Shown piece by piece: positions 1 through 64,000 of a DNA stretch of 64,000 nt. Within the stretch, counting starts at the first letter, position 1. The number at the start of each line of letters is the position of its first letter. The notes below the pieces were generated by a model that saw only the letters and a program-made list of their open reading frames with translations, ran no database searches and was not told the origin of the DNA. Both the position numbers and the translations under genes were made by a program. The stretch comes from Desulfuromonadaceae bacterium. GTDB lineage: Bacteria; Desulfobacterota; Desulfuromonadia; Desulfuromonadales; JAHYIW01. The stretch is from positions 1 through 64,000 of the forward strand of contig JAHYIW010000010.1 in NCBI GenBank assembly GCA_019429445.1, in the 5' to 3' direction.

Positions 1-12
1 AGTATACCTAAC

Positions 13-672
13 TCAATGATCTTTCTTCTTGGGGCCCGGCTTCTGAGGGCGAACCGTCCGTCTCAACTGCTCCTCCACCGTGTCCAGAAAGGACCCTGAG
101 CCTAAAGGTCGTCCGGTGCGCTCATGACGATGAATCAAGCTCAGTTCTTCTGCGCTGGATAGTGTCAAAAACTTTTTCCAGTCGCCAACCATCTCAAGCA
201 ATGGCGCAACCTTGACCAATCCGTCATCTTCTCCGTCCAGATGTGCCCGGGCGCTGCTCCAGGGATAATCCTGCGGGTTTTCTACCAAACCCGCTGCAAC
301 CGGGTTCATTTCAATATAACGTGCCGCCGCCAACACATGACTCTCGCCCATCGTAAATGAAGCAAAGCGTTCCTGCCACAAATGCCCGCGCCACTTTTCA
401 CGAAAATTAATACGGCGGGTATAGCGACGATGGGCTTCTCCGACAGCACGGGCCAGGCCGTCTTCTGTTTGGGGTACAGTGATCAGGTGAACATGGTTCG
501 GCATCAGACACCAGGCCCAGATATCGACATCATGCTTGCGGCACCATTCGGCCATCAGATCGATATAGGCGAGGTAGTCTTCGTCATTGAAAAAGACTTG
601 CTGACGACGATTGCCGCGTTGGGTGATGTGGTGAGGGTAGCCAGGAACGACTACTCGTGCGATTCTGGCCAT
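13..672 (-). CDS. REP-associated tyrosine transposase (RAYT, Y1 family)
   Basis: A 219-residue Y1-type single-strand DNA transposase of the REP-associated class. The metal-binding HUH motif is visible in PNHVHLI (about residues 58-64), and a candidate nucleophilic tyrosine lies in HRRYTRR about 25 residues later. The C-terminus is rich in Lys and Pro and typical in length, so the gene looks intact. Family members are usually domesticated single-copy genes that act on short palindromic repeats rather than mobilising themselves. Its start codon lies only 8 bp from a tandem 54-bp repeat, probably its partner DNA. It runs opposite to the lipid cluster and is not functionally tied to it. Confidence 0.9.
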   Translation of the reverse strand: MARIARVVVPGYPHHITQRGNRRQQVFFNDEDYLAYIDLMAEWCRKHDVDIWAWCLMPNHVHLITVPQTEDGLARAVGEAHRRYTRRINFREKWRGHLWQERFASFTMGESHVLAAARYIEMNPVAAGLVENPQDYPWSSARAHLDGEDDGLVKVAPLLEMVGDWKKFLTLSSAEELSLIHRHERTGRPLGSGSFLDTVEEQLRRTVRPQKPGPKKKDH

Positions 673-680
673 GCGCTACA

Positions 681-785
681 CTAGCAAACTCGAAAAAGAA
701 ATGAAAGATAAATATACTGTCCCCGGAACTTGAACTAGCAAACTCGAAAAAGAAATGAAAGATAAATATACTGTCCCCGGAACTT
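681..785. repeat. Tandem 51-bp repeat (54-bp period) beside the REP transposase
   Basis: Two perfect copies of a 51-bp unit lie at 681-731 and 735-785, separated by TGA. Each starts CTAGCAAACTCG and ends TACTGTCCCCGGAACTT. The unit sits directly upstream of the REP-type transposase start and is probably a REP-like target or flanking sequence. A truncated third echo (CGGAACTT) follows at 786-793. Confidence 0.85.
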
Positions 786-968
786 CGGAACTTACTGCGC
801 CTAAAATGGGCACAGAAAGGAAATTAGGAAGCCACTTTTTAAGAAAACCAGCCATGAAGACAAAATTGGCGGCAAAATTAACCAGATTTTAACCAAACAG
901 GCCGCTCAAGGCGGGTCAGAACCCCCTTATAAAAAATGTGCTGGTGGATCTGGGCGACAGCATAAAAC

Positions 969-997
969 TTGCATTTGCCTCAATTTTTCGTTATCTT
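969..997 (+). promoter_or_regulatory. Candidate sigma-70 promoter upstream of the repeat protein
   Basis: TTGCAT (969-974), a 17-bp spacer and TATCTT (992-997) make a reasonable sigma-70 promoter, with a transcript start near 1004. It would make an in-frame start at 969 impossible and supports the ATG at 1050. It might also feed the lipid operon that starts 44 bp after the small gene. It is a pattern match only. Confidence 0.4.
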
Positions 998-1049
998 TGC
1001 AGGTCTTATCCAATGCCGCACGTTAACCTTTCTGGACAGCTGGTTTGCT

Positions 1050-1439
1050 ATGGGCCTTGCTACAATCAAACGCTACGGACAATCGATTATGACCGGCTTT
1101 GAGTGGAACGGTCGCATCCTCAAACCGCTCGGCAAATCAAAAGAACAGGGGTGGGAATTCGACGGCAAATTTGTGCGGCCGTGTGATGGTTCGATTACGC
1201 GCGGCTATGAATGGAATGCCAATGTGCTGAAGCCTTACGGCAAGACGATGTTTGCCGGGTTCAAGGTTGAGGGCAATATCATCAAGCCGTTCGGCAAGTC
1301 GCTCGATGAGGCGTGGGTTGTCTCCAGCAATGGTTGTTCACCCCACGGCAAAAGCCACAGTAGTGGCTGGGAATTTCACGGCGATATCCCTCTGCCACTG
1401 ATTGCGCTGGTGGTGATGGGGTTGGCTGTTCGCGGCTGA
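1050..1439 (+). CDS. Small WG-repeat protein (beta-flower-like)
   Basis: A 129-residue protein made largely of 20-22-residue repeats ending in a (K/R)P-x-GK-S/T signature: ILKPLGKS, FVRPCDGS, VLKPYGKT, IIKPFGKS. Each is preceded by a G-(F/W/Y)-(E/K)-(W/F/V) strand. This resembles the small proteins described as four- or five-fold 'beta-flower' folds, whose function is unknown. The start at 1050 is chosen because an upstream in-frame start at 969 would overlap a candidate promoter. The last 20 residues turn hydrophobic and lose the repeat, which may mean a damaged 3' end. It ends 44 bp before ispH and could share a transcript with the lipid operon. Confidence 0.55.
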   Translation: MGLATIKRYGQSIMTGFEWNGRILKPLGKSKEQGWEFDGKFVRPCDGSITRGYEWNANVLKPYGKTMFAGFKVEGNIIKPFGKSLDEAWVVSSNGCSPHGKSHSSGWEFHGDIPLPLIALVVMGLAVRG

Positions 1440-1483
1440 CGGGTAAAACGGCTACCGACGGGTAACGACCCTGGGGATGATTG

Positions 1484-2350
1484 ATGAAAATTCTCAAAGC
1501 ACAACGAGCCGGTTTTTGCATGGGTGTCGATCTGGCGCTCTGCAAGCTGAACGCGCTTATTCAGCAGGCTGAACAACGCAACACGATCTTCATCCTCGGG
1601 TCGATCATTCACAATCCCCAGGTGGTCAGGGAATATGCCGCAAAAGGGGTCATCACCGTCAATTCGCCGGATGAGATTCCGACCGGATCGACGGTGGTGA
1701 TACGCGCTCACGGCATTGCCAGGGAGATTCGCGAGACACTGGAGCAGCGGGGCATCCGGATTGTCGATGCGACCTGTCCAAAAGTGACCGCCGCCTGCAT
1801 GCAGATAAAAAAGCACACGGCAAACGGGCGCACCTTGCTCCTTTACGGTGAGGCAACGCACCCCGAAGTAAAGTGCCTGCTGAGCTATGCCGCCGGTGAA
1901 GCGCTGGTCTTCGATTCCGGTGAGGCGTGTGAGCAGCTGAATCTTGACCCGGCCAAACAATATTGCCTGGCCGCCCAGACCACCCAGGACAAAGACATTC
2001 TGCAATCGATCATCGACTGCCTGCAACAACGCAAGGAACTGGACGTGACGATTTTGCACACCATCTGCGACGCAACGCGCCAGCGTCAGGAAGAGGCGAT
2101 TCTGCTGGCGGACAAGGTCGATTTTGTGATTGTCGCGGGGGGCTACGAAAGCAGCAACACCCGGCGTCTGGTGCAGGTGGTCAGAGCTCACGGGACGGAA
2201 GCCCTGCATATCGAAAGCGCCGCCGAACTGCCGCTTGACAAGCTGCGCCACTATGCGCGTATCGGCTTGACCGCCGGCGCCTCGACGCCAAAAGAAATTG
2301 TCAATGAAATCGAGCGGGTGTTAACCTCTCTACAGGAGCATGATTGTTGA
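1484..2350 (+). CDS. ispH: 4-hydroxy-3-methylbut-2-enyl diphosphate reductase (IspH/LytB)
   Basis: A 288-residue IspH-family iron-sulfur enzyme. In the MEP pathway it reductively removes the hydroxyl of HMBPP to give IPP and DMAPP. The three cluster cysteines are present in the motifs GFCMGV (Cys12), DATCPKV (Cys98) and TICDATRQRQ (Cys195). Substrate-binding motifs IHNP, RAHG, ATHPEV, TTQ, GGYESSNT and the C-terminal TAGAS are also present, so the active site looks complete. ATG 1484 is preferred over the adjacent TTG 1481. The gene ends in a TTGA overlap with pfaD and is thus the first gene of the Pfa/Ole operon. It may be the normal housekeeping copy or a recruited paralogue; the window cannot tell. 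Confidence 0.93.
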   Translation: MKILKAQRAGFCMGVDLALCKLNALIQQAEQRNTIFILGSIIHNPQVVREYAAKGVITVNSPDEIPTGSTVVIRAHGIAREIRETLEQRGIRIVDATCPKVTAACMQIKKHTANGRTLLLYGEATHPEVKCLLSYAAGEALVFDSGEACEQLNLDPAKQYCLAAQTTQDKDILQSIIDCLQQRKELDVTILHTICDATRQRQEEAILLADKVDFVIVAGGYESSNTRRLVQVVRAHGTEALHIESAAELPLDKLRHYARIGLTAGASTPKEIVNEIERVLTSLQEHDC

Positions 2351-3960
2351 ATATTAACGCGTCAAAGCACCATCCTACGTTGGGATTTTTCCTTCCTGAA
2401 CCGGGGGGAGAGGCACTGCCCCAGGCGTTGCGCCACATCAACCGACCCCTCTACCTGCTGGCACATGATTGTGACATTGAGGTTGTCTCCGGCACAGTCG
2501 ATGCGCACGCTGCCGATCACCCCTTTACCGGCATGGTCCTCCCCTGCCCGCTTGAGAGTCTCGGTAACCGCGATTTTTGCCGCGATCACCGCCTGCGCTA
2601 TGCGTACGTGGGCGGGTCGATGGCCAAAGGGATCAGTTCGGTCGCAATGGTCGAGGCGCTGGCCGAGGCGGGCATGCTCGGTTTCTTCGGCGCCGCCGGG
2701 CTGTTGCCGGAGACGGTTGAAGAAGCCATCAATCAACTGCAAAGCCGGGTCACATCGGGGGGCTACGGATTCAACCTGATCCACAGTCCCAATGAACCGG
2801 AACTGGAAAATGCGCTGATCGACCTTTATTTGCGGCGCGGGGTGACACTGATCGAAGCCTCGGCGTTTCTCGATCTGACCTTGCCCCTGGTTCGCTACCG
2901 TACGCACGGCATTTACCGCGATGCCAACGGTTGCATCATCACCCCGAACCGGATCATTGCTAAAATTTCTCGTGAAGAGGTCGCCGCCAGGTTCTTTGCC
3001 CCACCACCGGAGCGTTTTTTGCATGAGCTGGTCGCAACACGTCAGTTGACAGCCGAACAGGCACAGTGGGCAACACAGATTCCGATGGCGCAGGATGTGA
3101 CCGTCGAAGCCGACTCCGGCGGGCATACCGACAACCGTCCGGCACTGGCATTGTTCCCGACCATTCAGGCACAAAAAAACTGCTGTCAAAACAGCTATAA
3201 TTATCCGCAACCGTTGCGCCTCGGGCTGGGCGGCGGTATCGCCACCCCCGCTGCAGCTGCCGCGGCGTTTGCGCTGGGAGCAGACTATCTGGTCACCGGC
3301 ACGGTCAATCAGGCCTGCATCGAGTCAGGAACGTGCGACGAAGTGCGCCAGATGCTGGCCGAAACCCGTCAGGCCGATGTCACCATGGCCCCGTCCGGCG
3401 ATATGTTTGAAATGGGGGTCAAGGTACAGGTCATCAAACGCGGCACGATGTTTTCGATGCGCGCTGCCAAGTTGTATGAACTTTACCGCAGCTATAACAG
3501 TATTGAGGAGCTGCCCGCTGAAGAACGGCTGAAGCTCGAAAAAACGATCTTTCGCAAGGATCTCGATCAGGTCTGGGAAGAAACCCGCAGTTTCTTTGAC
3601 CATCGCGACCCACGCCAGCTGGCCAAGGCCGAACGCGATCCGAAATACAAACTGGCGCTGGTCTTTCGCTGGTATTTGGGGCAATCACCGGTGTGGGCCA
3701 ATCGGGGCGAAACGACGCGAAAACTCGATTACCAGATCTGGTGCGGTCCGGCGATGGGCGCCTTCAACGAATGGGTTAAGGGGTCGCTACTTGATCCTCC
3801 CGCGCAGCGGCGGGTCGCTACAGTGGCATGGAATATTCTTTTTGGGGCGGCGGTTTTGATCCGCGCCAATCAACTTAAACTTCAAGGGGTTCGTCTCGAC
3901 GCTGAGGCAACACTCGTAGCTCCCCTTGAAATCGACCACATCAAGGAGTTTCTCAGTTGA
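2347..3960 (+). CDS. pfaD: PfaD, trans-acting enoyl reductase of PUFA synthase
   Basis: A 537-residue FMN-dependent enoyl reductase of the 2-nitropropane dioxygenase-like TIM-barrel family. It reduces enoyl-ACP intermediates for the Pfa synthase. Family hallmarks include YVGGSMAKGISS, GFNLIHSPNEPELE, EADSGGHTDNRP, GLGGGIATP, VTGTVNQACIESGTCD, FEMGVKVQVIKRGTMF and the C-terminal IWCGPAMGAFNEWVKGS. The start is a TTG, either 2344 or 2347. AGGAG at 2334-2338 is 8 nt from TTG 2347, and TTG 2347 overlaps the ispH stop as TTGA. The 3' end overlaps pfaA in the same way. Having the reductase first, before the megasynthases, matches the myxobacterial Pfa1-2-3 order rather than the marine pfaABCD order. 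Confidence 0.95.
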   Translation: MNINASKHHPTLGFFLPEPGGEALPQALRHINRPLYLLAHDCDIEVVSGTVDAHAADHPFTGMVLPCPLESLGNRDFCRDHRLRYAYVGGSMAKGISSVAMVEALAEAGMLGFFGAAGLLPETVEEAINQLQSRVTSGGYGFNLIHSPNEPELENALIDLYLRRGVTLIEASAFLDLTLPLVRYRTHGIYRDANGCIITPNRIIAKISREEVAARFFAPPPERFLHELVATRQLTAEQAQWATQIPMAQDVTVEADSGGHTDNRPALALFPTIQAQKNCCQNSYNYPQPLRLGLGGGIATPAAAAAAFALGADYLVTGTVNQACIESGTCDEVRQMLAETRQADVTMAPSGDMFEMGVKVQVIKRGTMFSMRAAKLYELYRSYNSIEELPAEERLKLEKTIFRKDLDQVWEETRSFFDHRDPRQLAKAERDPKYKLALVFRWYLGQSPVWANRGETTRKLDYQIWCGPAMGAFNEWVKGSLLDPPAQRRVATVAWNILFGAAVLIRANQLKLQGVRLDAEATLVAPLEIDHIKEFLS

Positions 3961-6900
3961 AGGATAACAGCGGAGAACAAAACATTCAGTCGGCAGCAAC
4001 AGCGCCGCTGGCCATTGTCGGGATCGGCTGCCTCTTTCCCCAGGCAGGAGACCAAGGGACATTCTGGACCAATATCAAAAACGGTGCCGATGCCATCACC
4101 GAGGTTCCCGCAACCCACTGGCGTTCCGACGATTATTTCGATCCGAACCCCAAAACCCCGGACAAGGTGTACGCCAGATGCGGCGGTTTCCTCTCCCCGG
4201 TCGACTTTAACCCGCGGGAATACGGCGTGCTGCCAAACGCGCTGGAAGCGATCGACACCTCGCAGCTGCTCGGTCTGGTCGCCGTCGATCAGGCGTTGCA
4301 GGATGCCGGCTACACCCGCGAGAAAGACTTCGATCGCGAACGGGTCAGTGTGATTCTCGGTGTCACCGGCACCTTGGAGCTGGTCGTGCCGCTCGGTGCA
4401 CGTCTCGGTCATCCACGCTGGCGTGAAGCGCTTAAAGATGCCGGAATCGCCGATGCCATCGCGGCAGATGTCATGCAGCGCATCAGTGATTCATACGTCC
4501 CCTGGCAGGAAAATTCCTTCCCCGGACTGCTTGGCAATGTGGTCGCCGGACGGATCAGCAAACATTTTGACTTCGGCGGCACCAACTGTGTCGTTGATGC
4601 GGCGTGCGGCAGTTCTCTGGGCGCACTTAACCTTGCCGCGCTCGAACTCGCTGCGGGCAAGACGGACATGGTGATCACCGGCGGGATCGACACATTCAAT
4701 GACATCTTCATGTACACCTGTTTCAGCAAGACTCCAGCGCTCTCCCCCTCCGGGCACGCTCGCTCCTTCTCCGCCGAGGCCGATGGCACCACCCTGGGGG
4801 AAGGGTTGGGAATCGTCGTTATCAAGCGACTGGCCGATGCCGAACGTGACGGCGACAAAATCTACGCCCTCATTAAGGGGATCGGTTCATCCAGTGACGG
4901 GCGCGGGGTTGCCATCTATGAGCCAAGTGCTGAAGGGCAACAAAAAGCACTCCGGCGTGCCTATGAGCAGAGCGGTGTCGACCCGCGCACCATCGAACTG
5001 ATTGAAGCCCACGGCACCGGCACCAAGGTCGGTGATACCGTCGAAGTCTCTGCCTTGAAAGAGGTTTTCGGCACGGCGGATTTCCCCTGGTGTGCGATCG
5101 GTTCGATCAAATCGCAGATCGGTCACACCAAGGCCGCAGCCGGTTCCGCCGGACTGATCAAGGCAGCACTGGCGCTCTACCACAAAACGCTGCCACCAAC
5201 GATCAAGGTTACCCGCCCCCAGGACATCATCAGCGCCGCACATTCGCCATTCTACATCAACACCACAGCGCGTCCGTGGATTCCGCTGGGCGATTATCCG
5301 CGCCGCGCCGGAGTCAGTGCGCTCGGTTTTGGCGGTAGTAACTTCCACTGCCTGCTCGAAGAGCATCACGCCCTCAAGACTGTGGCTGACTGGCAGGGCG
5401 ATGTCCAGCTCGTCGCCTTCAGTGGTCCCGATGAGGCCACCCTGGAAAAGGCGCTGGAAGCGTTTCCGACCAGCGGGGCATGGAGCGACCTGCGCCTGGC
5501 GGCGGCCCACAGTCGCCGTCAATTCGATTCACGGCAGACCTGTCGTCTGATTCTGGTGCTGGAACAGGCCCAGGCACAACCCGCCGCGCAGATTCAGGGA
5601 GCCCTGACCATGTTGCGCACCCATTGTGGGCACGACGCGTGGCACACGCCGGACGGCAGCTTTTTTGCCCGGAGCGAAATCGGCGGCCAGCTGGCGATGC
5701 TCTTCCCTGGTCAAGGGGCGCAATATCCGGGAATGCTGAAAGATATGGCGCTGCAATTTCCAGAATTTCTCGACACATTCACCGCTGCCGATCGGGCCTT
5801 CACGACCAACAGCGACGGAAAGCACGGGCGACTGACAGAGCTGGTCTATCCGCGCACCAGCTTTGATCAGGCTGGCGCTGAGCGGAATCACGCAAAACTT
5901 CAGGCAACGGAGGTTGCGCAACCCGCCCTCGGTGCGGTCAGCCTCGCTGCACGCAATGTGCTGGCCACTTTCGGCGTGGTGCCCGACGCTTATGCCGGAC
6001 ATAGCTACGGCGAACTGACGGCACTCTGCTGCGGCGGTTATTTTGACAGCGCCACCTTGCACGGTCTGTCCCATCTGCGCGGTGCATTAATGGCCGACGG
6101 GGAAGGCGATCGCGGTTCAATGTTGGCGGTTTCCGCTCCCCTTGCACAGCTTGAAGGGTTCCTTGCCGATTCCGGATTGCCCCTGGTTATAGCCAACCGC
6201 AACACCCCTGAACAGGGCGTTCTTTCCGGTACGACAAAAGATATCGAGCAAGCGGCAGCACTCCTTGACGCCCAGGGCATAAGCTACAAGCGCCTCGCGG
6301 TTGCGGCAGCCTTCCATAGTGAACTGGTGGCCGCCGCCGCAGAACCGTTCGGCACGCGCTTGAACGCGATTGCATTCAGTCGGCCGGCCACTCCGGTTTA
6401 TGCCAACACCACCGGCGCGCCCTACGCGCAAAATCCCGACGAAGTACGGCAGCTGCTGGCTCGGCAGTTGGCCTGCCCGGTCGATTTCGTCGCCGAGATC
6501 GAGGCTATGTACGCCGCCGGTACGCGCATCTTCCTGGAGGTCGGCCCCGGTGCCCGCCTGACCGCGATGGTCAGGGCCATCCTCGCTGAACGCCCCCATC
6601 AGGCTTTCGCTCTCGATGCCTCCAACGGCAAGCGTTCGGGAATCTGTGATCTGGGCCGCGCGCTGGCACAACTGGCGACACTCGGTCACCCGGTCGATCT
6701 GAACCGCTGGGATGAGGGCTATGCCACCCTGCGCCAATCGCGCCCGGAACAGAAACGTGGCATAACCGTCTCGTTGACTGGTGCCAACCATTTCAAGGCC
6801 CCGCCCAAACGACCGGCGCTGCCACAATCGGCAACCAACGCCGGTGCGCCCGCGCCGACGTCCGCGGCAGACGCAGCCCCCTTTGTCAAAGCTGCCGTTG

Positions 6901-9900
6901 CGGCGCCCGACCAGCCAGCGGTCATTGCCGATAACGCTTCGCTGCATACCGCCCTGCAACTAACCCAACAGAGCTTCCAGGCATTGCAAACGCTGCAAGA
7001 ACAGACCGCGCGCCTCCATCAGCAGTTTTTGTCCGGGCAGGAATCGGCGGCGCGCTCCTTTCTCCAGCTGGTTGAGCAACAGAATCAGTTGTTGCACGGA
7101 CAACAGCCTCCGTTCAGCTCGACAGCGCCGAGCGTACCGACCGCGCCACCGCTCCAGGCACCGCCCGCAGCTACGCTTGCGGCAGCGGCCGCCGCTGACA
7201 CCACTGCCGTTTCTTCGGTCGCCCAACATCCCCCGGTTGCGCTTGATCGCACGGAGATTGCCGCCACGCTACTCGCGGTGATTGCGGAGAAAACCGGCTA
7301 TCCGGAAGAGATGCTCGATCTGGAGATGACCCTCGATACCGACCTCGGGATCGATTCAATCAAGCGGGTGGAAATCCTTTCCGCCCTGCAGGAAAAACTC
7401 CCTGATGCTCCGTCGGTCAAACCGGAAAATCTCGGTGTCTTGCAGACCCTTGGTCAGATCGTCGCCCACCTGGCGGCTGGAAGAGTGGACGCTGCGGCAA
7501 CGCGGCAGACCATCCCGCAGGTGCTCGACAGTAACCGGGTCGCAACCGTCCTGCTCAGCGTCATTGCCGAAAAGACCGGTTATCCGCTGGAGATGCTGGA
7601 GCTGGAGATGGCGCTCGACACCGATCTGGGGATCGATTCAATCAAGCGGGTGGAAATCTTGTCCGCCTTACAGGAACAACTGCCCGATGCTCCGGCAGTC
7701 AAACCCGAAGACCTCGGCGTGCTGCAAACCCTCGGTCAGATTGTCACCCACTTGAGCGCAGCAAGCGGGAGAAGCTCGGCGCCGCAACCGGTCGCGAGCG
7801 CGACCGGCCCGCTCAACCGGGAGGTTGTTGCCACCGCACTGCTCAACGTTATTGCCGAAAAAACCGGTTATCCGCTGGAGATGCTGGAACTGGAGATGGC
7901 GCTCGATACCGATCTGGGGATCGATTCGATTAAACGCGTCGAAATCCTTTCTGCCTTACAGGATCAGTTGCCGGGAGCACCCGCTATCAAGCCCGAACAC
8001 CTCGGCACCTTGCAGACGGTCGCCCAGATTGTCGATTTTCTGGCCAGCGTTTCCGGGGCTGCCGAACCGGCACCGCAACCGGGAGCGCCTTTTGAACTCC
8101 CCTCGGTGGAGAGCGGGATTGAGCGTAAGGTCCTTAAAGCTGTGCCGTTGCGCACCACAGGGAGGCGCGAACCGATACAACTGCCGCAAAGCAGCGTCGT
8201 CTGGGTCAGTGATGATGGCAGCGCGCTGACGACCGCGATCTGTCAGCAACTGAACGCCCGGCAGTTGAACGCACAAAAAATCAGCATCGATCAGCTCTCC
8301 AGCCTCCCTCCTGCGGAGCAACTGTCCGGGCTGATTATCCTGACGCCGCAGTCCGGTGCCAGTGCAGCGTTTCTGCAGCAAGCGTTTCAACTGCTGCAAC
8401 TGGCGGAGCCGGGACTCAAGCTTTGCGCCGACCAGGGGGGAGCGATTCTGGCCACGGTTTCACGGCTGAACGGCCACTTTGCCCTGCCCGGTGGCGGGCC
8501 GGTCAGCGACCCCCTCTCGGGGGGGCTGGCCGGACTTGCCAAAACCGCCGGACACGAGTGGCCGACAGTCAGTTGCAGAGCTTTCGACCTGGCGACCGAC
8601 CTGGAAGATGTCGAGCAAACGGCGCAAGCACTGCTTGCCGAACTGCTGGTCGAGGGTCCGCAGGAAGTCGGCTTCACCCCTGATGGACGTATCACCCTCA
8701 GTCTGACCGAAGAGTCACTCGTCGGCGAAACACACGATTCACCGGTCGGCTACGGTGATGTCGTCGTCATCAGTGGCGGCGCACGCGGGGTGACCGCCGA
8801 AGTCGCGGTGGCTTTGGCCGCTGCAAGCCACGCCACCTTGCTCCTGTTGGGACGCAGCGCCGCAGCGCACGATGAACCGGTCTGGCTCGACGGGCTGAAC
8901 AGCGAAGGTGACATTAAAAAGGCGCTTATCGCCAACAGTCACGGACCACTTAAGCCCAAAGAAGTCGGCCAGCAATATCAGCAAGTTCTTGACCAGCGCG
9001 AAATCCGCAATACCTTGCGCCGCATCAAGGAAGCGGGCGGTCAACCGATCTATCGCTGCGTCGATCTGCGCGACGCCGCTGCCGTCGCTCCGGTGATCAA
9101 CGCTATCCGCGAAGAATACGGCCCGATCAAAGGGCTGATCCATGGGGCAGGTGTGCTGGCGGACCGGCTGATCAAGGACAAGACCACCGAACAGTTTAGC
9201 CAGGTGGTCGCTACCAAGGTGGCGGGACTTGAAAATCTGCTGGCGGCATTGACCGGGGAGAAGCTGCGCTTTATGGTGATGTTCTCGTCATCCACCGGTC
9301 GTTTCGGGCGGACCGGTCAGATCGACTACGCCGTCGCCAACGAGGTCCTTAACAAGATGGCTCAGCAACAGGCCGCCCGGCGCCCTGACTGCCGCGTACT
9401 GTCTTTGAACTGGGGTCCGTGGGATGGTGGGATGGTCACCCCCGCGCTGAAAAAGATCTTTGCCGAAGAGGGGATCGCGGTGATCGACTTGCAGGCCGGA
9501 GCGCACTATCTGGTCGAGGAAATTTCCACCCCGCCCGGCGGCCCGGTTGAGCTGGTCATCCTCGGCGGTCGCCAGGCGGCCAGTGATACAAACAAGGTGT
9601 CAACCCATGAAAATATTTATGTCTCCAAGGCTTTCGATCTGGAAATCTCCATCGCGAACTTCCCGTTCCTGGCGTCCCATGTGATCGATGGAAAAGCGGT
9701 TTTGCCGATGGCAATGATTATCGAATGGATGGCCCACGGTGCCATTCACAATAATCCGGGATTGCGTTTTCACGGCTTCAACGATCTGCGCATCCTGAAA
9801 GGAGTGACACTTGAAGATGGACAGATCCATACCCTTCAGGTAACCACCGGCAAGGCGTTCAAGAGCGGCGGCGTGCATGTCGTGCCGGTCGAACTTTCCG

Positions 9901-10487
9901 GGGTTACGGCAGCCGGTCAGTACTTTATCCACTCCCGCGCCCGCATGGTGCTGGCAGCCAAGCTCCCGGAAGCCAAAGTCGCTGCCGAGCGTCAGGAGGC
10001 ATTGGCCGTTTATGCCCACCCGGTGAGCGAAATCTACCACACGGGTCGCCTTTTTCATGGTCCGGCTTTTCACAGTATTCGTGAAGTTATCGGCTGTTGC
10101 GCTGACGGCATTGCCTCCCTGGTGCGCCCGGCGCCCCTGCCGTCCGAATGGATTAATCAGCCGTTGCGCAACACCTGGCTGGCTGATCCTCTCGCGCTTG
10201 ACAGCAGCTTTCAGTTGATGATCCTCTGGAGTTTTGAACGTTACCAGGCGGCCTCCCTGCCGGTCTTTGCCGGACGTTATCGCCAGTACCAGGATAAATT
10301 CCCGACCACCGGGGTTGAAGTCCGGATCACGGTTACCCATCAGAGTGCCGACAAGGCGGGGGCGCAAATTGACTTTGTCGATCCCGCCGACAGTACCTTG
10401 ATCGCGCGTATCGAAGAATATGAATGTGTGATCGATGCGTCGTTAAATGCAAGCTTCCAGCGAAATAAGTTGCGGGGAGCCGCCTGA
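3957..10487 (+). CDS. pfaA: PfaA, polyunsaturated fatty acid megasynthase (KS-AT-ACP3-KR-DH)
   Basis: A 2176-residue type I iterative synthase. The ketosynthase (about 15-455) carries Cys217 in DAACGSS, His352 in EAHGTGT and His390 in IGHTK. The malonyl-type acyltransferase (about 575-890) has GQGAQYPG and Ser683 in GHSYGE. An Ala/Pro- then Gln-rich linker follows. Three near-identical carrier domains have DTDLGIDSIKR with phosphopantetheine serines at 1134, 1228 and 1324. The ketoreductase (about 1420-1850) has GGARGV and Tyr1791. A C-terminal double-hotdog dehydratase has His1908 in HVIDGKAVLP and Asp2082 in LALDSSFQ. The start is TTG 3957, with AAGGAG at 3943-3948, inside a TTGA overlap with pfaD. 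Three carriers is at the low end for Pfa synthases, which usually have three to nine. Confidence 0.95.
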   Translation: MKDNSGEQNIQSAATAPLAIVGIGCLFPQAGDQGTFWTNIKNGADAITEVPATHWRSDDYFDPNPKTPDKVYARCGGFLSPVDFNPREYGVLPNALEAIDTSQLLGLVAVDQALQDAGYTREKDFDRERVSVILGVTGTLELVVPLGARLGHPRWREALKDAGIADAIAADVMQRISDSYVPWQENSFPGLLGNVVAGRISKHFDFGGTNCVVDAACGSSLGALNLAALELAAGKTDMVITGGIDTFNDIFMYTCFSKTPALSPSGHARSFSAEADGTTLGEGLGIVVIKRLADAERDGDKIYALIKGIGSSSDGRGVAIYEPSAEGQQKALRRAYEQSGVDPRTIELIEAHGTGTKVGDTVEVSALKEVFGTADFPWCAIGSIKSQIGHTKAAAGSAGLIKAALALYHKTLPPTIKVTRPQDIISAAHSPFYINTTARPWIPLGDYPRRAGVSALGFGGSNFHCLLEEHHALKTVADWQGDVQLVAFSGPDEATLEKALEAFPTSGAWSDLRLAAAHSRRQFDSRQTCRLILVLEQAQAQPAAQIQGALTMLRTHCGHDAWHTPDGSFFARSEIGGQLAMLFPGQGAQYPGMLKDMALQFPEFLDTFTAADRAFTTNSDGKHGRLTELVYPRTSFDQAGAERNHAKLQATEVAQPALGAVSLAARNVLATFGVVPDAYAGHSYGELTALCCGGYFDSATLHGLSHLRGALMADGEGDRGSMLAVSAPLAQLEGFLADSGLPLVIANRNTPEQGVLSGTTKDIEQAAALLDAQGISYKRLAVAAAFHSELVAAAAEPFGTRLNAIAFSRPATPVYANTTGAPYAQNPDEVRQLLARQLACPVDFVAEIEAMYAAGTRIFLEVGPGARLTAMVRAILAERPHQAFALDASNGKRSGICDLGRALAQLATLGHPVDLNRWDEGYATLRQSRPEQKRGITVSLTGANHFKAPPKRPALPQSATNAGAPAPTSAADAAPFVKAAVAAPDQPAVIADNASLHTALQLTQQSFQALQTLQEQTARLHQQFLSGQESAARSFLQLVEQQNQLLHGQQPPFSSTAPSVPTAPPLQAPPAATLAAAAAADTTAVSSVAQHPPVALDRTEIAATLLAVIAEKTGYPEEMLDLEMTLDTDLGIDSIKRVEILSALQEKLPDAPSVKPENLGVLQTLGQIVAHLAAGRVDAAATRQTIPQVLDSNRVATVLLSVIAEKTGYPLEMLELEMALDTDLGIDSIKRVEILSALQEQLPDAPAVKPEDLGVLQTLGQIVTHLSAASGRSSAPQPVASATGPLNREVVATALLNVIAEKTGYPLEMLELEMALDTDLGIDSIKRVEILSALQDQLPGAPAIKPEHLGTLQTVAQIVDFLASVSGAAEPAPQPGAPFELPSVESGIERKVLKAVPLRTTGRREPIQLPQSSVVWVSDDGSALTTAICQQLNARQLNAQKISIDQLSSLPPAEQLSGLIILTPQSGASAAFLQQAFQLLQLAEPGLKLCADQGGAILATVSRLNGHFALPGGGPVSDPLSGGLAGLAKTAGHEWPTVSCRAFDLATDLEDVEQTAQALLAELLVEGPQEVGFTPDGRITLSLTEESLVGETHDSPVGYGDVVVISGGARGVTAEVAVALAAASHATLLLLGRSAAAHDEPVWLDGLNSEGDIKKALIANSHGPLKPKEVGQQYQQVLDQREIRNTLRRIKEAGGQPIYRCVDLRDAAAVAPVINAIREEYGPIKGLIHGAGVLADRLIKDKTTEQFSQVVATKVAGLENLLAALTGEKLRFMVMFSSSTGRFGRTGQIDYAVANEVLNKMAQQQAARRPDCRVLSLNWGPWDGGMVTPALKKIFAEEGIAVIDLQAGAHYLVEEISTPPGGPVELVILGGRQAASDTNKVSTHENIYVSKAFDLEISIANFPFLASHVIDGKAVLPMAMIIEWMAHGAIHNNPGLRFHGFNDLRILKGVTLEDGQIHTLQVTTGKAFKSGGVHVVPVELSGVTAAGQYFIHSRARMVLAAKLPEAKVAAERQEALAVYAHPVSEIYHTGRLFHGPAFHSIREVIGCCADGIASLVRPAPLPSEWINQPLRNTWLADPLALDSSFQLMILWSFERYQAASLPVFAGRYRQYQDKFPTTGVEVRITVTHQSADKAGAQIDFVDPADSTLIARIEEYECVIDASLNASFQRNKLRGAA

Positions 10488-10489
10488 GC

Positions 10490-13400
10490 ATGAAGCACGG
10501 AAAATCTGTTGCAATTGTCGGGGTCGGCGGCATTTTTCCCATGGCGCCGACCCTGGGTCGTTTCTGGGAGACAATCACCGCCAATATCAGCACCTCGCGT
10601 CAACCGCCGCAAGGGCGCTGGTTGCTCGACGCCGATGAAATTTTTGCTCCGACGGTCGGCGCGCAGGACAAGATCTACTCTAAAAAAGGGTGTTTTATTG
10701 ACGACGAGGACGCACTGAGCGCAAGCGCCGGTCTCACGATCGACGCCGATTTTCTGTCCGGGCTTGATCCACTTTTCCATTTATTGCTGCGCACCGGTCA
10801 CCAGGCGTTCAGTGATTCCCGCACCGACCACCTCGACCGTCAGCGGGTCGGTGTTATCATCGGCAACCTCGCCCTGCCGAGTGAATATTCCTCGACCCTG
10901 GCGCGCGACTATCTGGGCCGCACCTTTACAGAACAGCTGCCGGGCATCGGCGCTCCCCCCCGACTGCCAGGCGTTAACCCGCTGAATCGTTACGTCGCCG
11001 GCCTCCCTGCCGGCATCCTCGCCAAGGCGCTCAATCTTGGCGGCACCTGCTATACCCTCGACGCGGCCTGCGCCTCATCGCTCTACGCCGTCAAGCTGGC
11101 GATGGACGAATTGCTGTCAGGGCGCGCCGATGCCATGCTCACCGGCGGGCTGTCGCGGCCGGACTCCCTGTATACGCAAATGGGTTTCTCCCAGCTGCAC
11201 GCCCTCTCCCCCTCTGGCACCTGTTCCCCTTTCGATCGTAACGGTGACGGTCTGGTGGTTGGGGAAGGGAGCGGCATGTTTTTACTCAAGCGGACCGCCG
11301 ACGCGGTGCGCGACGGTGACCACATCTACGCCGTCATTCGCGGCATCGGTCTCTCTAACGATCTCGGCGGCACCCTGCTCGCCCCGGCTTCCGAGGGGCA
11401 ATTGCGGGCGATGCGCGCCGCCTACAAGCAGGCCGGCTGGTCCCCCGCCGATGTGGATCTGATCGAGTGTCATGCGACCGGAACCCCGGTCGGCGATGTC
11501 GTTGAATTTGCGAGTCTGAAAAACCTGTGGGGTGATTCCGGCTGGAAAGCGGGGCAGTGTGTCATCGGCTCGGTCAAATCGAATATCGGACATCTGCTCA
11601 CCGCCGCCGGTTCCGCCGCACTGATGAAGGCCCTGCTGGCGATCAAGGAACGCACCCTGCCACCGACCGCCAATTTTACCCATCCGGCCAAAGGGATCGA
11701 TTTGGATGCAAGTCCGTTTAAGATTCTGTCACACACCCAGGACTGGAAAGCGCGCAAGAAAGGGCAACCCCGCCGGGCAGCGGTCAGTGCTTTTGGCTTC
11801 GGCGGCATCAACGCCCATCTGCTGATCGAAGAATGGATTCCACATCGACCGGAAAAAAGTTCCGTCGCCTACCTCCCATCATCGCAGAAAAAACAGCAAC
11901 CGATCGCCATTGTCGGCATCGGTGCGCATTTTGGTGCGTGGGATTCCCTTGACACCTTGCGCAGTCGCCTGCTCGGTAGCAGCGCCGCGGTCGAACCAAC
12001 CTCGCCAGCCCGCTGGTGGGGGGCCGACCAAAGTTGCTGGTTTGCCGACGCAGGCTTGAACAAGACCGATTTCAAAGGTTTTTTTACCAACAAAGTGCAG
12101 GTCAAGGCGGGGACCTTCCGCATCCCGCCCAAGGAAATTAAAGACATGCTGCCGCGCCAGTTGTTGATGCTCAAAGTCGCGGACGAAGCCCTGCAAGATG
12201 CCGGGATAAAGAACGAGGAACTGCTCTTCACCGGCGTCTTCATCGGCGCCGGACTCGATCTGAACGCCACCAATTTCAGCTTCCGCTGGTCGATCCAGAA
12301 ACTGGCGCCACAGTGGGCAAAGGAATTACAGCTTGATCTGTCTGCTGCCGAGATGGCGGCATGGGTTGACGCCCTGCGGGAGTCAGCCGGTCCCCCGCTG
12401 AGCGCCAACCGGGTGATGGGCGCTCTGGGCAGCGTTGTGGCCAGCCGGGTCGCCAAGGAATTCAAAGTCGGTGGTCCCAGCTTCACCATTGCGAATGAAG
12501 AAAATTCCGGATTACGAGCGCTTGAGGTCGGCGTTCGGGCACTTCAGGAAGGTTCCATCAACCGGGCCATTGTCGGAGCCGTCGATATGGCCGGTGATCT
12601 GCGTGCCGTGCTTGGCCAACATGCTGCCTGGCCCTTTTCGCGCAGCGGAACGGTACGCCCCTTCGATAAAGATGCTGACGGCACGGTGGTCGGCGAGGGA
12701 GCGGCCGCCGTCATCCTCAAGCGCCTTGACGATGCCCGCCAGGACGGTGACCGGATCTACGCCGTCATCGGGGGAATCGGCAGCGCTGTCGGCGGAGAGG
12801 CGGAATCAACCAGCCCGGAGCAGCAAGCCTATACCCGCGCCATTGAACACGCCGTTAACGAGGCGGGCGTTCGCCCGGAAAGTGTGAGTTACCTCGAAAC
12901 CGACGGCAGCGGCCTGGCGCGCCATGACGAACTCGAAGCCAACGCTCTCGGCGCTTTTTTCGGGACGACGCAGAACGCGAATCCCTGCTATATCGGCAGC
13001 GCCAAGGGGGATGTCGGCCACGCAGGGGCGGCGGCAGGGTTGGTGTCACTGATAAAAGCAGCGCTGTGTCTCGATCAGAAAATCCTTCCGCCGCTACGCA
13101 ACGTACAGACATTGCGCTACAACTGGGTACGGGGGAAACGCAACTTTGTTGCTCCCGAATCCGCCCGCTTCTGGCTGCGCAATCGGGCCGAGGGACCACG
13201 GCGGGCGCTGGTCAGTGGCCTCGGCAGTGACGGCAGCTGCTCACAGGTGATCCTCGAAGGGATCGATGACACCTCCAGCAGGGTGAGATCGCTCCCTGTC
13301 GCGCGTCCGCTCGGTGCCCTTGATGAAGGTCTTTTCGCGCTGACAGCAGATGATGTTGCCGGGCTGCTGGCCCTGATCAGTCGCCTTCAGCAGTTCGCAG

Positions 13401-16400
13401 CACTGGCTCCCGAGGGCACTATCGACCAGCTGGCAGCACAGTGGTATCACGAAGTCGGCCTCGCTCACCACCACCGGTTATGTGTGGCACTGGTGGTCAC
13501 TGACCGCACGGAGTTATTTGAACACCTTGAGCAGGCGGCGCTGGCACTGCGCGACAACCCGGACGGTGCGCTGGGCGGAAGCGCGCCCCCCGCTCTTGCC
13601 GCGACCCGTGATCGGCTTTTTTACACCCCCCGACCGCTGGCACCCGAAGGGAAGGTAGCCTTTGTCTTCCCCGGCTCCGGCAATCATTTTGCCGGAATGG
13701 GGTGCGAACTCTCCGCCCGCTGGCCGGCAATCTATCGCCGCCAGGACAGTGGCAGCGAGTTTCTGGCCCGTCAGTTTTTGCCCGAGCACTTCTGGAAAGC
13801 GGTGCTCGCCGAAGCGGTACACGACAACCATAACGCCCTGGTGATCGGTCAGGTTGCCGTCGGCACCGCAATCAGCGATCTGGTACGCAGTTTCGGTATT
13901 GAACCGCAGGCGGTGAGCGGCTACAGTCTCGGCGAATCAGCGGGTCTCTTCTCCCTCCAGGCCTGGAAAGATCGTGACGGCATGGCGCGGCGACTTGCAG
14001 AATCCCCTCTCTTTACCGAGGAGCTGGCCGGTCGCTGTACAGCGGCCCGCAAAGTCTGGAACCTGCATCGCGATGAGTCCGTCGACTGGGTACTCGGTAT
14101 TGTCGATGTTCCCGCCGACCGGGTGCGGCAGGCACTGATCAACAAAAACCGCGCTTATCTGTTGATCGTCAATACTCATCGGGAGTGCGTTATTGGTGGT
14201 GATCGCCGTCAGGTTGAAGCGCTGGCACGCGAGGTCAACGGCCACTTTTTTCCGTTGCGGGGGGTCACCACGGTCCATTGTGAAGTCGTCGCACCGGTGG
14301 CAAAAGCGTACCGCGAGCTGCATCTCTTTCCGGTTAGCGCACCACCGGGGATCGATTTTTACAGTTGCGCACGGGGTGAACGTTATCCGCTCACCACCGA
14401 CAATGCCGCCGATGTGATCCTTGCACAGGCACTGACGACGGTTGATTACACCCGCGTGATCAAGCGCGCTTACGCTGACGGCGTGCGCATTTTTCTCGAA
14501 ATGGGCCCCGGCAATTCCGGTAGTCGCATGATCAGCAGTATTCTCGAAGGTCAGCCGCATCTGGCCCGCGCTGCCTGCTATCCCGGCCCGCCGCCGACGT
14601 CATTGATACTGCGCCTGTTGGCCAACTGTCTGGCGGAACGCGTGCCGGTGAATCTGGCGGCACTTTACCCCGAGACGGTCAGGAGTATCGCCCCACCCGC
14701 CGGAGCGTACATCGAGACGACCATCGGCGGCACCCCCTTTACCCCCGCGCCGCCGCCGCAACCATCCCCCCCGGCGACGGCGACGGAGCCCTTTGCAACA
14801 ACCGAAAGTTTATCGGCCAGCAGCGCTGTGCCGGATCCGGCGTCAGCCCCAAGCGCCACGCCACTGGTGGCGCAGCTGGCAGCATCGGGTGCCCTTAACG
14901 CACAAACGCATGGTGCCTACCTGAACTTCGCCACCACCATGGAACAGATCCTGACCGCGAATATTCATCGGCAGTTGACGCTGCTCCAGCAGTTGGCAGC
15001 CAACGGCGCAACGCTCCCGCAGCTGGAGTCGCTTGATTTCACCGCGCCCGGGATCACGCCGCAAGCGCCGGTTTTCACCCCGCTGGCACCACGCAACACA
15101 CCGGTTCCGCCGACCGCTGCACAACCGCCACTCTTTGACCGCGCACAGTGTATGGAATTTGCGATCGGCTCCTGCGCCGCGGTGCTCGGTCCGGAGTTCG
15201 CCGAGGTTGACAGCTATCCGACACGCGTCCGCCTGCCGGACGAACCGCTGATGCTGGTTGACCGCATCATGGCGGTCGAGGGGGAACCCCGTTCGATGAC
15301 GCATGGTCGGGTGATCACCGAACATGATGTCACCGCCGACCGCTGGTATCTTGACGGTGGCCGTATGCCGACCTGTATCGCCGTCGAGGCGGGACAGGCG
15401 GACCTTTTTCTTTCCGGCTATCTGGGGATCGACTTGATCAGCAAGGGGCAGGCGGTCTACCGGTTGCTCGATGCGGTGGTCACCTTCCATCGCACCCTGC
15501 CGGTTCCGGGCGACGTGATCCGCTACGATATCAGCATCGATGAATTTTTCCGTCAGGATCAGACCTATCTGTTCCGTTTCAATTTTGAAGGCACGGTCAA
15601 CGGCGAACCGCTGCTGTCGATGCGTAACGGCGTTGCCGGTTTCTTCACCGCGCAGGAACTGGCCGCCGGGCAGGGGATTGTCCATACCCAACTCGATCTG
15701 TTGCCACAACCCGGCACCCGGCCTGCGGACTGGAGCGAACTGGTACCACTGGCAGCGGAGGCCTACAACGAAGACCAGGTTGCCGCCATTTACGCCGGTG
15801 ACCTCGCAACGGCCTTCGGCGCCCCCTTCAGAACGTTACCGTTGACCAGGCCCTACACCTTGCCGGGCGGTTATCTCAAGCTGGTTGATCGGGTTATTGA
15901 GCTCGATCCGCAAGGCGGTCGCTACGGCCTCGGCCTGATCCGTGCTGAAATGGATATCCACCCCGACGCCTGGTTCCTCACCAGTCATTTCTGCGACGAC
16001 CATGTCATGCCCGGCACCCTGATGTATGAGTGCTGCATGCACACCTTGCGGATTTATCTGCTGCGCATGGGGTGGGTCGGCGCGGCGGGCAGCACCTGGT
16101 GCGAACCGCTCCCCGGCGTCAACAGCGGACTGAAATGTCGCGGACAGGTGGTTGAAACCACACGGACCGTGACGTATCAGGTGAGTATCAAGGAACTCGG
16201 CTACGCTCCGGAGCCGTTTGCGATCGGCGATGCATTGATGTTTGCCGACGGCAAGCCGATTGTCGAGATTCCGAACATGTCGCTGCGACTGGCAGGGTTG
16301 ACCCGCGAAAAGGTTGAACGTTGGTGGGCACAGAATACGCCTGAAATTCCGGAAACAGCCGCTAAACAGGTGCTTTACGGTGACGATAAAATTTTAGCCT

Positions 16401-17464
16401 ACGCCATCGGCAAGCCGTCGGAGGCGTTCGGTGAACCGTACCGCATCTTCGATCAGCAGCGCAAGATTGCCCGCCTGCCGGGTCCGCCCTTCCAGTTTCT
16501 CGATCGCATCACCGCCGTCAGCGGCGAAGCGTTCAAACTGGTCGCCGGAGCGACCTGTACCGCAGAGTACGATGTACCGCCTGACGCCTGGTATTTCAGT
16601 GCCGGGCGGCAACCGGAAATGCCGTTCAGCATTCTGCTCGAAACCGGCCTGCAACCGTGCGGCTGGCTGGCGGCTTATCTCGGTTCGGCGCTGACCAGTC
16701 AGACCGATCTCAAGTTTCGCAATCTCGACGGCAACGCCATCCAGCAGCGTCCGGTCACCCCCCAAACCGGGACGCTGACGACTCAGGTGCAGATAACGCG
16801 TATCGCCAGCAGCGGCGGAATGATTATCCAGAATTACGATTTCACGATCAGCGATCAGCACGGACCGGTCTACACCGGGGATACGGTGTTCGGCTTCTTC
16901 TCGGCGGAATCCCTGGCCCAGCAGGTCGGGGTGCGCGATGCCCAACCGTATGCACCGGCGGCAGTGGAAGCAGACCGGGCCGAACAATTTGACTATCCGC
17001 GCGCGGCCCCCTTCCCAAAAACGCAACTGCGAATGATCGATCGCGTTGAACAGTTCATTGCTGACGGCGGGCCGCACGGACTCGGTTTTATTCGCGGCAG
17101 CAAGCGGGTCGATGCGGACGAATGGTTTTTCAAGGCCCATTTTTATCAGGATCCGGTCTGCCCTGGTTCGCTGGGGCTCGAATCGTTTTTGCAGCTGCTC
17201 AAGGTGGTAGCGGCAAAACGCTGGAACGTCACCGCTGCAAGCATCTTCACCACCCCGGTTTGCGGGGAAAAACATCGCTGGAACTATCGTGGCCAGATTG
17301 TTCCGCAGAACAATCTGGTCCTGGTCGAGGCGCTGGTGACGGCGGTCGATGATGCACAACAGCAGCTCACCGCGAACGGCTACCTGTCAGTCGACGGTAA
17401 AATCATCTATCAGATGAACGATTTCAAACTTCGTTTACAGCCGTCGTTTGAAAACCCTGCTTGA
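10490..17464 (+). CDS. pfaC: PfaC-type megasynthase (KS-CLF-AT-four hotdog DH)
   Basis: A 2324-residue subunit. KS1 (about 5-450) has Cys194 in LDAACASS. A chain-length-factor-like domain (about 465-905) lacks the catalytic Cys: Ala-Asn-Glu-Glu-Asn at 668-672 replaces it. A PfaB-like acyltransferase (about 1050-1390) has FPGSGNHFAGMG and Ser1146 in GYSLGES. A Pro/Ala linker leads to four FabA-like hotdogs, starting near 1560, 1780, 1990 and 2175. Only the second and fourth keep the FabA histidine (His1833 in TSHFCDDHVMPG and His2217 in KAHFYQDPVCPG); the first and third have Gly-Arg there, as in known PfaC double-hotdog pairs. The architecture equals myxobacterial Pfa3 without its terminal acylglycerol-phosphate acyltransferase. 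It starts 3 nt after pfaA. Confidence 0.93.
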   Translation: MKHGKSVAIVGVGGIFPMAPTLGRFWETITANISTSRQPPQGRWLLDADEIFAPTVGAQDKIYSKKGCFIDDEDALSASAGLTIDADFLSGLDPLFHLLLRTGHQAFSDSRTDHLDRQRVGVIIGNLALPSEYSSTLARDYLGRTFTEQLPGIGAPPRLPGVNPLNRYVAGLPAGILAKALNLGGTCYTLDAACASSLYAVKLAMDELLSGRADAMLTGGLSRPDSLYTQMGFSQLHALSPSGTCSPFDRNGDGLVVGEGSGMFLLKRTADAVRDGDHIYAVIRGIGLSNDLGGTLLAPASEGQLRAMRAAYKQAGWSPADVDLIECHATGTPVGDVVEFASLKNLWGDSGWKAGQCVIGSVKSNIGHLLTAAGSAALMKALLAIKERTLPPTANFTHPAKGIDLDASPFKILSHTQDWKARKKGQPRRAAVSAFGFGGINAHLLIEEWIPHRPEKSSVAYLPSSQKKQQPIAIVGIGAHFGAWDSLDTLRSRLLGSSAAVEPTSPARWWGADQSCWFADAGLNKTDFKGFFTNKVQVKAGTFRIPPKEIKDMLPRQLLMLKVADEALQDAGIKNEELLFTGVFIGAGLDLNATNFSFRWSIQKLAPQWAKELQLDLSAAEMAAWVDALRESAGPPLSANRVMGALGSVVASRVAKEFKVGGPSFTIANEENSGLRALEVGVRALQEGSINRAIVGAVDMAGDLRAVLGQHAAWPFSRSGTVRPFDKDADGTVVGEGAAAVILKRLDDARQDGDRIYAVIGGIGSAVGGEAESTSPEQQAYTRAIEHAVNEAGVRPESVSYLETDGSGLARHDELEANALGAFFGTTQNANPCYIGSAKGDVGHAGAAAGLVSLIKAALCLDQKILPPLRNVQTLRYNWVRGKRNFVAPESARFWLRNRAEGPRRALVSGLGSDGSCSQVILEGIDDTSSRVRSLPVARPLGALDEGLFALTADDVAGLLALISRLQQFAALAPEGTIDQLAAQWYHEVGLAHHHRLCVALVVTDRTELFEHLEQAALALRDNPDGALGGSAPPALAATRDRLFYTPRPLAPEGKVAFVFPGSGNHFAGMGCELSARWPAIYRRQDSGSEFLARQFLPEHFWKAVLAEAVHDNHNALVIGQVAVGTAISDLVRSFGIEPQAVSGYSLGESAGLFSLQAWKDRDGMARRLAESPLFTEELAGRCTAARKVWNLHRDESVDWVLGIVDVPADRVRQALINKNRAYLLIVNTHRECVIGGDRRQVEALAREVNGHFFPLRGVTTVHCEVVAPVAKAYRELHLFPVSAPPGIDFYSCARGERYPLTTDNAADVILAQALTTVDYTRVIKRAYADGVRIFLEMGPGNSGSRMISSILEGQPHLARAACYPGPPPTSLILRLLANCLAERVPVNLAALYPETVRSIAPPAGAYIETTIGGTPFTPAPPPQPSPPATATEPFATTESLSASSAVPDPASAPSATPLVAQLAASGALNAQTHGAYLNFATTMEQILTANIHRQLTLLQQLAANGATLPQLESLDFTAPGITPQAPVFTPLAPRNTPVPPTAAQPPLFDRAQCMEFAIGSCAAVLGPEFAEVDSYPTRVRLPDEPLMLVDRIMAVEGEPRSMTHGRVITEHDVTADRWYLDGGRMPTCIAVEAGQADLFLSGYLGIDLISKGQAVYRLLDAVVTFHRTLPVPGDVIRYDISIDEFFRQDQTYLFRFNFEGTVNGEPLLSMRNGVAGFFTAQELAAGQGIVHTQLDLLPQPGTRPADWSELVPLAAEAYNEDQVAAIYAGDLATAFGAPFRTLPLTRPYTLPGGYLKLVDRVIELDPQGGRYGLGLIRAEMDIHPDAWFLTSHFCDDHVMPGTLMYECCMHTLRIYLLRMGWVGAAGSTWCEPLPGVNSGLKCRGQVVETTRTVTYQVSIKELGYAPEPFAIGDALMFADGKPIVEIPNMSLRLAGLTREKVERWWAQNTPEIPETAAKQVLYGDDKILAYAIGKPSEAFGEPYRIFDQQRKIARLPGPPFQFLDRITAVSGEAFKLVAGATCTAEYDVPPDAWYFSAGRQPEMPFSILLETGLQPCGWLAAYLGSALTSQTDLKFRNLDGNAIQQRPVTPQTGTLTTQVQITRIASSGGMIIQNYDFTISDQHGPVYTGDTVFGFFSAESLAQQVGVRDAQPYAPAAVEADRAEQFDYPRAAPFPKTQLRMIDRVEQFIADGGPHGLGFIRGSKRVDADEWFFKAHFYQDPVCPGSLGLESFLQLLKVVAAKRWNVTAASIFTTPVCGEKHRWNYRGQIVPQNNLVLVEALVTAVDDAQQQLTANGYLSVDGKIIYQMNDFKLRLQPSFENPA

Positions 17465-17536
17465 TTGTCCACTGTACAGCAGGTATTATGACTAGATTTG
17501 CGTAGAGAAAATTATGACATTGAGATGGTGGTACGA

Positions 17537-18580
17537 ATGAGATACTCACGCGTTTATATTGAATCGGTCGGCTACGAACTGGCACCGATCGTGGTCACCT
17601 CGACAGAGCTGGAACAGCGCCTGCGACCAATGTACGAGGCCCTGCATATCGCACCGGGGCAACTCGAAGTGTTGACCGGGATCCGTGAACGCCGTTGGTG
17701 GAAGCCGCACACGCCGGTCTCGGAAGGAGCCATTGCCGCCGCGAAGAAAGCGTTGCGCGAACGCAACATTTCACCGACCGATATCGGGGCGGTGGTCTAC
17801 GCCGGGGTGTGTCGCGAGCATTACGAACCGGCAACCGCATGTCAGGTGGCGGCGGCGCTCGGGGTGCATGGCGAGGCGGCGATTTATGACACGTCCAACG
17901 CCTGCCTCGGGGTACTCAACGGCGTCCTCGATATCGCCAATCGCATCGAACTGGGACAGATCCGCGCCGGTCTGGTGGTCGCCTGTGAAAGTTCCCGCGA
18001 GATCAATGAGACGATGATCCAGCAGATGCTGGACAAACCGACGATGGAAAGTTTTACCACGTCACTGGCCACATTGACCGGTGGATCGGGTGCCGCAGCC
18101 GTCCTTTTGACCGACGGTTCGTTCACCCCGGCGCGGCGGCCGCGGCTGCTCGGCGGGATCAATCTGGCCGAGCCCCAGCATCACAAACTCTGTCGCTGGG
18201 GGATCAGATCGGACGCCCCGGAACATCATGTCCCCTATATGCAAACCGATGCTGTCGCGGTCATGAAGCACGGCGTGGAACTCGGCAAACGCACCTGGGA
18301 CGCGTTTGTCAAGGAACTTGATCTGACCACCGAGCGCTTCGACAAAGTCATTTGTCATCAGGTTGGTGAAGCTCACCAGAAACTGATTCTGCAAACGATC
18401 GGGGTGGCTGCGGAGAAAGATTTCTCCACCTATGAGTTTCTCGGCAATATGGGGACGGTGTCACTGCCGGTCACCGCCGCCATCGCCAAAGAACGTGATT
18501 TCCTCCTCCCCGGCGACATGGTCGGTTTTCTTGGCATCGGCAGTGGCCTCAACTGCCTGATGCTCGGTATTCAATGGTAA
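17537..18580 (+). CDS. oleA: OleA, head-to-head acyl condensing thiolase-like enzyme
   Basis: A 347-residue KASIII-like thiolase-superfamily enzyme. OleA performs a non-decarboxylative Claisen condensation of two fatty acyl-CoA molecules to a 2-alkyl-3-ketoacid. The nucleophile is Cys123 in TSNACLG. A conserved Glu sits in CREHYEPAT at the position of the family's partner-subunit Glu, followed by His in ICHQVGEAH and Asn in LGNMGT. ATG 17537 gives the usual OleA start (MRYSRVYIESVGYELAP). An in-frame TTG at 17500 would add 13 residues and is less likely. It is the first gene after the Pfa megasynthases, separated by 72 nt, which suggests the Pfa product is its acyl source. Confidence 0.93.
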   Translation: MRYSRVYIESVGYELAPIVVTSTELEQRLRPMYEALHIAPGQLEVLTGIRERRWWKPHTPVSEGAIAAAKKALRERNISPTDIGAVVYAGVCREHYEPATACQVAAALGVHGEAAIYDTSNACLGVLNGVLDIANRIELGQIRAGLVVACESSREINETMIQQMLDKPTMESFTTSLATLTGGSGAAAVLLTDGSFTPARRPRLLGGINLAEPQHHKLCRWGIRSDAPEHHVPYMQTDAVAVMKHGVELGKRTWDAFVKELDLTTERFDKVICHQVGEAHQKLILQTIGVAAEKDFSTYEFLGNMGTVSLPVTAAIAKERDFLLPGDMVGFLGIGSGLNCLMLGIQW

Positions 18581-18656
18581 ATAACACCGCAAAAGTTCCG
18601 TCCGGCGGCGTTATTTGCTTCAGCGTCATTGACCTTTTGCACGAGTTCCTCTACTG

Positions 18657-19550
18657 ATGACCGATCTTTATCCCTTTAAAAATAATTTTCTTGATCTAAA
18701 CGGCCAGCAATATCACTACCTTGACGAGGGCAACGGCGATCCGGTCGTGATGGTGCACGGCAACCCGAGCTGGTCATTCTACTACCGCGATCTGGCCAAA
18801 TCGTTACGCGAGCACTACCGCGTTATTGTTCCCGACCATATCGGCTGCGGACTTTCAGACAAACCGGGGGACGACGCTTACAGCTATACCCTCAAGCAAC
18901 GGGTCGATGATCTTGAGTCGTTGCTTGACCAGCTGGAGGTGCGTTCACGCATCACGCTGGTGGTTCACGACTGGGGCGGCATGATCGGGATGGCCTACGC
19001 CAGCCGTCACCCGGAACGGATCGCGCGGCTGGTGATTCTCAATACCGCCGCTTTTCATCTCCCCGCCGGGAAGGCTTTCCCCCTGGCACTGAAAATCTGC
19101 CGCGCTACCGCGTTCGGCGCCTTCCTGGTGCAGCAACTGAATATGTTTGCCCTGCTGGCGGCCCGGGTCGGCTGCAAGCGTAACCCGCTGCCCCCCGCAA
19201 TTCGCGGTGCCTACTGCGCCCCTTACGACACCCCCGCCAACCGCATCGCCACCCTGCGCTTTGTCCAGGATATCCCGCTCAAACCGGAAGATCCCGGCTA
19301 CGCACTGATCAGCGAGATTGAGAGCGGGCTGGAACGTTTTGCCACCCTGCCGATGATGATCTGCTGGGGGCTGAAAGATTTCGTCTTTGACGTCCATTTT
19401 CTCAACGAATGGCAACGCCGTTTCCCGCATGCCGAAGTTCATGCTTTTGCCGATTGCGGTCACTATATTCTGGAAGATGCCAAAGAAGAGGTCATTCCGC
19501 TGATCACACAGTTTCTGGCTGCGCACCCCCTCGACGGAAAGACCCCGTGA
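18657..19550 (+). CDS. oleB: OleB, beta-lactone decarboxylase (alpha/beta hydrolase)
   Basis: A 297-residue alpha/beta hydrolase resembling haloalkane dehalogenases. OleB decarboxylates the cis-beta-lactone made by OleC to the final olefin. The Asp nucleophile is Asp105 in VVHDWGGMIG, the oxyanion-region motif is HGNPSWSFYYR, and the catalytic His is His269 in DCGHYILE. It starts at ATG 18657 after a 76-nt gap with no strong Shine-Dalgarno, and ends in a GTGA overlap with oleC. OleB and OleC are separate genes here, whereas some other bacteria fuse them. Confidence 0.92.
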   Translation: MTDLYPFKNNFLDLNGQQYHYLDEGNGDPVVMVHGNPSWSFYYRDLAKSLREHYRVIVPDHIGCGLSDKPGDDAYSYTLKQRVDDLESLLDQLEVRSRITLVVHDWGGMIGMAYASRHPERIARLVILNTAAFHLPAGKAFPLALKICRATAFGAFLVQQLNMFALLAARVGCKRNPLPPAIRGAYCAPYDTPANRIATLRFVQDIPLKPEDPGYALISEIESGLERFATLPMMICWGLKDFVFDVHFLNEWQRRFPHAEVHAFADCGHYILEDAKEEVIPLITQFLAAHPLDGKTP

Positions 19551-21205
19551 AGCAGACCGTCTCCACCAACGTTGCCGCGCATCTGCCAAAGATGGCGCAA
19601 CTCCAGCCGGAAACGCCAGCGATTCACATCCCGCGTAAAGGTTTCGGTCAACATTACGATCACTACTCCTTCGCCCAACTGGAGCAGGCCACTAATTGCA
19701 TGGCGGCGGCGCTCGACGCGCTCGGCATCAAACGCGGCGTGCGTACGATCCTGATGGTCCCTCCCGGTTTCGACTTCTTCGCGCTGACCTTCGCGCTCTT
19801 CAAGATCGGCGCGGTGCCGGTTCTGGTCGATCCGGGGATGGGGCTCAAGAACCTCAAAACCTGCCTCGCCGAGGCCGCGCCACAGGCCTTTATCGGTGTT
19901 CCCAAAGCGCACCTTGCCCGGCTGCTCTTCGGTTGGGGTAAGCCCACGATCAAAATTCTGCTCACAGTTGGCCGCCGACCCGGTTGGGGAGGGACAACTC
20001 TGGAGCAGGCGCTGGCGACGATTCCGGCCGATCAGTCATACCCCGCCGCGCACACCACCCGCGACGAAACCGCTGCGATTCTCTTCACCAGCGGCAGCAC
20101 CGGCGTGCCGAAAGGTGCCCTTTACAGTCACGGCAACTTCGCCGCCCAGGTGGAGGCGTTACGCGAGCTCTACGCTATTCGTCCAGGTGAGATCGATCTG
20201 CCGACCTTCCCCCTTTTCGCGCTCTTTGCCCCGGCGCTGGGGATGACATCGGTTATCCCGGAGATGGATTTTACCCGCCCCGCCGCTGTCGATCCGGTCA
20301 AAATTTTTGCCGCGATTGAAACCTTTCAGATTACGACCATGTTCGGTTCCCCGGCGCTGATCAACCGCCTCAGTCATTACGGTGTCACCCATAACGTCAA
20401 GTTGCCGAGCCTCAAACGGGTCATCTCCGCCGGAGCGCCGGTCGCGGCCGAAGTGTTGGAACGGTTCACGACCCTGCTCACCCCTGGCGTCGAAGTCTAC
20501 ACCCCTTACGGCGCCACCGAAGCGCTGCCGGTCTGCTCAATCGGCAGCACCGAAATTCTCGCCAGTACCCGTTTGGCAACCGCGCAGGGGCGCGGCGTTT
20601 GTGTCGGGCCGCCGGTAGCGTCGATTATGGCGGAAATAATTTCGATCACCGATGAACCCCTGCCCTGCTGGGATGATACGCTCAAGCTGGGCACCGATGA
20701 GATCGGCGAGATTGTGGTGCGCGGGCCGCAGGTAACGCAAAGTTATTTCAATCGCCCGCAATCGACCGCGCTGGCAAAGATCCCGATCCCGGAAGAGGAC
20801 AGTTTTTTCCATCGTATGGGCGATCTCGGTTATCGCGATGAGCAGGGACGCATCTGGTTCTGCGGACGCAAGGCACACCGGGTGGTGACCGCCGCAGAGA
20901 CCCTGTTCACCATCCCCTGTGAAGCAATTTTCAACACCCACCCGCAGGTTTTGCGCACCGCGCTGGTCGGCATCGGCACGCCTGGTCGGCAGCAACCGGT
21001 GCTCTGCATCGAGCTGGCACCGGGAACGCAGCGTTCAGCCCAGAGCCGCATCCTTGCAGAACTCCGCGTCATCGGTAGCGAACATCCAATCACCCGTCCG
21101 ATTGACGACTTTTTGATCCATCCGGCCTTTCCGGTCGATATTCGTCACAATGCCAAGATTTTCCGTGAAAAACTGGCCCTCTGGGCGGCGGAGCGTTTGT
21201 CATGA
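19547..21205 (+). CDS. oleC: OleC, beta-lactone synthetase (ANL superfamily)
   Basis: A 552-residue adenylate-forming enzyme. OleC activates the 2-alkyl-3-hydroxyacid with ATP and closes it to a beta-lactone. The ATP loop FTSGSTGVPKGALYSHG lies near residues 179-195. The motifs YTPYGATE, GDLGYRDEQGRIWFCGRKAHRV and a C-terminal lid ending HNAKIFREKLALW follow. An in-frame ORF extends back to 19409, but the GTG at 19547 overlaps the oleB stop as GTGA and gives the usual family length. The 3' end overlaps oleD by ATGA. Confidence 0.93.
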   Translation: MKQTVSTNVAAHLPKMAQLQPETPAIHIPRKGFGQHYDHYSFAQLEQATNCMAAALDALGIKRGVRTILMVPPGFDFFALTFALFKIGAVPVLVDPGMGLKNLKTCLAEAAPQAFIGVPKAHLARLLFGWGKPTIKILLTVGRRPGWGGTTLEQALATIPADQSYPAAHTTRDETAAILFTSGSTGVPKGALYSHGNFAAQVEALRELYAIRPGEIDLPTFPLFALFAPALGMTSVIPEMDFTRPAAVDPVKIFAAIETFQITTMFGSPALINRLSHYGVTHNVKLPSLKRVISAGAPVAAEVLERFTTLLTPGVEVYTPYGATEALPVCSIGSTEILASTRLATAQGRGVCVGPPVASIMAEIISITDEPLPCWDDTLKLGTDEIGEIVVRGPQVTQSYFNRPQSTALAKIPIPEEDSFFHRMGDLGYRDEQGRIWFCGRKAHRVVTAAETLFTIPCEAIFNTHPQVLRTALVGIGTPGRQQPVLCIELAPGTQRSAQSRILAELRVIGSEHPITRPIDDFLIHPAFPVDIRHNAKIFREKLALWAAERLS

Positions 21206-22191
21206 GAGTGCTGGTCACCGGCGGCGGCGGTTTCCTCGGCAAGGCGATCTGCAAACTGCTGATCGAGCGCGGGGACGCCGTCCGTTCGTTCTCGCGCAAC
21301 GCCCACCCGGCGCTGACCGCGCTGGGGGTAGAGCATCGGCAGGGAACGCTGAACGATAGCGAGGCGGTCAGAAATGCGGTGCAGGGATGCGAGCTGGTCT
21401 TTCACGTCGCTGCCAAGGCGGGGGTCTGGGGTCCGTATCAGGAGTTTTACGCGACGAATGTGCTCGGCACCGCACAGGTCATCGCCGCTTGCCGCGCGGA
21501 GGGGGTCCGGCGGCTGGTCTACACCAGCTCCCCGAGTGTGGTTTTTAACGGCACCGACATGGAAGGGATCAATGAATCGGCCCCTTACCCGCAGCACTTT
21601 GAGGCCTTTTACCCGCAAACCAAGGCGGCAGCTGAACAGTTGGTGTTGCGCGCCGCCGACGCGACACTGGCGACGGTCGCCCTGCGCCCCCACCTGATCT
21701 GGGGACCGGAAGACAACCACCTCGTCCCCCGGATTCTCGCGCGCGGCGCGACGGGACGCTTGCGCCGGATCGGCACCCGCCCCTGTCTGGTCGATACAAT
21801 CTATATTGACAACGCCGCCCTGGCTCACCTGCAAGCGGCTGATCGACTCGACATCGGATCGACGCTATCGGGCAAGGCTTATTTTCTCTCCCAGGGTCAA
21901 CCGCTGCCACTGTGGGATGTCGTCAATCACATCCTTGACGCTGGTGGACTGCCGCCGATCACCCGCAGCATCTCCCCGGCAGTGGCTTATTTCGTCGGTG
22001 CCGTACTGGAAAAGATTTATCCGCTGTTGCATGTGCCGGGCGAGCCGCCGATGACCCGTTTTGTTGCCCGCGAACTCTCGACCGCGCACTGGTTCGATCT
22101 TGGCGCGGCACGGCGGGATTTTGGTTATCAACCACAGGTGTCGTTTGACGAGGGGATTGAACGGCTACGCCAGTGGCTGGCAAAAACCTGA
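21202..22191 (+). CDS. oleD: OleD, NADPH-dependent 2-alkyl-3-ketoacid reductase
   Basis: A 329-residue extended short-chain dehydrogenase/reductase. OleD reduces the OleA product to the 2-alkyl-3-hydroxyacid used by OleC. The Rossmann motif TGGGGFLG is at residues 6-13, the Ser of YTSSPS is present, and the catalytic pair Tyr137/Lys141 lies in YPQTK. ATG 21202 overlaps the oleC stop (ATGA), so translation is probably coupled. It resembles the 3-beta-hydroxysteroid dehydrogenase branch of the family, as OleD proteins do. Confidence 0.92.
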   Translation: MRVLVTGGGGFLGKAICKLLIERGDAVRSFSRNAHPALTALGVEHRQGTLNDSEAVRNAVQGCELVFHVAAKAGVWGPYQEFYATNVLGTAQVIAACRAEGVRRLVYTSSPSVVFNGTDMEGINESAPYPQHFEAFYPQTKAAAEQLVLRAADATLATVALRPHLIWGPEDNHLVPRILARGATGRLRRIGTRPCLVDTIYIDNAALAHLQAADRLDIGSTLSGKAYFLSQGQPLPLWDVVNHILDAGGLPPITRSISPAVAYFVGAVLEKIYPLLHVPGEPPMTRFVARELSTAHWFDLGAARRDFGYQPQVSFDEGIERLRQWLAKT

Positions 22192-22204
22192 GCAGGTGAC
22201 CGGC

Positions 22205-22879
22205 ATGCCCTCTGTCCAACTCACCTGCTGGCAGCCGCCGCCAAACCGGCTTGATCTCGACGGACAAACCGCCCACCTCTGGCGTTTTCGTCTTGACCTT
22301 TCGGCGGCGGAGATTGGCACCTTGACGCATCTGCTCAGCGCCGAAGAACGGCATCGCGCCACGCGGCTGCGCGACCCGGCAAAAGGCGCTCACTTTATCG
22401 TCGGCCGGGGCCGCCTGCGCCAGATTCTGGCGCGCTACCTCGACTGCCCTCCCGCTGTTATCGAGTTTTCCAGCACTGCGCAGGGCAAACCATACCTGGC
22501 CGCGTGCAAAGGGCTTTCCTTCAATCTCGCTCATGCCGGTGACTGGGGGGTACTGCTGGTTGCTGCGGGCTTTGAGGTCGGCGTTGATGTTGAACAGATC
22601 GACCCGCAGCTGGATTTTGAACAGGTCATGGCGCGTTACTTTTCAGCAGCAGAAAAAAGTGCCATGCAGCGTTGTCCCACCCCGCGTCAGCGCCGCTTCT
22701 TCTTCCGGCTCTGGACCCGCAAGGAAGCGGGATTGAAATATCAGGGATGCGGATTTTCCGCCCCTTTATCCGCACCCGATAGCGGGGCGCTAAGCAGATC
22801 ATTTACCCCGGCACGAGGATATCTCGGCGCGCTGACGGTAGCGCGTCGCATAGCTATTGTGCAACGCTGGGATTTTTGA
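22205..22879 (+). CDS. Sfp-type 4'-phosphopantetheinyl transferase (PfaE role)
   Basis: A 224-residue Sfp/Gsp-type transferase that loads phosphopantetheine on carrier-protein serines. The magnesium and CoA motif GVDVEQID holds Asp128 and Glu130, and the second motif LWTRKEAGLKYQG holds Trp170, Lys173 and Glu174. An open frame extends upstream into oleD, but AGGTG at 22193-22197 is correctly spaced for ATG 22205. It is the last gene of the train, and the three PfaA carrier domains are its obvious substrates, so it should play the part of PfaE. Confidence 0.92.
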   Translation: MPSVQLTCWQPPPNRLDLDGQTAHLWRFRLDLSAAEIGTLTHLLSAEERHRATRLRDPAKGAHFIVGRGRLRQILARYLDCPPAVIEFSSTAQGKPYLAACKGLSFNLAHAGDWGVLLVAAGFEVGVDVEQIDPQLDFEQVMARYFSAAEKSAMQRCPTPRQRRFFFRLWTRKEAGLKYQGCGFSAPLSAPDSGALSRSFTPARGYLGALTVARRIAIVQRWDF

Positions 22880-22893
22880 CTTGATCACCCACG

Positions 22894-22915
22894 GCTGAGG
22901 CGAGAAACGCTCGGC
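22894..22915. terminator. Weak hairpin between convergent genes
   Basis: An imperfect stem pairs 22894-22902 with 22908-22915 around an AGAAA loop, with one bulged G. It lies between the end of the lipid operon and the converging vapC remnant. There is no adjacent T-run, so termination is only a guess. Confidence 0.3.
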
Positions 22916-23295
22916 TTAGGGGCGAAATTTTTTGATTTGGACATCCTTCATTATTTTGTAATGCTTGTCGTTGCCAGTGAGCAGCGGAAGACCGTAGGCG
23001 ACAGCAGTTGAACCAATCAGGGCATCGGCAAGTTGCACAGAGTAACTCAAGAAATGTTGCTCAACGGCAAACATGGCTTTGGCCGAAATTTCTTCCGTAT
23101 ACACAGGCTTGACGCGTTCCATGCGTGAAGAGCCTGGCGCAGACTGTTCAGTTCGTTTTTGTTTCTCATCCCCTGGACAAGGTCCATGTAAGTGATAACG
23201 GAAAGAGAAAAACTTTCCAGATTTTCTATGGTTTTAAATGCCTTTTCATTGCCACGCAGATACCAGACAAGTACGTCAGTATCGACCATTAACAT
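22916..23295 (-). pseudogene. VapC-type PIN-domain toxin, frameshifted
   Basis: Two reading frames together make one PIN-domain RNase toxin. The N-terminal part (MLMVDTDVLVWYLRG, from 23295) carries the first acidic residue. The C-terminal part (LADALIGSTAVAYGLPLLTGNDKHYK) carries the later acidic cluster. The frames switch near 23100-23120, around QALHAWNAS / RVKPVYTEE, so a single-base indel has broken the gene. Its ATG overlaps the stop of the upstream antitoxin remnant (TAATG). It is probably inactive unless the shift is a sequencing error. Confidence 0.8.
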
Positions 23296-23400
23296 TAAAA
23301 TCGTCCTTTTCTTAAATTTTTGACATATTCATCGACGTTTTGAGATTGGTCATGGTCGCTCCACATGCCAAACATGTCTGATCGTCCAATGCCGCGAACG
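23295..23400 (-). pseudogene. VapB-type antitoxin, C-terminal remnant
   Basis: The tail RSDMFGMWSDHDQSQNVDEY followed by VKNLRKGRF resembles the toxin-binding C-terminus of VapB antitoxins, and it directly precedes the vapC remnant with a 1-nt overlap. No convincing DNA-binding N-terminus or ATG start is seen upstream. The open frame runs back only to 23483, where an insertion-sequence end appears to begin. The 5' part was probably lost when the element inserted. The upstream limit of the remnant is approximate. Confidence 0.5.
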
Positions 23401-23491
23401 ATTGCGTGTCGTAACAGCCCGGAATGTCTATTTGTGTGTGTTTTGGCAAGTTGGGAGTAGAACCGATAATGGGTAAATGTCAAAACCCCCC

Positions 23492-23820
23492 TGTGTCAGG
23501 ATAGATGTCGCCTCTCGTTGTAAAATTTTGTGTTAACTTGTGGGGCAAAAAGAGAGAGTCGATGAACGCCAAATACTCCAACGAATTTAAGCAGAGCATT
23601 ATTGCCAAGCTCCTGCCTCCGCAGAATGTCAGTGTCCCTGACATGGTGAAAGAGACTGGGATTCCCAGAGACACTCTGTACACTTGGAAACGCCAATACC
23701 GTCACGTTCAAGGCGAACTTGATGCGAACAAAAACCAACAAGCAGGCAGCTTGACCAACGAAGAGAAGCTCTCTATCGTGATCGAGACGGCCAGTCTCAG
23801 CGAAGTTGAGCTGGTGCCCG
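23492..23820 (+). mobile_element. Truncated IS3-family-like insertion sequence, left end
   Basis: An ATG at 23562 opens a helix-turn-helix transposase OrfA: YSNEFKQSIIAKLL, then a recognition segment VSVPDMVKETGIPRDTLYTW. Homology continues to about TNEEKLSIVIETASLSEVEL (near 23815) and then stops abruptly. The frame runs on into unrelated sequence. The left end is placed near TGTGTCAGGATAGATGTC at about 23492 on appearance only. No right end or OrfB was found, so the element is dead. Confidence 0.7.
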
Positions 23821-23940
23821 GATATATGCGGCATCGGTCAGGTACTTTAACCACTTACCAGAACCGTGGTGAGGGTGCTCTTTTGTCAGTTCTTCAACAA
23901 TGGCGGGGAAGGTTAAACTCTCTGGGTGTAAATCAATCAT
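23821..23940 (-). pseudogene. 5' fragment of an unidentified gene cut by the IS remnant
   Basis: On the minus strand an ATG at 23940 starts MIDLHPESLTFPAIVEELTK and continues about 20 residues before running into the insertion-sequence remnant. The product is not recognised. It reads like a genuine protein start and may be the beginning of a mobile-element gene whose rest is missing. The remaining sequence up to 24032 shows nothing identifiable. Confidence 0.3.
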
Positions 23941-24032
23941 GGCGTGCGCCCCTGTTCGCCCCTGAAAGTATCCCGCGCCAACCGGTCAGGGTGTCCGGCT
24001 TTTCGCTCCGTCGAGCTAGGCGCGGGGTGCTG

Positions 24033-24377
24033 TTACAGCAGCATGCGATAATCACAATTCAGGACAGCAGCAAGGCGGCGGGCGGTGGCCTTGCCGATAG
24101 GGCGCTTGCTGTTCTCCATTTCGGACAGGTGACGGCGCGGCACTCCGGCGGCGGTGGCAAGCTGCTCCTGTGTCAATCCCTCGCGGTGCCGGTATCCTCG
24201 CAGGGTGACAGCGGAACGGCTTTCACCTTGGAAATGCTCGTTGAAAAACTCATCGGCGGTGACGTCGTGGAGTTCTTCGGCTCCGATCTCTTTCGCGTAG
24301 TTGCGCAAGCGGTCAATCGTTCCAGGGTTTCCAGTGAACCGGGCTTCAATAGTGTGCGTTTTCGTGTGTTCCTGCAT
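24033..24377 (-). CDS. higA: HigA-like antitoxin (XRE helix-turn-helix)
   Basis: A 114-residue antitoxin with a C-terminal XRE-type helix-turn-helix (GLTQEQLATAAGVPRRHLSE then MENSKRPIGK). The N-terminal part probably neutralises the toxin. It lies downstream of the toxin gene and overlaps it by 32 nt, the toxin-first order typical of higBA. It should repress the pair through the inverted repeat upstream of the toxin gene. Both genes look intact, unlike the neighbouring vapBC remnants. Confidence 0.85.
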   Translation of the reverse strand: MQEHTKTHTIEARFTGNPGTIDRLRNYAKEIGAEELHDVTADEFFNEHFQGESRSAVTLRGYRHREGLTQEQLATAAGVPRRHLSEMENSKRPIGKATARRLAAVLNCDYRMLL

Positions 24378-24624
24378 AAATCACCTCAATCAGTTTTATT
24401 TCTTGGTTCTCTATTTTCCAGACGGCAACATAACAGGGGCGGCCTTTTTTCAGGTGGCAGTGGTGCCGGTCGCCGCTTAACTTGGAATAGTTGGGCCAGT
24501 CGCCGCGAACATGGCCAAAGCGTTCTATTTCGCCAATCAATGCTTGCAGCGCGTCCCGCACTTTGCGGGGTAATTTTGTCGCCTGCTTGTTCGCCTGTCG
24601 CGATATGGTCACCTTCCATGACAT
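24346..24624 (-). CDS. higB: RelE/HigB-like mRNA interferase toxin
   Basis: A 92-residue RelE/ParE-superfamily toxin, presumably cleaving mRNA on the ribosome. Visible features are the basic N-terminus, ARG-rich core GDWPNYSKLSGDRHHCHLKK, and the C-terminal strands CYVAVWKIENQEIKLIEVIYAGTHENAHY shortened here to CYVAVWKIENQEIKL and EVIYAGTHENAHY. The ATG at 24624 lies just inside a candidate promoter-operator. It precedes and overlaps its antitoxin gene. Confidence 0.85.
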   Translation of the reverse strand: MSWKVTISRQANKQATKLPRKVRDALQALIGEIERFGHVRGDWPNYSKLSGDRHHCHLKKGRPCYVAVWKIENQEIKLIEVIYAGTHENAHY

Positions 24625-24632
24625 ACTTATTG

Positions 24633-24658
24633 TGTACCTTTTTTTAGTACAGTGTCAA
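24633..24658 (-). promoter_or_regulatory. Promoter and inverted-repeat operator of the higBA-like pair
   Basis: On the minus strand TTGACA (complement of 24653-24658) forms a good -35. Downstream of it lies an inverted repeat TGTAC-N9-GTACA at 24633-24651, which covers the spacer and a poor -10. Its position, just before the toxin start, suits autorepression by the antitoxin. Confidence 0.5.
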
Positions 24659-24705
24659 CATTTTCTGGCATTGTGTCTTTGCCAAGTTGTCGGCTTAAAG
24701 GGGTC

Positions 24706-24951
24706 TCACTGGTGCAGATAAACAACCTTTGCCGGTGCATCTCCGGTGACGATCTCGTTAAGCTTACGCTCCCATGCCAGAGCGGCCCGGCGGCGTTCAT
24801 CAAGATACTGGTGGCGGTTGTAGGTTCCGATAATACCGACTTTAACGCGGCCCTGTGCAGCGTTTATAACTTCGTCCGAAAAACCGAGGTCTGCAAGGCG
24901 CGTGGCATGCGTCCGGCGCAAGTCATGCAGTACGAATTTTTGAAGCGGGCT
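24706..24951 (-). pseudogene. Phage-type tyrosine integrase, C-terminal fragment
   Basis: The minus strand encodes the end of a tyrosine recombinase. LHDLRRTHATRLADLGFS carries the box II His-x-x-Arg region, and GTYNRHQYLDERRRAALAWE carries the catalytic Tyr. Nothing of the N-terminal and core-binding parts is present. Homology stops near 24951 where group II intron sequence begins, so an intron insertion or a deletion removed the rest. Confidence 0.75.
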
Positions 24952-24954
24952 CGG

Positions 24955-25185
24955 CTATCAAGGCGAGTTAAAATTCATAAAAATGAACTCATGGCGCAAT
25001 GCGGCCAGCCCCTTGGCGAATTACGCTTTACTCAACCGGTATTTAAGGGAAGAGGGTCTCTTTGAAATAGAAGCAGTACAAACCGGGTACCTGCCTCAGA
25101 AATATTGAGGTGAAGAATAGACAGGAGCCGTATACGAGGCCCGTACGTACGGTTTTGTGAGAGGGTTGATGGTGCAGTACCAATT
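24955..25185 (+). mobile_element. 3' end of a group II intron (maturase tail and damaged domain V)
   Basis: A domain V-like hairpin starts with GAGCCGTATACGAGG at 25126 (to 25140) and ends with CGTACGTACGGTTT near 25155. The basal stem GAGCCGTA pairs with TACGGTTT, followed by the usual two-nucleotide bulge. Compared with the 34-nt domain V, the distal loop is about 3 nt short, so splicing is probably lost. Upstream, one plus-strand frame reads SPLANYALLNRYLREEGLFE to a stop at about 25108 and could be the tail of the intron protein. The 5' part of the intron is absent here. Outer limits are approximate. Confidence 0.6.
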
Positions 25186-25207
25186 GAAATACCAAGTTTA
25201 CAGAAAT

Positions 25208-25318
25208 TCACGTTTCAAATAATTTTCCGGGGCTGTTCAGCGTGGTGGCTGTGGTTTTGCCGCCGCCGCGCTTGCCGGTGAAAAAAGTTTTTCAAAACTT
25301 TGCACTCGGAAAGATCCA
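25208..25318 (-). pseudogene. Broken P-loop ATPase remnant (ArsA-like?)
   Basis: From ATG 25318 the minus strand reads MDLSECKVLKNF. After a frame change at a run of T it continues as FFTGKRGGGKTTATTLNSPG to a stop at 25208. FFTGK-x-GxGKT is the style of an ArsA/MinD-type P-loop. Its location right behind acr3 suggests a decayed arsA-like gene, but the fragment is too short to be sure. The group II intron remnant abuts its 3' side. Confidence 0.4.
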
Positions 25319-25346
25319 TTGATGGCTCTCTTTTGCGGGAGAAGGG

Positions 25347-26402
25347 TCAGAGTGTAGCCTGACCTTGAAAATAGCGTCGCTGAAACCAGAAGGCGACATG
25401 CACCAGGCCGATCATCACCGGCACTTCGACTAGCGGGCCGATCACCGCGGCGAAGGCGGCGCCGGAATTGATGCCGAAGACGGCGATGGCCACCGCGATG
25501 GCCAGCTCGAAATTGTTGCTGGCGGCGGTAAAGGCCAGAGTTGTCGTTCGGCTGTAGTCGGCACCGACCTTCCTGCCCATGTAGAAGGAGACCAGAAACA
25601 TCAGCACGAAGTAGATCAGCAGTGGAATGGCGATGCGTACCACGTCCATGGGGATCTGCACGATCAACTCACCTTTGAGGCTGAACATCACCAGGATGGT
25701 GAAGAGCAGGGCGATCAGGGTGAGCGGGCTGATCTTCGGTACCACCTCTGCATGATAGCGTTCGCGTCCCATGATTTTGACCCCGATCAAACGGGTCAAC
25801 GCCCCGGCCAGAAAGGGGATGCCGAGGTAGATGAAGACACTTTGCGCAATCTCGCCGATGGTGATGTCGACCACCGCCCCTTCCAGACCGAACAGCGGTG
25901 GCAGCACGCTGATGAAAAACCAGGCGTAGACGCTGAAAAAGAGCACCTGAAAAATACTGTTGAAGGCGACCAGCCCGGCGGCGTATTCGCTGTTGCCGTC
26001 GGCCAGCTCGTTCCAGACGATGACCATGGCGATGCAGCGCGCCAGGCCGATCATGATCAGCCCGACCATGTACTCGGGATAGTCCTGCAGGAAAACGATG
26101 GCGAGGATGAACATCAGAATCGGGCCGATCACCCAGTTCTGCACCAGCGAAAGACCGAGGATCTTCTTGTTGCGGAAGACGTCGGGCAACTCCTCGTAGC
26201 GGACCTTGGCAAAGGGCGGGTACATCATCAGGATCAGGCCGACGGCGATGGGGATGTTGGTGGTGCCGACGGTGAACAGGTCGACGAAGTCCTTGACGCC
26301 GGGAACCAGCCAGCCAGCGCCGACGCCAATTGCCATGGCGACGAAGATCCACAGGGTCAGATAACGGTCGAGAAACGAGAGTTTGCGGGTCAGGGTCGAC
26401 AT
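25347..26402 (-). CDS. acr3: ACR3-family arsenite efflux permease
   Basis: A 351-residue ten-helix inner-membrane arsenite carrier of the ACR3/ArsB(2) type. The conserved Cys is present in [13 protein letters not shown], followed by the [16 protein letters not shown] helix and the Glu of [12 protein letters not shown]. It exports As(III) using the membrane potential. AAGGA at 26410-26414 lies 7 nt before the ATG. It is the third gene of arsR-arsC-acr3, and a palindromic repeat fills the gap between arsC and acr3. Confidence 0.95.
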
Positions 26403-26415
26403 AACGGGTTTCCTT

Positions 26416-26494
26416 GTAGGGGCAGACCACTGTGTCTGCCGGGTTTTGGGTTATCCAAGGACAGTTCAGGGCGAACACAGGGGGTCGCCCCTAC
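26416..26494. repeat. Composite palindromic repeat between arsC and acr3
   Basis: Outer arms GTAGGGGC (26416-26423) and GCCCCTAC (26487-26494) flank two inner perfect hairpins: GGCAGAC/GTCTGCC (26421-26440) and GGGCGA/TCGCCC (26469-26490). The right arm supplies the stop codon of arsC, and the left arm ends just before the acr3 ribosome site. It looks like a small dispersed intergenic repeat (MITE-like) that landed inside an operon, and its mRNA hairpins may set relative expression or stability. Confidence 0.7.
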
Positions 26495-26940
26495 GATGCC
26501 AAATCCTTATCGAAAAAATCCTTCATCGTCCGGCGAATTTCATCGCGTACCCGGCGGTATTCCGGCAACACTTCTGCCTCACTGCCGGGCAGCCGCGACG
26601 GGTCGTCAAAGCCGATGTGCAGCCGCTGAACGCCGCCGAAAAAGAGCGGACATTTTTCGTTGGCGTCGCCGCACAGGGTGATCACGTAGTCAAAATCCTC
26701 ACTGGTGAATTCGTCGAGGATCTTGGAACGGTGCGCGGAAAGGTCGATGCCGATCTCGGCCATGACGTTGGCCGCCAGTGGGTTGACCCGGGTCGCTTCG
26801 GTGCCGGCGGAGAACGCCTCGATCCGGTCACTGAGAAAGTGGTTTGCCAAACCTTCGGCCATCTGCGAACGGCAGGAGTTGTGGGTACAAAGAAACAGAA
26901 CGCGTTTTTTAGTCAACTCGGTAATCCTTTCTATCCGCAT
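26491..26940 (-). CDS. arsC: Arsenate reductase (thioredoxin-coupled, LMW-PTPase fold)
   Basis: A 149-residue arsenate reductase of the low-molecular-weight phosphatase fold. The P-loop CTHNSCRS holds the nucleophilic Cys. Two further redox cysteines sit in TLCGDANEKCP, as in the thioredoxin-dependent enzymes. It reduces As(V) to As(III) for export by the permease encoded next. The ATG at 26940 gives a short N-terminal extension before LTKKRVLFLC; an internal TTG is an alternative start. Confidence 0.93.
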   Translation of the reverse strand: MRIERITELTKKRVLFLCTHNSCRSQMAEGLANHFLSDRIEAFSAGTEATRVNPLAANVMAEIGIDLSAHRSKILDEFTSEDFDYVITLCGDANEKCPLFFGGVQRLHIGFDDPSRLPGSEAEVLPEYRRVRDEIRRTMKDFFDKDLAS

Positions 26941-26967
26941 AAGCAGATATTATGGCGGCAAAAAAAA

Positions 26968-27312
26968 TCAGCAGAGTGGTTTTTTCTGCCCGTCTTGAAA
27001 AGAGCCAAGCCTGTCGATAGCTGCGGCGTGTTCCGCCAGGTTGCAGAGTAATGTTTCAAGCAGTGGTTTAATCCTCTTCACCGCCAGGTTTCCGTCATCA
27101 TTGAGGCGATAGTACATCCAGACCCCGTGGCGGCGATCCGTGACCCAGCCACAGTTGCGCAGGGTGGCCAGATGGCGCGAGACGGTTGATTGCGGAAGTT
27201 CGAGTGCGGCAATCAACTCACACACGCACAGTTCACCCTCCAGTAACAGGGCCAGAATGCGCAGGCGGGTTTCGTCGGCGAGGGCTTTAAAGAGTCTGGC
27301 TTCATTTTTCAT
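26968..27312 (-). CDS. arsR: ArsR-family arsenic-responsive repressor
   Basis: A 114-residue winged-helix repressor. The metalloid site is the CVC pair in GELCVCELIAAL, and the recognition helix is LPQSTVSRHLATLRNCGW. It releases the operator on binding As(III). It is the first gene of the ars operon and lies immediately downstream of the promoter-operator. The C-terminal tail (AAAIDRLGSFQDG) has no extra cysteine pair apart from a terminal Cys. Confidence 0.94.
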   Translation of the reverse strand: MKNEARLFKALADETRLRILALLLEGELCVCELIAALELPQSTVSRHLATLRNCGWVTDRRHGVWMYYRLNDDGNLAVKRIKPLLETLLCNLAEHAAAIDRLGSFQDGQKKPLC

Positions 27313-27318
27313 GAAGAA

Positions 27319-27347
27319 AACATATTCGTGTATGCGGATATTGTCAA
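27319..27347 (-). promoter_or_regulatory. ars promoter with ArsR operator in the spacer
   Basis: On the minus strand TTGACA (27347-27342), exactly 17 bp, then TATGTT (27324-27319) make a near-consensus sigma-70 promoter. An inverted repeat ATATTCG-N6-CGGATAT (27322-27341, one mismatch) fills the spacer and the edge of the -10. A bound ArsR dimer there would block RNA polymerase. Confidence 0.7.
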
Positions 27348-27499
27348 GATGAATTTGAAAAGATTTTCATTCGGTGTTGAATCCGGGCGGAGAATGCTTC
27401 ATAATCCCGGCTATGCCGTCAAGGTTTTCTAAATCCCCGTGGATTTTCCCCCGACGTTAGGAGCCGTTCTGCCGCTGACCGGTGAGAGAGAGAAATTTA

Positions 27500-28594
27500 A
27501 TGGCCAAAAAAATATTTATTTCCGCGACCGGACAGGATTGTGGCAAGACCACGACCAGTTTGTCGCTGTTGCATCTGGCGCGGGAAAAATATGCGCGGAT
27601 CGGTTTTATCAAGCCGATTGGACCGAAGCCGGTTGACTGGCGCGGGCATCGGATCGATATGGATCCGGCAACGATTGCCGCGGTTTACGGGTGGGAGGAG
27701 AAGGTTGAGCTGATGTGCCCGGTGGTGATCGAGCCGGGGATGACGCAGCAATTTCTGCGTGGAGAACTGCCGGTTCAGAGGTTGGAGGATAAAATTCTCG
27801 CGGCGGTTAAGCGGCTGGAAAATGAATGTGATTTTCTGATCATTGAAGGTGCGGGGCACAGCGGCGTCGGTGCGGTGATCGGGTTGAGTAACGCCCGGGT
27901 GGCGGCATTGGTTGGTGCTCCGGTGATGATGGTCACCGGCGGCGGCGTCGGGAGTGTGGTCGATGCGGTGGCGATGAATCTGGCTCTTTACCGCCAGGAA
28001 AACGCCGAGGTACGGGCGCTGGTGGTCAACAAACTGACTCCTGCGAAACGTGACCGCACCCTTGAATATCTGCGGCTGGCGTTTCGCGAGCAGAACTTTG
28101 CAGTGCTGGGAGGATTCAATTATCAACCGATTCTCGCTGATCCGACGATCACGCGGTTGGCGCGGGTCCTCAATCTTCAGGTACAGGGCAATCAGCAGGA
28201 GTTGATGCGGATTATTCACCACGTGCAGATCGCTGCCGCCTCGACCCAACGGGTTTTTGATACGATGCAGGACTCGACGATGTTGATCGTTACCAGCTCG
28301 CGGGATGAACTGCTGGTGACCCTCTCCAACCTTTACGAGATGGAAGAATATCATGACAAGATTGCCGGGCTGGTCATCGCCGGAGTTGCGCCGGTTGCCA
28401 AGACGACACAACTGATTCTGGACAAGAGCAACATCCCTTATTTGCGCACGCCGCGCACCACGGCGGATATTTTTCTGGAATTTACCGCAGACGTATCGAA
28501 ACTGACCGCTGAAGATACGGAAAAAATATCGCTGATTCATCAACTGGCTGAGTTGAGATACGATTTCGCCGAGATCGACCGATTGTTTGCCTGA
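27500..28594 (+). CDS. BioD-like P-loop ATPase with DRTGG domain
   Basis: A 364-residue protein. The first half is a dethiobiotin-synthetase-like P-loop domain (GQDCGKTTTSLSL, then IEGAGHSGVGAVIGLSNA). The second half is a DRTGG-type domain with DSTMLIVTSSRDEL and ends in a Leu-rich helix. The same pair of domains forms the N-terminus of long phosphotransacetylases, but no transacetylase domain follows. Its function as a stand-alone protein is not established; a regulatory nucleotide-binding role is possible. ATG 27500 is preferred to a GTG six codons upstream. It stands alone and faces a hypothetical gene. Confidence 0.75.
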   Translation: MAKKIFISATGQDCGKTTTSLSLLHLAREKYARIGFIKPIGPKPVDWRGHRIDMDPATIAAVYGWEEKVELMCPVVIEPGMTQQFLRGELPVQRLEDKILAAVKRLENECDFLIIEGAGHSGVGAVIGLSNARVAALVGAPVMMVTGGGVGSVVDAVAMNLALYRQENAEVRALVVNKLTPAKRDRTLEYLRLAFREQNFAVLGGFNYQPILADPTITRLARVLNLQVQGNQQELMRIIHHVQIAAASTQRVFDTMQDSTMLIVTSSRDELLVTLSNLYEMEEYHDKIAGLVIAGVAPVAKTTQLILDKSNIPYLRTPRTTADIFLEFTADVSKLTAEDTEKISLIHQLAELRYDFAEIDRLFA

Positions 28595-28643
28595 TTCTGT
28601 TTCCCCCCCCCAATTCTTCCTCGTCACGAATCTTTCCTTTCAT

Positions 28644-29441
28644 TCAGCGTCCTTGACGACGCTTAAGCTCCGTTGCGACCAACTTTTTTTGCGCCGGACT
28701 CAGCTGCCGGGAGATGAGCAGGGTGTTGATCTCGGGAGTGCGCAGTTGCGGCAGAAACAGGGTGAACCAGATTGCCGGGGTGCGGCGGTTTTTAAGGATC
28801 GCCGTGCGCAGGTTTGGGCGGCTTTTCCATTTGGGGTGACGCGCGATGGCGGAGATCGCTGCGGCGCTTGCTTGCGGACCGTTGATGAACTGGACAATGG
28901 AAACTTCCTTAAGGCGAGGGTTTGACAGGCAAGGGTCCAGCAACTGTGGATCTCCCTCTTTCAACAGGGCGTCGAGCAACGCTGTTGTGCCGCGCCGGGC
29001 CAGGGTCAGCTTGTTGCCGAGAGGGATTTCGGGCAGACGTTTGATGATGGCGCGTTCCGCGGCGTACTTCTGGTCGGGAGTGACGCCGGGCAGATAACAG
29101 AGATTGAGCAGTTCAAAGAGATAAAGGTGCGGAATAAGCGACAGCACGATCTGGCCGGGGGTGGCGGGGTTCTTGACCAGCGCCAGTTTTAACTCACGAT
29201 TCTTGCCGGTCAATTCCAGGCGGTAGATCGCTTTAAGTAAATCCTCGGGCAAGTCACGGCGCTTGAGTAGCGCCAGCAAGTGGTCAACCGCGAGATTGCG
29301 ATTTTTCAGCAGGGCGCGTAACACCTCCGGCGCGGGGTCGAGAATGATCTGGAAGAGATGCTCGTGGTCGGCGCTCAAAGCCGACTGCAAACGCCTGACA
29401 AGTTCCGGGGCGAAGCCCGCTTTGAAGTCCGCAATGCTCAT
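28644..29441 (-). CDS. Helical-repeat hypothetical protein
   Basis: A 265-residue soluble protein of unknown function. It is almost wholly alpha-helical, with repeating Leu-rich units of about 20-25 residues that contain N-(R/P) turns: LLKNRNLAVDHLLALLKRRD, ALVKNPATPGQIVLSLIPHL, LTLARRGTTALLDALLKEGD, AILKNRRTPAIWFTLFLPQL. This resembles LRV/HEAT-type solenoids. No catalytic motif is seen. It ends in a basic tail. It lies 33 bp downstream of tgt on the opposite end of the same strand order, so it is upstream of nothing obvious. ATG 29441 is chosen over a TTG at 29450. Confidence 0.6.
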   Translation of the reverse strand: MSIADFKAGFAPELVRRLQSALSADHEHLFQIILDPAPEVLRALLKNRNLAVDHLLALLKRRDLPEDLLKAIYRLELTGKNRELKLALVKNPATPGQIVLSLIPHLYLFELLNLCYLPGVTPDQKYAAERAIIKRLPEIPLGNKLTLARRGTTALLDALLKEGDPQLLDPCLSNPRLKEVSIVQFINGPQASAAAISAIARHPKWKSRPNLRTAILKNRRTPAIWFTLFLPQLRTPEINTLLISRQLSPAQKKLVATELKRRQGR

Positions 29442-29474
29442 GACGAACAATTATCGAAGATCAACGGGCTAAGG

Positions 29475-32740
<3,266 letters not shown>

Positions 32741-32837
32741 AATTTCTCCTCCATTGATTTTTTGTTTTGTGTCATAATTAAAGACTACGGATTTTTTGCA
32801 TATGAGTTTATTTATTGCTTTGCTGAAGGACGACAAA

Positions 32838-35800
32838 ATGCCGATATCGAAATACTTCTCATGGCTGCTGGCGGGCGTGTTTTTATGTGGTTTGAACGGG
32901 GTTGCCGGTGCTGCCTTTCAGCAGGTAAATTTTATCGGTCAAGTTCCCTGTCAGCCCCCGGAAAAAATAGCTGTCGATCAGGAAGGTCGTATCTATGTCA
33001 CGACAGAAAATGGCGCGGCATTTGTTCTTGATCAGGAAGGGAAGGTCCTCTTTACCCTGGGAAAGCCCGGCAGCCGTCGACCGGAAGTTGAAAAGGCATC
33101 CGGGATCGCGCTTTACGGCGATACAGTTTATGTCGCTGATCGTGGTCTGGATCGCATTGCGATGTTTACGCGTGACGGTGAATTCCTGGGGAGCTTCGGC
33201 GCGGACGGCAGCGACCCGAAGGAATTTGACGATCCCCGCGGGATTGCGATCTTTGATGGCAATATCTTCGTTGCGGACACCGATAATGCGCGGATACAGA
33301 TCTTCGGCCCGAACGGTGTTTTTCTTGGTTTTATCGGCAACGACGGCAAGGGTGATGCCCGTCTGCGCAAGCCGGTCGATTTGACGCTTGATTATCAGGG
33401 CAACCTGTATGTCGTCGATGCCGGGGACGATATGGTCAAGATTTACGATCCAGCGGGAAGATACCTTGGTAAAGTTGGAGGTCTGAGTGAACCCTGTGCC
33501 ATAGCGATGAATGACGGCGGTTTTTATATTGCTGATCGCGATGCTTATAACGTCACCAAATTCGACCTGTCCGGCAAGCAGCTTCTGCGTTTCGGGACGA
33601 AAGGGAATGGGCGTGCGCAATTTCAGAAAATCAGTGGTTTGTCGGTTGATGCCGCCGGGCAGCTTTACGTGGCCGACCTCAAGAATAAAAATATCCAGAT
33701 TTTTGCCATGGAGAACGGGACAAAGATTGCCCATACAGATCGGAATCCTCCCCTCACCTCAGTGAAATGGCTGGGCGACGCTGCTCTTGAAGCGCATCAT
33801 CTCTATTGGGATGCCAGCGATAAACGCCTGCTGGCGGTCGATAGTAAAAAGAACCTGCTCAATATTTATCGTGATCTGAAGCTGGATAAAAGCATTCGTG
33901 TGAAGGGCTGGGAACCTGTAGCGGCGGCGGTTGACCCCCAGGGAAACATCTGGGCGCTTGATCGCGATAAAGGGCGTTTGTTGAAACTTGCCGATGATGG
34001 CGCGGTGCTGCTTTCGGTCGGAGAATCAGGGCGCCGCAACGGCAGTTTTTCAAAGCCAAGCGATCTGGCTATTTCTCGCGAGGGGATTATTTATGTAGCT
34101 GACACCGGAAATGAACGTATTCAGGTGTTCAATACCGATGGCGTGTTTTTGGCTGTATTAGGGAAAAATACCGGGCGTTTGGTCGTTGAGGAGCCGATTG
34201 CGATCAAAATCGGTCCGAACAAAAACCTCTATGTGCTGGACAATGAGCGCAGGGCAGTGGTGGTCTTTTTCCCTGACGGCAAACCGGCCTATGAATTTGG
34301 TGGCGGAAAAGACAAGGACGCTCTGCAAGGGCCGGTCAATCTGGCGGTAACGAACGACGAAGTTTTTGTACTGGATACCAAAACCAGTGATGTCAAGGTT
34401 TATGCTCTTGACGGAACCTTGTCGCGCCGGTTTGGTGCTCCCGGAACGGGAAAGGGGGATTTTAGCCGACCGACGGCAATGGTCCCCCTTGATGCCATCA
34501 CTTTTGTCGTTGCCGACGCCGCTGGCAAGCGACTTCAGACTTTTCAAACCATCTATACACCCACTGCGGTGACCGAGTTGCAAGCGAGTGAGGGGATGCG
34601 TCAGGTGCGTCTTGACTGGTCGGTCAGCCCTTATTCCTACGTCACAGCATATCGAGTATATCGTGCCAATGCCGTCGATGGGCCTTTTGATAAACTGACT
34701 GAAACCAGCTCCAGTTCCTATCTTGATACGGCTGTTGAGCCGCAAACCGCGTATTACTATCGGGTCAGTGCCCTGGCCAAGGGAGGGAATGAAGGGGCGC
34801 GTACCGCCGCTGTCAATGCGACCCCCGCGCGCGCTGAGGTTGCTCCCCTGAATAATGTGCGGGCGGTTACGCAGGAATGGTCGGTTGAGCTGCAATGGGA
34901 TGAGTGCAAAGCCCCATTTTTCGACCACTATAATATCTACCGTAATGTGAGTGGTGAATTTACCAAGGCTGGAGAGAGTAAGGAACCGATCTACGTGGCG
35001 ACCGGGCTTGACCCGTCGACCGAGTATGCCTTCCGCGTTTCCGCTGTCAGTATCGATCAAATGGAAACTGTGCCGGTAGAGATCAAGGCAATAACCCAAA
35101 TCGCAACCCGGCCTCCGATTGAGTATGCAGCGATTAATATCAGCAATGTTTTTTCAAATACCTACAAGCTCTACGAAAACGAAGGCATTGGCGTGCTGAC
35201 GGTTGCCAATAATACGCGCGCCCGGATCGCCAGTCTCAAGGTGAAGTTTAAAATCAAGGATTTTATGGATTTCCCGACAGAAGTCGAGATTAAGGACCTG
35301 GGCCCACGTTCGAGTGCCGAGGTGGTATTGAAGGCGGTATTCAACAACAAAATTCTGGATGTCACCGAAGATACCCCGGTGCAGACAGAGATTGAAATTT
35401 CTTACTACGAAAATGATAGTCTGAAGACCTTTACCCGTAATCATACGATCAATATTTACGAAAAACATCGGATGATGTGGGATGTGCGGGAACGCTTTGC
35501 GACATTTATCGCACCGAAGGATAGCGTTATCCTCGAATTCGTGCGTACAATCACGACCCAGTATCCTGAGGTTGATGATCCCCTGTTATATGCCGGAGTC
35601 CTTTTTGACGCCCTCGGTGTGGTTGGGTTGACGTACATGCAGGATCCCTCCAATCCCTACCAGAAAACATCGGAACATACTGATTTCATAGATTACATTC
35701 AGTATCCACGGGAAACGTTGCAGCGCCGTTCGGGGGACTGTGATGACCTGGTTGCGCTCTACAGCTCAATGATGGAGAGTATCGGGGTGCGGACCAAGGC

Positions 35801-36548
35801 GGTGGAGGTTCCGGGGCATATGTTCATGATGTTTGCAACGCCCCTTGATTTTGCCAGCCGACCGGAGTCAATGACCGATCTTTTTGTCGTTGATGAGGAG
35901 ATGCTCTGGATTCCGGTAGAGGTGACGATGGTCGGTTCATCGTTTCTCAAAGCATGGGAAAAGGGGGGTAAAAATTACCGTGACTGGGCCGGTCGCGGGT
36001 TGACGACGATGGATATTCGCGCAGCATGGGGAAAGTTTAAACCCGCCAGTTTGCCAAGTATCGACTGGCGCCCGCAACCGGTCAAACGAAGCGAAATTGA
36101 AAAAAAATTCGATGAGCTGAAGAGTCTCAAGAAGATCCGCATGGGATATCTCACCAAGGCGTTGGTCGATACCGTGCGTGCGGAACCTGACAACTATGCG
36201 CCGATGTTGCAACTCGGTATCGTCTACGCTGAAGAGGGGGAACTGGACGAGGCTTCACGAATGTTGTTGAAAGCCGAAGAACTCGCCCCTGGGGATGCGT
36301 CAATTAAAAACAATCTGGGGAATGTAAATTATTTGCAGGAAGATGTTGATCAGGCGTTATACTATTATCGATTGGCCGCTGAACTCGACGCGGAGGACCC
36401 CTACATCCAGGTCAATCTGGCTCGGGCTTATCTGGGGAAGGATATGAAAGCAGAGGCCGTGAACGCATTTAAACGAGCCATGGAAATGGATATAACGATT
36501 GCCACAAAATATCGGAAACTGGCGCTCGAACTGACCGGGCCGATTTGA
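32838..36548 (+). CDS. Secreted NHL / FN3 / transglutaminase-like / TPR protein
   Basis: A 1236-residue exported protein. A signal peptide (about 1-25, LLAGVFLCGLNGVAGA) leads into two NHL-type beta-propellers (about 30-560; repeated VADTDNARIQIF and VADTGNERIQVF blades). Two fibronectin III domains (about 570-760) and a beta-rich domain (to about 890) follow. Then comes a transglutaminase-like core with RSGDCDDLVALYSSMMESIG (Cys968), the His of VPGHMFMM, and a downstream acidic segment. The C-terminus is TPR (about 1110-1230). ATG 32838 has AAGGA 7 nt upstream. The role is unknown; the layout suggests an envelope scaffold or peptidase acting outside the cytoplasmic membrane. A small secreted protein gene follows by 53 bp. 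Confidence 0.75.
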   Translation: MPISKYFSWLLAGVFLCGLNGVAGAAFQQVNFIGQVPCQPPEKIAVDQEGRIYVTTENGAAFVLDQEGKVLFTLGKPGSRRPEVEKASGIALYGDTVYVADRGLDRIAMFTRDGEFLGSFGADGSDPKEFDDPRGIAIFDGNIFVADTDNARIQIFGPNGVFLGFIGNDGKGDARLRKPVDLTLDYQGNLYVVDAGDDMVKIYDPAGRYLGKVGGLSEPCAIAMNDGGFYIADRDAYNVTKFDLSGKQLLRFGTKGNGRAQFQKISGLSVDAAGQLYVADLKNKNIQIFAMENGTKIAHTDRNPPLTSVKWLGDAALEAHHLYWDASDKRLLAVDSKKNLLNIYRDLKLDKSIRVKGWEPVAAAVDPQGNIWALDRDKGRLLKLADDGAVLLSVGESGRRNGSFSKPSDLAISREGIIYVADTGNERIQVFNTDGVFLAVLGKNTGRLVVEEPIAIKIGPNKNLYVLDNERRAVVVFFPDGKPAYEFGGGKDKDALQGPVNLAVTNDEVFVLDTKTSDVKVYALDGTLSRRFGAPGTGKGDFSRPTAMVPLDAITFVVADAAGKRLQTFQTIYTPTAVTELQASEGMRQVRLDWSVSPYSYVTAYRVYRANAVDGPFDKLTETSSSSYLDTAVEPQTAYYYRVSALAKGGNEGARTAAVNATPARAEVAPLNNVRAVTQEWSVELQWDECKAPFFDHYNIYRNVSGEFTKAGESKEPIYVATGLDPSTEYAFRVSAVSIDQMETVPVEIKAITQIATRPPIEYAAINISNVFSNTYKLYENEGIGVLTVANNTRARIASLKVKFKIKDFMDFPTEVEIKDLGPRSSAEVVLKAVFNNKILDVTEDTPVQTEIEISYYENDSLKTFTRNHTINIYEKHRMMWDVRERFATFIAPKDSVILEFVRTITTQYPEVDDPLLYAGVLFDALGVVGLTYMQDPSNPYQKTSEHTDFIDYIQYPRETLQRRSGDCDDLVALYSSMMESIGVRTKAVEVPGHMFMMFATPLDFASRPESMTDLFVVDEEMLWIPVEVTMVGSSFLKAWEKGGKNYRDWAGRGLTTMDIRAAWGKFKPASLPSIDWRPQPVKRSEIEKKFDELKSLKKIRMGYLTKALVDTVRAEPDNYAPMLQLGIVYAEEGELDEASRMLLKAEELAPGDASIKNNLGNVNYLQEDVDQALYYYRLAAELDAEDPYIQVNLARAYLGKDMKAEAVNAFKRAMEMDITIATKYRKLALELTGPI

Positions 36549-36601
36549 ACAGGGTGATAACAGGGCTACATTACGGGACATGGACCGTGAGGAGGTTTAA
36601 T

Positions 36602-37000
36602 ATGATAAGACTTATTGTTATTGCATTAGCGTTGGTATTTTCTGTTGGTGTCGCCGGTGTTTCGGCGCAAGAGGCGCAGAAAAGTTTCTGGGACGGACTG
36701 CGCAGCAAAATCGAGAAGGTGACGCCAACGAAAAAGACTTCTGTTACAACAGCTGTCGGGGGCGTACGCGGCGCTAAAAATGACGACGGCGGAGAATTGT
36801 ACTGGAAAGGGAAAGAAGAAACGTTGAACGTCTCCGCAGAAGAATTGACGGCGTTTAATGCGGCGGTACAGGTCGCTGTTGACGGCGACAGCGCGCGTGC
36901 GACGGAACTTTTTGAAGCATTTGTTGCCAGTTATCCGACGAGTGCGCTTCGCCAGGATTCGCTGCTGGCACTGGAAAATTTGAAAGCCGGGGCACAATAG
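36602..37000 (+). CDS. Small secreted hypothetical protein
   Basis: A 132-residue protein with a clear signal peptide (MIRLIVIALALVFSVGVAGV, cleavage after AQ) and a strong GAGGAGG at 36589-36595. The mature part starts with an amphipathic segment (QKSFWDGLRSKIEKVTP). It ends with a TPR-like helical pair (FNAAVQVAVDGDSARATELF, EAFVASYPTSALRQDSLLAL), like the tail of the upstream giant protein. It is probably co-transcribed with and related in function to that protein. The function is not known. Confidence 0.7.
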   Translation: MIRLIVIALALVFSVGVAGVSAQEAQKSFWDGLRSKIEKVTPTKKTSVTTAVGGVRGAKNDDGGELYWKGKEETLNVSAEELTAFNAAVQVAVDGDSARATELFEAFVASYPTSALRQDSLLALENLKAGAQ

Positions 37001-37104
37001 TTTCACTTGTCCTATCGATGACATGTTCGGCAATGTCGGGGGTGCGGCATCGCAGAATGATGCGGCGTGCCTGTGTTCGGAATGGCTCTTGGGGAGAGTG
37101 AGTT

Positions 37105-38754
37105 GTGGACAGTGGCGGCAATCTCAAAAACCTGCTTGATCGAATAGAGAAACTGAACGAGATTGGTATCCGCTTGTCTACAGAAAAGGATACCGCCCGG
37201 TTGCTTGAAACCATTCTGCTTGGCGCCAAGGACTTGACCAATGCCGACGGGGGGACCCTTTATTCGGTCACCGCTGACAATTCCCTCAAGTTTGAAATCA
37301 TGCGGACCGAGTCACTTGGTTTTGCGATGGGGGGGACAAATGGCGTCGAGATTCCTTTCGCGCCGATCCCCATGTATGATGATCAGGGACAGCCTAATTT
37401 AAAAATGGTGGCGACCTACGCCGCGATCAAAGATGAAATTGTCAATATCCCGGACGCTTATAAAGCGTCCGGGTTTGATTTTTCCGGGACGCGGATTTTT
37501 GATCAAAAAACCGGATTTCGCTCCAAATCATTTTTGACCGTTCCCCTGAAAAATCAGGAAGATGTCATTATCGGGGTTTTGCAGCTGCTCAATGCGATCG
37601 ACGCTGAGTCCGGCGAGGTGGTGTCCTTTTCCGATGAGGATCAACGTTTGGTCGCCTCGCTGGCTTCGCAGGCGGCAGTTGCGTTGACCAAAGAGCGCCT
37701 GATTCAGGATTTAAAGAAGCTGTTTGAGGCGTTGATCCAGCTACTGGCGACTGCGATTGACGAGAAGTCGCCGACCACCGGGCAACATTGTCGGCGGGTG
37801 CCGATCCTGACGATGATGCTGGCGGATGCTGTTTCTGTTTCTACCGAGGGGCACCTTGCCCCGTTTGTCCTTGATGAAAAGAAGCGTTATGAACTGGAGG
37901 TTGCCGCGTGGTTGCACGATTGCGGCAAGATAACCACGCCGGAACATGTGGTCGGCAAGGCAACCAAGCTGGAAACGATTTACGACCGGATTGAAGCGGT
38001 TGATACGCGTTTTGAGGTTATTAAACGCGACGCCGAAATTGCCTGGTTGCGCGATCAGTTGCGGCAGCACGGAGTGGTTGAAAAGATTGACGAAGGAGCG
38101 CTGAAAGAGATTTTTGCCGGACTCGACAAAGAACGTGATTTTTTGCGGCGGTGCAATACCGGGGGAGAATTTATGCCGTCGGATCAGCAACAGCGGGTTG
38201 CAACGCTCGCCGAATCGATGCGCTGGCGGGGGCCGGACGGTACGACGCGACCGTTGCTGGACGCTGATGAAATAAACAATCTGATCATTTCTCGTGGCAC
38301 ATTGACTGACGCAGAACGTGACGTTATCAATAATCATGTCGTTGCCTCAATCAAAATTCTCGAATCGTTGCCGTTTCCGCAAGACATGCAACATGTTCCT
38401 GAATATGCAGGCGGGCATCACGAACGGCTGGACGGTAACGGTTATCCCGCGCATCTGGTTGAAGAACAAATTCCGCTGCAAGCGAGAATTATCGCTGTTG
38501 CCGATGTGTTTGAGGCGCTGACCGCGAAAGATCGGTCTTATAAAAAAGGCAAGACCTTATCTGAAACGCTCAGGATTATGGCCTTTATGACAAAAGATCG
38601 TCATTTTGACGCGGATATTTTTGCCGTCTTTGTCAAAGAGCGGATCTATCTTGATTATGCCCGCAAATACATGAACGATGAACAGATCGACGTCGTCGAT
38701 CATGACACGATTTTGCAACTTTTTACTCCAATGAGCCTGTCCGAGAATGTATGA
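37105..38754 (+). CDS. GAF / HD-GYP c-di-GMP phosphodiesterase
   Basis: A 549-residue cytoplasmic protein. A GAF sensor (about 10-190) is followed by an HD-GYP domain. The HD part has HCRRVPILTMMLAD and the catalytic WLHDCGK. An insert of roughly 130 residues then separates it from the HHERLDGNGYP motif and AVADVFEALTAKDRSYKKGK. HD-GYP proteins hydrolyse c-di-GMP at a two- or three-iron site. The GTG start has GGGGAGAG 6 nt upstream. The charged, helical insert is unusual in length. It is the last of four same-strand genes that begin with the CHASE2 cyclase. Confidence 0.9.
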   Translation: MDSGGNLKNLLDRIEKLNEIGIRLSTEKDTARLLETILLGAKDLTNADGGTLYSVTADNSLKFEIMRTESLGFAMGGTNGVEIPFAPIPMYDDQGQPNLKMVATYAAIKDEIVNIPDAYKASGFDFSGTRIFDQKTGFRSKSFLTVPLKNQEDVIIGVLQLLNAIDAESGEVVSFSDEDQRLVASLASQAAVALTKERLIQDLKKLFEALIQLLATAIDEKSPTTGQHCRRVPILTMMLADAVSVSTEGHLAPFVLDEKKRYELEVAAWLHDCGKITTPEHVVGKATKLETIYDRIEAVDTRFEVIKRDAEIAWLRDQLRQHGVVEKIDEGALKEIFAGLDKERDFLRRCNTGGEFMPSDQQQRVATLAESMRWRGPDGTTRPLLDADEINNLIISRGTLTDAERDVINNHVVASIKILESLPFPQDMQHVPEYAGGHHERLDGNGYPAHLVEEQIPLQARIIAVADVFEALTAKDRSYKKGKTLSETLRIMAFMTKDRHFDADIFAVFVKERIYLDYARKYMNDEQIDVVDHDTILQLFTPMSLSENV

Positions 38755-38774
38755 CCGGCTGCAAACCCAGCTGC

Positions 38775-38837
38775 TTGGCTCATATTTCAGCTCCTTTTTG
38801 CCCCATAGCTATGGCTATGAGGCTGTAAACGAGCCAA
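38775..38837. repeat. 63-bp imperfect palindromic intergenic repeat
   Basis: Arms TTGGCTC (38775-38781) and GAGCCAA (38831-38837) enclose inner complementary pieces CAGC/GCTG and a central CATAGCTATG palindrome. It sits between the convergent HD-GYP and dinB genes. It may act as a bidirectional terminator or be a dispersed repeat. No T-run follows. Confidence 0.5.
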
Positions 38838-38901
38838 AATCTGCCCTCAAACTTCTGGATTTTCGCTTCGGCCCTTATTCTCAGCCAGGCTCTTGGGTGA
38901 A

Positions 38902-40125
38902 TCACTCGACCTCCACGTCCCGAATCCCCGCCGGTTGCCAGGCCGGAGCAATGACCCGCGCCACGCTTTCCTGTCCCAGAATACTCCCGAACGTCAGGGC
39001 GGCGGTGCCGTAGCGCTCATTCACCCGATCCATCGCCAGCGTTGTCAGTTGGCGCCGCCGATCTTCATCAAGTAGTTGCAGCTGCCCGTTCTGGTGTTGC
39101 AGGCCGCTGAGACGGATGCCGAGGAGGCGGATCGGTTGACAAAGCGGCGTTCGGTCGAGAATCCCCCGCGCCCGGCGATAGATCTCGTCGCTGCGATTAA
39201 TCCATTCCGAAGAACTGTCCTGAATGCTGAAGGTGGTGAAGTCGGCGTAACGGATCGTCAGGGTGACGGTTCGACCGCTGACCCGATAGCGACGCGCGCG
39301 GCGACCGACCATTTCGGACAGACGCAACAGTTGAGTATGAATTTCTTCGGGATCGTCAATGTCCTGCGCAAGCGTCACCCCGTGCCCCACGGTTTTGATC
39401 GGTTCCGCCTGTGTACCGGGGATCACCGCCGCGTCATCCTCGCCACGTCCCATGCGTTGCAGACGCGGGCCGATAATGCCGAATTTGCGCCGCAACGCAG
39501 CGCCCGGAAAACGTCCCAGTTCTCCGCAGGTGAAAATCCCGAGACGGTTGAGCTGACTCGCGGTGCGTTTGCCGATCCCGCAGAGTTCCCCGATCGGCAA
39601 ATGCTCCAGGGTTGCGGCAATGCGTGCGCTGTCGATGATGGTGAGACCGTCCGGTTTTTGCATCTCCGAAGCCAGTTTGGCGAGTAATTTGTTCGGTGCG
39701 ATGCCGATCGAGCAGGTCAGCCCGAAAGCTTGCCGGATCCGCGCCTTGAGAAGGTACGCAACGCGTTGTGCGGAACCGAAGAGTTGCAACGATCCGCTCA
39801 GATCGAGAAACGCCTCGTCCACGGAAAAGACTTCCACCTGCGGGGTAAAATCGTGAAAGAGGGCAATGATGCGTTTTGAGGTGTCGGTGTAGAGCCGGTT
39901 GTTGCCAACCACAAGGGTCAATTCAGGGCAGACATTGCGGGCTTGCCAGAGGTTCATCCCGGTCTTGACGCCGCACCGCCGCGCTTCGTAGGACGATGTG
40001 GTGATGATCGTGCGTTTCCCGCCACCGGTAACGGCGATCGGTTTACCACGCAGCTGCGGGTTGCGTTGTTGCTCGACGGCAGCGAAGAACGCGTTCATGT
40101 CGATATGCATGATGGTGCGCTTCAT
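38902..40125 (-). CDS. dinB: DNA polymerase IV (Y-family translesion polymerase)
   Basis: A 407-residue Y-family polymerase. Catalytic residues are Asp9 in MHIDMNAFFA and Asp103/Glu104 in FSVDEAFLD. Motifs CSIGIAPNKLLAKLASE and LPIGELCGIGKRTASQL mark the palm and the helix-hairpin-helix. It copies damaged templates. Its start overlaps the stop of a small upstream gene by 4 nt (ATGA). No Geobacter-type LexA box was seen in the region directly upstream, although lexA is the next gene. Confidence 0.94.
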   Translation of the reverse strand: MKRTIMHIDMNAFFAAVEQQRNPQLRGKPIAVTGGGKRTIITTSSYEARRCGVKTGMNLWQARNVCPELTLVVGNNRLYTDTSKRIIALFHDFTPQVEVFSVDEAFLDLSGSLQLFGSAQRVAYLLKARIRQAFGLTCSIGIAPNKLLAKLASEMQKPDGLTIIDSARIAATLEHLPIGELCGIGKRTASQLNRLGIFTCGELGRFPGAALRRKFGIIGPRLQRMGRGEDDAAVIPGTQAEPIKTVGHGVTLAQDIDDPEEIHTQLLRLSEMVGRRARRYRVSGRTVTLTIRYADFTTFSIQDSSSEWINRSDEIYRRARGILDRTPLCQPIRLLGIRLSGLQHQNGQLQLLDEDRRRQLTTLAMDRVNERYGTAALTFGSILGQESVARVIAPAWQPAGIRDVEVE

Positions 40126-40376
40126 CGCTGTTCCGTATCGACCGCGCCGAGCGTCCAGCTCTGTTCATTACTGTCATAGATCAGCTCGTAGAGATTGCTG
40201 TCGACCGTCGTGGCGTAGTGGTGCAAGGTGGTCGCACCGCGTTGTTCCTGCCAGCGATAGGTGATCTCGGCGATCTGGTATTTGCGTCGATTCCAGTCGA
40301 ACCAGATTGGCCGGGGAACTTCACCGGGGGCGAAGATGACCGCGACCCGCACCGTTTTATTGAGCTGGATCACCAT
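40122..40376 (-). CDS. Small DUF6504-like protein paired with dinB
   Basis: An 84-residue protein with core motifs RPIWFDWNRRKYQIAEITYR, WQEQRGATTLHHYATTVDSN and LYELIYDSNEQSWTLGAVD. Short proteins of this type often sit beside dinB or imuB genes, and the 4-nt overlap with dinB supports a shared role in DNA repair. The family assignment is from memory of the motif style. ATG 40376 is preferred; the frame is open to 40433. No strong ribosome site is visible for either. Confidence 0.6.
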   Translation of the reverse strand: MVIQLNKTVRVAVIFAPGEVPRPIWFDWNRRKYQIAEITYRWQEQRGATTLHHYATTVDSNLYELIYDSNEQSWTLGAVDTEQR

Positions 40377-40443
40377 GTTTTGATGCACTCGCAAAAAAGA
40401 ATGAGATGGCCAAGCAAAAATTTCGTCATACAATGCTTGGTGG

Positions 40444-40511
40444 TTTTTCAGGGGCGAAGGCCTACATCAGGTCGGTCGAGGTCCTGAAAAAACAGCGTAA
40501 CGCCGTAGGCC
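40444..40511. repeat. Interleaved inverted repeats (pseudoknot-like) after lexA
   Basis: Two perfect inverted repeats interlock: TTTTTCAGG (40444-40452) with CCTGAAAAA (40483-40491), and GGCCTAC (40459-40465) with GTAGGCC (40505-40511). The order A-B-A'-B' permits a pseudoknot or two alternative hairpins. The element lies between lexA and the dinB pair. It could be a dispersed repeat, a terminator for lexA, or both. Confidence 0.55.
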
Positions 40512-40535
40512 GGACTTTTTGCGACGCCATCATGT

Positions 40536-41144
40536 TCAGTCCGGCAGTTGACGATAGAGACCAACCACCTTGCCGACAATGCGCGCTTCGCCGTCGCGGG
40601 CCGAGATATACAGCGGGGCATAGTGGAGATTTTCCGGTTGCAGGCGAATCCGCCCAGGTTCGTGAAAAAAACGTTTTAGCGTCGCTTCGCCATCGAGCAG
40701 GACAACGACAATATCGCGATCATGCGCGATCGGCTGGGGCCGGATCAGGGCGAGATCACCGTCGATGATCCCGGCGTCGATCATTGAATCGCCGCGCACG
40801 CGCAGAAAAAAGGTGCCGCCGCTGCGGCGTGCGCGATCGATGGCGAAATATCCTTCAATTTCTTCGGTGGCCGGTTGCCAGTTCCCCGCCTGCACGGTGC
40901 CGACAATCGGCAGTGCGTCACCCGCACTTTCCGAAGTGTTGAGGATGATCCCGCGGGCGCTGCCGGAGCGGCGGTGCAGATACCCTTTGCGTTCCAGAGC
41001 GGCCAGATGTTTCATCACGCCAAGCGTGCCGGAGACCCCCAGATGAGTGGCAATTTCGCGCAGGGTTGGCGGCCGACCGTGGGTGTCACGATGGACGGTG
41101 ATAAAGTTGAGAACCTGCTGTTGACGTGGCGAGAGTTGTTTCAT
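40536..41144 (-). CDS. lexA: LexA SOS repressor
   Basis: A 202-residue LexA. The N-terminal winged helix includes RPPTLREIATHLGVSGTLGV. The Ala-Gly self-cleavage site is in GTVQAGNW, the catalytic Ser in RGDSMIDAGI and the Lys in EATLKRF. The frame is open 13 codons further, but ATG 41144 gives the normal LexA length. A perfect Geobacter-type LexA box lies directly against this ATG, so autoregulation is expected. No Shine-Dalgarno is visible upstream of the start. Confidence 0.95.
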   Translation of the reverse strand: MKQLSPRQQQVLNFITVHRDTHGRPPTLREIATHLGVSGTLGVMKHLAALERKGYLHRRSGSARGIILNTSESAGDALPIVGTVQAGNWQPATEEIEGYFAIDRARRSGGTFFLRVRGDSMIDAGIIDGDLALIRPQPIAHDRDIVVVLLDGEATLKRFFHEPGRIRLQPENLHYAPLYISARDGEARIVGKVVGLYRQLPD

Positions 41145-41162
41145 GGTTGTCAAATGATAACC
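41145..41162 (-). promoter_or_regulatory. LexA operator (Geobacter-type SOS box)
   Basis: GGTTGTCAAATGATAACC fits GGTTN2CN4GN3ACC, the consensus reported for Geobacter LexA, at every fixed position. It touches the lexA start codon and overlaps the -10 element. Confidence 0.85.
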
Positions 41163-41183
41163 ATGATGACGTGACGCTGTCAA
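41155..41183 (-). promoter_or_regulatory. lexA: lexA promoter
   Basis: On the minus strand TTGACA (41183-41178), 17 bp, then TTATCA (41160-41155). The expected transcript start falls at about 41144-41149, on or just before the ATG, so the mRNA may be leaderless. Confidence 0.6.
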
Positions 41184-41300
41184 GGATGAAAAAATGCTCG
41201 ATTTTCAGACCGTCATGCCTGATGAAGCGCTGGTAGCGCCGACCAAAACACGCTATAATCGACAGAATTTCAGTAATTTATCTTTATTCAGGATACAACG

Positions 41301-43955
41301 ATGGATGTCATAACCACCCATGTGAATGCCGATTTTGACTGTCTCGGTTCGATGGTCGCAGCCCACCTGCTTTATCCGCAGGCCAAGATGGTCTTTGCCG
41401 GCGCACAGGAACGTGGACTGCGCGAGTTCTTTGTCAAGAGCGTCGGTTATGCCCTCGATTTCAAACGCTTTCGCGATATCGACCTGGCTGCCGTGACCCG
41501 TTTGATCCTGGTCGATGTGCGTCAGGCGGAGCGCATCGGTCCGTTCGCCGAGCTGATTGGCCGCGAAGGGATCGAACTGCATATCTACGATCATCACTCC
41601 GCCAGTGAAAATGATCTGCGCGGCACGCTCGAAATAGTCGAGCCGGTCGGCGCGACAGTGACCGTCCTGACGCGGATTATCCGCCAACGTGGCATCACGC
41701 CGAGCCCGGAAGAAGCGACAATGATGATGCTCGGGCTCTATGAAGATACCGGCTGTCTGTTGTTTAGCTCGACGACCGGCGCAGATTTCTCCGCCGCCGC
41801 TTTTTTACTGGAGCAGGGGGCCGATCTCAACACGGTTGCCGACTTCCTGACGCAGGAGCTGACGGTCGAACAGGTCGCGTTGCTCCATGAACTGACCCAG
41901 AATCTGTCCGTACTCAATGTCCACGGGGTCGACATCACCCTGGCGCATGCCTCGACGGAACGGTTCGTGGGCGATCTGGCGATGCTGACTCACAAATTGA
42001 AAGATATGGAAAATTGCCAGGTGCTGATCGTGGCGGCACGGATGGGCGACCGGATCTTTCTGGTCGGGCGGTCGCGGCTGCCGGAAGTTGATGTGCGGGA
42101 GGTGTTGGGCGAGTTTGGCGGCGGAGGACATCCTTATGCTGCCTCCGGGGTGGTGCGCGATCTGACCTTGATCCAAGTGATGGAGCGCTTGCCGCTGGTG
42201 CTGGCACAGCAGGTGAGTCCGCGCTGGAATGCCCGACACCTGATGTCAACACCGGTCAAAAGTGTCGCGGTCAATACGACAATCAGTGAGGCGCGGCAGT
42301 TACTGACCCGCTACAATCTCAACGCCCTGCCGGTACTCGACGGGCAGCGAGTGGCGGGCGTTATTACCCGACAGACGCTTGAAAAAGCAGCGCATCACGG
42401 TCTCGCCAAAGAGCTGGTGACCGAGTACATGTTTGATGACGTGGCTTGTGCGACCCCGGAAACCAGCGTTGCCGAGCTTCAGGAGTTGATCGTTGGCAAT
42501 AATCAGCGCTTTGTGCCGGTCATTGAGGGGGAACGCATGGTCGGCGCGGTCACCCGTACCGACTTGCTGCGCCATCTGGTTTCGGGCGGACGCATCGCAC
42601 GCCTGTCATCGGCACTGCATCCGGACGGTGGGGGAGGAATCAAACGCCACCAGCTGATGCGACGGCTGCACGCTAAAATTCCGGAGCGGGTGGTAACGCT
42701 GCTGAAAGAACTTGGGGATCTCGCGGACCAACTGGATTGCCAGGTGTTTGCCGTCGGTGGCTTTGTGCGTGATCTACTCCTCGGTGAAGAAAACATCGAT
42801 CTTGATCTGGTCGTCGAAGGCGACGCGATCGTTCTGGCGCAGGCCTTTACCCGCAGGCGCACCTGTCGGATACGGGTGCATCGCAAGTTCGGGACGGCGG
42901 TGATTATCTTTCCTGACGGCTACAAAATCGATGTTGCCAGTGCGCGTACCGAGTATTACCTGGAACCGGGGGCGCTCCCCAACGTCGAAAATTCTTCCCT
43001 CAAGCTGGATCTCTATCGTCGCGATTTTTCGATCAACACGCTGGCTTTATCACTCAATAAAGAGCACTTTTGTGAACTGGTTGATTACTTCGGTGGTCAA
43101 CGTGATCTGCGTGAAAAGGCGGTACGGGTGCTGCACAATCTGAGCTTTGTCGAGGACCCGACGCGGATGTTCAGGGCGGTGCGTTTTGAGCAGCGGCTCG
43201 GTTTCAAGATCGGTAAACATACCCTCAACCTCCTTACCAGTGCGGTGCGTATGGGCTTCCTGAACAAGGTGGGGGGCAGTCGCCTGGCCAATGAACTGAT
43301 CCATATTCTCAATGAATCAGAGCCGTTCCGCGCCCTTGAGCGGCTGAACGACCTTGGACTGCTGGCCGGGTTGCATCTTGACCTGAAGCTCGGACGCCGT
43401 AACCGGCGGGCGTTGAAAGCGGTCGGCAAGGTATTGCACTGGTACGAACTGCTCTACGCGGAACACGATTGCGAGATCTGGCTGGTCTATCTGCTCTGTC
43501 TGACCTGCGAACTTGATGATGAGGCGATGCAGGCGCTTTGCACCCGGCTAACACTCTCCCAGCGGCAGCGTACGCAGCTTGTCATTGGCCGCGCCGCCGG
43601 ACATCAGATGTTGCGTTACTTGTCGCGCCGGGCCGGGAGTGACGGCACGCTGTTGCCCAGCCAGTTGTATCGTCGGTTGCAACCGTTGACTCCGGAAGTC
43701 ATTCTCTACCTGATGAGCCTGACCTCGCGCGATGCGATAAAACGGTGGATTTCTCATTATCTGACCCATTTGCGTCAGGTCCAATGTTTGTTGACCGGTG
43801 ATGATCTGCATCACATGGGGATGCCGTCGGGGCCGCTGTATCGTGAGGTTCTGGAACGACTGCTCGGGGCACGGCTCGACGGGCGGGTGGTGACGCATGA
43901 GGATGAAGTGAATTGGGTACGGAAACGGTTCAGGAATCATTTACCGAAGGGGTAG
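41301..43955 (+). CDS. DHH - CBS - tRNA nucleotidyltransferase fusion
   Basis: An 884-residue fusion. An N-terminal DHH/DHHA1 phosphoesterase-like module (about 1-310) has THVNADFDCLGS, DHHSA and the GGGGHPYAASG motif of DHHA1. Two CBS repeats (about 315-430) follow. A class II poly(A)/CCA-type nucleotidyltransferase (about 475-884) has VGGFVRDLLLG and the metal-binding DLDLV. Such fusions occur in Geobacter and Aquifex relatives and are linked to the A-adding or CCA-adding step of tRNA 3'-end repair. The window cannot say which. ATG 41301 follows CAGGA. A TATAAT at 41254-41259 is a likely -10 with a poor -35. Confidence 0.9.
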   Translation: MDVITTHVNADFDCLGSMVAAHLLYPQAKMVFAGAQERGLREFFVKSVGYALDFKRFRDIDLAAVTRLILVDVRQAERIGPFAELIGREGIELHIYDHHSASENDLRGTLEIVEPVGATVTVLTRIIRQRGITPSPEEATMMMLGLYEDTGCLLFSSTTGADFSAAAFLLEQGADLNTVADFLTQELTVEQVALLHELTQNLSVLNVHGVDITLAHASTERFVGDLAMLTHKLKDMENCQVLIVAARMGDRIFLVGRSRLPEVDVREVLGEFGGGGHPYAASGVVRDLTLIQVMERLPLVLAQQVSPRWNARHLMSTPVKSVAVNTTISEARQLLTRYNLNALPVLDGQRVAGVITRQTLEKAAHHGLAKELVTEYMFDDVACATPETSVAELQELIVGNNQRFVPVIEGERMVGAVTRTDLLRHLVSGGRIARLSSALHPDGGGGIKRHQLMRRLHAKIPERVVTLLKELGDLADQLDCQVFAVGGFVRDLLLGEENIDLDLVVEGDAIVLAQAFTRRRTCRIRVHRKFGTAVIIFPDGYKIDVASARTEYYLEPGALPNVENSSLKLDLYRRDFSINTLALSLNKEHFCELVDYFGGQRDLREKAVRVLHNLSFVEDPTRMFRAVRFEQRLGFKIGKHTLNLLTSAVRMGFLNKVGGSRLANELIHILNESEPFRALERLNDLGLLAGLHLDLKLGRRNRRALKAVGKVLHWYELLYAEHDCEIWLVYLLCLTCELDDEAMQALCTRLTLSQRQRTQLVIGRAAGHQMLRYLSRRAGSDGTLLPSQLYRRLQPLTPEVILYLMSLTSRDAIKRWISHYLTHLRQVQCLLTGDDLHHMGMPSGPLYREVLERLLGARLDGRVVTHEDEVNWVRKRFRNHLPKG

Positions 43956-43994
43956 CCGGGTCGGCTCCCGTGATCGCCGGTGCATCAAGCTTGA

Positions 43995-44032
43995 GCCCCG
44001 CCTGTTCCATAGCGCACCTGAACTGGCGGGGC
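43995..44032. terminator. Hairpin between convergent genes
   Basis: A perfect 8-bp GC stem GCCCCGCC (43995-44002) / GGCGGGGC (44025-44032) with a 22-nt loop, flanked by further weak pairing (ATCAAG / CTTGAT). It lies between the nucleotidyltransferase and the converging zinc-ribbon gene and may terminate both. Confidence 0.5.
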
Positions 44033-44067
44033 CCTTGATCATTTAATAGTTCGTCCGTTTATGTTTT

Positions 44068-44259
44068 TTACAGCGAACAACTCATGTCTTCGCCGCAACA
44101 CATCGGTGATTTGATCTTGCCATGTCCGTTAGGGCATTTGGAAATCTGGACCATCTTTCCGTCGGGCAAGGTCAAGGTGTCATTTTTAAGCGGGGCATTG
44201 CATTTGGCGCAGGTTGCGTTTACACCCATGCCACATTTTGCGCAGCTGTAAGTTGCCAT
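44068..44259 (-). CDS. Small double zinc-ribbon-like protein
   Basis: A 63-residue cysteine-rich protein with CAKCG, CAKCN, a single CPNGHGK and CCGEDMSC, eight or nine Cys in all. It probably binds zinc or iron in one or two rubredoxin/zinc-ribbon-like sites. Closely similar small proteins occur in sulfur- and metal-reducing bacteria, with unknown role. A GGAGAA lies just before the ATG. It is transcribed alone. Confidence 0.75.
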   Translation of the reverse strand: MATYSCAKCGMGVNATCAKCNAPLKNDTLTLPDGKMVQISKCPNGHGKIKSPMCCGEDMSCSL

Positions 44260-44465
44260 TATTTTTTCTCCTTTGCGAAGCTGAGGGCGGCGGTACCGCC
44301 AATGTTGAATTTATTTCGGATTCTAAATTATTACCGTAGTTGCGTGATCTGTCAATTTCTCGATCGGCATTTTGCCTTCACGTTGCCCCTTTGTAAAAAA
44401 TCGTTTAAATTGATGGCTTAGCCATCTAATTCTTTTTTGCGAGTGCATTTAGGAGGAGAACTGCC

Positions 44466-45596
44466 ATGGAACGATCCGCTCTGGCAACTTATGCCGCACA
44501 CAGTGACACCAGTCGTGGCCGCCGTTATGAGGAACCGCACAAAGACGATCGCCCGCCCTTCGAGCGCGACCGTGATCGCATTATCCATTCCGCGGCGTTT
44601 CGGCGTCTCGAATACAAAACCCAGGTTTTTGTCAACCACGAAGGAGATTACTACCGGACGCGGCTGACCCATTCGCTCGAAGTGGCGCAAATCGGGCGCG
44701 GGATTGCAAGGCGGTTGCAACTCAATGAAGACCTGGTTGAAACGCTGGCGCTGGCCCACGATCTGGGGCATACCCCGTTCGGGCACACCGGTGAAGATGT
44801 GTTGAATCGTTTGATGAAGGATTACGGCGGGTTCGAGCACAACCGTCAATCGTTGCGTATTGTTGAACAGCTGGAAGAGCGTTATCCTGGTTTTGATGGT
44901 TTGAATTTGTCGTGGGAAACACGCGAGGGGATTATCAAACACACCTCTGATTACGATTCAGCGGACGGTGATTTTGTGGAGTATGAGCCTGGTGCCCAGC
45001 CGACTCTCGAAGCGCAGTTGATCGATCTGGCCGACGAGATTGCCTACAATAATCACGATATCGATGATGGGCTCAAGGCCGGGTTTATTCATCTGCACGA
45101 ATTGGCTGAGCTCGAATTATGGCGCGAAACATCAGATCTGGTGCGTGAAAAATACGGGACACTTGGTGAGGAAAGGCATGCCCATCAAACGATCAGTCAC
45201 TTGATCGGGCGGCTGATCCTCGATCTGGTTGAGCAGACGGCTGAAAATATTACTGCTGCGGGGATTGAAAGTCTGGCAGATGTGCGTCGTCAGGAACGCC
45301 GCCTGGTAGAATTCAGCCCCCGCATCGCGACGTTAAACCGCCAACTGAAAAAATTCCTCTTCAAACGTTTGTATCGGCATTACAAGGTCGAACGGATGCG
45401 CTTTAAAGCAGAACGGTTTATTACGCTGATCTTTGAGTGTTATCAGCATAATCCACTATTGCTGCCGCTGAGTTATCAGGAAAAGTATGCGCGTTTCGGC
45501 AGGGAGCGCGTCATCTGCGACTATATTGCCGGGATGACCGATCGCTACGCGCAGGACGAATACAAACGGCTCTTCGAGCCGTTTGAACGGGTGTGA
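44466..45596 (+). CDS. dgt: Deoxyguanosinetriphosphate triphosphohydrolase
   Basis: A 376-residue HD-domain dNTPase of the short bacterial class, which removes triphosphate from dGTP or other dNTPs. The metal site is visible in RTRLTHSLEVAQ, ALAHDLGHTPFGHTGE (catalytic HD) and LADEIAYNNHDIDDGL. AGGAGGAG at 44451-44458 precedes ATG 44466. It lies 15 bp from the convergent yhbY. Confidence 0.93.
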   Translation: MERSALATYAAHSDTSRGRRYEEPHKDDRPPFERDRDRIIHSAAFRRLEYKTQVFVNHEGDYYRTRLTHSLEVAQIGRGIARRLQLNEDLVETLALAHDLGHTPFGHTGEDVLNRLMKDYGGFEHNRQSLRIVEQLEERYPGFDGLNLSWETREGIIKHTSDYDSADGDFVEYEPGAQPTLEAQLIDLADEIAYNNHDIDDGLKAGFIHLHELAELELWRETSDLVREKYGTLGEERHAHQTISHLIGRLILDLVEQTAENITAAGIESLADVRRQERRLVEFSPRIATLNRQLKKFLFKRLYRHYKVERMRFKAERFITLIFECYQHNPLLLPLSYQEKYARFGRERVICDYIAGMTDRYAQDEYKRLFEPFERV

Positions 45597-45611
45597 GCGT
45601 GGCGCTGCCGG

Positions 45612-45914
45612 TCAGGGGAGCTTGATTGTCGGTTCCTCAGCGGGACGATAGAGCAGGAAGGTGCGACCGACCACCTGGGCGATCGCGGAATGAGTGGCGG
45701 CGGCCAGTTCGGCGGCGACCTCTTTGCGATTGCTGAGGCAGGTTTCCAGCAGCTTGACTTTGATCAGCTCATGAATGGCCAGCGCTTCTTCGGCGGCGGC
45801 GACAACCTGCTCGGTCAGTTCGTTTTTGCCGATGACGAGCACCGGGTTGAGATGATGGCCGAGGCCGCGCAGATGTCGGGCCTGCTTGCCGCTGAGTTTT
45901 TCCATCGGTTTCAT
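45612..45914 (-). CDS. yhbY: YhbY-type CRM-domain RNA-binding protein
   Basis: A 100-residue single CRM domain, associated with the large ribosomal subunit precursor. The family signature KQARHLRGLGHHLNPVLVIG is followed by HELIKVKLLE and VVGRTFLLYRP, with the loop N-(K/R)-N seen here as GKNEL. It is full length and stands alone. Confidence 0.92.
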   Translation of the reverse strand: MKPMEKLSGKQARHLRGLGHHLNPVLVIGKNELTEQVVAAAEEALAIHELIKVKLLETCLSNRKEVAAELAAATHSAIAQVVGRTFLLYRPAEEPTIKLP

Positions 45915-46064
45915 TCTTTATTCCTTCAGTGGGTAGAGTGGGGGCATTATACGCAGTCGTTGCGGCAATGCAACTGCTTTTCGCCGGGTTACCTCAAGTC
46001 GCCTTCGCACCGAGGGGGTTGACGGGGGACGATATCGATTCATTTCAAGTGACAAGGAGAACAT

Positions 46065-47069
46065 ATGCCAAAGAATGAATGGTCGATCGAACGGTTCATA
46101 CAGCAGAGCAGCGGTTTCTGGGTGTCGGCGACCTTGCACGCCGGGGTCAAGCATGATGTTTTTACGCCGCTGGCCGAGGAGCGCCTGACCCTCACCCAAC
46201 TGGCGGAGCGCACCGGTTGCAGCGCCCGCGGTCTGGGGATGCTGCTCGATGCGCTGACGGCCCTCGGTCTGCTCGACAAGGAAGAAGCCGGCTATCGCGC
46301 CGGAAGCTTTGCCCGCACGCATCTGGTGCAGGGGCAGCCGGAATACCTCGGTGATATCGTGTTGCATCATCATCACCTGATGGAGTCGTGGTCGCATCTC
46401 GACCGCTCGGTCGCCAGCGGCGCAGCGCATCAACAGCTGTCGTTGCATAAAGATGAGGAGTGGCTGACGGCATTTTTGAACGGCATGTTCAATCTCGCAT
46501 CGATGCGTGCGCCGCAGGTCGCGCAGCAGTTCGATTTCAGCGCTCACCAACGCCTGCTCGATCTCGGTGGCGGGCCGGGAACCTATGCCATCCAGTTCTG
46601 TCGCGTTAATCCAGACTTGACAGCGACGATTTTTGACCGTCCGGTGAGTCGCCCCATCGCCACCGCCACCGTGGCACGTTTCGACATGCAGCAACGCATC
46701 GATTTCCATCCCGGTGATTTCAATAGCGATCCACTCCCGACCGGCTACGATCTTTTCTGGATGTCGCACATCCTCCACAGCAATGGCCCCGAGGCCTGTC
46801 GTGCGCTGGTGCAGCGTGCGGTCGATGCACTGGAACCGGGGGGGCTGTTGCTGATCCAGGAGTTTATCCTGCATGATGATGGCTGCTCCCCCGTTTTTCC
46901 GACCTTGTTCGCGTTGAACATGCTGGTGCAAACCGACGCGGGGCAGGCGTATCGGGAGAATGAGTTGATTGAAATGATGACGGCGGCAGGGCTGGTGAAT
47001 GTGCGGCGGGTTGAGGAAGCGCAGGGGGGTAACGGGATGGGGATTGTGGTGGGGGAGAAGTTGGGTTGA
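46065..47069 (+). CDS. SAM-dependent O-methyltransferase-like protein
   Basis: A 334-residue protein with the two-part layout of O-methyltransferases of the acetylserotonin / hydroxyneurosporene / BchU group. An N-terminal winged-helix dimerisation domain (LTLTQLAERTGCSARGLGML) precedes a class I Rossmann domain. The SAM motif is LLDLGGGPGTYAI, with an acidic FDRP strand end and a later HPGDFNSDPLP loop. The substrate is unknown. AAGGAG lies 9 nt before the ATG. No biosynthetic partner is adjacent. Confidence 0.82.
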   Translation: MPKNEWSIERFIQQSSGFWVSATLHAGVKHDVFTPLAEERLTLTQLAERTGCSARGLGMLLDALTALGLLDKEEAGYRAGSFARTHLVQGQPEYLGDIVLHHHHLMESWSHLDRSVASGAAHQQLSLHKDEEWLTAFLNGMFNLASMRAPQVAQQFDFSAHQRLLDLGGGPGTYAIQFCRVNPDLTATIFDRPVSRPIATATVARFDMQQRIDFHPGDFNSDPLPTGYDLFWMSHILHSNGPEACRALVQRAVDALEPGGLLLIQEFILHDDGCSPVFPTLFALNMLVQTDAGQAYRENELIEMMTAAGLVNVRRVEEAQGGNGMGIVVGEKLG

Positions 47070-47121
47070 CGTCGATGCCAATAGCGATGTTAATTGTGGG
47101 CAAGACGCGACGCCCTGAACC

Positions 47122-47165
47122 GGGGCACCCGCGAGGGGTGCCCCGACGGTAAAAAATCTACCGTC
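47122..47165. repeat. Two abutting perfect hairpins
   Basis: GGGGCACCC (47122-47130) pairs with GGGTGCCCC (47136-47144) in a 9-bp stem. It is followed at once by GACGGTA (47145-47151) with TACCGTC (47159-47165), 7 bp. They lie between the methyltransferase and tauE-like genes. The first may end the methyltransferase transcript. The doublet also looks like a REP-type intergenic element. Confidence 0.6.
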
Positions 47166-47224
47166 AGCCCCCCAATAACGGACAAATATCGCACCTGTCG
47201 AAAATAATGGTTTAAGCTTATTTT

Positions 47225-48043
47225 ATGGAATTAACCTTTTTTACTCTCATGTTGTTTGTGCTCCTTGGTGCCGGTGCCGGTTTCCTTGCCGGGTTGCTCG
47301 GTATCGGTGGCGGCATCATTCTCGTGCCGCTCTTCCTGTATACTTTTCCGCTCGCCGGTTTCCCTGACCAGATCGTTGTTCATGCCGCTTTTGCCACCAG
47401 TCTGGCAGTAATTATTCCGACCGCCGTCTCCAGTACGCTGGGACATCGCAAACGCGGTAATGTCGACTGGCATCAGGTTTTCGCCCTGGGAGGGGGCGGG
47501 ATGATCGGGGCGGTGATGGGTTCGACCCTTGCGGTCGGGATCGGCGGCGATCAACTGAAAATTTTATTCGGATTGATGCAGATCGCCGTGGCGTTGAAGA
47601 TGATCAGTTCACCCGAGCAACGACCTGAAGCCGAACGACGCGAGCATGCGTCGTGGAAATTTGTGCTGGTGGGGCTGGCTGGAGGGTGCTTTTCCGCATT
47701 TTTCGGCGTCGGCGGAGGGGTCGTTGCCGTGCCGCTGATGGTGATCGCACTGCGTCTGCCGATTCATCTGGCGGTCGGTAATTCGAGTGCGCTGATTGTG
47801 CTGTCCGCAATTTCCGGGGTACTCGCATACATCTGGCATGGCTGGGATGTTGCCATGCCGGCTTATTCACTCGGCTTTGTCAGCCAACCGGTGGCCCTGA
47901 TTGTTGCTCCTTTTTCCATTCTTTTCGCGCGTCTTGGCGTGCGGGTTGCCGGACGGTCAGCGCATGCTAAACTGATAAAGGTATTTTCCGGCCTGTTGAT
48001 TATTATCGGGCTGCAAATGATTTTGGGTCGTTATTTTCAATGA
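47225..48043 (+). CDS. TauE/SafE-family membrane permease
   Basis: A 272-residue membrane protein with about eight helices and the two half-repeats of the TauE/SafE (former DUF81) family: GLLGIGGGIILVPLFL near the N-terminus and AFFGVGGGVVAVPLM in the middle. The family exports or takes up sulfite, sulfoacetate or related anions; the substrate here is unknown. Its stop overlaps an ATG of the next gene, so the two are probably co-transcribed. Confidence 0.88.
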   Translation: MELTFFTLMLFVLLGAGAGFLAGLLGIGGGIILVPLFLYTFPLAGFPDQIVVHAAFATSLAVIIPTAVSSTLGHRKRGNVDWHQVFALGGGGMIGAVMGSTLAVGIGGDQLKILFGLMQIAVALKMISSPEQRPEAERREHASWKFVLVGLAGGCFSAFFGVGGGVVAVPLMVIALRLPIHLAVGNSSALIVLSAISGVLAYIWHGWDVAMPAYSLGFVSQPVALIVAPFSILFARLGVRVAGRSAHAKLIKVFSGLLIIIGLQMILGRYFQ

Positions 48044-48051
48044 GGTGCGTG

Positions 48052-48855
48052 ATGGTGCGTCAACCTGCGGTCGCCGGTCATTTTTATCCGGGTAAACGTC
48101 AGCCGCTCCATGATCTGATCGAGCGCTTGTTGCCGACCGACAGGGCACCGTCTGCCGCCCGCGGGATCATCTCTCCCCATGCTGGCTATGTCTATTCCGG
48201 GGCGATTGCCGCAGCAACGTTCGCCGCTGTAAACGTACCGGAACAGGTCATCGTCATGGGTCCGAATCATCACGGATTCGGACACAGTGCAGCGCTCTAC
48301 GCGTCTGGTTCGTGGCTGACCCCCCTTGGAGAAGTTATGATCGATGCCGGGCTGGCCGCGCTGCTTCTCTCTGCCTGCCCGGCGCTGGCGTGCGACGAAA
48401 GTGCCCATCTTCGCGAGCATTCACTGGAAGTGCAAATCCCGCTGATTCAAATGTTGAACCCGGTTGCTCAAATTGTCCCGATTTGCTTCGGTCATTTACC
48501 GCTCGATGTGCTGCTGCAGACTGGTGAGCAGATCGGGGTGCTGCTCAATGAGCAGGCGCGCGATGTGCTCCTTGTCGCCAGCAGCGACATGACTCATTTT
48601 GAATCGGCCAGCCGCGCCAGGGAACACGACTTTCTTGCCCTGGAACGGGTTCTGGCGCTCGATCCGGAAGGGCTCTACACCATCGTTCATGAACAGCGGA
48701 TCAGCATGTGCGGGGTGATTCCGACCGTTGTCATGCTGGCTGCCGTGCGCGTCATGGGGGGGTGCCAGGCAGAACTGATTCGCTACGGCAATTCCGGGGA
48801 AGTGAGCGGCGACGATACCGACGTGGTCGGATATGCCGGGGTGGTGATTCACTGA
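48052..48855 (+). CDS. MEMO1-family protein (AmmeMemoRadiSam system protein B)
   Basis: A 267-residue member of the MEMO family, structurally related to nonheme-iron extradiol dioxygenases. Conserved motifs are VAGHFYPG, SPHAGYVYSG, MGPNHHG, REHSLEVQIPLIQ and SSDMTHFE, which hold the putative metal-binding His residues. In bacteria it often accompanies an AMMECR1 and a radical SAM protein, but neither is next to it here. ATG 48052 has GAGGTG upstream; ATG 48040, overlapping the previous stop, is the alternative. Confidence 0.88.
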   Translation: MVRQPAVAGHFYPGKRQPLHDLIERLLPTDRAPSAARGIISPHAGYVYSGAIAAATFAAVNVPEQVIVMGPNHHGFGHSAALYASGSWLTPLGEVMIDAGLAALLLSACPALACDESAHLREHSLEVQIPLIQMLNPVAQIVPICFGHLPLDVLLQTGEQIGVLLNEQARDVLLVASSDMTHFESASRAREHDFLALERVLALDPEGLYTIVHEQRISMCGVIPTVVMLAAVRVMGGCQAELIRYGNSGEVSGDDTDVVGYAGVVIH

Positions 48856-48902
48856 AGCGCACAGATCAATCCTTGCCAATTAGTCAAACATCACGTATAA
48901 AG

Positions 48903-48922
48903 AGGGCCGCAACAGCGGCCCT
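48903..48922 (+). terminator. Hairpin upstream of gltX
   Basis: AGGGCCGC (48903-48910) and GCGGCCCT (48915-48922) form a perfect 8-bp stem with an AACA loop, followed by TGAGTCGTTTT. It probably ends the upstream operon, possibly with partial read-through into gltX 25 nt later. Confidence 0.5.
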
Positions 48923-48946
48923 TGAGTCGTTTTCAGGAGGAATTCC

Positions 48947-50344
48947 ATGTCTCAGTTACGCGTACGATTTGCCCCCAGTCCAACCGGATATCTTCATATC
49001 GGCGGGGCCCGCACGGCCTTGTTCAATTATCTGCTCGCCCGTCAGCAGGGGGGTAAGATGATTCTCCGGATTGAGGATACCGATGTTGAGCGTTCGACCC
49101 AGGAGTCGGTCGATGCGATCTTGCAGGCCATGGATTGGCTCGGACTCGATTATGACGAGGGGCCATTTTATCAGTCGGAGCGCTTCGATCATTATCAGGC
49201 GAAAGTGCAGCAATTGCTTGATGAGGGGAAAGCTTACCGTTGTTACTGCACGACCGATGAGTTGACCGTCAAACGCGAGTTGGCGATGAAGCTCGGCCAG
49301 AAGCCGAAGTATGACGGTACCTGTCGGGAGCGTGCCGACCAGCCGGCGGGGCAGCCCTGTGTCATTCGCTTCAAGGCACCACCGGAAGGGGATACCGGTT
49401 TTTTTGATCAGATCAAGGGGCCGATCGTCTTCGACAACGAAGAACTCGATGATTTGATTATCCAGCGCACCGACGGCACGCCGACCTACAACTTTGTGGT
49501 GGTGATCGATGATGCCGAGATGGGGATCACCCTGGTGATTCGCGGCGATGATCATATCAACAATACCCCGCGCCAGATTCAGCTCTATCAGGCGCTCGGT
49601 TATCCGGTGCCGGAATTTGCTCACGTGCCGATGATTCTCGGCGCCGATAAAGCCCGCTTGTCCAAACGCCACGGTGCCACCTCGGTGATGGCTTACAAGG
49701 ATGAGGGCTATCTGCCTGAGGCGCTGCTCAACTATCTGGTACGCCTCGGCTGGTCGCATGGTGATGACGAGATTTTCAGCAAAGCCGAATTGATCAAACT
49801 CTTCAGCCTGAAGAGTGTTGGCAAGTCAGCCGGAGTTTTCAATCCGGAAAAACTGTTGTGGCTCAACAGTCATTACATAAAAACCGGAGATCCGCTTCGA
49901 CTCGGTGCCATTCTGTGCGAACATCTCACTGCGATGGGGATTGATACATCCTTCGGACCAGACCCGGCTGCGGTGGTCAAAACCCTGAAGGAACGTGCCA
50001 AAACGATGGTCGAGATGGCCGCGAGTGCGGCGTTCTATTATCGCCCCGAGTTGGAGTACGACAGTGAGGCGGTGGCCAAATTTTTGACTGCCGAGCAGCA
50101 ACCGGTGCTTGATCTGTTGCTGCACAAGCTTGAAGCGTGCAGCGACTGGACCCACGACGGTATTGAAGCGGTTTTCAAGGGGGTGATGGCTGACTGCGGC
50201 TTGAAACTCGGGAAGATCGGACCGTCGGTGCGGGTGGCACTGGCCGGGGGGACAACCAGTCCGGGGATCTACGAGGTTCTCGAAGTACTGGGGAAAGACG
50301 AGTCGCTACGCAGGCTTCGGGTCGGAATCAATAAAATTGTGTAA
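48947..50344 (+). CDS. gltX: Glutamyl-tRNA synthetase
   Basis: A 465-residue class I synthetase. The HIGH signature appears as [15 protein letters not shown] near residue 10-20, and the KMSKS-type loop is ARLSKRHG with Ser239. The C-terminal anticodon-binding domain is complete. A strong CAGGAGGAATTCC precedes the ATG. Whether it is discriminating or also charges tRNA-Gln cannot be judged by eye. Confidence 0.96.
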
Positions 50345-50354
50345 GTTCAGTTAC

Positions 50355-50630
50355 TCAATTGGGGAATTTTTGTTTTTGATGAAGAACTCGGAGGATACGA
50401 ATCGTGGTTCCATCGACAAAATAGGATACAATCATTGAAACTTCAGGAATAATCAGCAATCTGCCTCGGATTCCATCTCGTTGAACGCCCATCAAAGGTT
50501 GTTCAATTAAGTTTTTAACTTTGGCTTCAATGATTTTATCGGTTTTTTCGGCAGCATCGGGGTTGAAATCGTAAAGAAACTCGAAAATTTTTTCACGATC
50601 ATTTAAGGATTCTTCTTCCCAAAAGATCAT
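50355..50630 (-). CDS. RelE/ParE-family toxin
   Basis: A 91-residue toxin with the compact RelE/ParE fold. It has a helical N-terminal hairpin (EESLNDREKIFEFL), a central GIRGRLLIIPEVSMIVSYFV and a C-terminal TTIRILRVLHQKQKFP, with basic and His residues near the end as in mRNA-cleaving members. It overlaps the antitoxin gene by 4 nt and is the second gene of the pair. Confidence 0.88.
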   Translation of the reverse strand: MIFWEEESLNDREKIFEFLYDFNPDAAEKTDKIIEAKVKNLIEQPLMGVQRDGIRGRLLIIPEVSMIVSYFVDGTTIRILRVLHQKQKFPN

Positions 50631-50911
50631 TGGCGCCCTCGATTGCGAACTCTGTCCTTACGGTCAGCCATTTGAGTTTTTGCAGAGTCACTGTCGATGA
50701 ACACCGCTTTACCAGAATCAAGTTTGTCGAACGCACGGTTTACTTGTTCGGTAAGCCAGACATCATGAGATAAAGCTTTGCGCTGTTGCTCGGCGAGCTG
50801 TTCAGTTAGTTCTCGGCAAGCGTCACTGAGAGTACGACCTTGGCTTTCAGTCATCTGTTGGGCCAAGCGTTTTGTTTCCTCGTCAACACGAAATTGAATT
50901 CTAGTATCCAT
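50627..50911 (-). CDS. RelB/DinJ-type ribbon-helix-helix antitoxin
   Basis: A 94-residue antitoxin. The N-terminus MDTRIQFRVDEETKRLAQQM is a ribbon-helix-helix strand and first helix in the RelB/DinJ style. The C-terminus, with FDKLDSGKAVFIDSDSAKTQ, is the usual toxin-wrapping part. ATG 50911, with AGGAGCG upstream, is chosen over a frame open to 50941. It should repress its own promoter. Confidence 0.87.
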   Translation of the reverse strand: MDTRIQFRVDEETKRLAQQMTESQGRTLSDACRELTEQLAEQQRKALSHDVWLTEQVNRAFDKLDSGKAVFIDSDSAKTQMADRKDRVRNRGRQ

Positions 50912-51002
50912 GAGTCGCTCCTGAGTTTGTAGTGCGTACAAATGTTAGCACGAGTATTGATGGAAGGCAATAATACTTATCAGGAATGGGTAAATGTCAA
51001 AA

Positions 51003-51804
51003 TATCAAGGACGTCCGAAAGCGCCGGTCAAAACCGGCGAGGTGTAGCGAATGAAAGAGTCGTACGGTGAAGGCGTAGCGAACCACACCGGCCCCGCGTC
51101 ATGCGTCGATCCGCAAGGAGGCGGCGAAGCGTTGGCAGGGGTACGTGCAGGCCGAGTATTGAGCCGTGAAATCTTGTAACTTCAGGGTGCCCACGCTTTG
51201 GACGTGGTGGAAGGCAACACCGACCGGGTCGCTAGCGCGAGACACGGTCGGACCCTGCGCGGTCGGAGACCTCGAGCATGTACGGAAACACCTCGCACGG
51301 GAACCGGGAGATCCCCTATCCGCCTTTGCAATGAGGGTTGCGAAGGCCGCAGCGGAAAGTCCAAGGACGTGAGCCGATGATGAACGGATATGGGAAGTCG
51401 GACAGCCCCGTAGTACCTGAGAAGTCGCCGAACAAGGCCCGGCAACGGGCGGCGGAGGAGATGGAGGAAAGGGGGCTGGCCAAGGGGAACCCGCCCGAGA
51501 GCAACGCGCCCCGGACACAGTGCCGGACCGGCGCGCCCAGCGCCCTCGAACGGGTACGCCAAGCAGCAGGAAAGGATAAGAAGCAGCGGTTCACGGCGCT
51601 CTTTCACCACGTTTACGATATCGAGCAACTGCGGCGCGCCTATTACGCGGTCAAACGTAACGCCGCCCCAGGGATTGATGGAGAGACATGGCGCCACTAC
51701 GGCGAGAATCTGGAGGAAAATCTCCAGAACCTTACCGAACGGCTGAAACGAGGAGCGTACCGGGCGAAGCCGGTTCTTAGAAGCTACATCCCGAAGGCGG
51801 ACGG
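51003..51804 (+). mobile_element. 5' half of a group II intron
   Basis: About 370 nt of GC-rich, stem-rich sequence (for example GCCGGTCAAAACCGGC near 51023-51038) precedes an intron-type reverse transcriptase ORF, as in the 5' RNA domains of bacterial group II introns. The element is cut at about 51804 inside the RT gene, where inverted IS200-type sequence begins. No domain V follows here. The left limit is placed after an 18-mer shared with the other mobile patch, and is approximate. Confidence 0.55.
51377..51804 (+). pseudogene. Group II intron reverse transcriptase/maturase, N-terminal fragment
   Basis: ATG 51377 starts MMNGYGKSDSPVVPEKSPNK, a typical leader of these enzymes. RT domain 0/1 follows: LRRAYYAVKRNAAPGIDGET, then LKRGAYRAKPVLRSYIPKADG. 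The latter should continue into R-(Q)-R-P-L-G-I but breaks off at the junction near 51804. The catalytic YADD part is gone, so the protein cannot be active. Confidence 0.85.
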
Positions 51805-52065
51805 TCACGTCTGCCCTTTTAACCGCCCAAGAAAGTTCGAGATCGATACCTTGGGCGGAATCATCACGATCAGATGGACATGATCGGGCTGAACATTCAA
51901 CTCCACGACTTCACACCCGGCATAACCACATATCGCATGAATACCTGATTCAACGGCCTCTTTCACTTTCCCTTGCAAAATCCGAAACCGGTACTTTGGG
52001 ACCCAAACAATGTGATACGGGCAGTGCCATATCGAGTGTGATAACTTACGAAATCGGCTGCTCAC
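51805..52065 (-). pseudogene. IS200/IS605-family TnpA, truncated C-terminus
   Basis: GTG 52065 with GGAGGAAA upstream starts VSSRFRKLSHSIWHCPYHIV, the canonical Y1 transposase start. HUH is present as QPDHVHLIVMIPP. The protein stops after FLGRLKGQT, where intact enzymes continue for about 40-50 residues that include the catalytic Tyr. The break coincides with the end of the intron RT fragment, so the two mobile genes were joined by a deletion or by insertion plus loss. Confidence 0.85.
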
Positions 52066-52200
52066 TGTTTCCTCCTTTCTTTTCGAAGTTGCGGCACAAC
52101 TCGAAAGAAAGAATAACAGTGAGCGGCTTTCAGCCATACCCATCCGGGACCGGCGTAGCCAGTCCACATCACCACACCGACAGGGTGTGGGTTTCTACTT
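52066..52200. mobile_element. IS200/IS605 left-end region
   Basis: Non-coding sequence upstream of tnpA. It includes a short palindromic ACACCGACAGGGTGTGGGTT segment near 52173-52192, like the subterminal hairpins used by IS200-type elements. The exact element end is not determined. Confidence 0.45.
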
Positions 52201-52528
52201 CAAACTAAAAGAGTCAGCAATCGATATTATTGAAAAAGAGCCGAATAAAAAGCTTATAAGTGCAAGTGATTATAAAATAACAACCAACATAGTTACAAAG
52301 GACGATCTAGTAACAGTAAGTGGAAGGATAGGCTCAGGGCCAAAATGCAGGAATTTAAAATTGAAGATATATGCTCGAAGTAATACAGGCGGGATCGTAA
52401 ACATCGTAGATACGGTAGACTTTTCTAGGGGGTTTGGAAATTCTATCTTTGAGGGAAGCGATACATCTTCAAAGGCGAAAGACGCGAACTGGTTTATCAG
52501 TAATATATTTGTAACGTGCAGGGATTAA
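52187..52528 (+). CDS. AT-rich orphan ORF, probably 5'-truncated
   Basis: An open frame of up to 113 residues with much lower GC than its surroundings. The product is not recognised; SASDYKITTNIVTKDDLVTV and GRIGSGPKCRNLKLKIYARS suggest a beta-rich secreted or phage-type domain. The frame begins inside the IS end with a GTG and has no ribosome site there. The real gene was therefore probably longer or starts further in. A good terminator follows by about 10 nt, which supports it being, or having been, a real gene. Confidence 0.45.
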   Translation: MGFYFKLKESAIDIIEKEPNKKLISASDYKITTNIVTKDDLVTVSGRIGSGPKCRNLKLKIYARSNTGGIVNIVDTVDFSRGFGNSIFEGSDTSSKAKDANWFISNIFVTCRD

Positions 52529-52538
52529 CTGAAACCTG

Positions 52539-52575
52539 AGCGGTTCACTTCTAACGAGGTGAGCTGTTTTTTTTT
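52539..52575 (+). terminator. Intrinsic terminator after the AT-rich ORF
   Basis: A 10-bp stem with some G-T pairs (52539-52548 with 52559-52568) is followed by a run of nine T. It fits rho-independent termination on the plus strand. Confidence 0.75.
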
Positions 52576-52668
52576 GCTGAGTTTTGGGGAGTAAACAGCA
52601 CAAAAAACACGTCAAAAAAAATACTTGTATTTCAACTTGTATTTCGCAGCAATTCCAGACAAGAAAAA

Positions 52669-52695
52669 AGGCACCTAGAATTCCTCTAAGTGCCT
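52669..52695. terminator. Bidirectional terminator behind tRNA-Val
   Basis: AGGCACCTAGA and TCTAAGTGCCT form an 11-bp stem with one mismatch around ATTCC. A-runs flank the left side and T-runs the right, so it should act on both strands and end the tRNA transcript. Confidence 0.8.
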
Positions 52696-52704
52696 GTTTT
52701 TACT

Positions 52705-52780
52705 TGGTGGGCGATACTGGGATTGAACCAGTGACCCTCCGCGTGTGAGGCGGATGCTCTCCCGCTGAGCTAATCGCCCA
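52705..52780 (-). tRNA. tRNA-Val (CAC anticodon)
   Basis: The minus strand folds into a 76-nt tRNA. The acceptor pairs GGGCGAT with ATCGCCC, the D-arm includes AGCTCAGCGGGAGAGC, and the anticodon loop CTCACAC carries CAC, which reads GTG (Val). The T-arm is GGTTCAATCC and CCA is encoded. A mobile-element patch lies on its 3' side, but no att duplication was found. Confidence 0.96.
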
Positions 52781-52790
52781 AGAGTTGTGT

Positions 52791-52819
52791 TTTATATCAA
52801 TTCAGGGCTGCGCTGTCAA
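52791..52819 (-). promoter_or_regulatory. tRNA-Val promoter
   Basis: On the minus strand TTGACA (52819-52814), exactly 17 bp, then TATAAA (52796-52791), placing the transcript start a few nucleotides before the mature tRNA. It is a near-consensus sigma-70 promoter. Confidence 0.85.
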
Positions 52820-52842
52820 TCGAAATTGCCGCGTCATCGAAG

Positions 52843-53385
52843 CTACGATTCAATCCCTTTGCGCGCAACCTGCCCCGCGTGGAAGTAATGCTTTACCTCG
52901 CGCATTTCAGTTACCAGATCCGCCATAGCGACAATCTCCTCAGGTGCATTCCGCCCGGTTAATACCAGTTCGACATGTGCCGGACGGGAAGCGATCAGTG
53001 CGCAAATGTCACTGATCGGCACCAGACCGAAATCGGCGATACAATTCAGTTCATCCAGAATCACCAGATCAAAGTCACCAGACGTGACCACCTGCTGTGC
53101 TTCGGCAAAACCGGCCTCGGCGGCAGCAACATCGTCTGCCGAGGGCGTGTCACGCGCCACAAAGTTTTTACGTCCGACCTGTTTGATGGTCAACCAGGGT
53201 GACAACCTCCGCGCGGCCTCCAGTTCGCCGTAAACCGTGCTGCCCTTCATAAACTGGAGAATACAAACCTTGAAATCGTGACCAACGGCACGTAGAGCAA
53301 GCCCGAGCGACGCTGTCGTCTTCCCCTTCCCCTCTCCGGTATAGACCTGTACGCGCCCCTGTTTGAGCTTCTTGTGCATCATCAT
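52843..53385 (-). CDS. cobO: Cob(I)alamin adenosyltransferase, CobA/CobO type
   Basis: A 180-residue corrinoid adenosyltransferase that transfers the adenosyl group of ATP to cob(I)alamin. The P-loop variant GEGKGKTTAS lies near residue 18, followed by the ILDELNCIADFGL motif and LVLTGRNAPEEI. It serves cobalamin synthesis or salvage. The start has three consecutive ATG codons, and the first is used here. No B12 riboswitch was seen upstream. Confidence 0.94.
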   Translation of the reverse strand: MMMHKKLKQGRVQVYTGEGKGKTTASLGLALRAVGHDFKVCILQFMKGSTVYGELEAARRLSPWLTIKQVGRKNFVARDTPSADDVAAAEAGFAEAQQVVTSGDFDLVILDELNCIADFGLVPISDICALIASRPAHVELVLTGRNAPEEIVAMADLVTEMREVKHYFHAGQVARKGIES

Positions 53386-53413
53386 TCGGAAGCTTTCTCA
53401 AAAACGTAAGGTG

Positions 53414-54121
53414 TTAATTGGTGGCTTTTTTTACGTACTCTTCAACCATCCGGCGACAAATCGAGTCAAGGTTCTGAAACTCGATGCCAAACCCCTGCGG
53501 GAGACTGTTGTTGGTGCGTGGAAATCCTTGATTAACCCAGGCGATACGCCCTCGTGCCTGGATTTTATGTGAACTGATCGTCGGCAGCAGAAATGACAGA
53601 TAGACATGATCTTCCTGCTTCAGTGCTTCGCGACATTCAACGTAGATGCCATTTTTGCTCAGATCATGCGACACCCCCTGACGATCAAGCCCATTGATTC
53701 GAAACTCGACGGTCGTGCGGCAGGAAACCCTTTTATCACGCCGTTCGACATGATAGAGAAATTTACGTCCGACGTCCAGAAAGAGCTTGCGATCGACGGG
53801 CTTGACCAGCGCGTCATCGCAGCCACAACGCATTACCGACTCACGCGTGACGCCCCCCGTTTCAGTAAAAACCATCACTATCGGAATATTGCTCAGCAAT
53901 GGATCCTGTTTGATCTTGTGACACGCTTCCATTCCGTCCATGACCGGCATCTGCACATCCATGTAGATCAGGTCAGGAAGAACGCGACGGGCCGTTTCGA
54001 TGGCGATCTGGCCATTTTTGGCAATCCGGATGTCGGCCTGCGTCTTACTCAGATAATCTTTTTCCATTTCCAGAAAAAAATCGAGATCATCGACCAGCAG
54101 AATTATCGGTTTGGTTGTCAT
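53414..54121 (-). CDS. Response-regulator receiver with PilZ domain
   Basis: A 235-residue two-domain protein. The receiver domain (1-120) has the acidic pair Asp11/Asp12, the phosphoacceptor Asp55 in YMDVQMP and the switch Lys in LVKPVD. A PilZ domain (about 125-230) has ERRDKRVSCR and DLSKNGIYVEC, the R-x3-R and D-x-S-x2-G motifs that bind c-di-GMP. It should link phosphorylation to c-di-GMP, for example in motility. No kinase gene adjoins it. Confidence 0.9.
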   Translation of the reverse strand: MTTKPIILLVDDLDFFLEMEKDYLSKTQADIRIAKNGQIAIETARRVLPDLIYMDVQMPVMDGMEACHKIKQDPLLSNIPIVMVFTETGGVTRESVMRCGCDDALVKPVDRKLFLDVGRKFLYHVERRDKRVSCRTTVEFRINGLDRQGVSHDLSKNGIYVECREALKQEDHVYLSFLLPTISSHKIQARGRIAWVNQGFPRTNNSLPQGFGIEFQNLDSICRRMVEEYVKKATN

Positions 54122-54204
54122 TTGTTTATTATCCGTCTTGACTTAATGTCGGCGCAATGCACATTAGTGTGCCAGGGAGAGCGTCATATTCCATCAATAA
54201 AAGT

Positions 54205-54747
54205 TCAATTTTCGGCTGTGGCAGGATCGAACCGGTTGTGGTGTAGCTGTTTCCACGGCAGTGTTTCCGCTGCATGCCCCGCGGAGCGCTCTGCCGGATG
54301 ACCGATGCCGATAACGCAATCAACACGATAACGCGGGGGCAGCCCCAGCAATTGCTTGATATATTCCTCGGCAGTGCGTCCGTCACCATGCGGACGCAGA
54401 CGCATCTGCGCCCAGCAACTGCCAAGACCGAGTGATTCTGCGGTCAGCTGGAGAATAATGGCAGCGATGCTGCTATCTTCAATCCAGACATCACATTTAT
54501 CGGGATCCGCGCAAACGACAACCGCCAACGGAGCAGCGGCAAGAAACAACGAACCATGCTCTTTCGCGGCGCCCAACTGCACCAACAGCTCAGGGTCATC
54601 GACGATAACAAATTCCCAGGGACGTTTGCCACGCGATGACGGCGACCGCAACACCGCTTCACGCAAAATCTCGATATCGGCGGCGGCAACCGGCGTTGAT
54701 AAAAATTGACGAACACTGCGACGCAAACGCAACAACGGAAGTAACAT
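54205..54747 (-). CDS. Nitroreductase-family flavoprotein
   Basis: A 180-residue FMN-dependent oxidoreductase of the nitroreductase fold. The FMN-binding start is LRRSVRQF, followed by SPSSRGKRPWEFVIVDD, the GLGSCWAQMRLR helix and the late GIGHPAE motif. The physiological substrate is not known. It is slightly short for the family but complete at both ends. Confidence 0.88.
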   Translation of the reverse strand: MLLPLLRLRRSVRQFLSTPVAAADIEILREAVLRSPSSRGKRPWEFVIVDDPELLVQLGAAKEHGSLFLAAAPLAVVVCADPDKCDVWIEDSSIAAIILQLTAESLGLGSCWAQMRLRPHGDGRTAEEYIKQLLGLPPRYRVDCVIGIGHPAERSAGHAAETLPWKQLHHNRFDPATAEN

Positions 54748-54870
54748 CGGGAAGCCCCTGACTGGAATGGAAATAGAATAATAGAAGTTGTTATCGGCGG
54801 CAAATTATCGACAGCGATGCAATACCACACGCAAGAATGTTCATCAAGCGCATCGTCTTCGAACGAAACC

Positions 54871-55287
54871 TCAATTTGATGGTGCCGCGCGGTCTGTAGC
54901 GATCGCCAGCTTGCCGAATCCGGAAAGTTTGGCCAAATCCATCAATTGAACGACACGTCCATGCAACGCCTCTTTGTCGGCAACCAGAACGAAGGTCATC
55001 TGCTTCAACTCTTCTCGGCCTTTTCGGGCAAAAATTTCCGTCAACGATGCCAACGAGCGTTGTTGCTCCTGATAAAATATTTCGGCGTCTTTATTGAGAT
55101 AAACCTTTAATTCACGGGCCTCACGTTCTTCGACCCGCGAAGACGATTCGGGTAAACGAATCGAAAGGCCAGGCGTTTCGACAAATGTTGTGGAAATCAT
55201 GAAAAAAATCAGTAACAGGAAGACCACGTCGATCATTGGCGTCAGTTCAACCCGTGGTTCCTCTCGTTGATTACGCCGCCAGGACAT
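54871..55287 (-). CDS. exbD: ExbD/TolR biopolymer transport protein
   Basis: A 138-residue inner-membrane protein. A basic N-terminus is followed by the single membrane helix LTPMIDVVFLLLIFFMISTT, with the essential Asp, and then a periplasmic domain. The frame is open further upstream, but ATG 55287 begins the usual MSWRRN and lies 1 nt after the exbB stop. Together with ExbB it converts proton flow into work for TonB- or Tol-type systems. No tonB gene is adjacent. Confidence 0.92.
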   Translation of the reverse strand: MSWRRNQREEPRVELTPMIDVVFLLLIFFMISTTFVETPGLSIRLPESSSRVEEREARELKVYLNKDAEIFYQEQQRSLASLTEIFARKGREELKQMTFVLVADKEALHGRVVQLMDLAKLSGFGKLAIATDRAAPSN

Positions 55288-55288
55288 A

Positions 55289-55888
55289 TTACTTCTCCAA
55301 CAGATCGACCAGGTGCAGGGAGCGAACCTCGACCTCAAGGGCGAGACGATCCGCTCGACTGCTCAGATATTTATGAAGAAGCAACGTCGGGATTGCCACG
55401 GCCAACCCCGAGGCGGTGGTAATCAGAGCTTCCGAGATCCCTCCTCCAAGGGTTGCGGGGGTTCCGACACCGGCGGTCGCAATCACATTAAATGCCCGGA
55501 TCATTCCCAGAACGGTCCCCAGCAGACCGAGCAACGGTGCCAGTGCGGCGATCGTACCCATTAACCCCAGATAGCGTTCCAACGGTGCCAGTTCGCGCGA
55601 GCCGATCTCCTCGACCACGGTTTTGATGCGCGCCCGCTCCTGGCCGGCACAACGTAACGCGGCCAGATATATCCGGCTCAGGGGCGATCCGACCCGACGG
55701 CAAACCACTTCGGCATCATTGATCCGTCCGTCGCGCGCCAGCCCTTCAACCTCCGCCACCAGCGTAGTATCATCGCGGCGAAATCGATAATAAAACCAGA
55801 GTCGCTCAAAAAAAAGCGCCAGCGATAATACCGAGCAAAAAAGTATCGGCCACATCAGTGGCCCGCCCTTGAGTACAATTTCCCACAT
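55289..55888 (-). CDS. exbB: ExbB/TolQ/MotA-family proton channel
   Basis: A 199-residue membrane protein with three helices (about 10-30, 105-130 and 150-175). The family core GTIAALAPLLGLLGTVLGMI and GISEALITTASGLAVAIPTL includes the conserved Thr residues of the channel. It forms the pentameric channel around the ExbD dimer encoded next. Confidence 0.93.
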   Translation of the reverse strand: MWEIVLKGGPLMWPILFCSVLSLALFFERLWFYYRFRRDDTTLVAEVEGLARDGRINDAEVVCRRVGSPLSRIYLAALRCAGQERARIKTVVEEIGSRELAPLERYLGLMGTIAALAPLLGLLGTVLGMIRAFNVIATAGVGTPATLGGGISEALITTASGLAVAIPTLLLHKYLSSRADRLALEVEVRSLHLVDLLEK

Positions 55889-55934
55889 TCTTAATTATTC
55901 CGTTCCATGGAGTTGTCAAGGTGCAGCAATTCGC

Positions 55935-56426
55935 CTAATCCAGACGGATAATTTCGCCGGAAATAGTTTCCTCGACACGCAAAATTCCTACTGAATGGCA
56001 GGGAGCCGTCCGCCGCTCGGTCGCGCTTCCCGGATTGAACAGGAACAAATTTTGTTGCTGCCGACAACAGGGGTAGTGCGTATGCCCGTAAACCAGACAA
56101 TCAATGTTATCTCCGGAAAAGGCTTGAATCAATCGCCGTTCGAGACCGGCACTGGCTCCCCAGCCATGCATCAAACCGATACGAAAACTCGCGACGGTCA
56201 CAATTTTTTTCTGCTCAAACCCGGCAGAAGCCGAATCCATATTACCACGCACGGCATAAACAGGCACATGATCGAACATCAACAGGATATCCGGATCGAC
56301 CATATCTCCGGCGTGAAAAAGCATATCAATGCCCTGCAATGGTCCGGTGGCGAGGTGATCAAGAAAATCGGTTGCGTTCTTCAGTTTCTGGATGTGCGTA
56401 TCAGCGATGACGCCAATTTTAATCAT
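55935..56426 (-). CDS. YfcE/MJ0936-type metallophosphoesterase
   Basis: A 163-residue calcineurin-like phosphoesterase. The metal ligands are visible in IGVIADTHI, FHAGDMVD, VRGNMD, GLMHGWG and VYGHTHYP. The substrate of such small enzymes is usually unclear. ATG 56426 starts MIKIGVIADTH; the frame is open 22 codons further upstream but that part does not look like the family. It lies 46 bp upstream of exbB and may share its transcript. Confidence 0.92.
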   Translation of the reverse strand: MIKIGVIADTHIQKLKNATDFLDHLATGPLQGIDMLFHAGDMVDPDILLMFDHVPVYAVRGNMDSASAGFEQKKIVTVASFRIGLMHGWGASAGLERRLIQAFSGDNIDCLVYGHTHYPCCRQQQNLFLFNPGSATERRTAPCHSVGILRVEETISGEIIRLD

Positions 56427-56928
56427 CCCCGGCTGTCCTTTATCCAAAGTTGCGTCGATCCTCAAACAATTATCAAACCCACCCCTGTTCAAGGCCCAAT
56501 GTTCAGTACCCCAATGTTTTACCTAGCGAAGCAGACACTGTCAAACGATTTGATTTATTAATGGCTTGCTCGCTGGTCAAATTTCAACATTAATGGTTGT
56601 TTTTGGCCACAATATAACCTTGTTACCTTAAAGCCGGAAACACTAATTCGCAATAATTACCATTTCGTACATAAAAATTTGCCTGTTCATGTCAATATCT
56701 TGATAAACAAGATCTTTTTTTAATTTTGGCTTAAGCATTGCTATAATCAAAATATATTTTATTATCGTTAAAAAAAGACAGCACGCAACTGAAACATCTT
56801 GACACTCGGTGGAGGCAGGACTATAAATTATCTTCATTTTTGCTAAAAAATTTCACTGAAACTTAATTTTTTTTGCAGCACAGTCGCAGCATGACCATCG
56901 CCAAAAACCGGAATAGAGAGGATAAAAA
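56427..56928. other. AT-rich intergenic region upstream of maeB
   Basis: Five hundred bases between divergent genes, clearly richer in A and T than the flanks. It should hold the promoters of both. A 64-codon open frame on the minus strand at 56643-56837 lacks a ribosome site and protein-like composition. AGAGGA at 56915-56920 is the maeB ribosome site. Nothing else is recognised. Confidence 0.5.
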
Positions 56929-59196
56929 ATGTCAAAACGTCAGGACGCACTAGATTATCACTCAATGGGCCGTAAAGGCAAAATTGAGGTTATTACGACC
57001 AAACCCTGCGCCACCAGTCGGGATTTATCGCTGGCCTACAGCCCCGGCGTGGCAGAGCCCTGTCTGGAAATTGAGAAGAATCCGGATGATGCCTACAAAT
57101 ATACCGCCAAGGGCAACCTGGTGGCGGTGGTCTCAAACGGCACCGCCGTACTCGGTCTGGGCAATATCGGCGCGCTGGCCGGCAAACCGGTCATGGAAGG
57201 GAAAGGGGTCCTTTTCAAGCGCTTCGCCGATGTTGACGTATTTGATATCGAACTCGACACCCTCGATTCAGATGAAATTATCCGCACGGTCAAGCTGCTT
57301 GAGCCGACTTTTGGCGGCATCAATCTGGAGGACATCAAAGGTCCCGAATGTTTCTACATCGAAGAAGAGCTGAAAAAAATTATGAACATCCCGGTTTTTC
57401 ATGACGATCAGCACGGCACGGCGATTATCGCCATGGCCGGAATGCTGAACGCAATGGAAATTGTCGGCAAAAAGTTTGAAAATGTCAAAATGGTCGTCAA
57501 CGGTGCCGGTGCTGCCGGAATCGCATGCGCCAACCTGGCGATCAAACTGGGGATTAGAAAGGATAATGTTATCCTCTGCGACACCAAGGGGGTTATTTAC
57601 AAAGGTCGCACCGAAGGAATGAACTTATACAAAGAGCGGCTTGCCGCCAACACCAGCGCACGAACGCTTGCAGAAGCCATGGTCGGCGCGGATATTCTCT
57701 TTGGTGTTTCCGCTAAAGGTGCGGTGACCGCCGAGATGCTCAAGGGCATGGCAAAAAATCCGGTGGTCTTCGCCATGGCGAATCCTGACCCGGAGATTAC
57801 CCCTCCCGAGGCCAAGGCCGTCCGCGACGATATCATCATCGGCACCGGTCGCTCCGATTACAATAACCAGGTCAATAACGTCCTGTGCTTCCCGTTTTTG
57901 TTCCGTGGCGCGCTCGACACGCACGCCAGTGCGATCAATGATGAAATGAAACTTGCGGCAGTCATGGCGTTGGCGAAACTGGCCAAGGAAGACGTGCCGG
58001 ACTCGGTTCGCAAAGCCTACAGCGGCGAGGTTATTACCTTCGGCCGCGAATACCTGATCCCGAAACCGTTTGATCCCCGCGTACTCCTTCACGTTGCACC
58101 GGCTGTCGCGCAAGCGGCGATGGACACCGGAGTTGCCCGCCGCCCGATCGAAAACATGAGTAAATATGTCGAGTACCTGGAATCACTCCAGGGACGCTCG
58201 AAAGAAATCATGCGCGGATTAATCAACAAAGCCAAAAACAATCCGAAACGGATCGTCTTCCCGGAAGGGAATGAGGAAAAGATTTTGCGCGCGGCACAGA
58301 TTCTGGTCGATGAAAAAATCGCCACGCCGATTCTGCTCGGCGACGAACATGACATCATGAGCAAAAGCAAGGAGCTTGGCCTTGAACTTGACGGGGTCGA
58401 AATCATCGATCCGAAGACCTCTCCGAATATGGAACAATATGCGCTGGATCTTTTTAAACTGCGGCAACGCAAAGGGATTACCCTTTCTGAAGCAAAGAAA
58501 CTTATCTATAACAACCACAACTACTACGGTTCAATGATGGTTGAAAATGGCGAAGCAGATTCATTGTTGTCCGGCATTAACTCACACTACCCTGACACCA
58601 TCCGTCCGGCGCTGGAAGTTATTGGCAAGCAGGAGGGCCTTTCAAAAGTCCACGGCATGTACATGATGGTCTTTAAGAAAGAAGTTGTCTTTTGCGCCGA
58701 CACCACCGTAACCATCGACCCAACTGCCGAAGAACTGGCCGAGACCGCCATTCTGACCGCCAACAAAGCTCGTCAATTTAACATTGTACCGAAAGTTGCG
58801 ATGCTCTCGTTTTCCAACTTCGGCAGCGTAAGCTGTCCACAAACGATCAAAGTTGCCAAGGCAACGGCGCTGATTAAGGCGCAGGTGCCCGACATGATTG
58901 TTGACGGCGAGGTACAGGCCAATGTCGCTCTCGACCCCGAACTGGTCGGTAGGCAATACCCTTTCTCACCGCTCAAGGGAGACGCCAACGTCATGATCTT
59001 TCCCGATCTGCAATCGGGGAACATCACCTACAAACTGCTCAACAAACTGGGGGGTGCCGAGGCGGTCGGACCGATCCTGATGGGAATGAAAAAACCGGTA
59101 CACGTCCTGCAGCGCGGTGATGATGTCTCGGATATTGTCAACATGGCCGCAGTGGCCGTCGTCGATGCCCAGGAGGTCGCAGAGAAACTGGTTTAA
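56929..59196 (+). CDS. maeB: NADP-dependent malic enzyme with phosphotransacetylase-like domain
   Basis: A 755-residue MaeB-type fusion. The malic enzyme part (about 1-420) has [13 protein letters not shown], the Lys loop [23 protein letters not shown] and the NADP site [11 protein letters not shown]. It oxidatively decarboxylates malate to pyruvate and NADPH. The C-terminal part (about 430-755) is a phosphotransacetylase homologue ([17 protein letters not shown]); in characterised MaeB proteins it lacks acetyltransferase activity and binds acetyl-CoA as an inhibitor. A good ribosome site precedes the ATG. Confidence 0.96.
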
Positions 59197-59214
59197 TTGA
59201 GATCAGCTTCCCCC

Positions 59215-59250
59215 CCAAAGAGGCCGCGGATTGTTCTGCGGCCTCTTTGG
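59215..59250 (+). terminator. Terminator hairpin after maeB
   Basis: CCAAAGAGGCCGC (59215-59227) and GCGGCCTCTTTGG (59238-59250) form a perfect 13-bp stem with a 10-nt loop. There is no T-run beyond GTTGTC, so termination may be partial. Confidence 0.75.
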
Positions 59251-59396
59251 GTTGTCGTGTGTGGTTACGACCGGTAATGTCACCGCAACGCAAACCCTTA
59301 CCTTCCAGCCGAAAATTTATCCTTCCCCTGTACAAAGCAATCCTGCTAGAATGCGCGCGCAACTTAAAAGACTTATCAGTGTTCAGGAGAAGAATC

Positions 59397-60785
59397 ATGC
59401 GCTATATCAGCACCCGTGGCGGAGTTAGCGGCATTTCATTCAAGGATGCCGTTATGATGGGACTTGCCGACGATGGCGGCCTGTTGCTGCCACAATCGAT
59501 CCCCCGTCTGACCCCGGGGGATATCGACGCCCTGGGTATGCTCGATTATCCCGAGCTCGCTTTACAGATCATTTCCCGTTACGTCAGCGATATTCCTGCG
59601 GCGGATCTCAAAGATTTGATTGATCGCAGCTATGCAACCTTCGACCACCCGGAAATTACCCCGACAGTCAATAAGGATGGCATTTATATCCTTGAGTTAT
59701 TTCACGGGCCAACGCTCGCATTCAAAGATGTTGCGCTTCAATTTCTTGGGAATTTATTTGAATACCTGCTCAAGGAACGTGGCGAACGGATGAATATCAT
59801 CGGCGCGACGTCGGGGGATACCGGCAGTGCCGCGATCTACGGCGTACGCAGTAAGGAAAATATCAACATCTTTATTCTTCATCCGCACGGCAAGGTTTCC
59901 CCGGTGCAGGAACTGCAGATGACGACCGTAGCGGATGACAATGTCTTCAATTTTGCCATGGACGGGACTTTTGACGATTGCCAGTCGATCGTCAAGCAGA
60001 TCTTCGGTGATCTTGAATTCAAAAAAAAATACGCCCTCGGCGCAGTAAATTCGATCAATTGGGCACGTGTTCTGGCGCAGATTGTTTACTATTTCTCCGC
60101 CTACGCCCAAGTCCGTGCGCAGACCAACTGCCAGGCAGTGACCTTCTCGATACCAACCGGCAACTTCGGGGATATTTTCGCAGGGTTCATTGCCAAGCGC
60201 ATGGGGCTACCAATCCGCACCCTGATTCTGGCGACCAACGAAAATGACATCCTTACCCGTTTTGTCAATGCCGGTGACTACAGTATCAGCAGCGTACATC
60301 AAACGCTCTCCCCCTCGATGGATATTCAACTGGCAAGTAACCTGGAACGTTACTTGTATTATCTGTTTGATGAAGATCCACGCCGGGTTCGTGAGGCGAT
60401 GGCGACATTTCAGGCCGAGGGACGGTTGCAGTTTGACAGCGCCACTGTTGCTCGCATCGGTGCTGATCTGCGCTCCGCCAGCGGCTCCAGTGCCGCAACA
60501 GTTACCACGATTAAAAACTTTTACACAGCAACCGGGTACACCCTCGACCCACATACTGCGGTGGGGGTCTACGCCGGACAACTTCTGGCTGACAGCGATA
60601 TCCCCTTGATCTGCCTTGCCACCGCACATCCGGCAAAATTTGGTGCGGCGGTCCGCGAGGCCATCGGCCGTGACCCGGAATTACCTGCTGCAATCGCGGC
60701 TCTTGATCCGGCGCAAAAGCGGTGTAAAAAGATCCCCGCCGACATCGCTGTGGTGAAAATTTTTATTGCAGAAAATGCCTGTTGA
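59397..60785 (+). CDS. thrC: Threonine synthase
   Basis: A 462-residue PLP enzyme converting O-phosphohomoserine to threonine. It belongs to the longer, E. coli/yeast-like class. The N-terminal signature is MRYISTRGGVSGISFKDAVM, the PLP lysine is Lys110 in GPTLAFKD, and GATSGDTGSAAIYG and SIPTGNFGDIFAGF bind phosphate and cofactor. The frame is open 50 codons upstream, but CAGGAGAAG precedes ATG 59397 and this gives the family start. Confidence 0.95.
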   Translation: MRYISTRGGVSGISFKDAVMMGLADDGGLLLPQSIPRLTPGDIDALGMLDYPELALQIISRYVSDIPAADLKDLIDRSYATFDHPEITPTVNKDGIYILELFHGPTLAFKDVALQFLGNLFEYLLKERGERMNIIGATSGDTGSAAIYGVRSKENINIFILHPHGKVSPVQELQMTTVADDNVFNFAMDGTFDDCQSIVKQIFGDLEFKKKYALGAVNSINWARVLAQIVYYFSAYAQVRAQTNCQAVTFSIPTGNFGDIFAGFIAKRMGLPIRTLILATNENDILTRFVNAGDYSISSVHQTLSPSMDIQLASNLERYLYYLFDEDPRRVREAMATFQAEGRLQFDSATVARIGADLRSASGSSAATVTTIKNFYTATGYTLDPHTAVGVYAGQLLADSDIPLICLATAHPAKFGAAVREAIGRDPELPAAIAALDPAQKRCKKIPADIAVVKIFIAENAC

Positions 60786-60808
60786 TTCTTCCCGGCTACA
60801 CATAACAA

Positions 60809-60874
60809 GGCCTCCATTTTATGGAGGCCCGGCGTACCAACCAGCCCCGTTGTCCCCACGGAACAACGGGTTTT
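60809..60874. terminator. Double terminator between thrC and ridA
   Basis: A perfect 9-bp hairpin GGCCTCCAT/ATGGAGGCC (60809-60829, loop TTT) is followed by a second stem CCCGTTGT (60845-60852) / ACAACGGG (60862-60869) and TTTTT. The second is a textbook rho-independent terminator for thrC. Confidence 0.8.
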
Positions 60875-60896
60875 TAATTATCGGACAAGCGAAAAA

Positions 60897-61277
60897 CTAT
60901 TCGCAACAGGCGATCCCCTCTATTTCGATATCAACACCCTTTGGCAACGCACAGACCTGCACGCAGGCACGGGCGGGGGGGGCGTGTTTGAAATATTTAC
61001 CGTAAATATCATTAACCACGGAAAAATCAGCCAGATCGGTAAGATAAATCGTTGTTTTGACGACCGCAGCGTAATCCAGCCCGGCGGCAGACAGAACCGC
61101 CCCGAGATTCTTCATCACCTGTTCAGTTTGGCCAGCAATATCCCCGTCGACCAAAGATCCATCAGCGCGCAACGGAATTTGCCCGGAGAAAAAAACCATG
61201 GGTCCGGCCTTGACCGCCTGTGAATAGGGACCAATGGCCGCCGGTGCGGTATCCGTTGTTATTATCTTTTTTTCCAT
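60897..61277 (-). CDS. ridA: RidA-family enamine/imine deaminase
   Basis: A 126-residue RidA (YjgF) protein that hydrolyses reactive 2-aminoacrylate-type enamines formed by PLP enzymes. Signature pieces are GPYSQAVKAGPMVFFSGQIP and the C-terminal ARACVQVCALPKGVDIEIE, with the conserved Arg of PPARACVQV. Its ATG overlaps the rel stop by one base (TGATG). The gene order rpoZ-rel-ridA is common in this lineage. Confidence 0.95.
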   Translation of the reverse strand: MEKKIITTDTAPAAIGPYSQAVKAGPMVFFSGQIPLRADGSLVDGDIAGQTEQVMKNLGAVLSAAGLDYAAVVKTTIYLTDLADFSVVNDIYGKYFKHAPPARACVQVCALPKGVDIEIEGIACCE

Positions 61278-63445
61278 CAAGACGTCTCCTGTCGCTGTCT
61301 TGTCCGTTCAATATCCTTCACTCCCTTGACCTTGCGCAACGTAGTAATCACTTTTTGCAAATGTTCAAGATCAACAATCTCAATGTCAAAAAGACAACTT
61401 GCCTGGCCGTCGCCAGAGGCGGAAACGTGGGCACTGACAATATTAACCTCATTTTTCGTCAAGGCTGCTGAAATATTTGCCAGCAAGCCTTTCTGGTCAT
61501 TGCAGAAAACCCGAATGCCGACAACATGAAGTTCTTTTTTCCGACCATCCCACTCAACATCGACACGCCGCACCGGATCAATATCAAGCGTATGCGGGCA
61601 CTCCGATGCATGAATCGAAACGCCATGTCCGCGGGTAATGAAGCCAACAATCGGGTCACCCGGAAGAGGGTTACAGCATTTGGCGAAACGCACGAGGATG
61701 TTATCTATCCCCTGGATGCGAATGGCACTGGATGGTTTTTTGCGGATCTTATCGAGAACCTGACCAATTTTCCCCTGTTTGACCGGCTTTTTAATTTCAT
61801 TCTGCGGGATGACCGCGCCGACAACCTGCAATGAGGTTAACTTGCCATAACCAACGGTTGCAATCAGGTCGTCAACATTCGGCAGCCCGAATTCTTTCAA
61901 TGCCCCATCCAGTTTTCCGGAAGCGATCAACTTGTTGAGATTGTAACCATGCTTACGAAAAGCTTTATCGAGTAACTCACGCCCGAGCTCCAGACTCTCT
62001 TCACGCTGTTCCGCTTTCAACCACTGGCGGATACGATTGCGCGCCTTGGAACTCTGTACAAAAGTCAGCCAGTCTTTACTGGGGCGTTGCTTCGGTGAGG
62101 TCAACACCTCAACCGTATCTCCATGATTGAGAACCGTTTTAAGTGGTACCATTTTTCCGTTAATGCGGGCACCATTGCAACGCAGTCCGACATCGGAGTG
62201 AACCCGAAAGGCAAAATCAACCGCCGTTGACCCGCGGGGCAAATCGAAGACATCCCCGTTCGGGGTAAAGACGTAGACTTCTTCCGGGAAAAGATCAACC
62301 TTGGCAGAAGTCATCGACTCGCCAGCGTCTTTCAACTCTTTTTGCCATTCAAGCAGCTGGCGCAGCCAATTGAACCGCCGTTCGTCGCGACCAACGGTGG
62401 GAAGCGACCCCTGCCCTTCCTTATACTTCCAATGTGCCGCGATACCTTCTTCGGCAATACGGTGCATTTCGTGGGTACGAATCTGGACTTCCATCCGTTC
62501 CCCATGAGGACCGATCACCGAGGTATGCAAGGATTGGTAAAGGTTCGCCTTCGGCATGGCGATATAATCCTTGAAACGTCCGGGAATCGGCTTCCACGTG
62601 GCATGGATCGTTCCCAGAACCGCGTAACAGTCGCGAACATTGTCAACCAGTACACGAAAGGCAATCAGATCGTAAATCTCATGAAGGTCAACCCCCTGGC
62701 GGGTTATTTTGTTATAAATCGAGCTCAGATGTTTGAACCGCCCGGAAACCTCGCCATGGATATCATGTTCCACCAATTTACCCTGAATGAGTTTTTGGAC
62801 ATCAGTCAGATAATCTTCGCGTTCCCCGCGATGACGGGCAACCTTGGCTTCCAGCTCGGCAAAAGCCACGGGATGCAGATAGCGAAAGGTCAAATCCTCG
62901 AGTTCACTTTTAATCCAGCTGATTCCCAACCGGTTGGCCAGTGGAACATAGATGTCACGCGTTTCCCGGACAATCGCTAGTTGCTGTTCTTCGGGCAGGA
63001 AGCCAAGGGTCCGCATATTGTGCAGCCGGTCGGCCAGTTTGACCAGAATGACACGCAGGTCGCGCGCCATGGCGAGCAGCATTTTACGAAAGCTTTCCGC
63101 CTGACGCTCTTCACCGGGGCGAAAGCTCATCTTCCCCAGTTTGGTTACACCGTCAACCAATTCGGCAACCTCGGGGGTAAACTCGTCCGCGATATATTTT
63201 TTGGTAACCGCAGTATTTTCAAGAACGTCGTGTAGCAGGGCAGCGGCAATCGACGGGATATCGAGACGCAAGTGTGTCAGGATCAGCGCTACTTCATAGG
63301 GGTGTGTATAAAACTGGTCACCAGAAAGACGTTGTTGTCCTTCATGAATTTGGACACAAAACAAACCGGCCTTGCGAATCAGCGCCAGATCGGTGCCCGG
63401 TATATAACCGGCGACTATTTCGAGGATGTCTTCTAAGCGAGTCAT
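61277..63445 (-). CDS. Long RSH-family (p)ppGpp synthetase/hydrolase (Rel/SpoT)
   Basis: A 722-residue enzyme with HD hydrolase (about 25-180), synthetase (about 230-340), TGS (about 385-445), a helical/zinc-finger region and a C-terminal ACT domain. The synthetase has GRFKDYIAMPK, the RxKD loop of bifunctional enzymes, and the Glu of EVQIRT. The HD site keeps HPYEVA, His72-Asp73 and KLADRLHNMRTL. The usual His-Asp-x-x-Glu-Asp-Thr motif, however, reads HDVLENT, with Asn77 in place of the conserved Asp. ATG 63445 is used over an upstream in-frame start. Confidence 0.94.
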   Translation of the reverse strand: MTRLEDILEIVAGYIPGTDLALIRKAGLFCVQIHEGQQRLSGDQFYTHPYEVALILTHLRLDIPSIAAALLHDVLENTAVTKKYIADEFTPEVAELVDGVTKLGKMSFRPGEERQAESFRKMLLAMARDLRVILVKLADRLHNMRTLGFLPEEQQLAIVRETRDIYVPLANRLGISWIKSELEDLTFRYLHPVAFAELEAKVARHRGEREDYLTDVQKLIQGKLVEHDIHGEVSGRFKHLSSIYNKITRQGVDLHEIYDLIAFRVLVDNVRDCYAVLGTIHATWKPIPGRFKDYIAMPKANLYQSLHTSVIGPHGERMEVQIRTHEMHRIAEEGIAAHWKYKEGQGSLPTVGRDERRFNWLRQLLEWQKELKDAGESMTSAKVDLFPEEVYVFTPNGDVFDLPRGSTAVDFAFRVHSDVGLRCNGARINGKMVPLKTVLNHGDTVEVLTSPKQRPSKDWLTFVQSSKARNRIRQWLKAEQREESLELGRELLDKAFRKHGYNLNKLIASGKLDGALKEFGLPNVDDLIATVGYGKLTSLQVVGAVIPQNEIKKPVKQGKIGQVLDKIRKKPSSAIRIQGIDNILVRFAKCCNPLPGDPIVGFITRGHGVSIHASECPHTLDIDPVRRVDVEWDGRKKELHVVGIRVFCNDQKGLLANISAALTKNEVNIVSAHVSASGDGQASCLFDIEIVDLEHLQKVITTLRKVKGVKDIERTRQRQETS

Positions 63446-63557
63446 ATCGATGGATAAAGAGATCACCAGGGCTACGGTGTGAACGACCGACGATCATTCA
63501 GGGTGGACAACGCGCCGGGCAACGATTAAACCCTGCCCGGCGGAGACGTGGATTTGT

Positions 63558-63761
63558 TTACTTGCGGTTCGGAATTTCGTATTCAACCCTGCCCGCGGCG
63601 ATTTCGCGCAAGGCCAAAACGATATTTTTGTTCTCCGCCTTATTTTCGATCAGCGATGCGCCCCCCTTATAAAGCTGCTTCGAGCGCTTCGTGGCGACCA
63701 TCACCAACAAAAAACGATTAGGAATCTGTTCCAGACAATCCTCAACTGTTACTCTTGCCAT
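63558..63761 (-). CDS. rpoZ: RNA polymerase omega subunit
   Basis: A 67-residue omega subunit that helps assemble beta-prime. It starts [20 protein letters not shown] and contains the conserved [13 protein letters not shown] and [12 protein letters not shown]. It sits between gmk and rel, the usual order. The 112 bp between rpoZ and rel hold no other gene. Confidence 0.95.
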
Positions 63762-63797
63762 TATTTTACAGACCTTTCATGACACTTGACTGTTTAA

Positions 63798-64000
63798 CTA
63801 AACCGACAGGCCTACCAGTTCCGCTACCGAGAAGGGAATCCGGCTGCGCTTGCACGCCTCTGCAATCACAATTGCTTTTAATTTGGATAATGCACTATCA
63901 AAATCATCGTTGGTGACAAGATAATCATACCAGTCGCCTGCCTGTAATTCGCTCCGCGCATTTTCCAGGCGATTGTTAATGACCTCATCACTCTCGGTGC
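63798..64000 (-). CDS. gmk: Guanylate kinase, C-terminal part (runs off the window)
   Basis: The minus strand from the window edge reads TESDEVINNRLENARSELQA, then GDWYDYLVTNDDFDSALSKL and KAIVIAEACKRSRIPFSVAE, to a TAG at 63798. The YDYLVTNDDFD motif is the C-terminal signature of guanylate kinase. Only about 66 residues lie in the window; the P-loop is outside. It lies 36 bp upstream of rpoZ. Confidence 0.85.
   Translation of the reverse strand, partial: TESDEVINNRLENARSELQAGDWYDYLVTNDDFDSALSKLKAIVIAEACKRSRIPFSVAELVGLSV

Follow-up and report, generated by a model that had tools for sequence, protein, structure and literature searches.

A lipid-operon-linked xenologue has, we consider very probable, recurrently displaced the housekeeping ispH gene in the order Desulfuromonadales, and the copy analysed here would be the sole, essential HMBPP reductase of its host. 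The gene heads a pfa-ole cluster near the start of a 64,000-nucleotide stretch (the window; positions 1 to 64,000 of contig JAHYIW010000010.1) drawn from the 2.9 Mb, 99.99% complete genome of a Desulfuromonadaceae bacterium (G000). Legible in the compared genomes are a sole ispH copy of recognizable family with its active site preserved, its linkage to pfaD through a tight joint, its foreign affinity, an empty native locus and repeated losses; displacement is the simplest account of the case and calls for no new chemistry. The cluster comprises the following features:

1473..1477, + strand: GGGGA, read directly, the probable ribosome-binding site of ispH
1484-2350, + strand: ispH, an intact IspH reading frame with an ATG start, 288 amino acids
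2334..2338, + strand: AGGAG in the 3′ end of ispH, before either pfaD start, read directly, the probable ribosome-binding site of pfaD
2347..2350, + strand: overlap of the ispH stop and the pfaD TTG start (TTGA), with an alternative TTG at 2344
2347..3960 (TTG start), + strand: pfaD, enoyl reductase of a PUFA-type synthase (TIGR02814, 626 bits, cut-off 449)
3957..10487, + strand: pfaA, with KS, acyltransferase, three ACP stretches and KR
10490..17464, + strand: pfaBC-like fusion, with two KS-type stretches, a weak acyltransferase match and four FabA-like dehydratase stretches
17498..18580 (start approximate), + strand: oleA-like thiolase/KASIII (NF006720, 477 bits)
18657..19550, + strand: oleB-like alpha/beta hydrolase, by profile matches
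19550..21205 (mechanical ORF from 19409), + strand: oleC-like AMP-binding ligase (NF006754, above cut-off)
21202..22191, + strand: oleD-like reductase (NF042422, 448 bits, below the cut-off of 580)
22061..22879 (mechanical ORF; true start probably downstream), + strand: phosphopantetheinyl transferase (PF01648)

An initial annotation had described an IspH at the head of this cluster that overlaps pfaD through a TTGA joint, and both the reading frame and the joint were recovered as described. The ispH stop codon TGA occupies 2348-2350 and, given the second in-frame TTG at 2344, the overlap measures 4 or 7 bases; the pfaD/pfaA joint (3957-3960) is also TTGA. All the components by which a Type I pfa cluster is recognized, namely pfaD, pfaA and a pfaBC fusion with DH domains, are present in the window, the acyltransferase stretch of the fusion scoring 31.8 bits, slightly below its cut-off of 32.7. 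The oleABCD genes encode the expected kinds of protein in the expected order, with OleC and OleD falling under the cut-offs of olefin-specific NCBIfam models (685-688 bits for the oleC-like protein with olefin beta-lactone synthetase models, below the curated cut-offs).

The 1484-2350 product matches PF02401 (LYTB; E 2.3e-81, 273.5 bits, cut-off 24.5) and TIGR00216 (ispH_lytB; 255 bits, cut-off 188). Its predicted fold (pLDDT 90.3) has 3dnf_B as its best PDB match in Foldseek (TM 0.87), and every one of the 12 Foldseek matches at E <= 0.001 is an IspH. The protein can be aligned with solved IspH structures with its active-site residues intact, and the earlier impression that the HMBPP motif residues were preserved holds well beyond the window: twelve residues that we take to be cluster ligands, substrate contacts or catalytic groups are identical in 30/30 pfa-linked IspH proteins, comprising those of 29 genomes of the order and of locus L057. 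In E. coli numbering, C12, C96 and C197 are presumably the three cysteines of the [4Fe-4S] cluster, and we take H41, H74, H124, E126, T167, S225, N227 and S269 to be the substrate residues. Compared with its congener G001, ispH shows 8 non-synonymous and 11 synonymous differences, small counts that give a Ka/Ks of 0.23, higher than that of pfaD (0.10) yet well below 1.

A protein search and a PF02401 profile search of G000 each returned a single IspH match and no second ispH, upholding the suggestion in the initial annotation that this might be the only ispH of the genome. Dxr and IspG are present in G000, and HMG-CoA reductase was not found there. Over the first eight sole-copy genomes examined, our check of the MEP pathway, which consisted of Dxr and IspG searches, found Dxr in 8/8 and IspG in 7/8, with HMG-CoA reductase in 0/8; the genome in which IspG is missing (G034) is 91% complete. 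Given a single ispH in a genome that is 99.99% complete, encodes IspG and Dxr and lacks HMG-CoA reductase, its product is, as judged from gene content, almost certainly the essential HMBPP reductase of the cell, the enzyme that completes the MEP pathway.

To place this arrangement in the order, 136 genomes were surveyed for IspH (E <= 0.001), with a match in 125. The matches form two classes: one shares 60% identity or more with the window protein (60-100% in its 29 full-length members), and the other, the native type, shares about 36-43%. The genomes that encode these 29 full-length proteins are hereafter called carriers (n = 29), a count outside which stand G090, with a partial match at 59% over residues 1-119, and G008, whose 54% identical protein groups with the Desulfovibrionales type and in which no pfaD was found. 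In 29/29 carriers pfaD lies directly downstream of the linked ispH on the same contig and strand. pfaD itself is present in 71/136 genomes, 42 of them without linked ispH; 40 of these 42 have a native-type ispH, and the two without any IspH match are 59% (G065) and 71% (G068) complete. Since most relatives are draft assemblies, 'absent' in these counts can mean 'unassembled', a reservation from which the empty native locus described below is independent. One genome, G067, has a second, more distant pfaD (G067:C5:21245-22678, 51% identity) in addition to one at 78%. A scan of genome_contigs yielded 53 loci, of which the eight at 61% identity or more (L049-L055, L057) have pfaD adjoining ispH, seven of them being from the same genomes as G001, G064, G017, G063, G056, G046 and G095; the remaining 45 (58% or less, mostly Desulfovibrionales) have no pfaD in the DNA compared, which was short for some.

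The joint between the two genes is tight in nearly all carriers. A 4-base stop-start overlap is possible in six (G000, G001, G017, G056, G063 and G064) and an 8-base one in G031, and in 15/29 the ispH stop falls within TAGGAG with a pfaD start candidate soon after; in G046 the joint is loose, the nearest start candidate being about 120 bases away. Open frames of 816-840 amino acids in several carriers raised the possibility of an IspH-PfaD fusion, which was ruled out by an in-frame TAG between the genes at the junctions read, and read-through by pyrrolysine was set aside because this TAG mostly lies inside TAGGAG (15/29), likely the ribosome-binding site of pfaD. On the other side of ispH, the neighbours read in 21 carriers, with gene names recognized from sequence and not from profile searches, vary by family: pgsA and a transglycosylase-like gene in much of f7, others in f1, f2 and f12. 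Because these upstream neighbours differ between families, the conserved unit appears to begin with ispH. In G120, which has pfaD and native ispH only, pgsA stands directly upstream of pfaD, and related carriers read pgsA-ispH-pfaD; a search of non-carrier clusters for remnants of a pfa-linked ispH gave nothing beyond chance (13 stretches at E <= 1).

In the window, the space immediately upstream of ispH is occupied by a 156-amino-acid ORF (969-1439) with a repeated W-x-G...KPxGK-like motif, which is 95.5% identical in G001, has no Pfam match and did not appear upstream of ispH in any other carrier examined. Further upstream, an ORF at 13-672 on the minus strand resembles a REP-associated (TnpA-like) transposase and is followed by a 52-base sequence duplicated exactly at a spacing of 54 bases (680-785). 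Scanning 650-2500 for promoters and terminators brought out nothing remarkable, with three promoter-like sites against 1.0 expected, none adjoining ispH and two of them falling in this duplicate.

The native locus of the relatives reads tyrA-aroA-cmk-ispH-rpsA-sppA (names again recognized from sequence). Native-type IspH was not found in 26/29 carriers; the other three, G031, G046 (7% estimated contamination) and G056, have both types, with the native gene in place in each. A cmk match was obtained in all sole-copy carriers but G094, G095 and G101 (23/26), and in 21 of the 26 aroA, cmk and rpsA are contiguous without ispH, cmk and rpsA being separated by 114-426 bases; in G064 and G089 the stretch stops after cmk. 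On a cmk+rpsA tree (a quick tree of 54 rows, of which three are less than half filled), the absence of native ispH, scored for 24 rows with G064, G089 and the partial G090 among them, requires 5 changes, at least 4 of them forced by starred branches, and the native gene would have been lost about five times. The sister of the double carrier G056, G107, retains between cmk and rpsA (L161) what is left of a truncated native ispH, about 30-40 codons; no other IspH was found in this 96% complete genome, and with neither an intact native nor a detected pfa-linked ispH it speaks against displacement unless some of its sequence is missing. For annotation purposes, ispH next to rpsA cannot be assumed in this order.

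Phylogenetic analysis points to a foreign source for the linked gene. In a phylum-wide IspH tree of 62 rows, the pfa-linked proteins form one clade (bootstrap 100, SH-aLRT 99) that lies within a clade with Desulfovibrionales-type IspH (100/100), the IspH native to the class being placed elsewhere (94/75). A single clade of pfa-linked and native IspH is rejected (AU p 1.1e-50), and nesting within Desulfovibrionales IspH does not differ detectably from a sister position (AU p 0.59); by this placement the donor is of Desulfovibrionales type, not nameable to species. Mapped on a PfaD tree, the carrier state needs 6 changes, and gain and loss are not cleanly separable on it. We read the distribution as a single early acquisition after which lineages lost either the one ispH or the other, with repeated recapture as an alternative history that could also apply. 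Outside the family, the phylum member G267 (L172, L189) encodes two IspH proteins, one of the Desulfovibrionales type (56%) and one at 40% identity. Both the foreign origin and the displacement of the native gene had escaped the initial annotation.

These results favour a scheme of recurrent displacement in which an IspH xenologue of Desulfovibrionales type came to adjoin pfaD in the pfa-ole cluster of the order, and lineages for a time would have had two ispH genes able to stand in for each other. In several lineages, including that of the window, the native copy would then have been deleted from aroA-cmk-ispH-rpsA and the pfa-linked copy would have taken over; many other lineages have just the native copy. 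Because isoprenoid synthesis would hang on the gene that opens the lipid operon, growing cells are expected to transcribe this operon and to translate ispH and pfaD in concert. We infer catalytic activity, co-transcription and translational coupling for the window ispH. Persistence of the linkage could reflect coupling or hitch-hiking, either through shared expression or because an essential first gene protects the operon. If this scheme is right, a foreign copy in a specialized lipid operon took on the part of an essential gene of core metabolism, apparently on about five separate occasions; deleting that operon would also cost isoprenoids, and a secondary lipid cluster may in this way become hard to lose. 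The scheme also makes co-expression of polyene hydrocarbons and isoprenoids testable in these anaerobes, and the replicate natural replacements offer a system for studying why genes move.

A plainer possibility is that a foreign ispH landed before pfaD and persists at that site by chance, without any regulatory or functional significance. The initial annotation had anticipated such incidental placement should the genome hold no second ispH and relatives with the same cluster have unlinked ispH genes; there is indeed no second copy and many cluster-bearing relatives have an unlinked native gene, but another large group of relatives possesses the linked gene, its native counterpart having been lost. 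The 42/71 pfaD genomes without linked ispH speak for chance, as does the comparison of PfaD from 28 carriers and 18 non-carriers, in which no residue separates the two groups (the largest frequency difference, 0.52, is at a variable position) and none convincingly marks a contact with IspH. Against it, adjacency holds in 29/29 carriers at IspH identities down to 60% even though the upstream gene changes between families, the joint is tight (stop-start overlap in 7/29, stop inside TAGGAG in 15/29) and it is the native gene that has repeatedly been lost. On this comparative record, the position of ispH before pfaD is not incidental, and we regard chance persistence as rather unlikely.

Persistent linkage could suggest that the pfa-linked IspH also serves polyene synthesis beside HMBPP reduction, for example by acting for PfaD as a reductase or electron carrier, and the cysteines C105, C131, C149 and C161 (below) count in favour of this idea. 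Because 42 of the 71 pfaD genomes have the cluster without linked ispH, however, the distribution argues against a need for the gene in cis for polyene synthesis, a role that native IspH could fill in trans, and the HMBPP catalytic residues are all unchanged; we know of no step in the pfa or ole pathways that requires reductive dehydroxylation. We consider such moonlighting quite improbable, and the proposal in the initial annotation of a paralogue with a new dehydroxylation role gains no support from an IspH that is the only one found in 26/29 carriers and is missing beside pfaD in 42/71 genomes. An ancient duplication within the order, with differential loss of two paralogues in place of transfer, would account for the 3/29 carriers that hold both copies, but the union of the pfa-linked clade with Desulfovibrionales IspH (100/100), the rejection of a clade with the native type (p 1.1e-50) and the mostly Desulfovibrionales identity of the nearest unlinked relatives in the genome_contigs scan make it highly improbable. 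Recurrent displacement remains our preferred reading, and with linkage in 29/29 carriers and a joint tight in nearly all of them, co-regulation of isoprenoid with hydrocarbon supply is possible.

Clade-specific cysteines give a hint of something beyond plain replacement. In a comparison of 30 pfa-linked with 33 Desulfovibrionales-type, 23 native and 12 other IspH proteins, C105 (30/30), C131 (27/30) and C149 (29/30, lacking in G122) of the pfa-linked proteins occurred in 0/68 others, and C161 was found in 30/30 pfa-linked, 8/33 Desulfovibrionales-type, 2/12 other and 0/23 native proteins. C131 stands in place of the glycine of the HPEVxG motif, and the carriers without it (G031, G046 and G056) are exactly the three that keep native ispH, a coincidence expected by chance once in 3654 for 29 genomes by a post hoc hand count that ignores relatedness. 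We could speculate that these cysteines pair as redox-responsive thiols or provide a further metal or cluster site, making the enzyme a specialized HMBPP reductase that ties isoprenoid flux to the polyene machinery, although we judge this unlikely. Were it true, one operon would co-ordinate quinone and undecaprenyl precursors with polyene hydrocarbon, and loss of C131 where native ispH is kept would represent relief from that duty.

Compared with known IspH/LytB proteins (PF02401, TIGR00216; 3dnf, 3ke8), the window protein shares the fold, the length, the three cluster cysteines and the diphosphate and catalytic residues, and differs in its genomic position, leading a pfa-ole operon, as well as in C105, C131, C149 and C161. 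A search of titles and abstracts, covering few subscription papers or bioRxiv preprints, found no description of ispH inside a pfa cluster. In the parts of PMC3098273 available to us, the Type I secondary-lipid synthase cluster with ole genes in Deltaproteobacteria includes a pfaBC fusion, Geobacter bemidjiensis produces hentriacontanonaene, and Type I is suggested as the source of the olefin precursor. The window cluster resembles that cluster in its pfaD, pfaA, pfaBC-type fusion and ole genes, and differs in its ispH, which goes unmentioned in those parts of the source, the word 'isoprenoid' being absent from its main text. A partial precedent is lytB1 (Rv3382c) of Mycobacterium tuberculosis, which according to PMC3470408 lies in a horizontally acquired isotuberculosinol operon and complements E. 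coli lytB, with the housekeeping lytB2 kept. Both cases place a lytB gene inside an operon for a specialized product; the M. tuberculosis operon makes a terpenoid, to which lytB has a metabolic link, and lytB2 is retained, whereas the window operon is of the fatty-acid/hydrocarbon kind and the native ispH is gone.
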